This document shows, in pieces, positions 1-64,000 of a DNA stretch of 64,000 nt (its first letter is position 1; the number at the start of each line of letters is the position of its first letter). The stretch covers positions 434,001-498,000 of the forward strand of contig JANUWF010003379.1 in NCBI GenBank assembly GCA_026120185.1, in the 5' to 3' direction. The notes under the pieces are model-generated. The model saw nothing but the letters and a program-made list of their open reading frames with translations. It did no database searches and was not told the origin of the DNA. This DNA comes from Voacanga thouarsii. Taxonomy: Eukaryota; Streptophyta; Magnoliopsida; Gentianales; Apocynaceae. The position numbers and the translations under genes are program-made.

Positions 1-1079
1 TTTGTTATGGATCCTTTAAAAAAAAACATATATATTATGTAAAAAAAAAATCTTAAATCTTTAATTGTATTAAATCTTCTTTAACCTCTATAGCAATATT
101 TATTTAGCATACTTAATCCTAGGAAGCTATTTGTCCTTATTGAGCTTGTGAGTTCACTCTATATTTATTATTTTGCAGGCTTCCAATTAAATGAAGACAA
201 GTTCGAAGAATGGCTTGAGGAGGATTTAGAGTGTTTGTTTGTTTTTTTTTTTGGAGTTTGGCTAGCTTTTAATCTATTGAGTTTAGATTATGAATTGAAT
301 TTATTTTGCTTGGATTATTTTTAGAGTTAATGTTTTAAGTTTAGCAATTATTTTTCTCAGATATTTATTGGAATTTTGGAGACATTGTATTTTAAGTTCA
401 TTTAATGTCCGCTTATGGTATTTTTGAGTACACGGAATTAGTTAGTTTATTAGGGTTCGACATTCTTTTTGGGATGTTGCCATGTCATACCCAGTGGGGC
501 ATGAATTTAGTTTTAACAAAGCTTAAGTTTTAGCATTCATACTCAAGTTCTAGTAAAATCAGGCTTTAATATTCAAACTTATTCAGCATTCAAAGGTCTG
601 AATCTTCATCAAATTTTAAGACGTTCATCTTATTTTTCATCAAACAAGCCTTGAAGGCATGGTGATCAAGTGTTCGTCATTAAATTCTATTCAATCCAAG
701 ATCAAGCTCTTCAATCCTTGAATCAATATTTTTCAAAAAAGGAAGAATTTGAGGACTCATTCTGCAATTTAGGACTTTTTCAAAAATTTGTAACCACATT
801 TACTATTTACTAGATATTTTATATTTTTCAACATTTTTCTTATCTTGATTTGCAGACTTAAAATTTTATCGAGTTACAAAGTTCTAGCATATTTAGTGGG
901 ACCATCTCTTCTTTCCATCTCTTCTCTTCAACGTTCAAATCAATCCAAAGTTCAAGTACAAATACAAAGCAACTCAATGACTCCACAGTACAACAAATCT
1001 ACATATGCTTGTTCAAAAGCAGTCGAATCTAAAACATTTTTCAGTAAAGATTCAACCGCTTCTTCTGGGGTATCAATTA
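1..1079. other. AT-rich 5' flank, probably LTR/leader of element A
   Basis: No reading frame with a recognisable domain is present. The stretch lies directly upstream of the element A gag frame, so it is probably that element's LTR or untranslated leader. I could not find a primer-binding site or an LTR terminus, and the matching 3' LTR of A was not recognised either. It carries repeated CAAG/TTCAA-rich stretches around 540-760. The short frame at 845-1135 runs into the start of the gag region and is not an independent gene. Confidence 0.4.
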
Positions 1080-2368
1080 TGATGACTAACACACAAAATC
1101 TTGAGAAGCAACTCACGCACCTCACAAAATTATGAGGGACTCACCAAACACTCCCAAGAGCAAGATCTCACTATGCACACTTCATCAATCGCTTTGAGAG
1201 ACTGGTAAAGCAAGTCAAGCTCTTCCAAAGAAATCTGAAGTACAAGAGGAAGTAGAAACTTCTAAGAAAACTCAAGATTTTTAGATATCTTCTAAAGGGT
1301 TGATTCCTATTGATTAGCTCAAAGACTTCATCATGGGCACAATTAAGGACAAGTATGAAGAAGGTAGCAAATCCACCTTCATATATGCAAAGCTTTATTT
1401 GCAAAGAATTGATGATATGTGGATGCCAGCTGGATATCAGTTACAAAAACTTTAACAATTTGATGGCAAATAAAATCCTAAGTAAGACGTGATTCACTTT
1501 ATCAAGGCATGTAATAATATTGGAACTTATTGAGATATACTAGTGAAATAGTTTGTGTGATCCCTCGAAGGAAATGCATTCAATTGGTATAACCTACTTG
1601 TACTAAGTTCCATCAACAATTGGGAACAACTTAAACAAAAGTTTCTCAATAGATTCCATAGCACTCATAGGATTGTCAACATGATAGAGCTCACTAACTT
1701 CCGCTAATGAAAAGATGAGCCAGCAGTGGACTATATCAACAGGTAGAAAATTCGAATCTCAATTATAGAGATGTCTAAGTGAATTGTCTGCAATTGAAAT
1801 GTTCATCTAAGGCATGCATTGGGGACTTCAGTATATTCTCAAATGGATCATGCTAAAGACCTTTGAAGAATTAGCTATGCCTGTTCATGATATAGAATTG
1901 ATCATTGCTGCATATGGGGGCAAAGCACCTGTTCAAGACTCCAATAAAGGTAAAGAAAAATAAAATTTTAGAAAAAGAAGCAAACCATTTTCTAAACTAA
2001 AGAAATGATTCTAAGGCAATAGTCACGGCTCCAATAAAAATTTCTTCAAAAGTAACTTAGAAGGTAACTAAGAAAGTGGATCCTTCACAAGTAAGGAAGA
2101 AGGTAACCTTAGAAAAAAGGCAGTCTAAGGAATGTCTTTCAGTTGATTCTGATGTTTCTTTAATATTTAATAAGTTAATGGCTATTAAGACCACAGAGTT
2201 GCTAGAAGCAAAACGTCCAAATAAAGTTAGACGAATAAATGATCCCAATTACTACAAGTATCATCATTTGATTATTCATCTAATTGAAAAGTATTTTATA
2301 TTCAAGGACAAGATTATATAGTTGGTCTGTGAAGGACACGTTGTTCTTCAAGAAGACAATGCATTAGC
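1080..2368 (+). pseudogene. Element A gag, degenerate
   Basis: A decayed gag polyprotein, the capsid/nucleocapsid precursor that packages element RNA. Two frames carry the signal. Around 1270-1460 the frame reads through a segment containing IKDKYEEGSKSTFIYAKLYL. Around 1555-1700 it carries the capsid-like segment SLEGNAFNWYNLLVLSSINN, followed by the WEQLKQKFLNRF motif typical of retrotransposon gag. A Lys-rich stretch at 1930-2010 and a later segment at 2060-2330 (with YYKYHHLIIHLIEKYF) correspond to the nucleocapsid/linker of Tat elements. Numerous stops and at least two frameshifts exclude function. The frame is cut at 2368 by the L complex and resumes at 11666 without loss. Confidence 0.75.
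2364..2368. repeat. Left target-site duplication of the L complex (TTAGC)
   Basis: TTAGC immediately precedes the LTR terminus TGTAACAC. Its partner TCAGC follows the other terminus at 11661-11665, with one mismatch. Removing the insert and one copy restores an open frame of element A across the site. Confidence 0.7.
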
Positions 2369-4777
2369 TGTAACACTCCACTACCTAGGCCCGCCAGGGC
2401 CGGGGATGTCGCCCCGTCCAAAGGACAATGAGTCTTTATAACTAGGTCACACAAATAAAATTGTAGAATAAAAATAATACTTTTACTTAAAATTTATTAC
2501 AACCTAAGAATAAATCGAAGATTAAATCCAAGAATTCCAAAAATAAATCCAAAATAAAAATTATCCACTCTCAACTCCTCAAAGCATTACACAAAATAAA
2601 TCATCAGAAAATCTTCCAAGGCAGGCAATATCTAGCCACTCATCCCCACAGTAGGATCGACCTGAAATCATGGTAAAAATGGTGATGAGAAAAAAATCTC
2701 AGTAAGTCCGTGTGTGCTTTAAGTGTCGAGTGAAAACAGTTCGTGAATGCAAAGTATAAAATCTTTATAAGGGAAATACTGGTAAGCAATAAACATTAGT
2801 TAAAATCAAGAGTGGTGTTTTAGTTTTTTCAACCATATATAATCAATAAAATCAACCACTCAAAAGAAATGATCATGGGTTACCACATGTTGGGCCCCAT
2901 AACCGGTCAGAATGCCGACACTTTGTGCAGACTGACAAAAAGGTAGGTGATCGGCCTAACGGGTAAGATACTTCTCCTTCTCTATACCCAAACAATAACT
3001 GGGTGTCCATTTCGGCAAAACACAGTCACTTGACTGAAAAATAAACTACTAGCTCGAACCGGCACGACCTACTGAACTGACATCTTATCCGAGAAGGACT
3101 CACCCCTAAGAGGTGGCCACCTATTGAGAGACTTACCCTAACCCTTCAAAGACTAGTCCTAGCAGTCCACCCTTATTGAGTACTCAATGTAACTTATCCC
3201 ACTTGGAAAAAATAAACAAAACACAGTTCCACTTGAAAATCGCAATTAAGGGTTTCCAAAGTCTTTGTCAAAATTAGTTTTAGAAAGAGTTTTAAGTTTG
3301 AGAAAATCTGCTTATTGATTTTCAAATAATTGTTTGACTGGAATAAGGAAGCAGTCAATCCTCAATTGCCTTTATAGAAATGAGTGTCCATGCACTCTGC
3401 ATTTGGCTTGCCATAATAAATATTTTACATCAATCAAGTTTTATGTAGGAGCTTATTTGATCCTTAGCTCGAGATAAAATAAAGGTCCTCAACAGCTGAC
3501 CTAACCCCGCCTGGAGTAAAAATAAACCACAATCAAACTCAAGTCAATATCCATTTTCACAAATAAAACTAGCTCAACTCAGTACTACCATGATCCTAGT
3601 GTCCCAAGCTTTATAGCCAAATAATAAATAAAAAGGTTTATAAGTTAAGTCTAATTTGATATTTAAATAATTAATGTTTTGGGAAATAGGTACTAATAAG
3701 TTGAAGGTTTAAATCTTGCTAAGAATAATTTAGAGTTTGTTTAATGAAGAGTCCTAGGTGGTATTAGGTAAAATAATGATTTGTTAATAATTAATTATTT
3801 AAAAATAATTGATAACTAAAATTAGTTGAAAATAAATTTTAATGGGTCTTGATTGAAAGCTAATAAATAAAATTTAATAGGTTTTGTTTAAAAGATAATA
3901 ATTGAAAGGTGATAAATTTTAATGATATTTATGAATATAAGACTTACAAAATTAATATTTTTACTTATTATAATTATTTTCATAAAAGGCTTTATTTGAT
4001 ATTATCATTTTATATAATATATATATTTATATATTTTATTTTCTAGTAAATCTATTATTTATTTGACTAAAATATCCTTATTATATATATATCATAATCC
4101 AAATCTACCCTTCCTAGGGTTTTTCGAAATTACTAGCAAAATTCATAATATTAAACATTTTATTGAAGAAATAAAATTTAGCTTAGGGACAACTAAGTCA
4201 TGATCATAATTCCACTTGCTAACTATAATCATGAACATATACTCCCCTTCAATTCATCAAATCACCCAAATCATGAATAAAAGCATAGATCTAAATTTAT
4301 CAAGGCATGATCCAACCTCTACTAACATAAACATAATCATGGCTTCAATAATTATACATGAATATAAATCCTATTCATCATAGATGACATAATCTCTAGT
4401 ATACTTGATCACAAATACTACCTATGACAAGGAGACATGCATTAAACCCTAAAAATACCATACAATCAACTAAGATAATCAACTCATGCATGAATCCCAT
4501 CTCCATCGTATACACACATTTATTCATACTTCAATCTCTACTTATCACAACAATACATGCTCAAATCCTATTCATAATCCATCTCCTACCAACATCATCC
4601 TAGAGACATGAATCTAGAATTTAAAAGGAGGGTTAAAAATACTTACTTGATTGATGAATACCTTGAAGGAGTTTCGAATGGATCTCAACTCCTAGATGTC
4701 TAAATCCGTCCAAGGAAGATGAAGAAAGCATGGCCATTGGTGAGGAACCATTCGGCCAAGAAGAAGAGAGTGTTTGG

Positions 4778-4780
<3 letters not shown>

Positions 4781-4810
<30 letters not shown>
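4781..4810. repeat. (GA)n microsatellite in LTR L1
   Basis: An uninterrupted AG dinucleotide run inside the LTR. It recurs at the homologous place in the other copies (7231-7276, and as CT at 9229-9265), so it is part of the LTR and has varied in length. Confidence 0.95.
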
Positions 4811-4818
<8 letters not shown>

Positions 4819-6432
4819 GAAGAGAGTCTATTAGCATGCTTATTCATATATATATTCATTAGAGATCAAAGATTAGTGAAGATGAAGTTGTTTGAACAAA
4901 CCTACCTTGAAGGTGTTTTTGAGCCTTCACAAAATTTCTGATTTTTTATCCAAAAGAGCAAATTGGATTTTGGAGTTTGATGTTAAAAATGGTATGGATG
5001 GACTCACGGCAGTGAGTAGATGAAATTTGGAATTTTTGGAAGAAGTTTGAAGTGGTTTGGAGAGGTATTAGGCGAAAGAAAGGAGTAGGTGTTCTATGTG
5101 TACTTGAAGGTTGAAGAGAATGGAGGAATTTTGGATTTGTGGCTGCCGAAATTCTGTGTGTGCAGTGGCCGAATTGTTTGTGTAGTTTAGGAAGATGATT
5201 TTTCTGGTTTGAAAGGAAAATGAAAGGCTGGTTGTTGAAATCCTAAAAGAATATTTTTGGGGATCAAATTTGGAAACAAAATATAGCAAGAATATCTTTG
5301 TTCAATAGAAGCTTTTTGGAGCTGCTATGGCCGAATTGTTGCTCTGTGATTTGGCTGGATGAAAGCTGGTTGAAGAAGGCTAATGGTGGCCGAAAAGAAG
5401 GAGTGTAATGGTGAAGGGAAGGTCTAGTTGTTTGAGGGACATTTTATGGAAGGTTGCTAAATTAAGTTTGCAGGAATTTTGGTATCCAATCAAGGCATGA
5501 TTACAGTGATTTGTTGGAGATATTTTCAGGCAGCCATGTCTGATTTTTGTGCATAAGCTTGGGGAAGACAATGGAGTTCAGTTCATGGCTGTTTAAGAGT
5601 GGTTTGAACAGAAAGATGAGGAAGATTTCGGAGTGGAAACAAGGCTGGAAAAATTCTGCATATGATTTTCGCACGTGCTAAAAATTTTCTGGGCAGTTTC
5701 GGCTGCCATTTTCCAGTCAACTTGTAGAGAGTTTGAAGGAGATTTCAGATGCCTTTCATGGCTGGTTTCCAACCTGCTTCATGGAAGAAAAATGTGGCTA
5801 AGGAGCTAGGAGAAAAATGGAAGAAAACAGCTTGGTTGAAGACCACCAAAGCTGCCATTTTAACCATAAATTTTTCTGGTTTTGCACAGCATTTGTGCTG
5901 CCCGAAATTAACTAGAAAATTTCAGATTTCAAGCTGATCAAAAGGGCCATTTTCTGGCAGTATTTGGGAGGGAATAATGGCTGAGAATTTCGACACCTTG
6001 AAGGCATAAGAAGCTGGAAAAATTTCAGTTCATTATATGAAGGAAAATGAACCTAGTTAGAGTGAAGTTTAAAAGGTTCACTAGGGGAATTAATTCTCTT
6101 GGAACCTTCCCCATCTCTTCCACATTTTCAGTCCATAAGATGTCTTTCCCTTAGACATTTTGAAACTTCAAAGCCACAACACTTTACTGAAATTTTTGGA
6201 ATGAAATTGGCTAGAACAAATTTAACTAATCTAATGAATTGAGAATTAGGAAAAATTAAAGATCAAGGAGGAATGAATTCCCTTAGGAATTTTTGAGTAG
6301 GCCACAAGAATAGGATTAGAATACTCCTATCATGTCTCTCCTAGGACAACACCTCTACCCTATGCTAAAGCACTTAAGGCCGAAAGTACCCCTTCCCAAG
6401 CAAAAATAAATTTAATCATGCTAAAGCTCCAA

Positions 6433-6492
6433 TGATGGAATTTGAACTCAAGACCTCAAGAATTAATTCCAAAGCTCTAACCACTAAACCAC
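6433..6492 (-). other. tRNA-like (SINE-head-like) segment inside LTR L1
   Basis: On the minus strand, a box-A-like stretch (TTTAGTGGTTAGAGC, complement of about 6474-6488) is followed, at tRNA-like spacing, by a box-B-like stretch (GAGTTCAAATTCC, complement of 6437-6449). These resemble the D-arm and T-arm internal promoter of a tRNA gene. The rest does not fold as an obvious tRNA, so a SINE head or tRNA relic captured by the LTR is more likely than a gene. It is kept at 8893-8952 and 25136-25196. Confidence 0.45.
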
Positions 6493-6573
6493 TAAACCAC
6501 AACAACTCTTATTCTTATTTTCTCTCTAACCACTAAACCACTAAACCATAACAACTCATATTCTTATTTTCTA
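6476..6573. repeat. 49-bp tandem repeat, two units
   Basis: Two adjacent units starting at 6476 and 6525, each beginning TCTAACCACTAAACCACTAA and differing at a few positions. The second LTR copy (from 8936) has only one unit, so the duplication arose in this copy. Confidence 0.85.
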
Positions 6574-6801
6574 TCTAAAATATTTTCCCTATTTAATCCT
6601 CAAGTTATCTCCCTATTTTCACCTCAGGCAAAAATTACCATTTTACCCTTCTTACTCAATAATCATACCTAAGCCCTCTAGACTAGAAAATACAAATCCA
6701 AAGCACATAAAATTATATAAAAATATATTTAAACATACAATAAAGTATGATATGCATCCCAACTCCCTTACTCTAAGGTTGGTTTCGACTGCGGTTTCAC
6801 A

Positions 6802-6952
6802 TCGCCACACTGAGAAGAACTATTGGTCCAAGGGTGGTGAGAGGAAATGTTATCACTGCGGCGACCCGAACTACCTGAGGAACACTTGCCCTAAGTTGCA
6901 TCGAGTTGGGCAAAGAAATCCAGTGCAGAATCCGGGGCCGAATAGAGCCAAC
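6802..6952 (+). pseudogene. gag nucleocapsid fragment
   Basis: A frame in 6802-6952 carries CYHCGDPNYLRNTCP, a retroviral-type zinc knuckle (C-x2-C-x4-H-x4-C) in which the His is replaced by Tyr, followed by a Pro/Arg/Asn-rich tail. Only about 50 codons of gag remain. It lies between two minus-strand LTR copies but is itself on the plus strand, so it was joined there by rearrangement. Which element supplied it is not clear. Confidence 0.65.
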
Positions 6953-7230
6953 ACCATCATATACACACATCCATTCATGCTTCGAATTCAACTAATCACA
7001 ACAACACATGCTTAAAACACAATCATAGCCCATCTCCTTCTAATATCACTCTAGAGACATGAATCTAGAGTCTAAAAAGAGGGTTGAGGGGACTTACTTG
7101 ATTGGTGAGTACCTTAAAGGAGTTTCAAATGGATCACAACTCCTAGATGTCTAGATTCGTCCAAGAGAGATGAAGAAAGTATGGCCATTGGTGAAGAGCC
7201 ATTTGGCCAAAAAGGAGAGAGGTTCGGAAA

Positions 7231-7276
<46 letters not shown>
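7231..7276. repeat. (GA)n microsatellite
   Basis: An AG dinucleotide run with one interruption, at the place equivalent to 4781-4810. Confidence 0.95.
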
Positions 7277-7278
<2 letters not shown>

Positions 7279-8892
7279 CATTAGTATGATTATTCATATA
7301 TATATTCATTAGAGATCAAAGATTAGAGAAGATGAAGTTGTTTGAACAAACCTACTTTGAAGGTGTTCTTGAGCCTTCACAAAATTTCTGATTTTTTATC
7401 CAAAAGAGAAAGTTGGATTTTGGAGTTTGATGTTAAAAATGGTATGGATGGACTCACGGCAGTGAGTAGATGAAATCTGAAATTTTTGGAAGAAGTTTGA
7501 AGTGGTTTGGAGAGGTAATAGACTAAAGAAAGGAGTGGGTGTTCTTGGTGTTCTATGTGTGCTTGAAGGTTAAAGAGAATAGAGGAATTTTGGTTAATGC
7601 TAGCCGAAATTCTGAGGGAGAGAGTGACCGAATTGCTAGAGTGTTTTAGGTAGACGATTTCCTAGTTTGAAAGGAAAAAGGAAAGGCTGGTTGTCGAAAT
7701 CCTAAAAGAATATTTTTGGGAATCAAATTTGGTAACAAAATATAGCAAGAATATCTTATTCAATGGAAGCTTTTTGGAAGCTGTTATGGCCGACTGCTTG
7801 CTAGGATTTTTGCTGGACGAAAGTTGGTTGAAGGAGGTTAATGATGGCTGAAAAGAGAGAGTGTAATGGTGAAGGAAATTTCTGGCTGTTTGAGGGACAT
7901 TTTATGGAAGGTTGCTAAATTAATATGGCTGGAATTTTGGTATCCAATCAAGGCAGGATTGCAGTGATTTGCTAGAGATATTTTCAGGCAGCCATGTCTG
8001 ATTTTCATGCAGAAGCTTAGGGAGGACAATGGAGTTCAGTTCAGGGCCGTTTAAGAGTGGTTTGTGTAGAAGGAGGATGGAGTTTCGGTCAGGGCTGAAT
8101 TAGGAAACAAAGTTGGACAGAAGTCCTGCACAAAATTTTCGCTATTATTGGAATTTTCCTGGGCAGTTTCGTCTGCCATTTTCCAGCCAGATTGTAGAGA
8201 GTTTGATGGGAATTCCAGGGGTCTTTCATGGCTGGTTTCCAGCATTCTTCATGGAGGAAAAACACCGCTAAGGAGCTGGGAGAAAACTGGAAGAAATCAG
8301 CTTGGTTTAGGGTCACCAAAGCTGTGATTTTGTCCAGAAATTTTCTGGCTTTGCACAGCATTTGTGCAGCCCGAAATGAACCAGAAAATTTCAGATTTTA
8401 AGCAAATCAAAAGAGCCATATTTGGGAGGGAATAATGGCTGAGAAATTTGACATCTTGAAGGCACAAGATGCTGGAAGAATTTCAGTTTATTACATGAAG
8501 GAAAATGGACCTAGCTAGAGTGAAATTTTAGAAGATTCACTAGGGGAATTAATTCTCTTGGAACCTTCCCCATCCCTTCCACATTTTCGGTCCACAAGAT
8601 GTCTTTCACTAAGACATTTTGAACCTTCAAAGCCACAGCACTTCACTGAATTTTTTGGAATGAAATTGGCTAGAACAAATTTGACCAACCTAATGAATTG
8701 AGGATTAGGAGAAATTAAAGATCAAGAAGAAATAAATTTCTTTAGGAATTTTTGTGTAGGGTAAAAGAATAAGATTAAAGTACTCCTATCATGTCTCTCC
8801 TAGGAAAACATCTCTACTCTACCCTAAAGCTCTTAAGGCCAAAAGTACCACTTCCCAAGTAAAAATAAAATTTAATCATACTAAAGCTCTAA

Positions 8893-8952
8893 TGATGGAA
8901 TTTGAACTCATGACCTCAAGAATTAATTCCAAAGCTCTAACCACTACACCAC
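8893..8952 (-). other. tRNA-like segment, second copy
   Basis: The same box-A-like and box-B-like arrangement as at 6433-6492, in the partial LTR copy, with a few substitutions. Confidence 0.4.
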
Positions 8953-9204
8953 AACAACTCTTGTTATTATTTTCTCTCTAAAATATTTTTCCTATTTAAT
9001 CCTCAAGCCCTCTCTATATTTTCTCCTCAGGCAAAACTTACCATTTTGCCCTTCTTTCTCAATAATCATAACCAAGCCCTCTAGACTATAAAACACAAAT
9101 CCAAAGCATATAAAATCATATAAAAATATATTTACACATGCAATAAAATATGATATGCATCCCAACCCCCTTACTCTAAGGTTGGTTTCGACTGGGGTTT
9201 CACA

Positions 9205-9222
9205 CTAATAGACTCTCTTCTT

Positions 9223-9267
<45 letters not shown>

Positions 9268-11660
9268 CCGAACACTCTCTTCTTCTTGGCCAAATGGTTC
9301 CTCACCAATGCCCATGCTTTCTTCATCTTCCTTGGACGGATTTAGACATCTAGGAGTTGAGATCCATTCGAAACTCTTTCAAGGTATTCATCAATCAAGT
9401 AAGCCTTTTTAACCCTCCTTTTAAATTCTAGATTCATGTATCTAGGATGATGTTGGTAGGAGATGGATTATGAATAGGATTTGAGCATGTATTGTTGTGA
9501 TGAGTAGAGATTGAAGCATGAATAAATGTGTGTATATGATGGAGATGGGATTCATACATGAGTTGATTATCTTGGTTGATTGTATGGTGTTTTTAGGGTT
9601 TAATGCATGTCTCCTTGTCATAAGTAGTACTTGTGATCAAGTATACAAGAGATTATGTCATCTATGATGAATAAGATTTATAATCATGTATGATTATAGA
9701 AGCCATGATTATGTTTATGTTAGTAGAGGTTGGATCGTGCCTTGATAAATTTAGATCTATGCTTTTATTCATGATTTGGGTGATTTGATGAATTGAAGGG
9801 GAGTATATGTTCATGATTATAGTTAGCAAGTGGAATTATGATCATGACCTAGTTGTCCTTAAGCTAAATTTTATTTCTTCAATAAAATGTTTAATATTAT
9901 GAATTTTGCTAGTAATTTCAAAAAACCCTAGGAAGGGTAGATTTGGATTATTATATATATTTAATAAGGATAAATAAGAGCTTTACTAAAAAATAATATA
10001 TATATAGATATTATATAAAATGATAATATCAAATAAAGCCCTTTTATGAAAATAATTATAATAAGTAAAAATATTAATTTTATAAGTCTTATATTCATAA
10101 ATTTCATTAAAATTTATCACCTTTCAATTATTATCTTTTAAACAAAACCTGTTAAAATTTATTTATTAGCTTTCAATCAAGACCCGTTAAAATTGATTTT
10201 CAACTAATTTTAGTTATCAATTATTTTCAAATAATTAATTATTAACAAATCATTATTTTACATAATACCACCTAGAACTCTTCATCAAACAAACTCTAAA
10301 TTATTCTTAGCAAGATTTAAACCTTCAACTTATTAGTACCTATTTCCCAAAACATTAATTATTTTAAATATCAAATTAGACTTAGCTTATAAACCTTTTT
10401 ATTTATTATTTGGCCATAAAGCTTGGGACACTAGGATCATGGTAGTAGTGAGTTGAACAGTTTTATTTGTGAAAGTGAATATTGACTTGAGTTTGATTGT
10501 GGTTTATTTTTACCCCAGGCGGGGTTAGGTCAGTTGTTGAGGACCTTTATTTTATCTCGAGCTAAGGATCAGGTAAGCTCCTGCATAAAACCCAATTGAT
10601 GTAAAATGTTTATTATGGCAAGCCAAATGCAGAGTGCATGGATACTTATTTCTGTAAAGGCAATTGGGGATTGACTCCTTCATTATTCCAGTCAAACAAT
10701 TATTTGAAAATCAATAAGCAAATTTACTCAAACTTAAAACTCTTTCTAAAACTGATTTTGACAAAGACTTTGGAAACCCTTAATTGCCATTTTCAAGTGG
10801 AACTGTGTTTTGTTCATTTTTCCCAAGTGGGATAAGTTACATTGAGTACTCAATAAGGGTGGACTGTTGGGACTAGTCTTTGAAGGGTTAGGGTAAGTCT
10901 CTCAGTAGGTGGCCACCTCTGAGGGGTGAGTCCTTCCCGGATAAGATGTTAGTTCAGTAGGTCATGCTGGTCCAAGCTAACAGTTTATTTTTCAGTCAAG
11001 TGACTGTGTTTTGCCGGAATGGACACCCGGTTGTTGTTTGGATATAGAGAAGGAGGAGTATCTTGCCCGGTAGGCCGATCACCTACCTTTTTGTCAGTCT
11101 GCACAAAGTGTCAGCATTCTGACCGGTTATGGGGCCCACGTCTAGTAACCCATGATCATTTCTTTTGAGTGGTTGATTTTATTGATTATATATGGTTGGA
11201 AAAGCCAAAGCACCACTCTTGATTTTAACTAATGTTTATTGATTGCCAGTATTTCCCTTATAAAGATTTTATACTTTGCATTCACGAACTATTTTCACTC
11301 GACACTCAAAGCACACACAGACTTACTGGGATTTTTGTCTCATCACCATTTTTACCATGATTTCAGGTCGATCCTGTTGTGGGGATAAGTAGCCAGATAT
11401 TGCTTGCCTTGAAAGATTTTCTGATAATTTATTTTGTGTAATGCTTTGGGGAGTTGAGAGTGGATAATTTTTATTTTGGATTTGTTTTTGGAATTCTTGG
11501 ATTTAACCTTGGATTTATTCTTGGGGTTGTAATGAATTTTAAGTTAAAGTATTATTTTTATTCTGCAATTTTATTTGTGTGACCTAGTTATAAAGACCCC
11601 TTATCCTTTGGACGGGGCGACATCCTCGGCCCTGGCGGGCCTAGGTAGTGGGGTGTTATA
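9205..11660 (+). mobile_element. Inverted LTR arm (3' part of L-family LTR)
   Basis: The reverse complement of about 2369-4834. It begins abruptly at an internal LTR position directly against the U3 terminus of the partial LTR (junction 9204/9205) and runs to a normal U5-type end (GGGGTGTTATA; the usual terminal CA is changed to TA). It contains a CT microsatellite at 9229-9265. The short frames at 10638-10835 and the 5' part of 11575-11952 are LTR sequence. Confidence 0.85.
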
Positions 11661-12759
11661 TCAGCTATTTGGACAACTGTTGCAATCCCTCCCATTGAAT
11701 TTGTTATTTTTTAGGTTAACTTCAGAAATTTTTGATTTTGTCAAGGTTGGAACTAATGGACAAGTTTTTCTTGCTGAAGGATATCATCAAGAAATTGAAG
11801 AACCTTCTACTCATGACACTATTTCCTCAACTATTCAACTAGAAGTTAAGGGCCAGACATTATTGACGAGAAGAAGAAATCGTATGAAAGCCTTAAGAGG
11901 TGAAGCTTCACTGGTAAGAAGTAGGTTCACCAAGAAGAATGTGGGAAGATAAAAAGTAAGAAGACTAAGCTTGCACCAATAGCAAATGTTTCCTCGTGGA
12001 ATAAATCCCCAACACCTATCATGTTAAAAAATTTTATACTAAGGAAACTTGTCGAAAAGTTCAACATTTTCTCGGACTATGCCATACATAATGAAGAAAG
12101 CAAAGAAGACAAAGATGAGTACATCAAAGAAGAAGATGGGGAGAAAGTTGATTCTTCAACAAATCTTAGTAGCTGTTTGGCTAAGATCACATTTGCTAAT
12201 GATAATTTGTTGCTTGGTTTAACATTTTATAGCAGACCATTATTTATGATTGGCTATGTACAAGAGCAAAAAGTGAATAGAATCCTACTAAATGGAGGAT
12301 CAACAATAAATATCCTATCTCTGCAAACATTAAGAGAGTTGAATATTTTTATAGATGAATTGTCTTAAAGCCACCTTATGATACAAGAATTCAATCAAAG
12401 GGATAACGAGCCAGTGGTACTCTTTGACTGGATATATTAATTGAAAATATGCCTTCATATGCTATCTTCCATGTTATTGATGCTAAGACCTCTTACAACA
12501 TTTTGCTAGGAAAACTATGGGTCCATGATAATGTGTGGTGCCATTAACTATGCATCAGTGTTTCAAATACTTTTGCAATGGCATAGTAAAGAAAATAGAT
12601 GTCGATGACAAACCTTTTACTAAAGCTGAAGCACATATTGTTGTGCTAAATACTACATTCGAAAAGATGATGAATCAATTAAGATTGATTCATCAATGAG
12701 CAAGGAAGATAAAAAGGTTACCTTCTCTAAAAATGTTAAAGTTATAGGATGTGTAGAAG
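11661..12759 (+). pseudogene. Element A gag/pro junction and aspartic protease, degenerate
   Basis: Continues the A frame after the L complex. An open segment up to 11952 encodes a charged linker, and 12021-12368 holds an acidic stretch (NEESKEDKDEYIKEEDG) followed by the retropepsin-like domain. The flap/active-site region reads NRILLNGGSTINILSLQTL. The position of the catalytic Asp of the D-[SG]-G motif is Asn (codon 12291, AAT), a change reachable by one G-to-A transition. Downstream, around 12370-12690, protease-tail sequence continues in shifting frames. The frame is then cut at 12759 by element M1 and resumes after 15842. The domain is inactive and belongs to the Tat-type pol. Confidence 0.75.
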
Positions 12760-13175
12760 TAGGGATGGCAACAAGGTTGGGTCGAGGACTAGAAATCCTT
12801 GCCTTGGCCCCACCTTCCCCTATCTTGGCCCATCTCTGACATGAAAAAAGCGGGGATCCCTACCCTCAGTCTGTCAAGACCAAAATAATCCTCGGTTCAG
12901 CTCGGCGGGGAAGTAGGGGCCCATGTGGAAAAATGAAAAAGAATTATTTGTTATTAGACTTTCAATATAATTACAACAAAATGATTTTCACAAATTATAT
13001 AAACTAAAGAATTAAATTATAGGAATCACAAAAATTTAGATCATAATAAACTCCAAAATTTACTAACAAAATGATAAAAAAACTCCCAAAATAAACTCTA
13101 AGTAACTAAATTAAATAAACCATAACAAATTATTGATCATAATGAATTTTAAATAACTTATACTTTATATCCACA

Positions 13176-13201
13176 AACACACACACACACACACACACAC
13201 A
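13176..13201. repeat. (CA)n microsatellite
   Basis: CA dinucleotide run inside M1. Confidence 0.9.
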
Positions 13202-13288
13202 ACTTATCTATTTAAATACTAATAAGATATTTCATACACAATTATAAATTATAATGAGTATGTGTGTGTATATAGAGTATATATACAT

Positions 13289-13289
13289 C

Positions 13290-13334
<45 letters not shown>

Positions 13335-13607
13335 TTTACATACATATACATATACATATGTATAAATTTATAGAAAATTATACTTTTCAATATATATTCA
13401 TACATATATAAATATAATATACCATATGTATATATATATATATTATGTACATATAATATATATCATTCTTATTCATATAATATATATTATATATACTATA
13501 ATGTATATACATATAATATATAAATATATAAATATATATATATTATGGATATATAATATATATCATTCTTATTCATAAAATATATATCGATAAATATATA
13601 ATATATA

Positions 13608-13648
<41 letters not shown>
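13289..13648. repeat. AT/TA microsatellite tract
   Basis: Long alternating AT runs at 13289-13322 and 13615-13648, with TATA/TACATA-rich sequence between them. No coding content; any small frame here is a by-product of the repeat. Confidence 0.9.
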
Positions 13649-13654
<6 letters not shown>

Positions 13655-13689
13655 ATGTTAAATGGTGGCAAGGATTTGTGGGGTAGGGA

Positions 13690-15683
13690 TGATGGGTTCG
13701 AAAGAAACAGAGAGCATACTACTGGGTACAGGAAAAAAACAGAGGAAAAAAAAACCAAGGTTTAAACCATACCTGTGCGTGCCTTAAACTTTTTAGATTG
13801 TGAAAGAACGGATTGAACCACGGGAACAGCCTCTTTTTGCCCGCTTGATGAAGCTTCCAGTTGAAATCCCGCTAACCTCCTACTTCGCCTTGTTTGCATG
13901 AACACCAAACTTTTCGGATCACGGAATATTCCACTGCCTCAATCCTTGTTGGTGAAACAAAGGGTGAGAAGGAGTGGTCTCAATCCTTATTGGTTCTATT
14001 GCTATTGATTAGCAAAGTACCAAGAACAACAAGAGAAAGGAGACTCACGAGAGAAAGTCACACGAGAGAGAGTTAGAAGCTAGGGAAAATTAGGGTTTTT
14101 TTTTCCTTCCGAGAGGCGTGAGTCCTTAAGCCAAAAAACTAGGTCTCTGATCTCTGATAACAATATCCTCCGGGATATGATATTTCAAATATTCGAATGT
14201 TATCAACAGAGTAAGTTTGGCTTAACCCTAAACTCTTCTGAACCGTATCTGGAAAAAACTCTATGGTCCAGGCTATTAGGCTAAAATAATATTTATTATT
14301 TTTCTTGGACCCAAAAAGCCCAAAATAATAACATTAATTATTTATTTTTTGGGCTTGTAGAAATAACCCAATAAATAATTAATGAGCCTAAATGAACAAA
14401 AAATAATTAAACTTTAATTATTTATTTCTTGGGCTTATTTAAATAACCCAATAAATAATTAAGCATTAATTATTTTTCTCTAGTTTAAGTCCAGGTTAAT
14501 TTTCTAATTATTCAATATGGACCTAGGTCCTGAATAATTAATTAACCAATTAAATCAGATAATAAATTTCTCTCAACTCCTATTTATTTATTTATTTTAT
14601 TCCAGTTTAATAATAAATTAGACTTCCTGAATAAAATAAAATAAAATCCTCTTTAATTGAGACCAATTTCTCAACCCAAAATTAATTAGGACTTATAGGC
14701 TATTCCGAGGACTAAAAAGATACATTGCCTTAGCTACTAAAATAACCAAAATACCCCTCTATATAAATAGCGGTATTTTACATTTTAAATATTTTCTAAT
14801 ATCACCATAAGGAAATATTGACCCCAAGGACAATGTTACGTTAGCAAAGTCTCCGACCTACAGGTGAAAAGACTAAAATACCCCTTTACACATTGTCGTA
14901 CATTTAGAGAGGAAAAAGTGTACTAACACCTCTCTAAATGACATCTATCATCCTTAGGCTTCTAGTCCAATGATCCACGACTTCCTGGAGTGTTTCCGCT
15001 TTCCAAGGGAGCTACCTTAAAGCAAACATCCAAGTTATGTTTCTTAGGGCCCTGGACATTTTAGATTATTCAGACAACCATAAGGGGCGATATTGTGTAG
15101 AAACTACCTTGTACAAGTCTGTCTTAACTAACTAGTTATATATATCCAATATGCAAGTATATTGGTTCTACGATAGAACCTCAACTATAGCATATAAAAG
15201 TATATGCTTCCAGTTTCGTCAGATCACCAACTCATACTCAAGTCGTAGAGTACTAGTCCACGTTGTAGCAGTAGTAGTGCAGGTTTCTACCAAATAGTAC
15301 TTTAAGAAACCATTACTACAGGTCCTATTCTACGTATTCGAAATACGCTTATGTTATAAAGTGAGTGGACTACTCACTAGCCAAAGGTAAGCCATTCCCC
15401 ATTGGACTTTATAACATAATAACTTAAACATGATGAAATTCTCATTCTCATCAATAGGTTAAAAACAAATGTTTATGTGCTTAAATAACTCGTGATCCAT
15501 ATTTTATTGTAAAAGACCACCATTCACATGGATCACTTATTTAAACACAATGGGTTTTTTCCAAACGAAATTGTGCATAAATAAAAAAGTAAATTCACAA
15601 ATGATTTCTGAAAATAAATTCTTTTATTAAAATATTCGATATTTACATAAACAACCTAGTCTATGAGGGCATACTTCCTAACA
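13690..15683 (-). mobile_element. E1: solo Ty1/copia LTR
   Basis: A 1,994-bp LTR on the minus strand, from TGTTAGGAAGTATGCCC (complement at 15683) to an end reading TGATGGG on the plus strand at 13690. It is bounded by a perfect 5-bp target duplication, AGGGA, at 13685-13689 and 15684-15688. Its family is identified by similarity to the LTR at 56845-60445, which directly follows a copia RNase H. No internal region is present, so it is a solo LTR left by LTR-LTR recombination. It contains an 80-bp tandem duplication near 14336-14468. Confidence 0.88.
14336..14468. repeat. 80-bp tandem duplication of an inverted-repeat motif
   Basis: Units starting at about 14336 and 14416. Each contains TAATTATTTATT followed by AACCCAATAAATAATTA, so each can form a hairpin. 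The related LTR at 59800-59880 has a single copy. Confidence 0.75.
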
Positions 15684-15834
15684 AGGGAGGGCCAGGGCGG
15701 GGATTGTTCAATCCCTATCCCTGGTTGGCAGGCTGGGCTTCCCATTCCCATTCCTGCTTAAGTAGGGGAATCCCTGGCCCAATAGGGCCAGGCTGGCTGG
15801 GCCTCCAGTTTAGGCAGAAAAATTGTCATTCATA

Positions 15835-16008
15835 TGTAGACAACTCTAATAAGCAATCTGCACATGGTAAGTCACTAAGAGGGCTTACTTTACCCTTGAC
15901 ACTGTCAAGTCACCAAATACTCCTGTGAAAAGATTTGTCCAGCCAAAGAAAGAAGGGCATGGTGAATTACCGATTTCACATATGAATGAAGGATTTGACC
16001 CAAATGCT
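15835..16008 (+). pseudogene. Element A pol fragment between M1 and element C
   Basis: Begins with M1's right target duplication (15835-15842). A frame in 15890-16008 reads VKSPNTPVKRFVQPKKEGHG and then NEGFDPNAY, the linker between protease and RT in Tat elements. The continuation RLLVNVGYN appears at 46643-46670, on the other side of element C, which places the C insertion between these residues. Confidence 0.7.
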
Positions 16009-19000
16009 TACCATCCTTTCCTTTTGTACTTTAGCATCCAACTACTTTGTACTGAATAAGTATTTTTATGAATGACCACGGTTTAATAAGACGAGCATTT
16101 TGGTGTAATAAAAATTTAGCTGGAATTTTGATAGCAAATAGTGAAGAATTGAGAAAGAATTTGAAAATTCTGAGAGATATCGTTACATTCGGTATAACGT
16201 GTAGATTGTATTGGTCACATAAAAAGTTTTTTCGACTGGAATAAATAGTGATCAGAATATAAATTTTTCTGAAGAAATGTAGTGGCTTTCTGAAGAAATG
16301 AAGTGATAATTGTCAGAAGAAAATAAGTGGCAATTTGTGAGTGATTGTGCAACCCAAATGTCGACGTATAATTGGTTGCATGAAAATTCTACAAGGTTCC
16401 TTAGTTATCTTGTTGTGCGTAGTCACTATGCTTAGTCATAATGGCATTAGTTAGCTATGCTTAGTCACTACCCATCATTTATTAGACTAAGCATAGTCAT
16501 CCTTCTTATTTTATATAAACCTCTAAGAAAGCTCCAATTCATCTTGGACCATTTAATGCAGTATTTGACCACTTGTTATATTTGTCTATAAAAGATAAGG
16601 AATGGCAGTGAGAAAGGCCATTTGGCTATCCGGATTTCAGCAACAAAGGAGAAGGAAAAAAAGAGATAGAAGAAAGAAAGGAAAACAAAAGAAAATAGAG
16701 AGAAGAGAGAGAGAGAGATTTTCAAGAAGCTTGAGGGAGAGAAAAGCAAGAAAACTTTGGGCTTTGCTTCCTTCAAAAACCAGCACACACAAGGTAAACT
16801 ACCTTCCTTCTTGAATTAAAGATGTTGAATGGATTATGAGAAGCATTTTGGTATGAATTTGGCATAGAAATATGCTAGAATTGTGAATTATAATAGCAAA
16901 GACCTATGTTCTAAAGCTGTTTTGTGTGTGTTGTGTGGCGGTAGAATTGAGTGGCTGGTTGTTGTGTGTTGTATGATGTTTGATTGTGTTTTGAAGGTGC
17001 AGAGAAGGATTGATCATGGCTGTAATCATGGAAGGATTGATGATAAGAAAGAAGTGAAGTAAAGAGGAATTATTTGTTGAGAAATTAGGAGATTAATTCA
17101 TGTTCTTTATGGCTGCCGTTTTTGTTGTTTTATCTAAGTGTTGTTACTGCACTTCGTGAGTGAAACTAAGGGAATTTATGAGATTTCTAGATGATAAACA
17201 AGGTATTGGAATGTTTAGATGGTATGTTTATCGTATGGGAAAATAAAGAGAATTGATTTGTGCAAGGTAGAAGCACAAAATAAAAATTCTATTTTGAATA
17301 TTTTCTGATCGGGTTTGAAGAAGTAATAAACTGTATAAAATGGCCAATCATACTAGAATCCCATGACCTGGAGTTTATAGCTAAATGTTCTAGGAATATT
17401 TTGGGACTAATTTGACATGATTTGGAATTGTGAGTAGAAAGTTATGATAAAAATACTATAGGTTGCCAAATCTATGACGAGATTGGAATATTGGAAATTA
17501 ATAGTCAGAACTGAATGAAATAGAAAAGGGAATTTCTATTTCATAAATTGGGAATAATAAAGGAATGTCTTGGGGACATTTTAGAATTAGTTTGACATCA
17601 ATCGGACCTGTAAATCAAAATGTATGACAAAATAAATGAAGTGTGTCAGGAAGAAGAAATGTTGGAATTTTCTTAAGATAAATAAGTTCATGTATTGTTT
17701 CCACTAATTTTAATGGATGGATGAGAAATAAGGGTGTATGAAGGTCTTGTACATATATTGAGTGAAGGAATAAGAAATGGACACATGAGCTTGAATTAGT
17801 TCAAGTAAGGCATTTCCATAAGAAATGGGAAATAAGGGAAATGAGGAAATTAATAATTTCCTTATGAAAGTATTTTGTTAGCAATATACGTTGGTTGTGA
17901 ACTATAGATACTAAATAAGCTATGAAATACTCTTTAATGTAGGTATCTCTTTTCCAAGGGCTTTTGAAGGTCTAAGGATACATACCTTTTGAAGCTTTAA
18001 GGACACTATATTGCCACACTATAGCATTACGCGAGGTGAGTCCCTCGATTTCTAAACCTGTCTTAGCTAAGTGTTTTTCTGATATGGATTGTTATTTTCT
18101 TCATATATCCAAGTAAAAGCATTTTCCATGAATTTGAGAACATTGTGAATGTTGTGAGGCCTTTTTATTTTGTAAATACTGTTTTAGCTAGTGTTTTTCT
18201 AAAATAGTATAATATAAGTATATTATTCAAAGGTATAATTGAATATGAACTTTTATAAGGAAATGATATTTATGGGACAATATTTTGTGGTAAAGGGAGT
18301 ATATATCATTTATGATTTTCTTCCTTAAATGATAAACATGTATTAAATCTTTATTAACATAAATGTTAAGTTTTGGTAATGAAATCCATTATCATGTTTT
18401 TTTTTGTTTTTTTTGTTCTAGTTGCTTCAAAGCAATTCATACACATCGTAGGAGTTTGTTATACTTTTGCGTTCAATGAATCTTGGAAATTATTACAAGG
18501 AATATGACAATCATTTGAAATATGACATTTTGGCCCCTAAATGACTTTCTTGCTGTCGGGTATAAGCATCTATTTTGTAAAGAAAATGTTTTGGAAAGGG
18601 ATTTGGTTTTGAAAAATATCGAGTTGTATGAAGACATTGCGTTGATCTTTTGGCCTTATACTGTGTGATCCTTAAGTACTCAAAGGGACTTTATACATAT
18701 ACTAACTTATGTGAGTTTGAAAACGCTGACCGGTTGGTAGCCACCTTCGAATTGTGATCTTTTTTTTCACGAAGTGACAATATTTGATATTTAGTCGTCC
18801 TTAGCTAGCAACACGTTTACTATAGTGGAGACGGAGGACGAGTGTGGGATACCCAAGCTATTGTGGTAGACCATGATGATGTTCATAGTATGATTGATTG
18901 TGATATAAACACTAGGTTAATCATGCTTTGTCATGTTCATAGGATTGAGATCCTATGGTGTTGACGTGGTTGGATTGAGATCCTTCCGATTAGATGGGAT

Positions 19001-19851
19001 GAGGCCCTATCGGTATTGATTATAACACATTTTGTCATGTTCATAGGAACGAAATCTTATGGTGTTAATGCTATTGGACTAAGATCCTTCTGATTAGACG
19101 AGACAAGATCCTCTAGGTGATGTTTATGGTTAGACTAATATTCTTTCCGTATGAAATTGCAATGTGATTTTGAATATGGAAATCGTATTTTGAAAATATG
19201 GCATGGTTTTCAGTTGAAAGCAATACTAATGGTATCAGCAGTACCTAGTTAAATGGTGCCATGTTACTATGTGTTACCATGATGGCATATTTTCCATAAA
19301 AGGAAAGAAACCTACTTTTTTTTAGATACGGGGCATTGGTTTTCAATAACCATGGTTTTTCCCAAAGGTGTATGAACTCTTTTAACCTTAATTGACGAGG
19401 TTTTCAACTACAGTGCTTTAAAGAGTTATTTTATGTAGAAAGTTATGATAAAACCTTTTTATCTGTTTTAAAGGAAAATATTAGCACGCACGGTACTCAC
19501 TGAGTCTTACGTTTACACATGTATAATTTCTCTTTAAAAATTTTAGGGATCAGAGGCATAACGGAAGCATGGTGGATTCTCAGAGACTCATACTATATCA
19601 TGGTATATATAGAAACTCTAGAAACTCAAATAAAATTCTGTACATGTATAGCAAACTTGGTATCTGTTTTGAGCATATGTATTAGAGGATAGATATTATA
19701 TACCTTTTGGTGTTTAAAACAAGTGTTTTGAAGAAAATGTTCGCTATGTATTTAGTTAAGTTCGTTATAAAGATCCTTTTTCTAGGAGATCAGATGGAGC
19801 GACATCCAACAAAGATAAGCCTACTATGACACGAAAAGGTTGAGTATTACA
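16009..19851 (+). mobile_element. Element C 5' LTR
   Basis: About 3,843 bp, almost the same length as B's LTR (3,841 bp), and alignable to it in patches (for example 16074-16130 with 35570-35630, and 16600-16830 with 36180-36400). Its distal part matches 33574-34560 and 45834-46639 closely. It ends ATTACA at 19851. Purine-rich transcript-like sequence at 16640-16750 gives short frames on both strands that are not genes. Confidence 0.8.
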
Positions 19852-19853
19852 GT

Positions 19854-19865
19854 TGGTATTAGAGC
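19854..19865 (+). promoter_or_regulatory. Primer-binding site of element C (initiator tRNA-Met type)
   Basis: TGGTATTAGAGC lies two bases after the LTR end. It differs by one C-to-T change from the tRNA-Met complement seen in B. Confidence 0.8.
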
Positions 19866-19899
19866 AATAATAGAGCCCATATTGGAGCATAGTAGGACT

Positions 19900-20790
19900 T
19901 ATAATAGAGCTTCTGGTGAAGTGTAGCAGAGCCTCTAGTAGGACATAATAGAATCCATTATAGTACACATGGATGTGGATTTATAGAAATAGTGAATTTT
20001 ATGAAGTCATACAAGAGAGCAGACGGGACATATAAATTTGAGGTGTCCAAGTTGGATATCGTACCTTCTGATATGTTAAGAAGAAGGGAAAGCTGAGATA
20101 ATTTTGATATCTTTGAAAAAGTTTGTAATTCCAAACTCGCACAATGGTATAGTGATTGAGGTAAAAAAGGCCTCAGAATGAATAAATTCAAAGAATAATT
20201 ACTGACTCTGAACACCCAGTTTTGGGATTAGTAGTGATAAAATGATAAGTAGAGAAATCCATACTTAAGGATTTTGTATATGCGGTACAATATAAATTGC
20301 ACAAATAAGGATATGTGCACTTGTGTAACAGGCTAGTATTATATTTTGGGTATTAGAAGTCCTATTTTGTCATGATATAGGAAAGGGTGCAATCATACTC
20401 ATACTAATGCATCGAATCCTATCAGAATTTCAAAGTTAAGCATGCTTGGGCTAGAATAAAAACATGATGGGTAACCTCTGGGAAATAGTCTCAAGAATGG
20501 AAGGAGAATACTTGGAACAATTTAAACAATGAAATAAAAAGGAATTACAACATTTTCACCATAAAAGACCTGGAAGACCTAGTTGCCAGATAAGTGAGAA
20601 ATTTCTAAAGAAAGAAGGAGCTAATAAAGAAATGTAATCTATTCGTTGTTTTAATTGTGAGAAGAGAAACAAATTCATGGATTACCCCACCCAAACGATT
20701 TATAGGATAGATGAATTTAAGAAGAAATTACATAGGATCGAGTGCGGGACTTGTAAAGGATATTTAAGGCCTGATCTTTTTCTCTAAATT
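19900..20790 (+). pseudogene. Element C gag, strongly degenerate
   Basis: Located between the PBS and the protease remnant. Translation shows only scattered similarity to a gag: an AQWYSD segment near 20130, and at 20641-20690 the remnant of a zinc knuckle beginning CFNC in which the His and the last Cys are lost. Stops occur every few codons. Identification rests on position as much as on sequence. Confidence 0.5.
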
Positions 20791-21206
20791 AGGAGTAAGC
20801 AAGCTATGTATGGAAGGACGATTGGTCACTATGGATAAAGTAGATCCCAGCACATCAGTGATTGTAGAAGGTCATATTTAGATTTTTAGCAAAGAAGCTA
20901 GAATTTTCAGTTCTTCTTACTATTTTATTGCTTATCCCTCTGCTCAAAAGATGGGAACTAAAAGTAGAGAAGCTCCCTATGAGATGGAAATTAGCACTCC
21001 TTTAGGTAAACAAAAGGGACAATGATAAGATGTGTTCGAAGTGTGAGATATTGATAAGAGATATGATTTTGAAAGAAGATCGCATATGTTTACCCATAAA
21101 AAAACTATGATATTATTCTTGGGATGAGTTGGTTATATTGATATTATGTCCGAATTGACTGTAGACACAAATTTGTACAGTTTTGTAAACCATGGAAAGC
21201 TATGTT
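20791..21206 (+). pseudogene. Element C protease, degenerate and cut by L3
   Basis: Retropepsin-like remnants in several frames: a segment TSVIVEGHI near 20856, then EMEISTPLGK near 20980 and VDCRHKFVQF-like sequence near 21160, in the same order as in the intact protease region of B (41380-41720). The catalytic Asp region cannot be read. The solo LTR L3 interrupts it at 21206. Confidence 0.6.
21202..21206. repeat. Left target-site duplication of L3 (ATGTT)
   Basis: A perfect match to 25449-25453, on the other side of the solo LTR. Confidence 0.9.
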
Positions 21207-24200
21207 TGTAACACCCCGAAGCCTAGGCCCGCCAGGGCCGGGGATGTCGCCCCGTCCAAAGGACAAGGGGTCTTTATAACTAGGTCACACAAATAAAATT
21301 GCTGAAATAAAATAATACTTAACTTAAAAATTTATTACAACCCAATATACTCCAAGAGTAAATCCATGAAATTCCAAAAGAAAAATCATAAATAAAATTA
21401 TCCACTCTCGTCTCCCCAAAGCAATACATAAAATCAAAAGACACATTCTCTTCCAAAGCAGATATTACTAGCCACTCAACTCCACAGCAAGATCATCCTG
21501 AAATCATGATAAGAAGGTGATGAGACAGAAATCTCAGTAAGTTTGTGTGTGCGTTAGGTGTTTAGTGAAACCAGTTCATGGATGCAAAGTATGAAACCTT
21601 TACAAGAGAAACATTGGCAAGCAATAAACATTAGTCAAAAGTAAGAGTGTCGTTTTGGCTTTTCCAGCCCTGCTTAATTAATAAAATCAACCACTCGAAA
21701 GAAAGGGATATGGGCTACCACACGTTGAGCCCCATAACCGGTCAGAATGCCGACACTTTGTGCAGACTGACAAAAGTAGGTGATCGACCTACTGGGTAAG
21801 ATACTCCTCATTCTCTATACCCAAACAACAACCGGGTGTCCATTCTGGTAAAATACAGTCACTTGACTGAAAACAAACTGCTAGCTCGGACCGGCATGAC
21901 TCACTGGACTGACATCTTATCCGGGAAGGACTCACCCCTCAGAGGCGGCCACCCTAACCCTTCAAAGACTAGTCCTAGTAGTCCACCCTTATTGAGTACT
22001 CAACGACGTTTTCCACTTGGGATAAAATGAACAAAGCATTGCTCTTCATGAAAATAGTAATTTGAGGGTTTCCAAAGTTTTGGGAACAATCAGTTTTAGA
22101 AAGAGTTCTAAGTTTGGAAAATCTGCTCAGTAACTTTTAAATAATTTAAGTGTTGAAAATAAGAACAAATTCAACCCTCAATTGCCTTTAAATAAACGAG
22201 TGTCCATACACTCCGTATTTAGCTTGCCATAAGGAAAACATTTCACATCGATAGGATTTATGCAGGAGTTTACCTGGTTCTTGCTCACAACAACAAGGTC
22301 TCGAACAGCTGGCCTAACTCCACATAGGCAAATACAAATCTTAATCAGATTCAAGCTACAATCCACTTCCTCAATTTTAAATCAACTTAATTCATTACTA
22401 CCATGATCCTAGTGTCCCAAGCTTTTGGGCAAGACACTAATTAAATAGGTTTATAAGCTAAGTTTAATTTGTTATTTAAAATAATTAATGGTTTGGAAAA
22501 TAAATTCTAATAAGTTGAAAGTTTACATCTTGTTAAGAAAAATCTAGAGTTTATTTGATCAAGAATCATAGGTGGTACTAGGTAAAATAGCGATTTAATG
22601 ATAGTTTAGTTGTTAGAAAATAATTGATAGCTAAAACTAGTTGAGATTAAATTTAATAAACCTTTCTTGGAAAATAATAAGTAAATCCTTAAGGGTTTTG
22701 ATTTAGTAAATATTTTACTAATTATGAATCATTCTCATAAAGCTTTAATTGATCTCTTTATTTTAAATAATATTTATTTATTTTATTTCCTATCAAAAAT
22801 TATTATTTATTTGACTAAAATATCCTTTATATATATAATAATTCCAAATCTACCCTTCCTAGGGTTTTTCGAAAATACTAGCAATATTATTTTATTGAGT
22901 ATTTTATGCATAAAGTGAAAATTAGTTTTAGGGACAACTAGATCATGATCAAATTTCTATGGCCATCCTCAATCAAGAACATACACAATCCTTCAATTCA
23001 TTAAATCATCCAAATCTTGCATATAGGCATAGATCTAAATTTATTAAGACATGACTTAACCTTTACTAGCATAAACATGATCATGGCTTCAATATTCTAG
23101 TCATGCATATAACTCCTATTTATCAAAGGTGACATAATCTCTAGCATACTTCATCACACATACTACCTATGACATGCATCAAACTCAATTCCACATACAA
23201 CCAACCAATATAATCCTTCCATGCATAAATCCCATCTCCTTCACAATCATACATGTACTTATGCTTCAATCATCAACAACACATACTCAATCCTATCGCC
23301 ATTCATCTTTTAACAACATCAACCTAGAGACATGATTCTAGAGTTTAAAAGAAAGATTGAAGGTACTTACTTGGTTGATGAATGCTTTGAAGGAGTTCAG
23401 AGTAGATCCCAACTCCTAGATGGCTAACCTTGTCTAAGAGAAATGGCGAAAACAAGATCATGGAAGGAGAAGTCATCCGGCCAAAGAAGAGTGATTTCGG
23501 CCATGAGAGAGAGAGAGAGAAAAAGAAATCATTAGTATGTTTATTCGCATAGGTTCTCATTAGAGATCAAGGTTAGAGAAGATAAAGTTGATAGAGTGAA
23601 TTTACCTTGAAGATGTTCTTGTTCTTCACAGAAATTTCTGCTTTTAATCCGAAGTAGCAAGATGTTTTGAGGAGTTTGATGTTAATAATGGTGTTGATGG
23701 AATCACAGCAATGAGTAGACTAAATCTGGAGATTTTCATGAGGGTTTGAGATGGTTTGGAGGGGTATTAGGTGTAGAGAAGAAGTAGGTGTTCTTGGTGT
23801 AGTGTGTGTGTTCTTGATGGTTGCAGAAAATCGAGAGAGAGGTAAGGAATTTGCAGCTGCCGAATTTTCTGTGGGAGATAGGGCTGGCCGATTTTCAGTA
23901 GGGTTTAGGGAGTTGTTTCTCTGATTTGGAAGGGAAAATGAAAGGTTAGTTGTTACAATCCTTGAAGAATATTTTTAGGAAGTAAATTTGGAAACTAAAT
24001 ATTCTAAGAATATCTTGATTGTTTAGACAGCTTTGAAGTCTCCTATGGCTGACTGGTTGTGTAGCTTTTCTGAGGAATTAAAGCTGGTTCAATAAGGCTT
24101 ATGATGGCCGAAACTAAGGGGCACAATGATGAAGAAGAAGTCTGGTCAATTGAGCAAGATATCATGAATTTTGGAAAGTAATCAAGCTAAATTGCAGGGA

Positions 24201-25448
24201 TTTGTTGGAGTGATTTTCAAACAGCCATTGTTACTTTTCGTCCAGAAGCTTATGGGAAACAATGGAGCTCTGTTAATGGTGGTTTAAGGGAGGTTTTGAC
24301 AGATTAGGGCTGGTGTTTCGGCTGGAAGAAAAATAGGAAACAAAGCTGGAAATTTGGACTGCCCAGTTTTTTTTCGCTGCACAGTAATTTTCTGGGCAGA
24401 ATTTCGTCTGCCACTTCTAGCCAATTTATAGAGAATTTAAAGGGGAATTTTAGGGGTATTCAAGGCTGGTTTCCAGCCTTCTTCATGGAGGAAAAACATG
24501 GCTAAGGCGCTGCACAAAATCTGGAAGAAAACAGCTCAGTTTTGAGCCTCCAAGGTAGCGATTTGCCCAGAATTTTTCACTGGTTTTGCTCAGTCTTTGT
24601 GTAGCCCGAAAATGACAGAAATAATTCATGATTCAAACTGATCTTAAGGCCATTTTTCTGGTAGTATTTGGGAGGGAATGTTAGCTAAGAAGCTCGACAA
24701 TTTAAAGGTACAACAAGCTGGAAAATTTCAGCTCATGCCATGAAGAAAGATGAGCTAGTCTAAAGTGAAATTTCAGCAAGCTTACTAGAGGGATTTTTCC
24801 TCTCAGAATTCCCCTCAACTCTTCCATATTTTCCAGACTATAAGAAGTCTTTTACCAAGACATTTTGATCCTAAAAGACCTCAGCACTTTACTGAATCTT
24901 CTGGAAAGAAAAAGGCTAGAACATCTTGATCAAACTAAGGAGTTGAATGCTAAGGAAAACCAAAGATCAAGGGAACAAGAATTCCCTTTGGGAATTTCGA
25001 GTAGGCAAAGGAGCGGAATGAGAATACTCCTAACATGTCTCTCCTAGGACATCATCACCACATTGATCTAGGCCCTTAAGGTCGAAACCATTCCTTCCCA
25101 AGCAAAAATAAAATTTAATCAAGTTAAAGCTTCTATGATGGACTTTGAACTCAAGACCTCAAGAATAAATTCCAAAGTTCTAACCACTAAACCACAACAA
25201 CTCTTGTTGCTATTTCCACTAGAAAAATTATTTTCTATTCAATCCACAATCTATCTCCCTATTTTCGCCTCGGGCAAAAATTACCATTTTGCTCCTCTCA
25301 CACAATACTCACCAACAAGACTTCAAGACAATAAAAATCAAATCCAGAGCACATAGAAATCATATGAAAATATATTTAATTATGAAATAAAGTATGATAT
25401 GCATCCCAACCCCCTTACTCTAAGGTTGGTTTTGACCGGGGTTTCACA
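21207..25448 (-). mobile_element. L3: solo long LTR (4.24 kb)
   Basis: On the minus strand it runs from TGTGAAACCCCGGTC (complement at 25448) to GGGGTGTTACA (complement at 21207). Both ends are canonical TG/CA and the flanking duplication ATGTT is perfect, so it is a clean solo LTR. It matches L1 (2369-6801) across its length with many substitutions and indels. The length is unusual for a plant LTR. It has no coding capacity; frames such as 24865-25047 and 25135-25356 are chance. Confidence 0.92.
25136..25196 (-). other. tRNA-like segment, third copy (in L3)
   Basis: Box-B-like complement at 25140-25152 and box-A-like complement at about 25177-25194, spaced as in the two L complex copies. 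Confidence 0.4.
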
Positions 25449-25689
25449 ATGTTAAAAATACTTGAGAGGATAAAGGTAGCAAGAATAAATACATGATATT
25501 TGAGAGGAAGGCCTTTGAGAAGTTGCATGAAGCCAAATTGTATGTCAAGATCAGTAAGTATGAGTTTTGATTGGATAAAATGGCCTTTTGAAAATGTGGT
25601 ACCCAAGAAAGGATTGAATGAAATATTGAGTGATAATACAAAATATTAAAGAAGTGTGTGGGTGCTTGAAGGAAAACTAAAAGAAGGAA
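25449..25689 (+). pseudogene. RT fragment of element C
   Basis: Starts with the second ATGTT duplication. A frame reading FEKLHEAKLYVKISKYEF (about 25508-25565), then a stop and LDKMAF, is the region after the RT active site (compare B at 42480-42560). Before L3 the sequence was protease, so the first part of RT is missing and C was rearranged as well as interrupted. It stops at about 25690, where gag sequence begins. Confidence 0.6.
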
Positions 25690-26215
25690 GAGGAATTACA
25701 TAAGATTGAGATAAGGAGCAATTATTTGAGAATGGAAGATATATTTCAAGTTTTAGATTATTTCGAGCAAGGGGAAAGTTTAATTTTCTACATTTAGACT
25801 TCAAGGACTTGCTTAAGATTGGTGGCTGAGAAAGAAGAGTACAAAAACGAAGGGACTGGACTTGGAAATAATACCTAGAGGAATTTAAGAATGAATTTAT
25901 ACCTCGTTGGGTGATTGAAAGAAAGAAGGAAGAATTTCAAAGTTTCAAACAAGCAGAGAGTACTGTCGAAAAATATACTGCTAATTTTACTCAGCTCTCG
26001 AAATACTGTCCTTTATTAGTGCAGGATGAGTCAAATCAAACTCAACAATTCATAAAAGGATTGCGACCTAAGTTAAAACACACGTTAATTGTCATGGCCC
26101 CAGTGAGAAATAGTCCGGCCATGGAAATAGCTTCTCGATTAGAAGTAAAAGATTTGGGGAAAGTAGGATAGGATCATAAAAGTGGAATAGAGGCTAGTTA
26201 GCAATATAAGAAAAA
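25690..26215 (+). pseudogene. Out-of-order Tekay-type gag fragment
   Basis: Clear capsid sequence in two frames. Near 25780-25830 a TFRLQGLA-stop-DWW motif appears, then the open frame 25911-26171 with FTQLSKYCPLLVQDE and FIKGLRPKLKHTL. It aligns with the B gag at 40620-41010. The expected order is LTR-gag-protease-RT, so a gag downstream of an RT fragment means a second element copy or an intrachromosomal rearrangement. Conservation is better than in the gag at 19900-20790. Confidence 0.8.
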
Positions 26216-26569
26216 ATATATATAAAAAAAGAGGAACCAATTCTGGAAAAGGTAGAATCTAAGCAGTAACTCCGCCTGTGAGTTCCACGGGCTTTGTCTG
26301 TGGTGTTCATTGCCAGTCTCAAGCCTAGATAAAGGAGGAGAGTTGTGATAAGACTTGTGAAGGCCAGCGTAGAATATAGTCATATCCATAACACGAACCA
26401 ATCTATTGACTTCGTGGGGGGGGTTTCCTACTCAGCGACGCGCTGCACTTCCTAGACTTGGGTGTAGTGATAAATATGCGAGGGTTGCTAGGTCGTTGCC
26501 TGGAGATGTAAATTATGTCTAAAAAATGTATAAATATTAGAATCATCACTTATCCCCCCAAAAGATTTG
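26216..26569. other. Unclassified segment with a G8 run
   Basis: About 350 bp I could not assign. It contains eight consecutive G at 26418-26425 and a locally GC-rich stretch (26430-26510, with AGCGACGCGCTGCA). On the minus strand a G-rich run followed by TGATGATTC near 26549 could be a polypurine tract and LTR start for element G, but that LTR start does not match G's 5' LTR. Confidence 0.35.
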
Positions 26570-27189
26570 TCACAAATAAAATTCTCCTTTAAACTTAGTA
26601 TTTGAGTTTCTCAAAGATGAGATCAAGAAATCCTTACTTTTCAATACATTTACAAATACCAAGTTACTTCTCTTTAGATGGCGTGAAGGGTAGAATTTAC
26701 AACCATCCTCCAAGGACTTTTTATGATGTAGCGGTGAAAGATCCAACTCCTTGAGGCATGATAAATTCAACACATCATCAGTTGGACCTTTCTTCTTCAA
26801 GAATTGAGAGGAACTTAAAAAATCATGTGATAAAGAGAGATTAGAATTATTAGCACATAGAGTAGAATCGAATACCTCCCTTTCCACATTGGACAATTGT
26901 TCCTCATATCCTTGGAGATTTACTTGTTCAAGTGTATGGGCCTTTATGGCATCCTCAACCAACTTGGCAAGTTATGTTCTTTGATGGCTCATATGTTGGG
27001 ATGCTTCTTCGTGCCACTTAGTGGACGATTTTGTATAGGCGACCAAAAATGTATTGAGGCTTCAAGTGACATATCACAAATAGCGTTAATCCGAGCTTGT
27101 AAATTTGTCAAATTCTCGTCATTATAGCTCCTTTGATCTTGTGCCCAAAAGTAGTTATCCATGATGATGTTGCGCTCAAAGAAAAACAA
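26570..27189 (-). pseudogene. Gag-like or unknown ORF of element G, frameshifted
   Basis: Two minus-strand frames form one coding region of about 200 codons joined by a frameshift near 27000. The first (27189-26989) begins MDNYFWAQDQRSYNDENLTN, about 300 bp after the PBS. The second (26962-26570) contains KAHTLEQVNLQGYEEQLSNV and an acidic, Ser/Leu-rich tail. Its position as the first ORF after the PBS suggests gag or a gag-associated leader protein. I recognise no domain, catalytic motif or zinc knuckle. No protease or RT of the same element is visible, so G may be a non-autonomous or deleted element. Confidence 0.5.
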
Positions 27190-27490
27190 AAATCAAATAA
27201 AAAATAAAAACAAACAAAAATAATAAAAAACAAAGAAAAGAAAAAATAAATAATAGAAAAATAAAGAAAAGAAAAACACACACATTCACAAACTATCTAA
27301 ATACAAAAGTTAGTTGTATTTACAGTACAACATCAAATAAGCTAGTCAATTAAGTCACACAATATTACAAACAGCAAGATATACAACCTATTTACACAAA
27401 GAACATATATACATATTTACATATTCACATATAGACATATAAATATATAAATATGGTTAAATCAACAAAATTCAAACTTTCATGATATTG
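27190..27490 (-). other. Element G leader, no gene
   Basis: A-rich sequence between the PBS and the first ORF of G (many AAAAATAA and CAAAAATAAT repeats). It looks like an untranslated leader; nothing else was seen. Confidence 0.5.
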
Positions 27491-27508
27491 TTTCCGGTAA
27501 TGGCACCA
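27491..27508 (-). promoter_or_regulatory. Primer-binding site of element G (tRNA-Asp type)
   Basis: The plus strand reads TTTCCGGTAATGGCACCA, the complement of a TGGTGCCATTACCGG PBS. This resembles the tRNA-Asp-type PBS (TGGCGCC...) of many plant gypsy elements, with three transitions. It sits six bases from the LTR end, which fixes the orientation of G as minus. Confidence 0.75.
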
Positions 27509-27514
27509 AAAACT

Positions 27515-29100
27515 TGATGCGTAAATTTTGGGTGTATAAAATCATCAATTTTAAATCCATCACTTAGTCAAGTTTTAATTAAAATATTAATCCCAAAATA
27601 CACATGTGAGCAAGTATACTCATCGCAAGCATAGTATAGGGAATTAACGAGTATTGATCCTCAAAGGAATAAGTACATACTAGTCACTTTTCATTCATTG
27701 TTTAACCGAATCAAATAAAGTGAGAAAAGAATAAAAAAATAAAGTAATATATAAGGATATAAGAATATGCAATTTAAACAATTATCTTAGAAAATATGAC
27801 TATAAACCAATTAGTAATTCTCTCAACTAATTATTATCTTGGCATCATGAAGAAACGCACAGTAAAATTCAATAGTTTGTCAAATCATGAATTTATTTAG
27901 ATAAATTCCACTTCGTTTGTCAATCCATAGAATCCTATATTTTAATTCATATTAACATATTTGTCAATCAAGCTAACATAATCAAAACATGCATTAAGCT
28001 CATCATTCATATCTTGATTTAATTAGTAGATTTGTCAATCAAGCCATCCTAACCAAAACATGTACGAATCTCACTGCCTTAAAAACATGAAATTAGTTAA
28101 TAACCCTATGTTAAGGCGAAATTAACTTAACATTTGATCACTTAGTTCTAAAATTCTAACTTCTTCGTTCAAATCCATCAATATTCAATAAAATATGAAA
28201 TCAATGCAACGAAACTCTAACATCGTTGTGTCGAAGTCAATTAAAAGAACTTGCATTAATAACCAATGAAATCAAGTAATCAAATACCAAAGATGACAAA
28301 GAATTGATCAAATAACTAAATTAGCACAAAATCATAAATCCCAAAATAATGTTAAATTGTGATAAAAGTATTGAATACATCATTGTTAAAAGCAAAAAAG
28401 ACAAAGAGAAAAGAAAGCACTCATAGACAAGCCTATTTCTTTTCTTTGAAGACCCCATTCAATTTGATTTGGGTGAACTCCTCATTCAATAAAAGAATCA
28501 GAATTTCTACAATTTAATTCATCTTTCTATGTTGTATATATCTAACCCTTGTGTTCTTTTGTGCTTTGATAGGCCTCTTGAATGCTAATTTCGTGGTTGA
28601 GGAAGTCTTGGCCGAGTAGGAGTAGGAAAATACCAAAATCATTGGATAAGCCTTAATTCCGTGTACAGAATTTTCGCCTTCAGAGTGTACCTGGCATCGG
28701 GTACCTTTAACCCACCTGGTACTAGGTGCACTCTATTCTTTCCCTTTCTTTGCTTTATTTTTTGCCGCTTCTCCTTGGCAGACAGACTGGACCCGGCGCC
28801 AGGTGCACTTGTCAGACCTGGCGCTAGGTCTATTCTAGAATTTTCCTGAAACTTGCTCAATTTCTTCTACTAGAGCAAAGTGTACCTGGTGCCTGGTCCA
28901 CTGGCTGGGCTTGGTGCCAGGTATACTCTAGTTGTGTGCACTTTCTACTTGATTTTAACTTAAATTTGCACATATTTTCTAAAAATACCTTTTACAAGCA
29001 AAAAGTCAAATAGGAAGGAATATGACTAGTTCTTACAATAAATGTATCTTAAAACAACCTCAAATTACTGGGAAAAGAATGGTAATTTTAACCCCTATCA
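27515..29100 (-). mobile_element. Element G 5' LTR
   Basis: A 1,586-bp LTR with short inverted ends (TGAT at 27515, ATCA at 29100). It is inserted in the RT of element F: RT sequence ends exactly at 29101. No matching 3' LTR was found to the left, so the far end of G was lost or remodelled. It contains three pairs of GC-rich palindromes (28689-28922). Small frames here on either strand, such as 28639-28860, come from these repeats. Confidence 0.8.
28689..28922. repeat. Three pairs of GC-rich palindromes in LTR G
   Basis: Six imperfect copies of the palindrome ACCTGGCGCCAGGT start at 28689, 28714, 28791, 28816, 28884 and 28909. Within each pair the start-to-start distance is exactly 25 bp; between pairs it is 77 and 68 bp. 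They stand out from the AT-rich LTR. They could be paired binding sites for a dimeric protein, but this is inferred from spacing alone. Confidence 0.85.
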
Positions 29101-29560
29101 CTCCCTAATCCTAATTTGTTGATAACCAGATTTCAAATCAAATTTTGAGAACACAGATGTTCCGTGCAACTTATCCAGCAAATCATCAAGATGAGGAATA
29201 GGATACCGATATTTTATTGCGATGTTGTTAATTACATGACAATCAACACACATCCACCACGTTCTATCCTTCTTGGGCACTAAGAGAATGGGAACCGCAC
29301 ATGAACTTAAACTTTCTCGCACTTGGCTCTTCTTGAGTAGCCCTTCAACTTGCCTTTGCAACTCCTTGGCCTCATCTCGGTTGCAGCTATAAGCCAGTCG
29401 ATTTGGAATGACGGCTCTGGGCAAGAAGTCAATTTAGTACTCGATCCCTCTAATTGGTGGCAATCCTTCAGGCACCTCCTTTGGGAACACATCTTAAAAT
29501 TCTTTAATAATTCCTACAATGTCATGAGGCAAAGTAAAATTAGACTTATTAGTAGTTATA
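29101..29560 (-). pseudogene. Element F reverse transcriptase, N-terminal part
   Basis: The minus-strand frame 29424-29098 encodes the fingers/palm start of a Ty3/gypsy RT, including PILLVPKKDRTWWMCVDCHV, YPIPHLDDLLDKL and FSKFDLKSGYQQIRIRE. The preceding segment (VFPKEVPEGLPPIRGIEY, then a stop) lies upstream to about 29500. The domain is cut off after RIRE by LTR G, before the catalytic (Y/F)xDD motif; the remainder of F pol was not found to the left of G. The N-terminal Asp motif (FDL) is present. Confidence 0.85.
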
Positions 29561-30063
29561 TAAACACCCTTGCAATAGAGTAGTAATATTGGTACCTTTA
29601 CTTCTATTATTTCTATGACTTCACTACCCTTAGCAAAAAAGTTCACTCTTTTTTCTTTCCCCTCTCTTGCTTATGCCCTCTCTTTTCTTTTGTACTCTCA
29701 TTTCTTTTATTTGCGTTCTTTTGTTTTATGCACTCATTCTTTTCATTGGCTCTCATTTCTTTTTCCCTTTTGCCTCCCTCTTGACTGCTCTTTTTCTTTC
29801 TATCTTTCTCATTATCCTTTGACCCATACTCACTTCACTAGGACTCATGGGTAAGAGAACATATTTCTTTCCTTCCTTGCTTACGGTGTAGGTGTTCTTT
29901 TTCTTATTGTGTACTACACCTCTATCGTATTACCATGGCTTCCCAAGAAGTAGGTGACCGGTTTGCACGGGGGCTAAATGACATAGCACTTCATCCTTAT
30001 AGTTTCCAATGTCAAAGTAATCACGGCTTGCTTGTTCATTTTCATCTCCCCGCTATCGTTAAG
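29561..30063 (-). other. Element F protease-RT spacer, degenerate
   Basis: No open frame of length. Minus-strand remnants with Lys/Glu-rich low-complexity sequence (CT-rich on the plus strand, 29640-29830) lie between the protease and RT parts, as expected for the linker of F pol. Confidence 0.4.
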
Positions 30064-30291
30064 CTATTGTAGTTTGTAGGGACAAGGATGCCTCATAGTA
30101 TCTAATTTCATCTCATCCACTAGAGTTGCGCTAATTATATTAGTACAACTCCCATTATCCACTATCACACTACATGGTGCCTTTGCAATGAAACACCTAG
30201 TGTAGAAGATGTTTTCCTTTTGTTGGTGTTGATCATCTTTTTTAGCTTGAGTACTCCATAACCTTCTAGCAACTCCAAGAAAAGAACACAC
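30064..30291 (-). pseudogene. Element F aspartic protease fragment
   Basis: A minus-strand open frame of 75 codons with FIAKAPCSVIVDNGSCTNII, the retropepsin active-site region. The usual D-[ST]-G reads D-N-G here. It is followed by a segment LDTMRHPCPYKLQ, typical of plant chromovirus proteases. It precedes the RT at 29560 in the correct order. The downstream half of the domain has decayed. Confidence 0.75.
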
Positions 30292-30299
30292 TTATTTTA

Positions 30300-31650
30300 C
30301 TTCCTCCACTTCTCCACTAGTAGTCTCCCCTTTTTCCAACTCTTCTCCTCCCATATTATCTCCTCATCCCCCATTTTCATCTTTGGATGACACATCTCTA
30401 AATGCATTAGTATACATAGTATTTTTACTATGACACTCATAGACCATGTATCTATACCCGAGGCTTTTGAAGTACTTGATATCTCAACTCATTTGGGGTC
30501 TATCCATGACCTTTCCTTTATCCTTGTTTCATTTTTCCATAGGTTTGTTGAAGTCCCTAAGTGGTGGTTTTGAAAATCCTTCCTTTTTGGCCATTGGCTT
30601 GCTAAATGTAAGGCTGGCATTAGGTGTAGGCTGAATGAATGTTCTCTTCCTCTCTTGTCTTTCCACTTTCTTACCTATGTGGACTATTTTCTCTAAGATA
30701 TCATATGAATGCAACTCTACAATATTGGCTATCTCCTAGTTTGGTCCATTAAAAAACCTAGCTTTGGTAGCTCGGGGATCTTCTTGCATATTGGCCCTCA
30801 TCAACAAGACTTCCAATTTATTATGGTAGTCTTCAACACTTTTACTTTCTTGCTTGAGCACTTATAGCCTTTGATATAATTTGTTATAATAGTGGAGGGG
30901 AACAAATTGTGTCCTCATCAAGTTCTTTATCAACTCCTAATTCCCAACTATGTTCTTCCCCATCCTTCTTCTATTAGCAAGGATTTGTAAACACCATACC
31001 AAGGCATAGTCGGAAAATCCTAATACCGCAAGCTTAAACTAGTTATGTTAACTATAATCTTGGCAATTAAACAAGATCTTTATTTTTACTCGCACTTAAA
31101 GTGTACCTCTGGATCACTCTTCTCTTGGAAAGTAGGTACCTTCATTTCTCTCTCATCTTCATTTTCTTCTCTCCTCCTAGCTCTCATCCCATTTCCCTTA
31201 TAGGGTACTCCATACTCAGATTGTCTACCGTCATCCCGATCTAGTCCTCTCTTAAACTCCCTATTAATCCTCTTACATTGTTATGATTTCCATCACCCAC
31301 TCTTTCTCTTAACCTTCCTCTTCCTCCCCTTATCCTGTCCCTACCTCCTCCCATTGGGTGTTGTTGAAAATCCCAAGGGAATGCTCATCCTAATCTTTTC
31401 CTAGTTTGAAGTTGGCTTGAGGTATGTTGTATATTCTCCCCATATTAGGGATAAGTAATTCTTGATGTTTATATCCCCTCCTTTGGGCTATGGTAGAGGC
31501 TTCTCCTTCATGAGTTCGAATATCGGTTAACTCCCTTTAGATAGCCTCCATACTCCTTCTCATAGACTAAAAGGCTTCTCGAACATCAAAGGCCTTTTAT
31601 GGTCTACTATGCCCAACTCGGTTAGTTCTAGAAGAGTCATCTTCTTACTT
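30300..31650 (-). pseudogene. Element F gag, degenerate
   Basis: Minus-strand translation around 30930-30720 gives TQFVPLHYYNKLYQRL, then a stop, VLKQESKSVEDYHNKLEVLL and MRANMQEDPRATKARFFNG, the capsid C-terminal part of a Ty3/gypsy gag. An upstream part (31650-30950) is decayed. Downstream, 30714-30529 encodes a Lys/Arg-rich Pro-containing linker before the protease. Stops are frequent. Together with the protease and RT this defines F as a minus-strand gypsy element, probably a chromovirus other than Tekay, though the lineage is uncertain. Confidence 0.7.
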
Positions 31651-33568
31651 TATAGTAGAATAAAATGTAGGATATGATTGTACCTACAAGTAGTTAGTAA
31701 AAGAGTAAAAAAGTCCTCACTACACTCTCTTAGTGTTTACACTCTTTAGCCTTCTCATTAATAGGCTCACCCTATTTGTTCAACCAATTCCTCTCCAACT
31801 CCTCTGGGTTTAGTTCACTTGATAGTCCTTTTAAACTCTTAAGATTCTTTAATTAAGGTCTTAGGGGAAATTTGATCAAACACTTGGTGGGCACAAGTAA
31901 TTCAAAGTAAAACCATAAGGGGTTTCAAAGAAACTGACTGCCAACAACAAGAACAAGTAGTTAGAGTATAGACAAATAAGATTAAGAGAGGACAATTCAA
32001 TATTAATAGTTGGAAAGATAGCTAACTATGACTAGAAGTGAAATAATAGAGATGAACTATGACATTCCCAAGAGATATCAACAATTAGTGGATTCAAGTA
32101 GCAAGTTTGGTTTGTATTTAGCGTATACCAATAATAAGGACCACAATGTAATAAATCATGAGCTCAAAAGCCTTCAAGAAAGCCATATTACACCTCTTAA
32201 GACTTTTATCAAGCACTTTGTGGACATTGTTTTGTAACTCTATAACACTATATTTTCTATCCCTTTTTAGCCCAAATAATCACAACAAGAAGAAAATTTT
32301 CATCCCCAAGCATTGACATATCATCCAGGAGCAAGTTTTTGCAAAGAATCACAAGGGATGTTGAAAAAAAGTGGACCTTTTTTAGGGCTCCTTTTGAGTG
32401 ACGGGATTTGTAGATTTGGTGGCTTCTTTAATATCTTCAAGCTTTGATAATGATCAAAGCCTTGGCTTGCTTTGATTTCACTTTATATGATCCTTGATAG
32501 GGTCTCTTCTTGCCACTTGGGTGGAACTCTTGGTGTGGGAAATCAAACAACAAGAATAAGGACAAACAAATACAAATAAGAGAATAGTAGAAGAAGATAG
32601 AACAATAGAACATACAATGAAACTATAAGTTAACACATTTAGTCACAAATCAAGAACTCTAATGGAACCTAGCCACTAGAACTCTAAATTTAGTAACTAA
32701 GATCTACCATATAATACCTAAATACCCAAGGTTTAACAAAAAACTAAGAACAAGAGGGATAGGAAGTGTAGACACTCAAGAAATCAAACAATAAGAACCA
32801 AAGAAGAACTAAAGCAACTAAGACCCAAGTTGAGTTGATTTATTGAATTATACAAAGGGTTTTAGAGACTCACCAGGGTAGGACTAATCCATTGATTGGT
32901 CTTGGATAAAAGAAGAATAAGGAGAAATCTCCATAGCCCTAACCTCTAGAGAGAGAAATAGTGTTTACATTTATCCAAAAATTATCCCAAAAGGTAATAG
33001 AAAGTCTCTATTTAAACAACCCTTAGAATATACAAGTGTTGGGGTTTAAAAAGGTGTAAATGGGCTTTAATTTCGTAAAAAATTAAATAGCTCGGAGGGT
33101 CCCACGACTTAAGCCGGCGCCGGTTGTGCATTCGATCCCGGTGCCGGTTGATTAGTTCTGTTTCAAACTGAGGATTTTAGAGATTAGTTGATGCCAACCT
33201 TAGCTACTTGACCCAGCACCAGTTCAGCTCTGCTGGCCAGGTTTCTTCATCAGCAAACAGCTGGCACCGATTAGTCCTTCTCGTCCAGTGCTGGTTTGTC
33301 TCTGCCCAATTTCTTTTGGTCTCCCAACTTCCCTCCTTGGTCTCCATCGCTCTTCTCTTGAGTGGCCACATAAATGATCATCCAATTATGTTCTTGGCGG
33401 TCTTCTAACATTATCCACGGTCCATAAGTCAAGAGAGTTCCCAAGCAAGCTTGGAGGTTAACTAGAAATCGCTTGGCCCGTGCTTATGTCAATGGCCCTT
33501 GTGTGCTGACTTAAGCATCCTTTCCCCTTTCTTGTAATTGTGCCTCCTCGTTTGGGTGATTCCTAACA
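31651..33568 (-). mobile_element. Element F 5' LTR and leader
   Basis: The LTR begins TGTTAGGAATCACCC (complement at 33568), followed on the plus strand by the 5 bases ATAAG and then element C LTR sequence. C's other LTR reads GTGAG at this position, so ATAAG is probably the target duplication. The inner LTR edge is tentatively near 32531-32534 (TGTGGGAAATC). No PBS was recognised. 33112-33294 carries a cluster of GC-rich palindromes. The frame at 33208-33408 is LTR sequence. Confidence 0.6.
33112..33294. repeat. GC-rich palindrome cluster in LTR F
   Basis: Cores related to CCGGCGCCGG at 33114, 33138, 33213, 33261 and 33285. Two pairs are 24 bp apart (33114/33138 and 33261/33285). The arrangement resembles the paired palindromes of LTR G. 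Confidence 0.75.
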
Positions 33569-34565
33569 ATAAGTCCCTCAATTTCTAAACCTGTCTTAGT
33601 TAAATGTCTTTCTGACTAGTAAAATGCTTTTTTGATATGAGTAGATATTTTCTAGATATATCCAAGTAAAAGTATTTTGCATGAAGAACAACGTAAATAT
33701 TATGAGCCCCTTTTATTTTATAAATACCATTTTAGTTAGTGTTTTTATGAAATAATGGAATATGAGTATTTTATTCGAAGGTATAATTGAATATGAACCT
33801 TTATGAGGAAATGATATTTATGGGACAATATTTTGTGAAAAATGGAGTGTATATCATTTATGATTTTTTCCTTAAATGATATACATGTGTGAAATCTTTA
33901 TTGACATAAATTTCATTTATTGGTAATGAAAAGTATTATTATGTTATTTTTTGTTCTAGTCGCTTCAAAGTAATTCTTACATATCGTAAGAGTTTGTTAT
34001 CCTTTTGAGTTCAATGAATCTTGGAAATTATTACAAGGAGTATAACAATTATTTGGAAAATGATATTTTGGCCCCTAAATGACTTTCTTATGCTTAGGTA
34101 TGAGTATGTATTTTGTAAAGAAAATGTTTTGGAAAAGGATTTGGTTTTGAAAAATATCAAGCTATATGGAGACATTTTGTTGATCTTTTGGCCTCATATT
34201 GTGTGATCCTTGAGTATTTAAAGGGATTTTACACCTATACTAACTTATGTGAGTTTAAGAACGCCATCTGGTTGGTAGCTTTCTTGACGAAGTGACAGTA
34301 TTTGATGTTTAGTCATCATTAGCTAGCAATACATTTTCTGTAGTAGAGATGGAGAAAGCGTGTGGGACACCTGGGCTATTGTGGCAGACCATGATGATAG
34401 TTATAGTGTGATTGACTGTGGTGTAAGCACTGGGTTAGTCATACTTTGTCATGTTCATAGGACTGAGATCTTATAGTGTTGACGTGGTTGGATTGAGATC
34501 CTTTTGATTAGATAGGATGATGCCCCATCGGTGTTAATTATCACACATTTTATCATGTTCATATG
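33569..34565 (+). mobile_element. Element C 3' LTR, part 1
   Basis: Matches 18036-19050 of C's 5' LTR. It is bounded on the left by element F and on the right by element D, ending with D's target duplication ATATG (34561-34565). The first half of this LTR is absent. The short frame at 34021-34206 is LTR sequence, also partly open in the 5' LTR at 18500-18670. Confidence 0.85.
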
Positions 34566-35493
34566 TGAAAAACCTTACAGAGGAGTGAATAAGGTTTTTG
34601 GCAAATTAAAATTTTTAAGAAATCTGTTTTACAGAATATAAATGTTCTTCAAGTTTCTTGGACTAACTTCATAGCAATAGAGAAAGCTATCCAAGGAAAC
34701 TTTGAGAAATATCCAGATTCAGTCTAAGATAAGAAGCACAATGCAATTAATAATACTATATTCAGAGAAATAAGATATGGAATGTATAGTGATTCGATCT
34801 ACCATGATCTACATCCACTACCTTAAGCTCACACTTAAGGATTTTCAACCATATTTCATTTACTCAACTTAATGAAATCAATCTGTACCAAATATAAGAG
34901 AGGATCACCACACTTGGTTTTCTAAAACCTCTCAATTAACTAACAAATCAAAGCTCACCCGAGATTGGTTTTACACCACAATCTTGGTATATAAAAGAGA
35001 TTGAATATCAATGCAATAGTAAAGGCTCATTTCTTTGAGCAGATGTGCATTAAAAAAAAAGTACAAATACATTTACCTTTAAGACACTATTTGATTTTAC
35101 TTTAAAGCACTTTGATAAAGGAGATTTTCGTTTTCTATAGAGTAAGAGTGTTTTTTAGAAGGATTGGGCAACAATCTACAGTCAAATCAAGTTTAGAAAT
35201 CTTATATAGAGACATAAAGTTAAGTACCAATGACTATAAAACAGCTATTTTTTACTGTCAGATTTATGTAATTTTTGGACTCATGTTTTGGACGAAGATG
35301 CATCTAAAAAGTAAGTCCAAAATGGTACTTTTTCAGGTAGAAACGATTTGACACTGTTCACTGAATTTTGGACAATTCTTTTGGATGCAAAATCATTCAA
35401 ACTATTCGATCCAAAATTCTGAGATATAAAACTTTGAAATCTTTTTGTTTGTGTGCTTCAAGGTAGAAATAAATTGAATCATAAGATAAAAAA

Positions 35494-38400
35494 TATAACA
35501 CCCCACCTTTACTTTTGATTGGCTACTATTTGTAATAGGATCAGAATTTGTATTGATGTCCAGAATAAAAGCTGATCGGTGTATTGAGACGAATACTTTG
35601 GTGAAATAAAATTTTGTCGGGACTGGATGTAATTATTGGATTTGTTCTACCTGTATCCTTAATTTTTGAAAGGCTATTATTATTAATAAAATAAAAATTT
35701 TAGGGTACTCTAGAAAGAAAAATTGATCAGTGCAATGAAACACACGTTTTGGTGCAAATTATGTTACTTATGATATCGGGGGCATTTTCGTCATTTTGAT
35801 CGTACTCACGACTTTGACCGCAAATTTAACCAAGTAGAAAAGTAATTGAAGAATTTAAGTATTACCAATGGATTTAGTGGAAATTTTGGAGTTAAATGGC
35901 GAAATAAAATATTTTTTCATTACGAACCCGATTTTGGTCATTTCTGAAGAAAATAGGAAAATGCGGTTGAAAATGAGACGTGCGGCTTCTTGTGATTGGT
36001 GGCATAGGACAAGTGTCAAATAATAAGAGGATGCATAAAATATTCATGCATGCAATGCTTCTTAAATAAGTTTTGCAAAAAAATTAAGAAAAATGTGAAA
36101 AAAGGCGAGATCGCGACACGTGTAAAGTAACCACCATTCATTTAATTGAGAAAATTCTTATTAGTCATTATTTTGATCAATAATGGCGGTGAGGAGGCTA
36201 GGAAAACCAGCCAAGGGCTTAAATGAAGAAGGAAGGAATAAATAAGGAAGAAAAGGAAAGAAAAAATCAAGAAAAATTGGAAAAGGAGAGAGAAAATAGT
36301 GTTCTTGAAGAAGTTGAAGATTCTTGGAGCAAATTCAAGCTAGAACAACTTATACACAAGGTAAAGTCCTATACTTCAAGAATTAAAGTTGTGATGATTA
36401 AAATGATTATTGTGTATTATGTGAGACTTTGTGTGTGCAAATGTGTGTACCGGTTGGATAAAGGATTTATAGGCTATGTTTTGTATGGTGAATAAGAGTA
36501 TTTGAATGGTGATTTAAAGGGCTGTTCATGATTGAGAAAAGAGATGGTAGAGTTGGGATAAAAATGGGTTAAATGTTAAAGAAAACGGATTATGATTTGT
36601 TTTGAATGTTGATGTTAGTTATATGTTATTTTATAAGAATTTAGTGGCTTTCTTGAATCTAAAAATCTGAAGAATTAAAGTTGTTTGAAGGAAAATGAAA
36701 TGGATTAAGGATTAAATAGGTGTTATGAATTAAGAAGAACAAGTAGGTGAAGTTGTTTTGTAGAAATGGACTAAAAATCAGAAAACTATTGGGGCTGTTT
36801 TTGCCCAATATCATGTTACTGGAACTAAAACTTTGAAAACAGCCTATACAAAATTTAATTTAAGAGTCTTATGGTCGTTTTGGTATATCATAGAGCCAAA
36901 TCAGAGTTGTGGATTGAAAGTTATGTTCAAAACAAAATCATGTGTCAAAATAGCAAAATTTCATAGTTTTGCTTAGAACATGGACAAATTTAGGAATGAT
37001 TAATTATATGATTTTGGATAAAATAATTGGGAAAACATGAAGTGAATCCCTTGTTTATGAAGGGTGGAAGAATGTGGGAAAAGGAAAACAAAAGAACTGA
37101 TCAAACGATGAATAAATGACGTGAACAAAAATTGAATGTTTTCCTTGACTGTCGGCCTTGTCGGCTAACCGTTAGCCCCGTAGGCTAAACATCGGTTGGA
37201 CGTCGGCTACCCGTCAGCTGGATGTTGGCTATTTTTTCGGTCAAACAAGAATTGATCCAAAAACAATGTTTGGTGTAGGTTTAGCAACAAATGGCCAACG
37301 GAACGTCGAAAATGATAGAAACGAATGTTAAACGGCCGTGAACGGAAAGAGTTGTTTAGGACATGAGGTGAGTTTCTTTGATTTTTAAAACCTTTTGAAA
37401 GCTAGTGTGCTTCACTTTTCCATGAAATGCTAGGTTTTATACCATTTTGAAAATCCCTAAATATGTTTAAGGTTTATCTGAGCAAGAATTATTTTATGTC
37501 GTTTTAGGCTCAATTAAACATTATAATTAGCGTGGAAACTTTATTGGATGATTAAAGCATGAATTTTCTGAATTTAGTCCTTTTTTGATTAAATATTTGA
37601 GATTTTCAGAAAATAGTAAATTTTAGAATCGGGTATTCATAAATTGACTGGAATGCCCTTATTGGAACGTTTTATGGAAATATATTTTGAAAACTTTGAA
37701 TTTAATCCTCTTTTGGGATTAGAATTCTAAATTTCTTTAAATGAGTTCCTTTTAGAATCGGGTATTTGAAAAATGATCCATATGTCCTTATTGGAATGTT
37801 TTATGAAAACCTTTGGAATCGGGTATTCGGTAAATGATCGAAATATCCTTATTCGAACTCTTGTGAACATTTTTCAAATCGGGTAAAGGTAAAATGATCC
37901 GAATACCCTCGGAAAGTCTTTTGGAATCGAGCATGGGTAAAATGACCCAAATGCCCTTGGAAAATGGCTTTTGTGATCAAGTACAGGGAAAACGACCCGA
38001 ATACTCTTCAAAACATGTTTTGATGTGTGAACAGATCTCTTTATCTTGTTTTAACATAAATTTGGAAAATGATCTCTCATGATGAGATTGACTTTTGGAA
38101 AATGACCTTTTGATCACTAAAACTGTTTTATTGATTTGATGTACCATGGAATGAATTGATTAGCTCTACAGAGTCTATGTGAATGATGATCTGACTTGCG
38201 AGTCAGTAGGATTAAATTCTAGAAAATGTCGTTTTGCCCCAAAACTATTTTAATTTAAAAATTCAGCGGGATCAGATAACCTTTTGGCCTGATCAGTCAG
38301 ATGGGATTGGTATTTTTAATGTTGAGTACTCAGTAAGGACTTTGATATTTGTACTAGCCTATGTTAGAGTTAGACGACCTTAGTAACCTGGCCTAGTTCT

Positions 38401-39334
38401 AGGGATTGTCTTGCTCCGAACAGGGTGACAGGACATTGAGATGAGTTGTCCTAGCTAGCCGTTTTGCACCTGGCAATTGTTGTGTCTGCGGGCGTTTCTT
38501 ATTTTGAGTCATTTGCTGGATACCAGGCTGGGACACTCAGTGTGTCTGACTCCTTGCCGCCTCGATGGTGATTGACGTCAAGATTGGGACCCCTAGCTTA
38601 TGGTGGCAAGTAAAAGATTGTGTGTTACGGTATACTAAGTATGTTGCGGTATACCTGAGCAGAAGTACGCTGCGGTGTACTTATTCCGGCGATGCACGGT
38701 TGAGTACTAGAGGTTGCGGCCTCAGTACAATGGTATGTGGCATCGAAGGCAAGGACTGCGGGACTTGCATGTGGATATAGGCTGACTTTTTGTTGGAGAA
38801 GTGCCTGTGATTTGAAAACTGGGGTAATGATTTGAAATCTGAAATAAAGTTTTTCAAAAATGATTGAGTTTTGAATAAACTCTTCTTTAGAGAGTTTTAA
38901 AATTGTTTTCAATGAATAAATGATATGCTATTCCATAAAAGTTTTATGTACCCTATACTTTCATAAAGCACTAACAAATACAAGACTCACTAGGTGATTC
39001 GTCACTTACACGTGTCTTTTATCTTACTTTTTGTAGGATCCAGAGCCGAGCAGACCTACTGATAGATGGACGATACTACAGAGTCGGCAGTTTAGGTCTG
39101 GACAGCTTCCTCTTTGATTATGTACTGTATTCTGTTATAATTAGAGATTGCATGTATGAGATTTTATAATATATGTATGTGTGTGGCCATTAGGGTGAGA
39201 TATTGTTGAGTCTGGACCTTATATATGTATTTACTCTATTATTTTCGTTATAAAGATCCCTGGTCCCGGAATATGGACAGAGCGATACCCGGTGTTGATA
39301 TACTTCTGTTGTTGTCTTTAGTAGGGGTGTTACA
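35494..39334 (+). mobile_element. Element B 5' LTR
   Basis: A 3,841-bp LTR, from TATAACACCCC (terminal TG changed to TA) to GGGGTGTTACA. The 3' LTR start at 44760 repeats the first 350 bp with scattered substitutions. Open frames within it (36223-36495, 38565-38780) are not genes: they lie in purine-rich or GC-rich LTR parts with no domain. Confidence 0.9.
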
Positions 39335-39336
39335 AT

Positions 39337-39348
39337 TGGTATCAGAGC
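39337..39348 (+). promoter_or_regulatory. Primer-binding site of element B (initiator tRNA-Met)
   Basis: TGGTATCAGAGC, two bases after the LTR end, is the standard complement to the 3' end of plant initiator tRNA-Met, which primes minus-strand DNA synthesis. Confidence 0.95.
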
Positions 39349-39380
39349 CTAGTTTGATAGAATTCTTTTACTGTGTAGGT

Positions 39381-39997
39381 ATGGCAGATATGAGCGATAA
39401 GGGCAAACGCCTAGTGGACAAGTGGGGTGATGAAAGAAGAAAGAGATAGGTGAAAGCTCGGGCGTAAAGAAATTGAGAAAGATCAGGAAGATCTTTCGAG
39501 CGGGTGAGCCGAGATATTTTCTTATGACAAGACCTAGACTTGGCTGCCGTCATGCTCCCCGTCTTTCCAGGAGTAGGTTTGATCTAGCGATACCCGTTAT
39601 TACTCTATTTGTGAGAGATCTTAGTGTGGAGGGGACATCTACCCTTAAGGGCGCACTATCACCGTATGAGAAGGAGGATGGCGATTTTGATGGGATTGAT
39701 GGTAGTGTTGAGCCACGCCCTTAGGATGATGATGAGGAAGAGGACAGTATCCCCGATGGTTTAGTATTATCTGAGGATGATGAGGTGGTGTTTGGTGGGG
39801 ATATACCCGGGATACTTGAGGAGGAGTTACCGGATTTAGAGAATGTTGATGCGGGACAGGATTAGGAGATACTCGAGGTAGAGGTACCTATAGCAGAGGA
39901 ACCTGAGGAGGATTTAGAGATAGACCCAGAGCTATTGGTTTGGTTGCAGCCAGATACGGGCATAGATGAGGAGGTTGATGCAGCGAGTCTTACATAG
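39381..39997 (+). pseudogene. Acidic pre-gag ORF of element B
   Basis: Between the PBS and gag a coding-like region starts MADMSDKGKRLVDKWGDERR (39381), shifts frame near 39450, then stays in one frame to a stop at 39995 with two internal TAG codons. The first part is Arg-rich (about 39475-39590). The second is strikingly acidic (for example DDDEEEDSIPDGLVLSEDDE, and EEPEEDLEIDPELL). I recognise no domain. It is not part of the gag frame, which starts at 40381. It could be an extra ORF carried by this family or a 5' extension of gag in an ancestor. No function is assigned. Confidence 0.55.
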
Positions 39998-40380
39998 TCT
40001 CGACTGACTCAAGACCTCCCGTATCGGACAATGATGATGACGTGTAGGAGGATGAGACATAGATATATAGTATGATATGTGTTGTTTAACTGGTGTATAT
40101 GGCTGTGTGCGTGGCACACATATCTTGTATTGACTTTGTAATAAATGAGAATGAATATATGTTATATTTTGTTATGTGCACTGAGCTTATGTTTATGATT
40201 ACTTTTGAGCCATTTTACATTGTTAAAATCTTATGAACTATACAGATACCTGCTAAACGAACCTTTGGACGATCATCGTGGGTTACTTGAAATAACCCTA
40301 AACTAATGGTGGAGGAATCACAGGCAGAAGGCCCCCACCTTACAACTTTGGACCACCCCATGTTTTAGACTTTTTAAAAG
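39998..40380 (+). other. Spacer between acidic ORF and gag in element B
   Basis: About 380 bp, without an open frame of length; AT-rich with repeated TATATG/GTTATG. It resembles an untranslated leader. Nothing else was seen. Confidence 0.5.
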
Positions 40381-41214
40381 ATGGCTGAAACGATTCGACA
40401 ACTGACTGAGACTGCTACTAGAGTAAACGAGAATGCTAGGGCGAATGAAGGTATGAGTAAGGAAAGTTAGCAAAATAAAGTCGAATCGGATCGAGCTCTT
40501 GAGCGCTTTTTCAAATTTTACCCTCCACAATTCCAAGGGCGACCTGATTCAGAATAGGAGGCAGAAAATTAGATTGAACAGATAGAAAAGATTTTTGCAG
40601 CCTTAAACTATTCGGAGTAAAGGAAGGTACAGCTTGCGACATTTCAGTTGAAAGGACCTACCTAAGATTGGTGGGCAAGGGAAATGAATCAACGAGAATG
40701 GGAGTGGACCGATTTTAAGGACAGTTTTAAGAAAGAATTTATTCCCATTTGGGTGGTAGAAAGAAATGAGGATGAATTTCAAGCTTTTTGGCAAGGAGGT
40801 CGTACGGTGGGGCAATACGCTGCTGAATTCACTAGACTATCAAAATATTGCCCACTTTTAGTCCATTCGGAAGCAGATAGAGTTAGACGTTTTGTGAAGG
40901 GCTTACGACCAGAGCTGAAGAGAGTATTAGCCGGTATGGCTCCCACTAGCTATAACGCCGCAATAGAGATGGCCTCTAGAATGGAAATGGCTGATATTGA
41001 GCAGGCAGGTGAGAGGAATCGACATGGATTTTGGGGTATGAATCAGAAGAGGTCTGGAGGGTCTCGGTGGCAGAAGAAAGGGAAGATGCAAAGGAGGGGA
41101 GGCCCGACTGGCTTGGCTGGAGGACCATCCTCCTTCAAATGCTTCAACTGTGGAGAGTTAGGCCATGAAAGTTTTCAATGCCCTCACCCACGAAGGATAA
41201 GAGGATGGAATTGA
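40381..41214 (+). pseudogene. Element B gag (capsid and nucleocapsid)
   Basis: One reading frame from ATG at 40381 to 41214, interrupted by five premature stops but no frameshift. The capsid region includes FFKFYPPQFQGRPDSE and then DWWAREMNQREWEWTDFKD, FTRLSKYCPLL and FVKGLRPELKRVL. The nucleocapsid has a complete zinc knuckle CFNCGELGHESFQCP (about 41137-41181). The terminal stop TGA at 41212 lies in the same frame as the protease that follows, so gag and pol were probably one polyprotein. All five internal stops are explicable as single C-to-T or G-to-A changes. Confidence 0.9.
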
Positions 41215-42012
41215 CCTGGAAGTAATAGCCAAGAACAGAGATCAGGATTCAGAAGAGGAAACCCAGGGCAGGCTTCTACCTCCAGAACTGGACCCCCTAA
41301 ACTGTAAGTAAATACTCAGGTAGTGGCATTAGAGAAGACAGACAATCAAGCTGCAGTGGTGGAAAGTACGCTCCTTATTTTTTATCATACTGCTAAGGTA
41401 TCGATAGATCCTGATTCCACGAATTCTTTTGTTACCAATTCATTTCTTGATTCTATGGGGATAAAAGGGGAAGAAATTTCATATGAAATGATTGTTAGTA
41501 CCCCATTGGGAAAGCAAATGAATAGTGAGAAAATACATAGGGATTGTAAGATTTTAGTAGGAGATGAATTATTAAGAGGAGACTTGAGATGTTTGCCTAT
41601 AGAGGATTATGATGCTATCTTGAGGATGGATTGGCTATCTCAGCATCATGCTCAAGTTGATTGTAGACATAAGGTAGTATATTTCCATCGAACAGGGAAA
41701 CCTATGTTGGAATTTGTAAGTGAGACTAGAAGAAAAAGTAATGCTTTTATATCGGGATTCAAGGCCCAGAAGATGATTCGGAAAGAGTGCACTGGATACT
41801 TAGCTTATATAATTAACAAGCTAGGAGAGGTTAAGAAGCCTAAAGATGTACTTGTTGTGAATGAATATTTAGATGCTTTTCCAGCAAAATTGAAGGAGTT
41901 ACCGCCGAAGAAAGAAGTAGAGTTTTCCATTGACTTACTGCCATCAGCAGAACCCATTTCAAGGACCCTTTATAGAATGTCACCTACAGAATTACAGAAG
42001 CTCAAGAAATAG
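41215..42012 (+). pseudogene. Element B aspartic protease and start of RT
   Basis: In frame with gag. The retropepsin region lies at about 41370-41720. The active-site segment reads VSIDPDSTNSFVTNSFLDSM, with the catalytic D-[ST]-G not intact. Then come STPLGKQM and ILRMDWLSQHHAQVDC, the conserved C-terminal protease motif. From 41860 the frame continues into the RT leader (DAFPAKLKELPPKKEVEFSI). The frame is open from 41323 to 42012, where a TAG interrupts it. Confidence 0.88.
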
Positions 42013-42790
42013 CTACAAGAATTAATAGAGTAAGGATTTATTCGACCAAGTACTTCATCGTGGAGAGCACCTGTATTGTTTGTTAAGAAGAAAGATGGGT
42101 CATTGCGAATGTGCATAGATTATTGAGGGTTGAATGCAGTGACAGTAAAGAATAAATATTTGTTGCCCATGGTTGATGAACTGTTTGACCAGCTGTAAGG
42201 AGTTGGATGTTTTTCGAAATTAGACTTGAGGTAAGAATATTACTAGGTTCGGATTCGGGAAGAGGATATACCAAAAACTGCATTTAATACTTGATATGGG
42301 CATTTTGAGTTTGTAGTGATGCCCTTTGGTGTTACTAATGCCCCTGCTATTTTTATAGACTAAATGCACTGAACATTCTGATCGTACTTAGATAATTTTG
42401 TAGTCATATTTATAGATGATATACTGGTGTATTCTAAAAATCCCTAAGAACATGAACAACACCTTCAGAAAATATTGGGAAAGTTAACAGAGGCCAGATT
42501 ATATGCAAAATTCAGTAAGTGTGAGTTTTAGTTGCAGGAAGAAGCATTCTTGGGACATGTAATATCCAAGAACAGGATTATAGTAGACCCTGCAAAAGTC
42601 GAAGCGATGACAAATTGGAAACGTCTTGAGACTCCAACTGAAATTTGAAGTTTCCTGGGATTAGCAAGGTATTATCGGAGATTTACTGAGGGATTCTCTA
42701 AGATAGCATTACCTTTGACTCGACTTACCCAAAAGAAAGTTCCTTATGTGTGGACCGAGAAGTGTGAGAAAATTTTTTAAGAACTGAAAA
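42013..42790 (+). pseudogene. Element B reverse transcriptase
   Basis: Continues in the gag-pol frame with over ten in-frame stops and no frameshift until about 42790. Visible motifs: [42 protein letters not shown], then the catalytic FIDD at 42409-42420 (plant gypsy RTs use F/YxDD) followed by ILVYSK. The thumb/connection follows: ARLYAKFSKCEF, AFLGHVIS, and FLGLARYYRRF. The stops are TGA, TAG or TAA at positions where Arg, Gln or Trp is usual, which fits transitions at CGA, CAG, CAA and TGG codons. Confidence 0.92.
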
Positions 42791-43545
42791 GAGGTTAAGC
42801 TCTACTCTTGTTTTGGCATTACCAAAGATGGATAAACCTTATGAGGTGTCTATGGATGCATCAAAAGAAGGACTGGGAGAAGTGTTGATGCAGGAGAGAA
42901 AGGTGACAGCCTATATCTCTAGGAAATTGAAACCTCACGAGGAGAATTATTCGACGCATGACCTAGAATTGGCAGCTATTATATTTGCCCTTAAAAAGTG
43001 GAGGCATTATTTGTACGGAGCTGAGTTCGAAGTTTTCACCGATCACAAAAGTTTGAAGTATATTTTTACTCAGAAAGATTTGAATATGAGACAATGTTAG
43101 TGGATGGAGTTTTTGGAAGAATTTCGGTGTCTAATTAAGTATCATTTGGGGAAGGCGAACACCGTAGCAGACGCTCTTAGTAGGAAAACAAATTTATCAG
43201 CTCTTCGGATGTTATAAATTCCAGAATTGGAGAGCATTTGCTGTAGATGGAGGAATAAGGCTAAGTAATATCTCCATTCGACCTATCTTCCTACAGTAGT
43301 TAAAGGAAGAGCAAGATAAAGGCGAAAAGTTGCAAAAATTAATGTAAAATGAGGTAAATAAAGGAGGAGATAAGTTTCGAAAGGACGTTGATGGAATCAT
43401 TTATTACCAAGATCAGTATTGTATCCTAAAATAGTCTGTGATAAGGGAAGACATTTTGACAAAAGCACACTGGAGTAAATATACTCTCCATCCAGGAGCC
43501 GTAAAGAGGTATCAAGACTTGAAATAACATTATTGGTGGATTGGT
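42791..43545 (+). pseudogene. Element B RNase H and linker
   Basis: A one-base shift near 42790 moves the frame. The open part 42813-43100 contains [18 protein letters not shown], the first RNase H Asp region, then [20 protein letters not shown] (Glu region), and [14 protein letters not shown] (third Asp). After a TAG the frame gives HLGKANTVADALSRK, the last RNase H motif (usual Asp retained). The linker to integrase (43200-43545) is decayed, with stops and a frame change. RNase H removes the RNA template during reverse transcription. Confidence 0.88.
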
Positions 43546-44596
43546 ATGAAGAAGGATATATCAGATTTTGTAACTCGATGTTTAACTTGTCAGCAAGTAA
43601 AAGCTGATCAGCAACAGCCTAGAGGATTATTGCAGCCGTTACCAATTCCATCATGGAAATGGGATGAAATTACTATGGATTTCATTACTGGCTTGCCTAC
43701 GGCGGCAGGACAACGAGATACCATATGGGTAATAGTGGATCGGCTGTCTAAATCAGCTCATTTCATCCCTATCAACCAACGCGATTCTCTAGAAAAGTTG
43801 AGCAAAATTTATATGGAGGAAGTAATCAGACTCCACAGAGTACCCTTCAGCATTGTATCGGATCGAGATCCTAGATTTACTTCAAAGTTCTGGACTAAGT
43901 TGCAACAAAGATACAGGGCAACCCTAAAGTTCAGCACAACAGCGCATCCACAAACGGATGGACAAACTGAATGAGTCAATAGGATTTTGGAAGATATGTT
44001 GCGAGCTTGCGCTATAGATTTTGGAACCAAGTGGGTTGATAATTTAGCATATGCAGAATTTGCTTACAATAACAGTTATCAATCGACTATCGAAATGGCC
44101 CCGTTTGAAGCTTTATATGAAAGAAAATGTAGTCCCTTTTATATTGAGAAAGTTTAGGACAGAAAATGGGTGAACAGGATGCTTTTGATCTCAAAAAAGT
44201 ATAGCAGGCCGTGGAGCTAATCAAAACCAAATTAGAGGCAGCACAGAGTAGACAGAAAAGCTATGCGGATCGACATAGAAAAGATTTGGAGTTTGCTGAA
44301 AGGGAGCGTGTATTCTTGAAGTTGACTCCACAATGACAATTGGGGATCAATAGACAAAGGAAGAAACTTGTGCCTAGATATATAGGACCATTCCCTATTA
44401 TCGAGAAGATTGGGAAAGTAACTTATTGATTGGAGTTACCTATAGAGCTTTAAGGAACTCATGACATATTCTATGTATCATAACTTCAGAAATATGTGGC
44501 TGACCCTACACATATCTTAAATGAAGAACCCATTGAGATGACTCCAAACTTAAAGTATGAGGAAAACCTATTAAGATCTTGGAGTATATTGAAAAT
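43440..44596 (+). pseudogene. Element B integrase
   Basis: The N-terminal zinc-binding HHCC region reads AHWSKYTLHPG and then CLTCQQ (43465-43595). The catalytic core follows in the open frame 43546-43974: WDEITMDFITGLP (first Asp), IVSDRDPRFTSKFW (second Asp) and HPQTDGQTE (Glu), so the DDE triad is complete. After a TGA the same frame continues with LRACAIDFGTKWVDNLAYAE. The C-terminal part is spread over shifted frames (44155-44590), including KKLVPRYIGPFPIIEKIGKV. The catalytic residues are intact, but stops and frameshifts inactivate the protein. Confidence 0.9.
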
Positions 44597-44719
44597 GAAC
44601 TACAGAATAAGAAAATATCACTTGTAAAAGTGTTGTGGATATATCATCCTGTACAAGATGCAACTTGGGAAACGGAGGAAAAGATATTGAAGAAGTACCC
44701 AGAACTATTTGAAGTGTAG
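44597..44719 (+). pseudogene. Element B chromodomain
   Basis: A separate frame begins ELQNKKISLVKVLWIYHPVQ and continues DATWETEEKILKKYPELFEV to a TAG at 44717-44719. This is the C-terminal integrase-linked chromodomain that targets chromovirus integration to modified chromatin. The aromatic/acid pattern VLW...H...ATWE is conserved. A frameshift just upstream separates it from integrase. Confidence 0.85.
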
Positions 44720-44746
44720 GCCAAATTTCGAGAACAAAATTTTTGT

Positions 44747-44759
44747 AAGGAAGGGAGAA
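44747..44759 (+). promoter_or_regulatory. Polypurine tract of element B
   Basis: AAGGAAGGGAGAA directly before the 3' LTR start is the RNase-H-resistant primer for plus-strand synthesis. A perfect position for the end of the internal region. Confidence 0.9.
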
Positions 44760-45109
44760 TATAACACCCCACCTTTACTTTTGATTGGCTCCTATTTGTA
44801 ATAGGATCAGAATTTGTATTGATGTCTAGAACAAAAGTTGATTGGTGTATTGAGACGAATACTTTGGTGAAATAAAATTTTGTCGGGATTGGATGTAATT
44901 ATTGGATTTGTTCTACCCGTACCCTAAATTTTTAGAAGGCTATTATTATTATTATTAATAAAATAAGAATTTTAGGGTACTCTAGAAAGAAAAATTGACC
45001 GGTGCAATGAAACACACGTTTTGGTATGAATTATACTACTCGTGATATCGGGGGCATTTTCATCATTTTGATCGCACTCGCGACTTTGACCACAAATTTG
45101 ACCAAGTAG
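44760..45109 (+). mobile_element. Element B 3' LTR, first 350 bp only
   Basis: Starts TATAACACCCC as in the 5' LTR and follows it (35494-35850) with few substitutions and a short TTA repeat expansion near 44945. It ends at about 45109, inside the LTR, where unrelated sequence begins. The missing remainder (about 3.5 kb) was lost by deletion. Confidence 0.9.
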
Positions 45110-45162
45110 AGAAGCTCATGCTACATCATGGATATATATATCGCGACTTTGACCACAAATTT
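45110..45162. other. Filler DNA at a deletion junction
   Basis: 45110-45141 is a 32-base perfect copy of 46365-46396 in element C's 3' LTR. 45142-45162 is a 21-base perfect second copy of 45079-45099 of B's own LTR. Element D sequence then resumes. Two short templated patches between blunt deletion ends are the usual trace of end joining or synthesis-dependent repair with template switching. Confidence 0.85.
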
Positions 45163-45828
45163 TACATGTAAGACACAATTTGATTTCACTTTGATAAAGG
45201 AGATTTTTGTTTTCTATAGAGCAAGAGTGTTTCTTAGAAGGATTGGGCAAAAATCTACAGTCAAATCAAGTTTAGAAGCCTTATATAAAGATATAAAGTT
45301 AAGTACCAACAATTATAAAATTACTATTTTTTACTGTCAGATTTACCCGAGTTTTGGACGAAGATGCATCCAAAAAGTAAGTCCAAAATGGCACTTTTTC
45401 AGGCATAAATGATTTGATACTATTCATAGAATTTTGGATGAATCTTTTAGATGCAGAATCATCCAAACTACTCGATCCAAAATTCTGAGATATAAAACTT
45501 TGAAATCTTTTTATTTGTGTTCTTCGAAGTAAAAATAAATTAAATCATAAGGTAAAGAGACATAGGAATTTATAAGAAACACCTTAATAATGATTCCTAA
45601 TCTAAAGTTCTTCCACAAGGACTTCTTGGTATGCAATCTCTTGAACTTGGTCTTCTAATTGATCACCCATTCCTGGATTTTATTTCTCAAGAGTTGCTTA
45701 GCAATATTATTTGCACACCTTAGAAGAACTGAGGTCAAACATGTCATATCGCATATGGATCACACAAGTTAGTCCTCATCAATGTTTGTCATAAGTCAAA
45801 ATATAGGAGAATACCCTTAGGGCTAACA

Positions 45829-46425
45829 ATATGAATGAAATCCTATAGCGTTGACACGACTGGACTAAGATCCTTCCGATTAGATGGCACGAGATCCTCT
45901 TGGTGATATTTACGATTAGATTAATGTTCCTTCCGTATGAAATCGTAATGTGATTTTGAATATGAAAATCATATTTTGAAAATACGGTATGGTTTTTAAT
46001 TAAAAGTAATGTTAATGGTATCAACAGTGCCAAGTTAAACAGTGCCATGTTACTTTGTGTTACCATAATGACATATTTTCCCTAAAAGGAAAGAAACCTG
46101 CTTTCTTAAGATGCAGGGCATTGGTTTTCAACAACTATAGCTTTTCCTAAAGGTGCATGAACTCTTTTAACATTAATTGACGAGATTTTCAATTACAATG
46201 TTTTAACAAGTTATTTTATGTAGAAAGTTATGATAAAACCCTTTTATCTATTTTAAAGGAAAACACTAGCACACACGGAACTCATTGAGCCTTATGCTCA
46301 CATGTGTTATTTTTCTTTAAAAACTTTAAGGATCAGAGGCACAACGAAAGCATGGTAGGCTCTCAGAAGCTCATGCTACATCATGGATATATATATAAGC
46401 GTGAATAAAATTCTCTCTCTCTCTT

Positions 46426-46465
<40 letters not shown>

Positions 46466-46639
46466 GCAAACTTAGTATCTCTTTTAACATATGTATTGGA
46501 GGACAGACATTATATACCTTCTGGTGTTTAAAGTAAGTATTTTAAAGAAAATTTTTGTTGTGCATTGAGTTAAGTTCGTAGAAAGACCCATTGTTTGGGA
46601 GATTAGATAGGGCGACATCCCACAAGGAGGGGTGTTACA
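45829..46639 (+). mobile_element. Element C 3' LTR, part 2
   Basis: Starts with D's second ATATG duplication, then matches 19045-19851 of C's 5' LTR and ends GGGGTGTTACA at 46639. It contains CT and AT microsatellites (46411-46465). Minus-strand small frames such as 45779-46066 are chance. Confidence 0.88.
46411..46465. repeat. (CT)n followed by (AT)n microsatellite
   Basis: CT run at 46411-46440, AT run at 46441-46465. The 5' LTR of C lacks this expansion. Confidence 0.95.
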
Positions 46640-48660
46640 TATAGACTTTTAGTAAATGTTGGATATAATTTATAGAGTTAATACTTGTTGAGAAAGCTTT
46701 CTGTAGATATTGACAAAGAAAAAGTGTGTGGCTTAAGATCTACCCAAAGTATGCCGATAGAAAAAAAAACCCCAGCTTAGGTTATAAACAAGCATCTCAT
46801 ATCCAATTGAAGATTAAAAAGGCTAATGTTCAGCATATTACTATAGAAGATGAAGCAACATCAAAACCTCAACCTATTTTTAAGAGATTGAGAAACATAT
46901 AATCACGTCCTTCCATCTTCACAAGATTAGGACCAACAAAAGAAAAAAAGTTTGTTTTCAAAAGGCTTAGAGTCACAACCAGTTCAAAGGCAAGAAGTTA
47001 TAGCAAATTTCTTATAAGGAAAGGATAGTGTTGAATTATGATGGAGTCCTAAATATGATAACATAAGTAACACATGAAATGGCTTGTGACGAAGAAATTA
47101 TAGCTTCTTCCAATCACATCACTGTATATGACAAAGTGTATCCCAAAGAAAAAGATACTTAGTATGCTGTAGCAGAACTTGAAGAAGTCGTAAAACCTAC
47201 AGTTAATGAGTTAAAAGAAGAAAATTTAGGCACTATTGAAGATCTTTACCTAATTTACATAAGTGCATTTCTATCGCCTGAAAAAGAAAAGGCCTATATC
47301 AACCTTTTAAAGGAGTTTAGAGATGTCTTTACTTGGATATACAAAGAAATGTCTAGTTTAGACATAAGAATTATTATCCACTATTTAAGTGTAAAAGATA
47401 AGGTGATACCAGTAAAGCAAGCGCAACAACGTTTTCTATCTGAGCTGGTTTCTTTAATTGAAGAAAGGTAAACAAGCCCATTGAAGCCAAATTTATTTGA
47501 GAGTCAAGTATCCAACTTGTGTTGTGAATATTTTATCACTGTAAGAAAGAAAAATGGGCAAATTTGCATTTGTTGGATTTTAGAAATCTAAATTATGCAC
47601 GTCCAAAAGATGATTTTCCATTGCCTATTCCTGAATTGATAATAGATGTAACCACGTACCATGAAGTTCTATCTTTTATAAATGGATTTTCTACTTACAA
47701 TCAAATCAAAATGGCGCTAGAAGATTAGGAGCTCACCGTCTTTCATACCCCAAAAGAAATTTATTACTATATAGTAATGCCTTTTCTTCTAAAGAACGCT
47801 AGAGCCACTTATCAAAGGGCAATGCCAAAGATCCTCGATTATATGCTATATAAAATCATAGAATGCTATGTGGACGATTTAGTGGTCAAGTCATCTTCAA
47901 GATTTGAGAAAAAATTTTGAGCAACTTCCGAAGCATCAATTGAAAATGAATCCTCTCAAAGTGTGCCTTTAGCGTCACCTCCAGAAAATTTCTAATTAAA
48001 TTTATTATTCATCATTGAGGTATTAAAATAGATTAATCAAAGATCGATACAATTATAAAGATACCTAAGCCAAGGAATAACCATGAATTAAAGAGTCTAC
48101 AAGCAAGATTGGCCAACCTCCAAATGTTTGTTTTAAATCTTGTTAGACGATGTCAACCATTTAGTCATCTAATAAAGAAGGGTGTACTATTTGAGTGGGA
48201 TGAAGTGTGTCAAAATACTTTCAAATGCATCGAATCTTATTTGGAGAAGCTTTCTATCTTGTTGCACCCATTCCTAATAAGCCATTGATTTTATGCATTA
48301 ATTATTGTGCAAGAACGCTCAGTGGGGGCATTGCTTGCTTAAGAAAATGAGAATGATAAAGAGAATGCTCTTTATTGTTTAAGCTAGATGATGACACCAA
48401 ATGATTTAAACTATTTGCCAATTAAAAAACTTTGTCTAAATTTTAATATTTGCAATTCAAAAATTGAAGTATTATTTTTAAGCGCATATTGTACATTTTA
48501 TCTCTAAGGCTAATCCTGTAAAATATATTATGACAAAGCATGTGCTATCTAATCGTTTAGCAAGGCGGTACCTTCAACTTCAGTATTGTTTTAGTTCAGC
48601 AAAAAGCTGTCAAAGGACAAGTGCTAGCTGATTTCTTGGCTAACATCCTATTCCTACTGA
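46640..48660 (+). pseudogene. Element A reverse transcriptase, degenerate
   Basis: Resumes right after C with RLLVNVGYN, the continuation of the frame at 16008. After a decayed linker (46700-47230), RT motifs appear: an N-terminal segment with FLSPEKEKAYINLLKEFRDV and VFTWIYKEM (47260-47350), and YVDD at 47867-47878 (ECYVDDLVVKSSS). Thumb/connection sequence follows with PRNNHELKSLQARLANLQM and PFSHLIKKGVLFEWDEVCQ (48070-48220). The active-site YVDD is kept; stops and at least five frame changes occur elsewhere. RT-linked RNase H is barely readable (48290-48600). Confidence 0.8.
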
Positions 48661-49090
48661 GTGAAAATTAAGTAATGAATTGCCTGATGAAAATGTCCTT
48701 ATAATTGAGATTCTCCTACTATGGAAGATGTATTTTGGTGGTACGGCGTATCGCAAAGGTGCTAGAGCTGGCATGGTATTCATTAACCTTGATGAAGATG
48801 CATTGTCATATTTTTTTACATTAACTAAAAGATGCTCTAATAATGTGGCTAAATACCAAGACCTTATACTTGGGTTAAGGTTGGTTGTCGATATAAAGCA
48901 ACTGCATCTCAAAGTGTATAGGGATTCCCAATTAATTGTTACTCAATTACTCGATGAATATGATGTTAAGAAACCTGAGTTGATCTCATATTATAATTAT
49001 GCAAGACGGCTTATGGGATATTTAGGTAATGTAACAATCAAACATGTATTAAGAAGTTAAAATAAGGAAGCTGATTTAGTGTCGAAATGA
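48661..49090 (+). pseudogene. Element A second RNase H domain
   Basis: An open frame of 126 codons (48680-49060) carries a type-I RNase H domain of the kind found as an additional domain in Tat elements. Of its catalytic residues, the first Asp is Gly (YFGGTAYRKG), the Glu is Lys (NNVAKYQDLILGL), and the third, in YRDSQLIVTQLLDEYDVKK, is an Asp still in place. At least two catalytic residues are lost, so it cannot cleave. The ending IKHVLRS then runs into decayed sequence toward integrase. Confidence 0.8.
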
Positions 49091-49379
49091 CCTTCTAATT
49101 TATGTTTACATAATCAAGAACCCAAATTCTGATATGTAAAACATGGGTCATACCTCCTATTTTCAAAGATGAAAATGATAAAGGACATGATATGCATTCT
49201 CTTTTTGTTCATGAGATTGACGAAGAAGATCGGAGATAACCTTTTGTGGACTATCACAAAAATAAAAAACTTCCTGATGATCCACGAAGTCGGATTGATA
49301 TTCGTTGATATGCCATCCGCTTCTTTTGCTATAAGAATACACTCTTTCAACGTTATTTTGAATGTGTTTTCTTGAGATG

Positions 49380-50450
49380 TTTAGGTAAAAAAGAAGTAAT
49401 ACAAGCAATAGAGAAAGCTCATTTCAACATCTATATAGCCCACCAATCTGGTCCAAAGCTTTATTTTTACATCAAGAAAATGTGATATTATTGGTCGAAT
49501 ATGGTGAAATATTACCTAGATTATACTTGAAGGTGTCAAATATGTCAATTCAATGCCAATTATATACATCAATCTCCAAAGCCATTGCACCGAACAATTG
49601 ATGCATGGCCATTTGATGTATGGAGTTTGAATATCATCGCACCATTGTCAAAGTCTTTTACTGGGCATCTCTACATTTTGGCTACAATAGATTACTTCCT
49701 CAAATGAGTGAAAGTTGTAGCTTTAAAAGAAGCAAAGAAGAAAAATGTTATGGATTTTATATGCATAAACATTATTTATCACTATGGCATTCCTCGATAT
49801 ATCATCATGAATAATGGCAAGCCCTTTTGCAATAGTTCAATAGGCAATCTTTGCCAAAGTTCAAGTTCAAACAGTATAAATATTCTATGTACTATACCCC
49901 AACCAATGAACTTGCTGAAACTTTTAATAAGACTTTGTGTAATTTACTGTAAAAAGTGGTGAGTAAATCAAAAAGGGATTGGCATCTTCATATTAGAGAA
50001 GGACTTTGAACATAGAGGACCACGTACCATACCCCAACTCAAGCTACTCCATATGCATTGGTATATGGTGTGGAAGCAGTCATTCCACTAGAATAACAAA
50101 TTCCTTTCTGGAAGATTGCTATTTAAGAAGGGCTCACGAAGGAAGATAATATTTATTTTAGACGTGAAGAATTAGAAGCACTTGATAAAAAGAGGTTGGA
50201 GGCACAACAATGATTAGAATGTTACCCAACTCATGTTTCTTAGGCCTTTAAAAAGAATGTGCATCTTCATTCTTTTCAAGTTGGTAATTTAGTACGTGCT
50301 GTGAAGGGATCAATCATCGTTGGATATAAAACAAAGAAGCTGACATCAAAGTGGGATGGCCCATATGTTGTTCATGAGGTATACTCAAATGGATCTTATA
50401 GGATAGTTGTTGAAGATAGATTGAGAATTGGCTATATCAACGGTAAATAA
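49380..50450 (+). pseudogene. Element A integrase, degenerate
   Basis: The zinc-binding part contains AHQSGPKLYFYIKKM and CQICQFNANYIHQSPKPLH. The core follows in shifting frames: VWSLNIIAPLSKSFTGH, where the first catalytic Asp is Asn; then YHYGIPRYIIMNNGKPFCNS, where the second Asp is also Asn; and ELAETFNKTLCNLL, where the Glu is kept. Both Asn codons are one G-to-A change from Asp. The C-terminal part is open at 50259-50450, with FQVGNLVRAVKGSII and SKWDGPYVVHEVYSNGSYRI, ending in TAA. No chromodomain follows, as expected for the non-chromovirus Tat lineage. Confidence 0.85.
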
Positions 50451-51014
50451 TTAAAGTGATATTATGCATAAATCAATGCTCCTTGACCGCACGAGCTTAA
50501 ACTACAGTTGCTCCTTAACTGCACGAGCATAAATTGCAAATTACTCCTCGATTGCACGAGCCTAAATTGCAAGTTACTCTTGACCCGCATGAGTTTAAAC
50601 TGTGTAAAGGCAACCATTAATAGTGTAGTACGTGGTTAAACTGTTGAAACACTCCATCAAGTCTAAGTTGGTAAATACATAGGAAATCCTAACCCACACG
50701 AGTTAAAATTGTGAATGGCACACTCCTAAACCATACCCATTTATTTTTAACTACATTTAATTTAATTCTTAAGTTATTCTTAAGATACATAGGCAGCTTA
50801 GAAGGAAAATTCTAAGTTCAGTCACATCTTTTACCATTTCCTATTTTTCTATTTGTTGCAATCAAATTATGATTTATTTTAAGTTGTGATATTTACATTT
50901 GCAACAAGTAGAAATTTATATATGCAAAGAAAAAAGGGTCAAGACAAAATAGAATATACATAATATTGAGGATGCTTAAAGAAAAATACAACTACTTAAA
51001 GAAAATATGAAGTG
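50451..51014 (+). other. Element A 3' non-coding region
   Basis: Contains the minisatellite at 50480-50610, a related sequence at 50690-50740, and AT-rich sequence to 51014. No sense reading frame. Confidence 0.5.
50480..50610. repeat. 31-33 bp minisatellite after integrase, four units
   Basis: Units start at 50480, 50511, 50544 and 50577. Each has CTCCTYRAYYGCACGAGC followed by a TAAAYTRC stretch; a fifth, diverged unit is near 50690. Tandem repeats downstream of pol are common in Tat-lineage elements. Confidence 0.85.
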
Positions 51015-51250
51015 CTACACGATATTAAGGAAAGAATTTGAAATTTTGAAATCTTGTCGAATTGCCACCAAGTGCTCTCTCATATTCTTCAAGTTGGCTT
51101 CATCCTCTTCATTTACTGTAGGGGTATTTTGAAGTAAGATAAGTTCTTCTTTGAGGGAAGAACAAGTGGACACCACTTCCAAAAATTGCCAATTATTTTT
51201 TCTCAAAAGCAGTTAAAAGTTTCCTCTCCTCTTTCTTTGAGCGTTTGAAC
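51015..51250 (-). pseudogene. Antisense ORF of element A, downstream part
   Basis: The minus-strand frame 51206-51015 (NWQFLEVVSTCSSLKEELIL, then NEEDEANLKNMREHLVAIRQ) ends at TAA. It continues the minus-strand frame read at 54660-53700 after removal of LTR H, with a shift near the junction. It has coiled-coil-like Leu/Glu/Lys content. No known enzyme motif was found. Confidence 0.55.
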
Positions 51251-53679
51251 TGTAGGGAATTTCAGTCATGCATTATCGTAAACATAGTAAAAAAAAAAAA
51301 ATTGAAATCTGACCCCAAGATCATATGCTTGTGAATTAAAACAGGTAAAAGCAATGGTCATGGGGTTTAACTTTCTCCATGAGATTTCAAAATTTTCCTT
51401 GATGTTAATCGGCACGATCCAGCAACCTAGCAATCAACAAATAAAGTTCCTTTTCTTGATTGTTCAAAATCAAGCCACTACAATCCAATGATAGGATTGT
51501 CTCTGATAGAATCCATACAGGGAGCACTCAGTTACACCATAAATAAGATGCTAGTATATTCACGGTAGCTAGGGTTTAGAGAGAAAGAAAAAAACACAAG
51601 AGAAAAACACCGGAAAACAAATTTCCTCTTTTTCATTCTGTTATAAAAAAAGCATGGCTTACATATCTGTACATGTATATAATGTGTTTAGTAACTAGAA
51701 TTCTTAAAGAATAAGGATTCTTTAATTACCAATTAGAATTGTAATTTTCTCAATTATAATATAGCCCACGAATTATAACTGATTATAATTCGACCACAAC
51801 AAATTCTTCATTTCTCAAATTACCCTATAATGTTATCAAATAACATTCCGAGCACTTTATCTTTTATTGTGTGTGACCCATTAGTTTTTTGATTTATTGA
51901 TAGCGAAATATGAATTTATTCAAACATCTTTAAGATTAATAATCCTTAATAATTAGAATTAACTTATTAATTTTAATTATGATTGACTTATTAATTCTCT
52001 AAGTAATAAATTCATATTCAACAGATCATGAGTAGTATCTAACAATACATCATAACCACTAGGGGTGTTCATTATTCAGTTTGAACCGAAAAACGAACCG
52101 AACCGATCCCAATTCCAATTTTTGATTCAATTTTAATGAAATTTGGTTCAGTTTTTGGTTTTCTAAAATAAAAAATTAAAAAACTAAAAAGCCAAATTAT
52201 ATTTTTAAAATTAAAAAATATAATTAATATTAAAATATTGTTCATTAATTATTTCTTTATTTTTATAAAATATGATTTTTTTAAAAAAAATTTATGTTCG
52301 ATTTTGATTATTTCAATTCGGTTTGGTTTGTTTTGTCCAAAATAAAATCATTAATAATTGAGTTTAAGATCTTCATCTTTGCAATTTGCATCCGTGATCA
52401 TAATGTTTGGCCTAAATCTTTAAAATGTTTAGATTTTAATTTATATTTCATTTTATATTAGATTTTAATTTTAATTTATATTAAACTTTACTTATTTAGG
52501 TTTAAATTTATGTTAGGTTAATGGATCTATTAAAGTAGGCATTCAAACTCGGTTTAAAATTAAACTGAACTGATTATTATTTCGGTTCGATTTTATCGAT
52601 TTTCTTTAAATTTCAATTCGGTTCGATTTTGAAAAAATAATAAAAACAAAAAAAAATCAAATTTCAAAATCGAAAACCGAATGAACACTTCTAATGACCA
52701 CTTAAAAGTTCAGAAAGTCAAGTGGCTTGACATGAACTTTTCAATAACAAACAACAGTACAATAAACTTCTTTCACCATATAATATCTCATTCGATTTAG
52801 AGTATAGAATTAGTGTCAATTCCCTCCAGAATATTAATTAATTCTGACCTGAATATTTTAGTACTTGTTCTCAGAATTATTACTTATCATGTGTATTAAT
52901 TGTAACTATTTTTAATACACAGTTGTCTTGGCCAAGGACTTCTCAAGTAGTGATTTCTACAAGCAGCCATGAGATATTTTCAATACATAGTCGTTTTAGC
53001 CAAGGACTTCTTGAGCAGTGATTCCTACAAGTGGCCGTGAAATATTCACCCCTACTATTAGGAGTAGTGAATCCTTTATTGATCCTCTCAAGTACTTTCG
53101 TTTACCTAACGTTATACTCAATATTCATCCCATAGGTGGTTTTGTCAGGAATTCAAAGATTGAAATCAAAATATAACGCTTAGCAAACAAAGTACCTTGG
53201 AGATCTCGAATTTAAGAATACTTGTACATTTGCTATGATGAGATTCTATCGTTGGCACTAAATAGTTATCCATGTGATAATCTCATAGCTAGGTCATCCA
53301 ATATACTTGTTCTAGTAACAAGCATTCACATATTAACTTTGAGTATCAAAATACTCACGGATGTGAGAATCACCGCCTGATCAAATCAAGAAGTATAACA
53401 CGTGCTAGTCTTAACGCATTAATAATGTCCTATCTCATTAATACTATGACTAGGGATAATTTAAGTATGAATACTATTCAGTGTAATAGGAACCTCACAT
53501 CATGCACATCATGATCTCTATCATGATTTTCTTAATACAGTGTTACACTTGGGACTTTATCTAACAGTTATATTCACATGAAAGTATAAATAAAATAAAT
53601 TAAAATATAAAGAATGCCTTGTATTATTAATTAAATGTGCAATATATCAAATGCATGTGATGGACTCTTAGGCATAACA
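51251..53679 (-). mobile_element. H: solo copia-type LTR with nested MITE
   Basis: Starts TGTTATGCCTAAGAG (complement at 53679) and probably ends at 51251 (plus strand TGTAGGGAATT). The flanking five bases (TGAAC at 51246-51250, CTAAC at 53680-53684) match in only three positions, so the left edge is tentative. The part after 52695 matches H2 (57603-59328) in complement. Without the MITE it is about 1.8 kb, similar to H2 at 1.73 kb. It splits the antisense ORF of A. Confidence 0.75.
52060..52693. mobile_element. hAT-like MITE
   Basis: Inverted ends TAGGGGTGTTCATT (52060) and, in complement, TAGAAGTGTTCATT (52693). Flanking eight-base duplication ATAACCAC (52052-52059) and ATGACCAC (52694-52701), one mismatch. 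The homologous LTR H2 (near 58470) has an uninterrupted sequence at this place, which is an empty site and proves the insertion. Length 634 bp, AT-rich, repeated CGGTTYGGTTT-type stretches near both ends, no transposase. Confidence 0.88.
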
Positions 53680-54660
53680 CTAACATGAGCTTCATTTTAA
53701 GAGAAGTAATGTTGGTCATAACTTTTTGTAAGTTAACTTTGCTTTCTTTGACTTGATTTATGAGGTCAACTTTTTTAGCTTTAGCGTCATCCAAGCATTA
53801 GCTAGCAATGGAAAGTGATTATGCATGAGACTTTTTTGAGGTTTTCTCTAAAGAAACGGATCTAGCATTTCTAATTCGTGCACCTTAGCCAAAAAAATAA
53901 AAATAAAAAAACCTCAAGAGACTATCCATGAAAAATCAACAATAGAGTCCTTGTTGAGTTCTTTAAGAATATAGCAAGCTTGTTCCTCAAGTGTAAAGAC
54001 TTGCTCAATGAGTGTTTGTTGGATCCTTTGGTAAAATTATTTCCATGCATCAATAATAAACATTTTTCTACAATTTGACATTAAATGCTCTTCTAGAAAG
54101 GTAGAGATGGTTGAAAAATGTTGATGAGCTGTTACCTTGGATTTTGGATCTTCGTGCTGAGAATAAGAGATGTCTTTACAACCATCTTGTTTGGAAATGT
54201 GAGAATTGTTAATTAAGCCTTGATAATAAGCTTCCTCATCAAGGATTGCAATATTACATTCCTAATGAAGAAAAATGGTGAAGAAATTATGTTAAAAGAT
54301 AAAAAATACAAAAAAGGGAAGGAACCAATTTTAGCTCATCTTTGAAAGTTTCTTGGTCTTTCGGCTCCTAGTCTAATATTGTGATTGCTACTTTGGTTCA
54401 CTTCCAATAATGGTTTTTACTGCTAGAACTCACTTTTTCAAATTGATGAACTCTTTTCATTTTGAAAATGTTGAAAGTTTCTCTGTAGCAAAATCATGAT
54501 TCGAAGAAGAACAGCTATCATGTTTTAAAGAATTTTCTAACCATTTTGAAGCACATGGAGTGCTACTATCTTGAGGAAGTTTCTTCTTGGAGCAAGGCAA
54601 GCTTTTCACCTTCTTAGATGTAGATTTCTAGGAGTTCAATATTAAGATGTGATCTTCAAG
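53680..54660 (-). pseudogene. Antisense ORF of element A, upstream part
   Basis: Reading the minus strand from about 54660 to 53700 gives one frame with few stops over about 320 codons, unusual in such AT-rich DNA. It starts in a Lys/Ser-rich part (KSTSKKVKSLPCSKKKLPQD), passes DEEAYYQGLINNSHISKQDG near 54230 and FTLEEQACYILKELNKDSIV near 53980, and ends in a basic stretch before LTR H. Antisense additional ORFs between integrase and the 3' LTR are known in plant Tat-lineage elements. I recognise no specific domain here. Confidence 0.55.
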
Positions 54661-55034
54661 AAAGGTTCTATGAACTTGTTCCTTCCATGTTTTATACTAT
54701 GTGGTGTAGTGCTTTTTTATGCTATAAGGAAGCTATAAGGAGTAGATGGAAATATTTCCTTAGCCATCATTTCATGAAATGTGCATCTAACCTAATGACA
54801 TAAACCATTTGCTAATGTGGTCTCACGAGTTGAAATCTCACAGTGGCCTAGGATTTTTTGCAAGAACCCAAATTGGCGACTAAAGTGATATAGGCTATAA
54901 GACTTAATGATGAAGTGGTCATCTTAATTCAGAGTAAGAAGACTTAAATGAAGGCTAAAAAAGTAAAGTTTTTCCTCCAAAAGAGATATCTTATTATTAA
55001 TAAAATCATGCTTCTTGTGCTTAAAAAGGATATT
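54661..55034. other. Unassigned stretch before the D-type LTR
   Basis: About 370 bp, AT-rich. No reading frame or repeat match was recognised. It may be the remaining 3' part of element A. The minus-strand frame 54924-55151 crosses into the LTR and is not a gene. Confidence 0.35.
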
Positions 55035-56328
55035 TGTTAGCCTTAAGGATATTCTTCTGTATTTTGACTTATGACAAACATTGATGAGGACTAACTTGTG
55101 TGGCTTACATGTGATAAGACATGTTTGACCCAGTTCTTTCAAGGCATGCAAATAAGGTTGTTAAGCAGTTCTTAAGGAAATAGAATCCAAAGTGGTGATT
55201 AATCAAGAACAACTCAACCTAAGAGCTCATAAGATCGTGAAGTCCATGAGAAAGAACTTTAGACTAGGAATCATTTTGTTAAGGTATTTTGTATAAATTT
55301 CTATGTCTTTTTTACCTTATGATTCAGTTTATTTCTACCTTGAAGCATACAAACAAAAAGATTTCAAAGTATTAAGTCTTCAGATTTTTGGATTGAGTAG
55401 TTTGGATGACTTTGTATCCAAAAGTTTCGTCTAAAACTCTGTGAATAGTGTCAAATAATTTTTTCCTAAAAAAGTGCTATTTTGGATTTACCTTTTGGAT
55501 GCACCCTCGTCTTGAACTTAAGTCCAAAACTCTAAAAAATCGGACAGCGTGAAACTAGTCGTTTCTAGCCGTTGGAGATCTATTTTTTACTCTTATAAAA
55601 GGTTTTAAAACTCGATTTTAAAGTAGATTTTTGTCCTATCTTTTTAAGAAACACTCATACTCTCTATAATACAAAAATCTCCCTTTTCATAGTACTTCAA
55701 AGTGAAATCAAATTACTTCAAAAAGGTAAATGTTGTTTATTCTCATTTGCTTGTACATTTACTCTGTGAGCTATCTCTAGTTTATTTCTATAATCCTTCT
55801 TGTGTTTCAAGGTTGTGGTGTAAAACCCATTTAGGTTGAACCTTGATTTGTTGATTGATTAAGAGGTTTTGGTAAAACCAAGTGTGGTGATCCTCTTATG
55901 TAATTGGTATAGATAGACACCATTAAGGTTGGGTGAGTTTAATGAAATTTGATTGAAAATTCTTAAGTGTGAGTATAAGGTAGTGGATATAGATTTTGGT
56001 AGATCGAACCACTATAAATCTCGTGTTTACTCTCTCTGCATTTAATTTTGACAAGCTGCAAACTTTCTTGCTTAAAAGCTTTCAAATCATTCAAAAGATA
56101 TTTTTATGTTTCTCACTAAACCATTCTCATTCTTGTATTAATTGCATATTATGTGTCTCATCTCATTTAGATAGTAGTTGGTCTTTAAAACAGTCCAAAT
56201 GCTCCTTGTTGTATCACTAGCAATCTCCCCAATCTGATATACAAAATGAGTATCTCAAAAACAGTTTTTTTTTTTTTAAGTGTTTTAAATTTTCCAAAAA
56301 CCTTACTTACCCCCTCTAAAGTTTTTCA
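55035..56328 (+). mobile_element. D-type LTR on the plus strand
   Basis: A 1,294-bp LTR from TGTTAGCCTTAAGG to AGTTTTTCA, the same family as element D. The five bases at its two ends (ATATT, AAGGT) do not match, so it is not a clean solo LTR. A PBS-like sequence follows immediately, which suggests it is the 5' LTR of an element whose interior was largely deleted. The small frame at 55996-56220 is LTR sequence. Confidence 0.82.
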
Positions 56329-56330
56329 AA

Positions 56331-56340
56331 GGTATAAGAG
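56331..56340 (+). promoter_or_regulatory. PBS-like remnant after the D-type LTR
   Basis: GGTATAAGAG matches nine of ten bases of the tRNA-Met PBS core GGTATCAGAG, and lies two bases after the LTR end. Confidence 0.5.
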
Positions 56341-56342
56341 AT

Positions 56343-56840
56343 TATATGCTGGTTTACAGGGCTAATGAATTAGTTCTTTTTTAGAGAAAATCCACTAGTG
56401 GATATGTCTTCACCTTGTCTGGATGAGCTATTTCATGGAAGAGTATCAAGAAATCTTGTATTGCTGATTCAACCATGGAAGCTAAGTATATGGTAGCTTC
56501 GGAGGTATCCAATGAAGCAGTTTGGCTCCGGAAGTTCCCTTTGGAACTTAAAGTCATGCTACAAATAGATAAGCTAGTTGTGATGTATTGCGATAACACT
56601 GGTGCAGTCTCACAATCTAAAGAACCAAGAAACTACAAAAAGGGAAAGCACATAGAGAGGAAGTACGTCCTGATCCGGGACTTCATTCAGAGATGAAAAG
56701 TCGTGGTGGAACAGATTGCCTCGTAGAACAATCTAGCATATCCTTTTACCAAGCCTTTGGTGGAGAGAGTCTTTAGAAGACACTTAGACGCCATAGGGGT
56801 GGGTACCTATAAACTTACTTAGTCTTAGAGTGCAAGTGAG
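56343..56840 (+). pseudogene. Ty1/copia RNase H, C-terminal pol
   Basis: Sequence of a copia pol C-terminus: YMLVYRANELVLF, then a stop and RKSTSGYVFTLSG, the copia RNase H landmark. Next come STMEAKYMVASEVSNEAVWL (the Glu region) and VVMYCDNTGAVSQSKEP (the Asp region), then KHIERKYVLIRDFIQR and, after stops, NLAYPFTKPLVERVFRRHLD. It is followed within ten bases by the LTR at 56845, the normal end of a copia element. All upstream pol and gag are missing and the sequence joins the D-type LTR directly. Few stops; catalytic Glu and Asp are still visible. Confidence 0.88.
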
Positions 56841-57602
56841 AGATTGTTAGAATATATACCCTCTTAGACTAGGTTTCTAGTGTAATTTTTTACCTGTATT
56901 AATAAAAGTATTTTTCTCAGAATTTGTTTGTGAAATCTTCATTATATTTGTAAACAATTTTATTAGAAAAGACTCATTGTATTTAAATAAATAGTTTATG
57001 TGAATGGAAGTCCTTCACAGTAAGGTATGGACCATGGGATACTTAACATATAAACTACTGTTCATAACCGAATGATAAGAATGGGAATATCATCATGGCA
57101 AGATTATTTTGTTTTGAATTCTAAATAGGGAATGGCTTACTTTTAGCTAATGAGTAGTCTTATCATTTCATAACACAAGCGTATTTTGAATACGTAGAAC
57201 AAGACCTGTAGTAGTGGTTTCTAAAACTACTATGTGATAGAAACCTAGACTACTACTACCACAGCGTGGATTTGTACTCTATAGCTTGAGTTTAAGTTGG
57301 TGATCTGATGAAACTGGAAACGTATCTTTGATATACTATAGTTAATGTTCTTTAGAATGACTAATATACTTATATATTAGGTATATATACTAGTTAGTCA
57401 AGACAGACTTGTACAAAATCGTGTCTACACTATATCGCCCTTTATGGTTGTTCAAATGATCTAATTATTTAGGGTCTTGGGGAACATGACTTGGATATTG
57501 GCTTTGGGTAGCTTCCTTGGAAAGAAAAAATATTTCAAAAAGTCGTGGATCATTGGACTAAAAGCCTAAGGATGGTAGATATCTTTTAGAGAGGTGTGTT
57601 AA

Positions 57603-58936
57603 TGTTGTGCCCTAGAGGCAATCACTTGTACATTGTGTATGACACATTTTATTTTAATAAAAGGCATTATTTATCTTACAGTTTCTTTTGTTTACTTTTA
57701 AGTAATATAACTGTTCGATAAAGTCCCTAGTACAACACTGTGTTAAGGAAATCATGATAGAGATCATGATATGAGATTCCTGCTACACTATATAGGATTA
57801 GTACTTAAATAATCCCTAGTCATAGTATTAATGAGACAAGATTAATGCATTAAGATTTCCTGATTTGATCAAGCGGTAGTTCTCATATCTGTGAGTATTA
57901 AAATACTCAAAGTTAACACATAGCTTGTTAATGGAACAAATTCATTAGATGACCTAACTTTGAGATAATCACATGGATAACTATTTAGTGCCAGTGATAT
58001 AATCTCAATATAGCAAACGTGCAAGTATCCTTAGACTTGAAATCTCCAATGTACTTTGTTTACTGAGCATTGTACTTTGATTCCAATCTTTGGAGCTCGA
58101 TCGAGGGCTACCTATGGGATGGATATTGGGTACATTGTGAGGTAAACAAAAGTAATTGAGAGTGTCAATAAAGGATTCACTACTCCTAATATTAAGGGTG
58201 AATATTTCACGGCCACTTGTAGAAATTACTACTCGAGAAGTCCTTGGCCAAGGCATATGTGTATTGAAAATAGTTCCAATTGATACACATCTAGAGTAGT
58301 GGGTTCCTGGTACAAATACTATTGTATTTAGGCCAGAATTAATTCTGGAGGGAGTTGGCCCTAATTCCGTACTCCAAACCAAATGAGATATTGTATGGTG
58401 AAAGGAGTTAATTGCACTGAAATTTGTTATTAAAGGGTTCATGTCAAGCCACTTGACTTCCTGGACTCTTGGGTGGTCATGATATGTTACTAGATACTGC
58501 TCATGATCTGGGAATATGGGTTTATTAATTGATGAATTAATAAACCAATCCTGATTAGAATTAATAGGATTAATTCTAATTAATTATGGATTATTAATCT
58601 CAAAGACGTTTGGATTAATTCATGTTCTCTACCAATTGACTGGGAAACCTAATAGGTCACACTCAATATAGGATTATATACTCAAGATGTCATTTGAAAA
58701 TGTAGTGGGTTTAATTGAGAGAAAGAGAAGTTGTTGTGGATAAATTATAATTAGTTATAATTTATGGTCTAAATTTTAATTGTGAAAACTTGATATTTCC
58801 AATTACAATTAGGGAATTCTAATAGGATTAGAATTCTCAGTTTTAGCAGGATTTTTCGATTATATATATATGATATAATCGAAACCCTAACTAAGGTTGG
58901 ATAAACGGACACTCTAGGCAACACACAACCTTCTTT

Positions 58937-58985
<49 letters not shown>

Positions 58986-59328
58986 GCTCTTGAAGCAAAC
59001 AGCCCTAGCCGCCATCTTTTTCTGTTAGCACAGGAAATTTTAGTGCTTGAGTATTCCTCTGTGTGGATTACTATTAGAGATAATCACACACTGTGATTAT
59101 AGTGGTTAAACGTTCAACTCTCATGAAGTTGGATTAAGAGGATTGCTGAATCACGCCTCAACTTGAAGAAGAAATTTTTGTTCTTCAGACGATCAAACAA
59201 AGTTAAAAAGCTGCTACCTTTATTATCTTTATATCTTGTTTTCCACACACAAGTGGATCTTGGGATGGTATTTCATTTTATTTTTTGCTGCGCCGTATAG
59301 GATACGAGCCTGAGATATCCAACTAGAT
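57603..59328 (+). mobile_element. H2: solo copia-type LTR inside E2
   Basis: A 1,726-bp insert beginning TGTTGTGCCCTAGAGGC. Flanking five bases GTTAA (57598-57602) and GTTAG (59329-59333) agree in four, and E1 is uninterrupted at this position. The terminal CA is changed. It contains a CT microsatellite (58939-58982). The minus-strand frame 58442-58005 (145 codons) lies wholly inside this LTR and has no domain, so it is not called as a gene. Confidence 0.85.
58939..58982. repeat. (CT)n microsatellite in H2
   Basis: Uninterrupted CT run; it produces a poly-Arg/Glu frame on the minus strand that is an artefact. Confidence 0.95.
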
Positions 59329-60445
59329 GTTAGTACACTCTTTCATCTCTAAATAAACTGCGGTATATAGAAGGATATTTTAGTTATTTTGCCTGTAGGT
59401 CGAAGACATAGCTAACGCAACATTATCTTTGGGGTTAATATTTCCTTATAGTGATATTAGAAATTATTTAAAATGTAAAATACAACTATTTATATAACAA
59501 GGGTATTTTGGTCATTTTAGTAGCCAAAGCGATATGTCTTTTTGGTCTTCGAAATAGCTTGTAAGTCCTAATTATTTTAGGTCGAGGAAATGGTCTCAAT
59601 TTAAAAGGATTTTATTTTATTCAGGAAATCTAATTTATTTTTGGATTGGAATAAAATAAAGGAACGAGAGAAATTAATTTTATTATCTAGTTTAATTAGT
59701 TAATTAATTATTCAGGGCCTAAGCCCAGATTGAATAATTAGAAAATTAACCTGGGCTAAAACTAGTTAATAAAAGACTTAAATAATTATTTTAGTTCATT
59801 TGGGATCATTAATTATTTATTAGGTTATTTTAATAGGCTCAAGAAATAAATAATTAATAATTATTATTTTTGGACTTATTGGGTCCAAGGAAAATAATAA
59901 GTTAATTTTGGCCCAACAGCCTGAACTAAAGGGTTATTTTGATTCACGGAATAGAAGAGTTAAGGATTACCCCAAATCTCTTCTGTTGATAGCCTCAGGG
60001 AGTTTTGAAATATCAAAACCCCAATATTTTGGTTATCTGGTATTTTGAATAGTCGGGTGTTCTTCTTCTTCTTCACTAGAGACACATGACACAAAGAAAA
60101 AAAGCCAGAGCTTATTCTCTTACTCATTCATATCATTTCTTCTTTTCATCTTCTTGATTTAGCTAATTAATAGCAAAGGTTCAAGAAGGGTCATTCCTCG
60201 CCTAAATTGTTTCACCAACTAGTTTGGGCGGTGGAATATTCTGAGAAGTGGAAAGCTTTGCGTTTATGCCAAGGAGAAATCGAAGGATCGCTGATTTTTT
60301 GCTGGAATCGTTATCAAGACAAGTAGCCACTCCAGTGGTTAGCATCTCTTCTTCTCAGCTAAACAGACCAAGGACACGCAAAAGTATATGTTTTTTACTT
60401 TCCGTTGCATCGTGTCTGGTGCTTTTTCTGATTTTATTCACAGCA

Positions 60446-61203
60446 TGCATGGCCTCTGTGTGTTTTCAATGCATCAGAAGTGTTCATAAAAAGCTGTTCA
60501 AGAACTTTAGCTATTTGAAATTGCAGCTGCATTGGTTATCAGAGAATACTCTTTGGATGTACTATGATAACAGTAAGGTGTTTTTGCAAGTTCATTGTGG
60601 TGATACAAAAAAAGCTGTTGATATTTTTCGAGTTTCTGGAAACAGTGTTTCTTTACAGAAAGATCGAAGTAAATAGATTAATTTTAAAGCTAGTGAATGT
60701 TCAGGGATGAAATGATGAAGAAATTCTGAATTTTTTTAGATTTTTAAGAAATGATTGTGTTAGTAAAGTTTTGTAATTTTAAAGTGTTGTATTATTGTTA
60801 TATGTTTAAATAAAATAATTTATGAATCAGTTTTATTTTGTTTTATGTTAGTTTTTCAAATTCTTTAATTATTAAATTTGTTCCATTGGTTGTACATTTT
60901 TCATTGAATTTAGGTTGTTATTTGTTTTTTTGAAATTTTGTTTGGGACAAATAATTATATGAAGTAGAATGAACAAAATAGCAATGGCAAGTAGGAAGTG
61001 TTTGTACTTGAAAAGATGTTTGTACCTTACTATTACCTTTGAAACATTTAGAGAAAGAAAACTTACTATTGTTCGACCGAGCAAAATCTAAGTTCTTACT
61101 CTCTTAGAGACACCATTAAACAATTGGTTTTTCAAGCAAATAATAAGAGCAAAATCCACTAAATCCTCATATTGTTAAGTGTTGGAAGACAGTGTAGTCG
61201 TGC
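60446..61203. other. Unassigned AT-rich sequence after E2
   Basis: Nothing recognisable as a domain. The open frame 60248-60676 starts inside LTR E2 and ends here, so it is chimeric. T-rich on the plus strand. It may be target-site DNA flanking the copia element. Confidence 0.35.
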
Positions 61204-61347
61204 TCAGTAGCATTCGAAATGCTGATTGTATTAGATCTCGAAAAAACCCTTTTACAGAGCTCTGTCTCGTCAGTCTCAGTAGCATTTGAAGACCCGATTG
61301 CATTAGATCTCGGGAAATCCTTTTTACAAAGCTTTATCTCGTCTGTA
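61204..61347. repeat. 72-bp tandem duplication
   Basis: Two diverged units starting at 61204 and 61276, both beginning TCAGTAGCATT and containing TTAGATCTCG about 30 bases later. Confidence 0.8.
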
Positions 61348-61732
61348 TTTGTACTAGTAGCATAAGAGAGAGAAGGTGTATCAAAGAAGGACTGTGCGTG
61401 AGTTTCAAGTGTGTTGGAGGTCCGATTTCTTTTGATTTCCCAATAGCTTTGTGTAATTTTATTGTTTTTTTTTTTTTTGTATTTGTTGTTTAATCTCTGA
61501 ACCTTGATGATAAATCTGTTAGGTAATTAGTAAATCATGGGAAATCCTTTTTATGGAGCTCCGTCTTGTCTGTATTTGTACCAAAAGCATAAGAGAGAGG
61601 AAGCGTATCAAAGAAGCACAGTGCGTGAGTTTCGACTGTGTTGGAGGTCCGATTTCTTTTGATTTCCCAATAGCTTCGTGTAATTTTTTTTTATTTTTTG
61701 GGTATTTGTTGTTTAATTTTCGAACCTTATCC
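61312..61732. repeat. 227-bp-period tandem duplication
   Basis: 61312-61508 and 61539-61732 share GGGAAATCCTTTTTA, CATAAGAGAGAG, TGTGTTGGAGGTCCGATTTC and GTATTTGTTGTTTAAT in the same order. Frames within it (61553-61738) have no counterpart in the other copy. Confidence 0.85.
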
Positions 61733-62080
61733 AGTTAAAATTTGTTAAGTTTAACATTATGTTTAGCTAATTTTCATGGGTTTTTTTCTTATTTTTGATG
61801 TAGAAATTAAGGTTTTGTTTTGTCCTTTGTTTTTTTTTTTTTTTTTGGTGGTTTTTTATTATTTGGTAAAGGTGTTGATGATATATCTGTTAGATAATTT
61901 GTTTTTTGTTAGAGGTGAAGTACAGACGATGTGGACTAAAGGTCAATTAATTAGTATCAATAGCATATAGTGGTTATATTTGCCTCTTTAAACCACTAAA
62001 GGCATTTGATATGTAGTGGGTTTCTTCATAGTGTCAGTATCAGTAGCATCATGCTATTATAAGAAGAAAAGTATATAAGA

Positions 62081-62431
62081 AATAATACATTTGATGTTTG
62101 AAGTCTTATCCTTGATAGTCTGCAAGAAGAAAAAGTATCTGAGAAACAATACATTTTCCCCTGTTCTTTTATCCTATCCTTTTACTGTTTCATGAATTTA
62201 TTTAATGTAGGTGCTATTGCAGTAAGTTGTTCCTTCATTGTTCCATTGTTCCATTTTTCATTTGCTAAAAAATAATACATTTGCTGTTTAATTCTTATCC
62301 TTGATAGTGTGCAAGAAGAAAAAGTATATGAGAAATAATACATTTTTCCTTTTTTTTATTCTATCGTTTTGCTGTTTCATGAATTTATTTAATGTAGGTG
62401 CTATTGCAAGAAGTTGTTCCTTCATTGCTCC
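62081..62431. repeat. 190-bp-period tandem duplication
   Basis: 62081-62244 and 62271-62431 share AATAATACATTTG, GCAAGAAGAAAAAGTAT and TTAATGTAGGTGCTATTGCA. The shared TTTAATGTAG and CTATTGCAG resemble intron 3' ends, but no exon with a conserved frame follows. Confidence 0.85.
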
Positions 62432-63387
62432 ATATTCAAGGGTACTTGTTTTTCCATTTTTCATTTTAGTTCTGTAAATTGTTATTCCATTTACTGTTCT
62501 ACAGATGAAGGTGTATTTATTTATTTGTTTTGTTTGATGAAATTTCAGGTTTTGTTTGACGGAAACAGGTTAGAGAAGTTAAAAAATGAAGGAAATTTGT
62601 TCATTTTGGTAACTTTGGGTAAGTTTGGTTAGTTGCATCATATGTTTGAGTAACCTAGTTATTGTAAGTTGTATTGTGTGAATAAGAAGTACAAAACAAT
62701 GTCTCTTCTTATGCACTGCTCATAAACATATGGAACATAAATTAACATTGTACTCCTTGTTTTTAATGTAAAACGCACACTCATTCTTCCTACTGCAGTA
62801 GTATCAACTATTAAAAGTCTTTTTTGTTTAGTTACTTTTGACATAGATAAGTGGGATTTTAGTGTGTGTATATGCACTTTAGAGTTTTCAATTTGTTAGG
62901 ATTTCAAGTGACTGTGATTTAGTACTTTGTTTCACTGAATAAAGATCGTATACTCTGTGCATTGTAACTTGTTGTGTTTTTTGTCTACAATTGTGTTTTT
63001 ATTTAGAGATCTGTTTAGGAAGATCTTTTGTTTTGGCAGAATTTATTTGTTTCTGAGGTATGGGTATGTTATTTTGTTTGATTTATTCAGCTTCTAAGTT
63101 TGTCCCAATCTCTTGGCTTTGATCGGCAGTTTTAGCTATTTGTTCATGGATCTTAGCCTTCTTTTTCAGCTAAGAAACCATAAAGGAATTCAATAACGTT
63201 CAACCGTCGTTATTATTTTTAACAGTGGTTATTTAACAGTGACATTCAATTCCTGTTGGTTCAGTCTTTTAGTGTTATATTTATCATTCAATCAATTTTA
63301 GTAATGTTGTTATAGAAACATGTATTTTTGCTTGAATCAAGATTTTGTAAATAATGAACATAGGTTGTTATCTGTTAAGGTAGATAT

Positions 63388-63760
63388 GCTATAAGCTTTG
63401 TAGATGTGATTGTGTGCTAAATATATTGGTCGTCAATATAACCATAATTAGGCAACCATTCGGTGTTTTGCGACAATGGTTTACCATCAGAAACCCACGT
63501 ATGATGCACTATTTCATGAAAACATTAATAGAAATGAATATATAAATGTATTTTTTATTCAAATGTACAAAATCATAAGGGAATTTTGCTAAGTTATATG
63601 TACTATAAGCTTTGTGAATTTCATTTTGTGCCAAGTATATTGGGTGTCAATATAAACATGTTTGGAGAACCATTCGGTGTTTTGCGATGATGGTTTACCA
63701 TCAAAAGCCCATGTATGATGCACAATTTCATGAAAATATTAACAGAATTGAATATGTAAA
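63388..63760. repeat. 212-bp-period tandem duplication
   Basis: 63388-63550 and 63600-63760 share CTATAAGCTTTGT, ACCATTCGGTGTTTTGCGA, TGGTTTACCATCA and GTATGATGCAC in order, with scattered substitutions. Confidence 0.85.
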
Positions 63761-64000
63761 TGTGTCTAATTTTCTTATGAATGGACTTGCACTTGGTGCT
63801 TTTTCTATAATTTTGGTTTTTGATTGTTGGTGGAACATTTCTTTTTTTTTTTTTTTTTTTTACAAATTATGCTTAAAGGCTAAGATTTGTAAATATTTAC
63901 TGAACAATGTATAAGTTATGTTGTTCCAAGCAAAGGAGAAAATAGAAATAGAAATATTCAATATTTTCAAAAAAGTGTTGGTAATTGTAGCAGATATTCC

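Follow-up and report, generated by a model that had tools for sequence, protein, structure and literature searches.

Complex insertions of LTR retrotransposons that arise through template switching have been described by Sabot and Schulman (2007; PMC1950507). As far as the available text of that paper describes them, these complexes resemble the block at positions 2369–11660 of the window (the whole 64,000-nucleotide stretch of Voacanga thouarsii DNA analysed) in that two family members appear to have fused prior to integration, in a single flanking 5-bp target duplication, and in outer LTRs that are highly alike. The complexes, however, possess two complete cores plus an internal LTR and read as co-linear, whereas the block has inverted outer LTRs and retains no more than 154 bp of internal sequence; the block further differs in its head-to-head partners, in having U5 at both outer ends, and in two bases at the inner join that look like the end of an unprocessed cDNA. 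A word search of PMC1950507 returned no occurrence of "inverted", "inversion", "opposite" or "head-to-head".

Autointegration inversions and two-LTR circles (PMC4751563, PMC2644782, PMC12786077) are, in the available accounts, similar to the block in that ends of unintegrated cDNA react with cDNA, giving inverted products and joined LTR ends. Those products are circles, termed nonproductive in PMC2644782, whereas the block would be a linear product that became chromosomal via two U5 ends. Aberrant LTR-element molecules also occur for EVD in Arabidopsis mutants, for which the portion available of PMC10462705 reports truncated and chimeric insertions as well as circles, with clear target duplications at two truncated insertions; the truncated insertions reported there all retain two LTRs, unlike the block, and the words "head-to-head" and "inverted" are absent from the text. 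Complex elements formed before integration are a known kind, of which the head-to-head arrangement would be a new variant.

Structure of the block

At each boundary of the block lies a U5 end, both from a single Ty3/gypsy LTR family and inverted relative to each other. Its inverted arms (2365–4834 and 9205–11667) align at 93.7% identity, and the joins at 2369, 6801, 9204 and 11660 coincide with LTR termini, which bears out the inverted 2.46-kb arms and the joins of the original prediction. From left to right, the block comprises a complete LTR, L1 (2369–6801, minus strand; U5 end at 2369, U3 end at 6801); the two bases TC (6802–6803, minus strand); a gag fragment (6804–6957, plus strand); the U3-side half of an LTR, L2 (6958–9204, minus strand); and the U5-side half of an LTR, L3 (9205–11660, plus strand; U5 end at 11660). 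At 9204/9205, an LTR terminus abuts LTR interior. The interior is composite: the gag piece runs in the same direction as the right arm, and L2 derives from another LTR lineage.

The outer ends were initially read as U3, a reading overturned by the primer-binding sites: the reverse complement of these ends aligns with LTR ends adjoining primer-binding sites in the window, and of 27 corresponding ends elsewhere in the family, 4 have the primer-binding-site sequence TGGTATYAGAG two bases further on. Both outer ends are thus of the U5 type and inverted, as predicted, and they carry no extra bases, as after integrase trimming.

The family of L1 and L3 bears the marks of LTR retrotransposons, namely TG...CA LTR ends, a primer-binding site, and a polypurine tract that precedes U3 in all 12 copies located among 20 stretches. 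Between the binding site and U3, RT_RNaseH and SH3_Tf2-1 were matched in L060 and SH3_Tf2-1 in L061; RVT_1 was matched only in L059, a stretch that may belong to another element. RT/RNase H and integrase domains are present in other family copies, and none is left in the window's block. The gag piece contains a CCHC-like knuckle recognized by eye, shows weak similarity to gag from a different element of the window, and gave no match in a Pfam search; it aligns on the sense strand at 89–91% identity with three of four family stretches (L059, L060 and L062), with no match in the fourth (L061). Its sense is that of L3 and opposite to that of L1. The outer LTRs belong to a family of many copies, and the LTR, H (host repeat) and gag copies compared here are the 40 best scored of 8546, 517 and 1718 candidates, respectively, so that the sample is biased towards the query.

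Insertion footprint in the host repeat

The block occupies one insertion footprint in H, with the target duplication TTAGC/TCAGC and without loss of host sequence. The left flank (1869–2368, plus strand; gag-like by eye) ends in TTAGC, and the right flank (11661–12660, plus strand; protease-like by eye) begins with TCAGC. H has 40 genomic matches, itself included, these being the best 40 of 517 candidates. The two flanks are adjacent in all 29 other copies fetched, with an overlap, projected from local alignment ends, of 5 bp in 27 copies and 4 bp in two (L035 and L040), and by this comparison a single target duplication surrounds the whole complex. An empty site of 60+60 bases could be aligned across in 22 of the 29 copies, 17 of them ungapped; these 22, whose alignments span the site, were kept for the comparison, and none has an exact TTAGC or TCAGC there, which is unsurprising at 80–84% identity. 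The two flanking 5-mers (2364–2368 and 11661–11665) agree at four of five bases, a match with a chance probability of about 2.3%. Their single mismatch counts against one insertion; the adjacency of the flanks in H copies is much the stronger evidence, and the shared target duplication claimed earlier is upheld. Elsewhere in the window, a solo LTR of the family at 21.2 kb has ATGTT on each side.

Removal of the block had also been predicted to restore an open frame of the host element. Such a frame exists, but at about 31 codons between two stops it is weak by itself, so that the DNA continuity of H bears the argument. Protein searches for a host protein spanning the site gave one relative, P0001, which ends before it, and further searches gave none; nothing useful emerged from a search for a relative of H elsewhere in the window or from viral, genome and plasmid collections and Rfam.

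Relationships among the LTRs

A tree that omits L003, L010 and L016, whose longest match was shorter than 1300 bases, places L1 and L3 as sisters with an ultrafast bootstrap of 98 and branches of 0.0301 and 0.0304. They have 16 derived sites in common, counted over 26 copies besides L3 at sites with at least 80% agreement among the others and with the weaker match of L004 excluded; at least 16 such sites occur in 6 of 325 control pairs, some of which have up to 22. Private sites number 46 and 47. At 94.6% identity, against 93.7% for the next copy, L1 and L3 are nearest to each other among the 26 other copies fetched by a margin of about 1%, and when the comparison is confined to the 500 U5 bases, the identity of L3 to L1 is 93%, a value shared by several other copies (among the best 40 of 8546). 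This modest nearness could stem from gene conversion between the inverted arms.

L2 is more distant, with a K2P distance to L1 of 0.14–0.20 and transversions of about 5% between L1 and L2 versus 1.2% between L1 and L3. Directly after the terminus of L2, CTAATAG continues the native LTR sequence, and L2 is apparently a later, ordinary insertion nested in L3. Its other side has been deleted, and with it the second copy of any 5-bp duplication, the CTAAT at 9205–9209 within L3 being the sole remaining copy of its presumed target duplication. The end of the gag piece is ambiguous over 6954–6957 through CCAT microhomology, and the best reading is that a 4-bp microhomology deletion removed the middle of the block.

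Simpler layouts were considered and rejected. L1 and L2 are not the two LTRs of a single minus-strand element, given the transversion values, the opposite sense of gag, and the lack of a polypurine tract before the U3 of L1; a plain minus-strand element at 2369–9204 is likewise unsupported, L2 coming from another lineage and gag having the wrong sense. Inversion through LTR recombination would, by reasoning, leave the outer termini unchanged.

The inner join and its origin

Between the LTR terminus of L1 and gag stand the two bases TC, where all 23 gag copies read have AG, so that the native target sequence is absent straight after the terminus; none of the 23 has a native TCGCC at this site. 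In one sampling, 20 of the 39 other gag matches were read, and the 39 (from the best 40 of 1718) start aligning at base 3 (37 matches) or base 5 (two). TC is the complement of the GA that precedes U3: every one of the 14 copies read at a polypurine tract has GA immediately ahead of U3 (12 among 20 stretches, those in which U3 was located, plus L060 and L061), as does L016, which adjoins a partial tract, and GA is missing at U3 starts outside a tract (L062, one in L061, S and L2). Ty3-type ends are trimmed by two bases. Trimming of the same length has been reported for HIV-1 in the literature available. TC would accordingly fit the unprocessed end of a linear cDNA fused, before integration, to a cDNA truncated in gag, although a 2-base filler would match by chance once in 16 cases, which counts against reading it as a scar.

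The likely history of this locus is a fusion of two cDNAs that integrated once via two U5 ends, followed by solo-LTR formation, the insertion of L2 and a deletion. Two cDNAs of one Ty3/gypsy family, R, which was complete, and P, which ended inside gag and was probably an unfinished or broken reverse transcript, would have fused while still unintegrated. End joining, or an end-to-end reverse-transcriptase jump, would have linked the unprocessed U3 end of R (...TTTCACATC) with P at its gag end, giving a molecule with a U5 end at each side. Integrase may then have processed the two U5 ends and integrated both at once in H, creating the 5-bp duplication TTAGC/TCAGC. Later, R would have been reduced to its solo LTR, L1, and the diverged family member L2 would have entered the 3' LTR of P, L3, after which the CCAT-microhomology deletion presumably took the pol of P, the U3 half of its LTR and the U5 half of L2, leaving the gag fragment as a remnant. 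The internal region of R is absent, and the unobserved solo-LTR step that this requires counts against the fusion, as does the single locus on which the reading is built. One integration of a head-to-head molecule rather than an insertion that was later inverted, as originally predicted, agrees best with the duplication without host loss, the U5 ends, the sister arms and TC, with the amendment that the molecule would consist of two fused cDNAs, of which the first was complete and the second stopped within gag.

Alternative explanations

An ordinary sequence of events is unlikely, yet it is the strongest competitor. P would have inserted into H in the plus sense and R in the minus sense into the gag of P, where it became a solo LTR; a deletion guided by similar termini (TGTGAAACC / TGTAACACC) would then have removed the 5' LTR, primer-binding site and gag start of P, from the host/LTR boundary exactly to the U5 end of R. 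Deletion by illegitimate recombination is a recognized process, the termini are alike with a short CTGT microhomology possible, and the block also has the microhomology deletion at 6954–6957. Plants commonly carry nested insertions and solo LTRs, according to the available parts of PMC2774510 and PMC1950507, and such a course accounts for the target duplication, the sense of gag and L3. However, insertion by integrase should leave native gag after the LTR terminus, where TC is seen instead of the AG of 23/23 copies read; the deletion must have been base-exact on both sides; and L1 need not be the nearest relative of L3 among the fetched copies.

It is less probable still that integrase itself made the fusion, the processed U3 end of R attacking the gag of P in an intermolecular autointegration whose product entered by two U5 ends. 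The geometry and outer features would be the same as for joined cDNA ends, and autointegration with inversion products is known for retroviruses and Ty1 from the accounts in PMC2644782 and PMC4751563; a processed end, however, would leave no TC, and the yeast circles in the available text of PMC4751563 gave no sign of autointegration junctions, one mosaic read excepted. An assembly artefact or chimeric clone uniting inverted copies is very improbable: repeats are sometimes misjoined and the structure is known here from assembled sequence, but about 5% of sites distinguish the two arms, the flanks match an empty site plus a target duplication, and a nested insertion lies inside the block. Most doubtful of all are two independent, opposite insertions in H merged by LTR–LTR recombination that deleted the sequence between them, a process described in the available text of PMC1950507 and open to outer LTRs of one many-copy family, since it predicts host loss and unrelated flanking 5-mers and is already contradicted by the 29/29 fetched H copies, which indicate no loss and an overlap of 5 bp (27) or 4 bp (two), unless both insertions struck the same 5 bases.

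Implications

On balance, we consider it fairly probable that a Ty3/gypsy integrase, acting in nature and within the germ line, used two U5 ends to insert a head-to-head fusion in which the unprocessed U3 end of one cDNA had already been joined to a second cDNA truncated in gag, and that such fusions may recur as a source of long inverted LTR repeats. If so, the locus would provide genomic evidence that fusion to the raw end of another cDNA can rescue failed reverse transcripts, which are then still able to integrate, and that two U5 ends can be used in vivo by an integrase of this type. An LTR terminus followed by two bases and truncated internal sequence would serve as a readable scar in other genomes. 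Such fusions would generate kilobase-scale inverted LTR repeats, and hairpin transcripts from these could contribute to silencing the family.

Insertion footprint and empty sites

The block at 2369-11660 lies within a host repeat, H, whose left side appears gag-like and whose right side appears protease-like by eye, with no Pfam match for the right-flank pieces. From left to right, the block consists of L1 (2369-6801, minus strand), a complete LTR of 4433 bp; the dinucleotide TC; a gag piece (6804-6957, plus strand); L2 (6958-9204), a half LTR in the same orientation as L1; and L3 (9205-11660), a half LTR in the opposite orientation to both.

The pentamers flanking the block, TTAGC and TCAGC, agree at four of five bases, a likeness with a chance probability of about 2.3%. 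The genome (1.35 Gb, 1848 contigs) was searched for copies; for the left-flank query, the best 40 of 517 candidates were scored and 30, including the locus itself, were fetched. In all 29 other fetched copies of H, drawn from these best-scored matches, the right flank adjoins the left; projected from local alignments, the two overlap by 5 bp in 27 copies and by 4 bp in the other two. Joined flanks (60+60 bases) aligned across the site in 22 of the 29, 17 of them ungapped. Therefore, the block sits in H between the two copies of a 5-bp target duplication, with zero host bases lost. This empty-site comparison, and not the restored host open frame cited in the original prediction, settles that the block is one insertion; that frame covers only some 31 codons from one stop to the next. 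The host frame (2061-2321) stops after KDKII, the residue at which P0001, the only protein relative found, also ends; the coincidence could stem from a stop common to both, from the end of a contig or from chance.

Identity and sense of the block ends

On its two outer sides the block carries one and the same LTR end, in inverted orientation. The reverse complement of this end, taken from L1 and from the related solo LTR S (which also served as the outgroup), aligns with three LTR ends, two of which precede primer-binding sites (39337 and 19854) while the third lies at 46639. These scores were reached by 0 to 2 of 500 shuffles, against at least 25 of 500 in control comparisons (U3 starts, the opposite reading direction, and the other LTR end). 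In addition, the primer-binding motif TGGTATYAGAG lies two bases beyond the same LTR end in 4 of 27 other family ends. Both outer ends are thus assigned to U5, as originally proposed, which places L1 and L2 in minus and L3 in plus sense. Three of four family stretches (L059, L060, and L062) match the gag piece on their sense strand, at 89-91%, and the fourth, L061, lacks it; the piece therefore shares the sense of L3, not that of L1 and L2.

Elsewhere in the window, S (21207-25448, minus sense, ATGTT at both sides) belongs to the same family as L1, with 74% identity to it, and is bordered on the left by sequence (20912-21205) that matches the protease region of the element at 41416-41707. Another Ty3/gypsy element (35063-46639) carries an exact TGGTATCAGAGC, separated by two bases from a preceding GGGTGTTACA (39325-39348), together with gag and protease domains (40666-42009); its LTR pieces recur, at 35.1-35.8 and at 44.8-45.6 kb.

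LTR lineages and age

The K2P distance between L2 and L1 is 0.14 to 0.20 (transversions about 5%), and at 52 of 64 variable overlap sites L2 is the one of the three that deviates, which rules it out as the LTR partner of L1. L1 and L3, by contrast, are separated by a K2P distance of 0.054 (1.2% transversions) and are mutually closest, at 94.6% identity compared with at best 93.7% and 93.6% to 26 other fetched copies. They have 16 derived sites in common (325 control pairs: median 3, six reaching 16, highest 22), along with 46 and 47 private sites, respectively, relative to those copies. In a tree of 26 sequences, they are joined with an ultrafast bootstrap of 98 and branches of 0.0301 and 0.0304. 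Across the 500 U5 bases alone, L3 matches L1 at 93%, equal to several other copies, yet tops the list. The sister relation fits joint entry of two copies, and gene conversion between the arms would be expected to give the same picture. At the commonly used plant substitution rate of 1.3e-8, the block would be about 2 million years old.

Within the LTRs, the stretches at 6402-6492 and 8862-8952 resemble the reverse complement of a tRNA, with A- and B-box-like motifs by eye; Rfam at the gathering threshold returned no match for them. Unlike L2 and S, L1 contains roughly 57 additional bases of tandem-like ACCACTAAACC sequence (about 6490-6550).

Inner joins and proposed origin

At 6801, L1 terminates in TTTCACA, followed by TC and then gag GCCACACTGAG. 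Alignments to the 39 other listed gag matches begin at query base 3 (37) or 5 (2), and AG occupies the TC position in all 23 gag copies inspected (20 fetched from those 39, plus L059, L060, and L062), so the TC is not gag sequence. The family polypurine tract ends in GA, the complement of TC, directly before U3 in all 12 copies with a U3 found among 20 stretches, as well as in L060 and L061, and on the U5 side two bases likewise separate the LTR from the primer-binding site. The join therefore looks like a raw linear cDNA end, two bases beyond the LTR, fused to gag; the two bases alone would match by chance once in 16. At 9204/9205, native LTR sequence directly follows the L2 terminus, the pattern that integrase would leave if L2 had inserted into L3 in the ordinary way. 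Where gag meets L2, gag and the LTR of L1/L3 share a microhomology of 4 bp, CCAT, of the kind that a deletion through illegitimate recombination is expected to show.

The insertion footprint, end types, senses, lineages and foreign dinucleotide of the block are established. Its probable origin is the fusion of a complete cDNA, R (the source of L1), with a cDNA ending in gag, P (the source of the gag piece and L3), inserted once by two U5 ends. The raw U3 end of R would have been fused to the gag end of P, by end joining or an end-to-end reverse-transcriptase jump, giving a product with U5 at each outer end that integrase would have used together. Later, presumably in this order, LTR-LTR recombination within R may have left L1, L2 may have inserted into the LTR of P, and a deletion may have removed the middle of the block. 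The main rival, an ordinary insertion of P with R nested in its gag and a subsequent base-exact deletion, is improbable, leaving both the TC and the closeness of L1 to L3 unexplained. The case for fusion comes from a single locus and draws on several features in combination: the TC, the duplicated target, a U5 end on each side, and arms that are sisters.

Comparison with known systems

A literature search of titles and abstract beginnings, covering few subscription papers, returned no head-to-head insertion by two U5 ends, which is weak evidence of novelty. Sabot and Schulman (PMC1950507) described complex insertions in grasses that have a single target duplication and outer LTRs closely resembling each other, and explained them by template switching before integration. 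The block shares both features but is head to head and without a complete core, and therefore falls outside that class as they describe it. The chemistry that a fusion would need is known for unintegrated cDNA, in the form of autointegration inversions (PMC2644782, PMC4751563) and end-joined two-LTR circles (PMC12786077); the yeast study among them (PMC4751563) reports almost no autointegration-type junctions. Within the family, L004 (975-3499) carries U5 pieces in tandem, with two LTR pieces close together, and in L061 some 54 bp separate two LTR stretches; both loci may represent further complex insertions.
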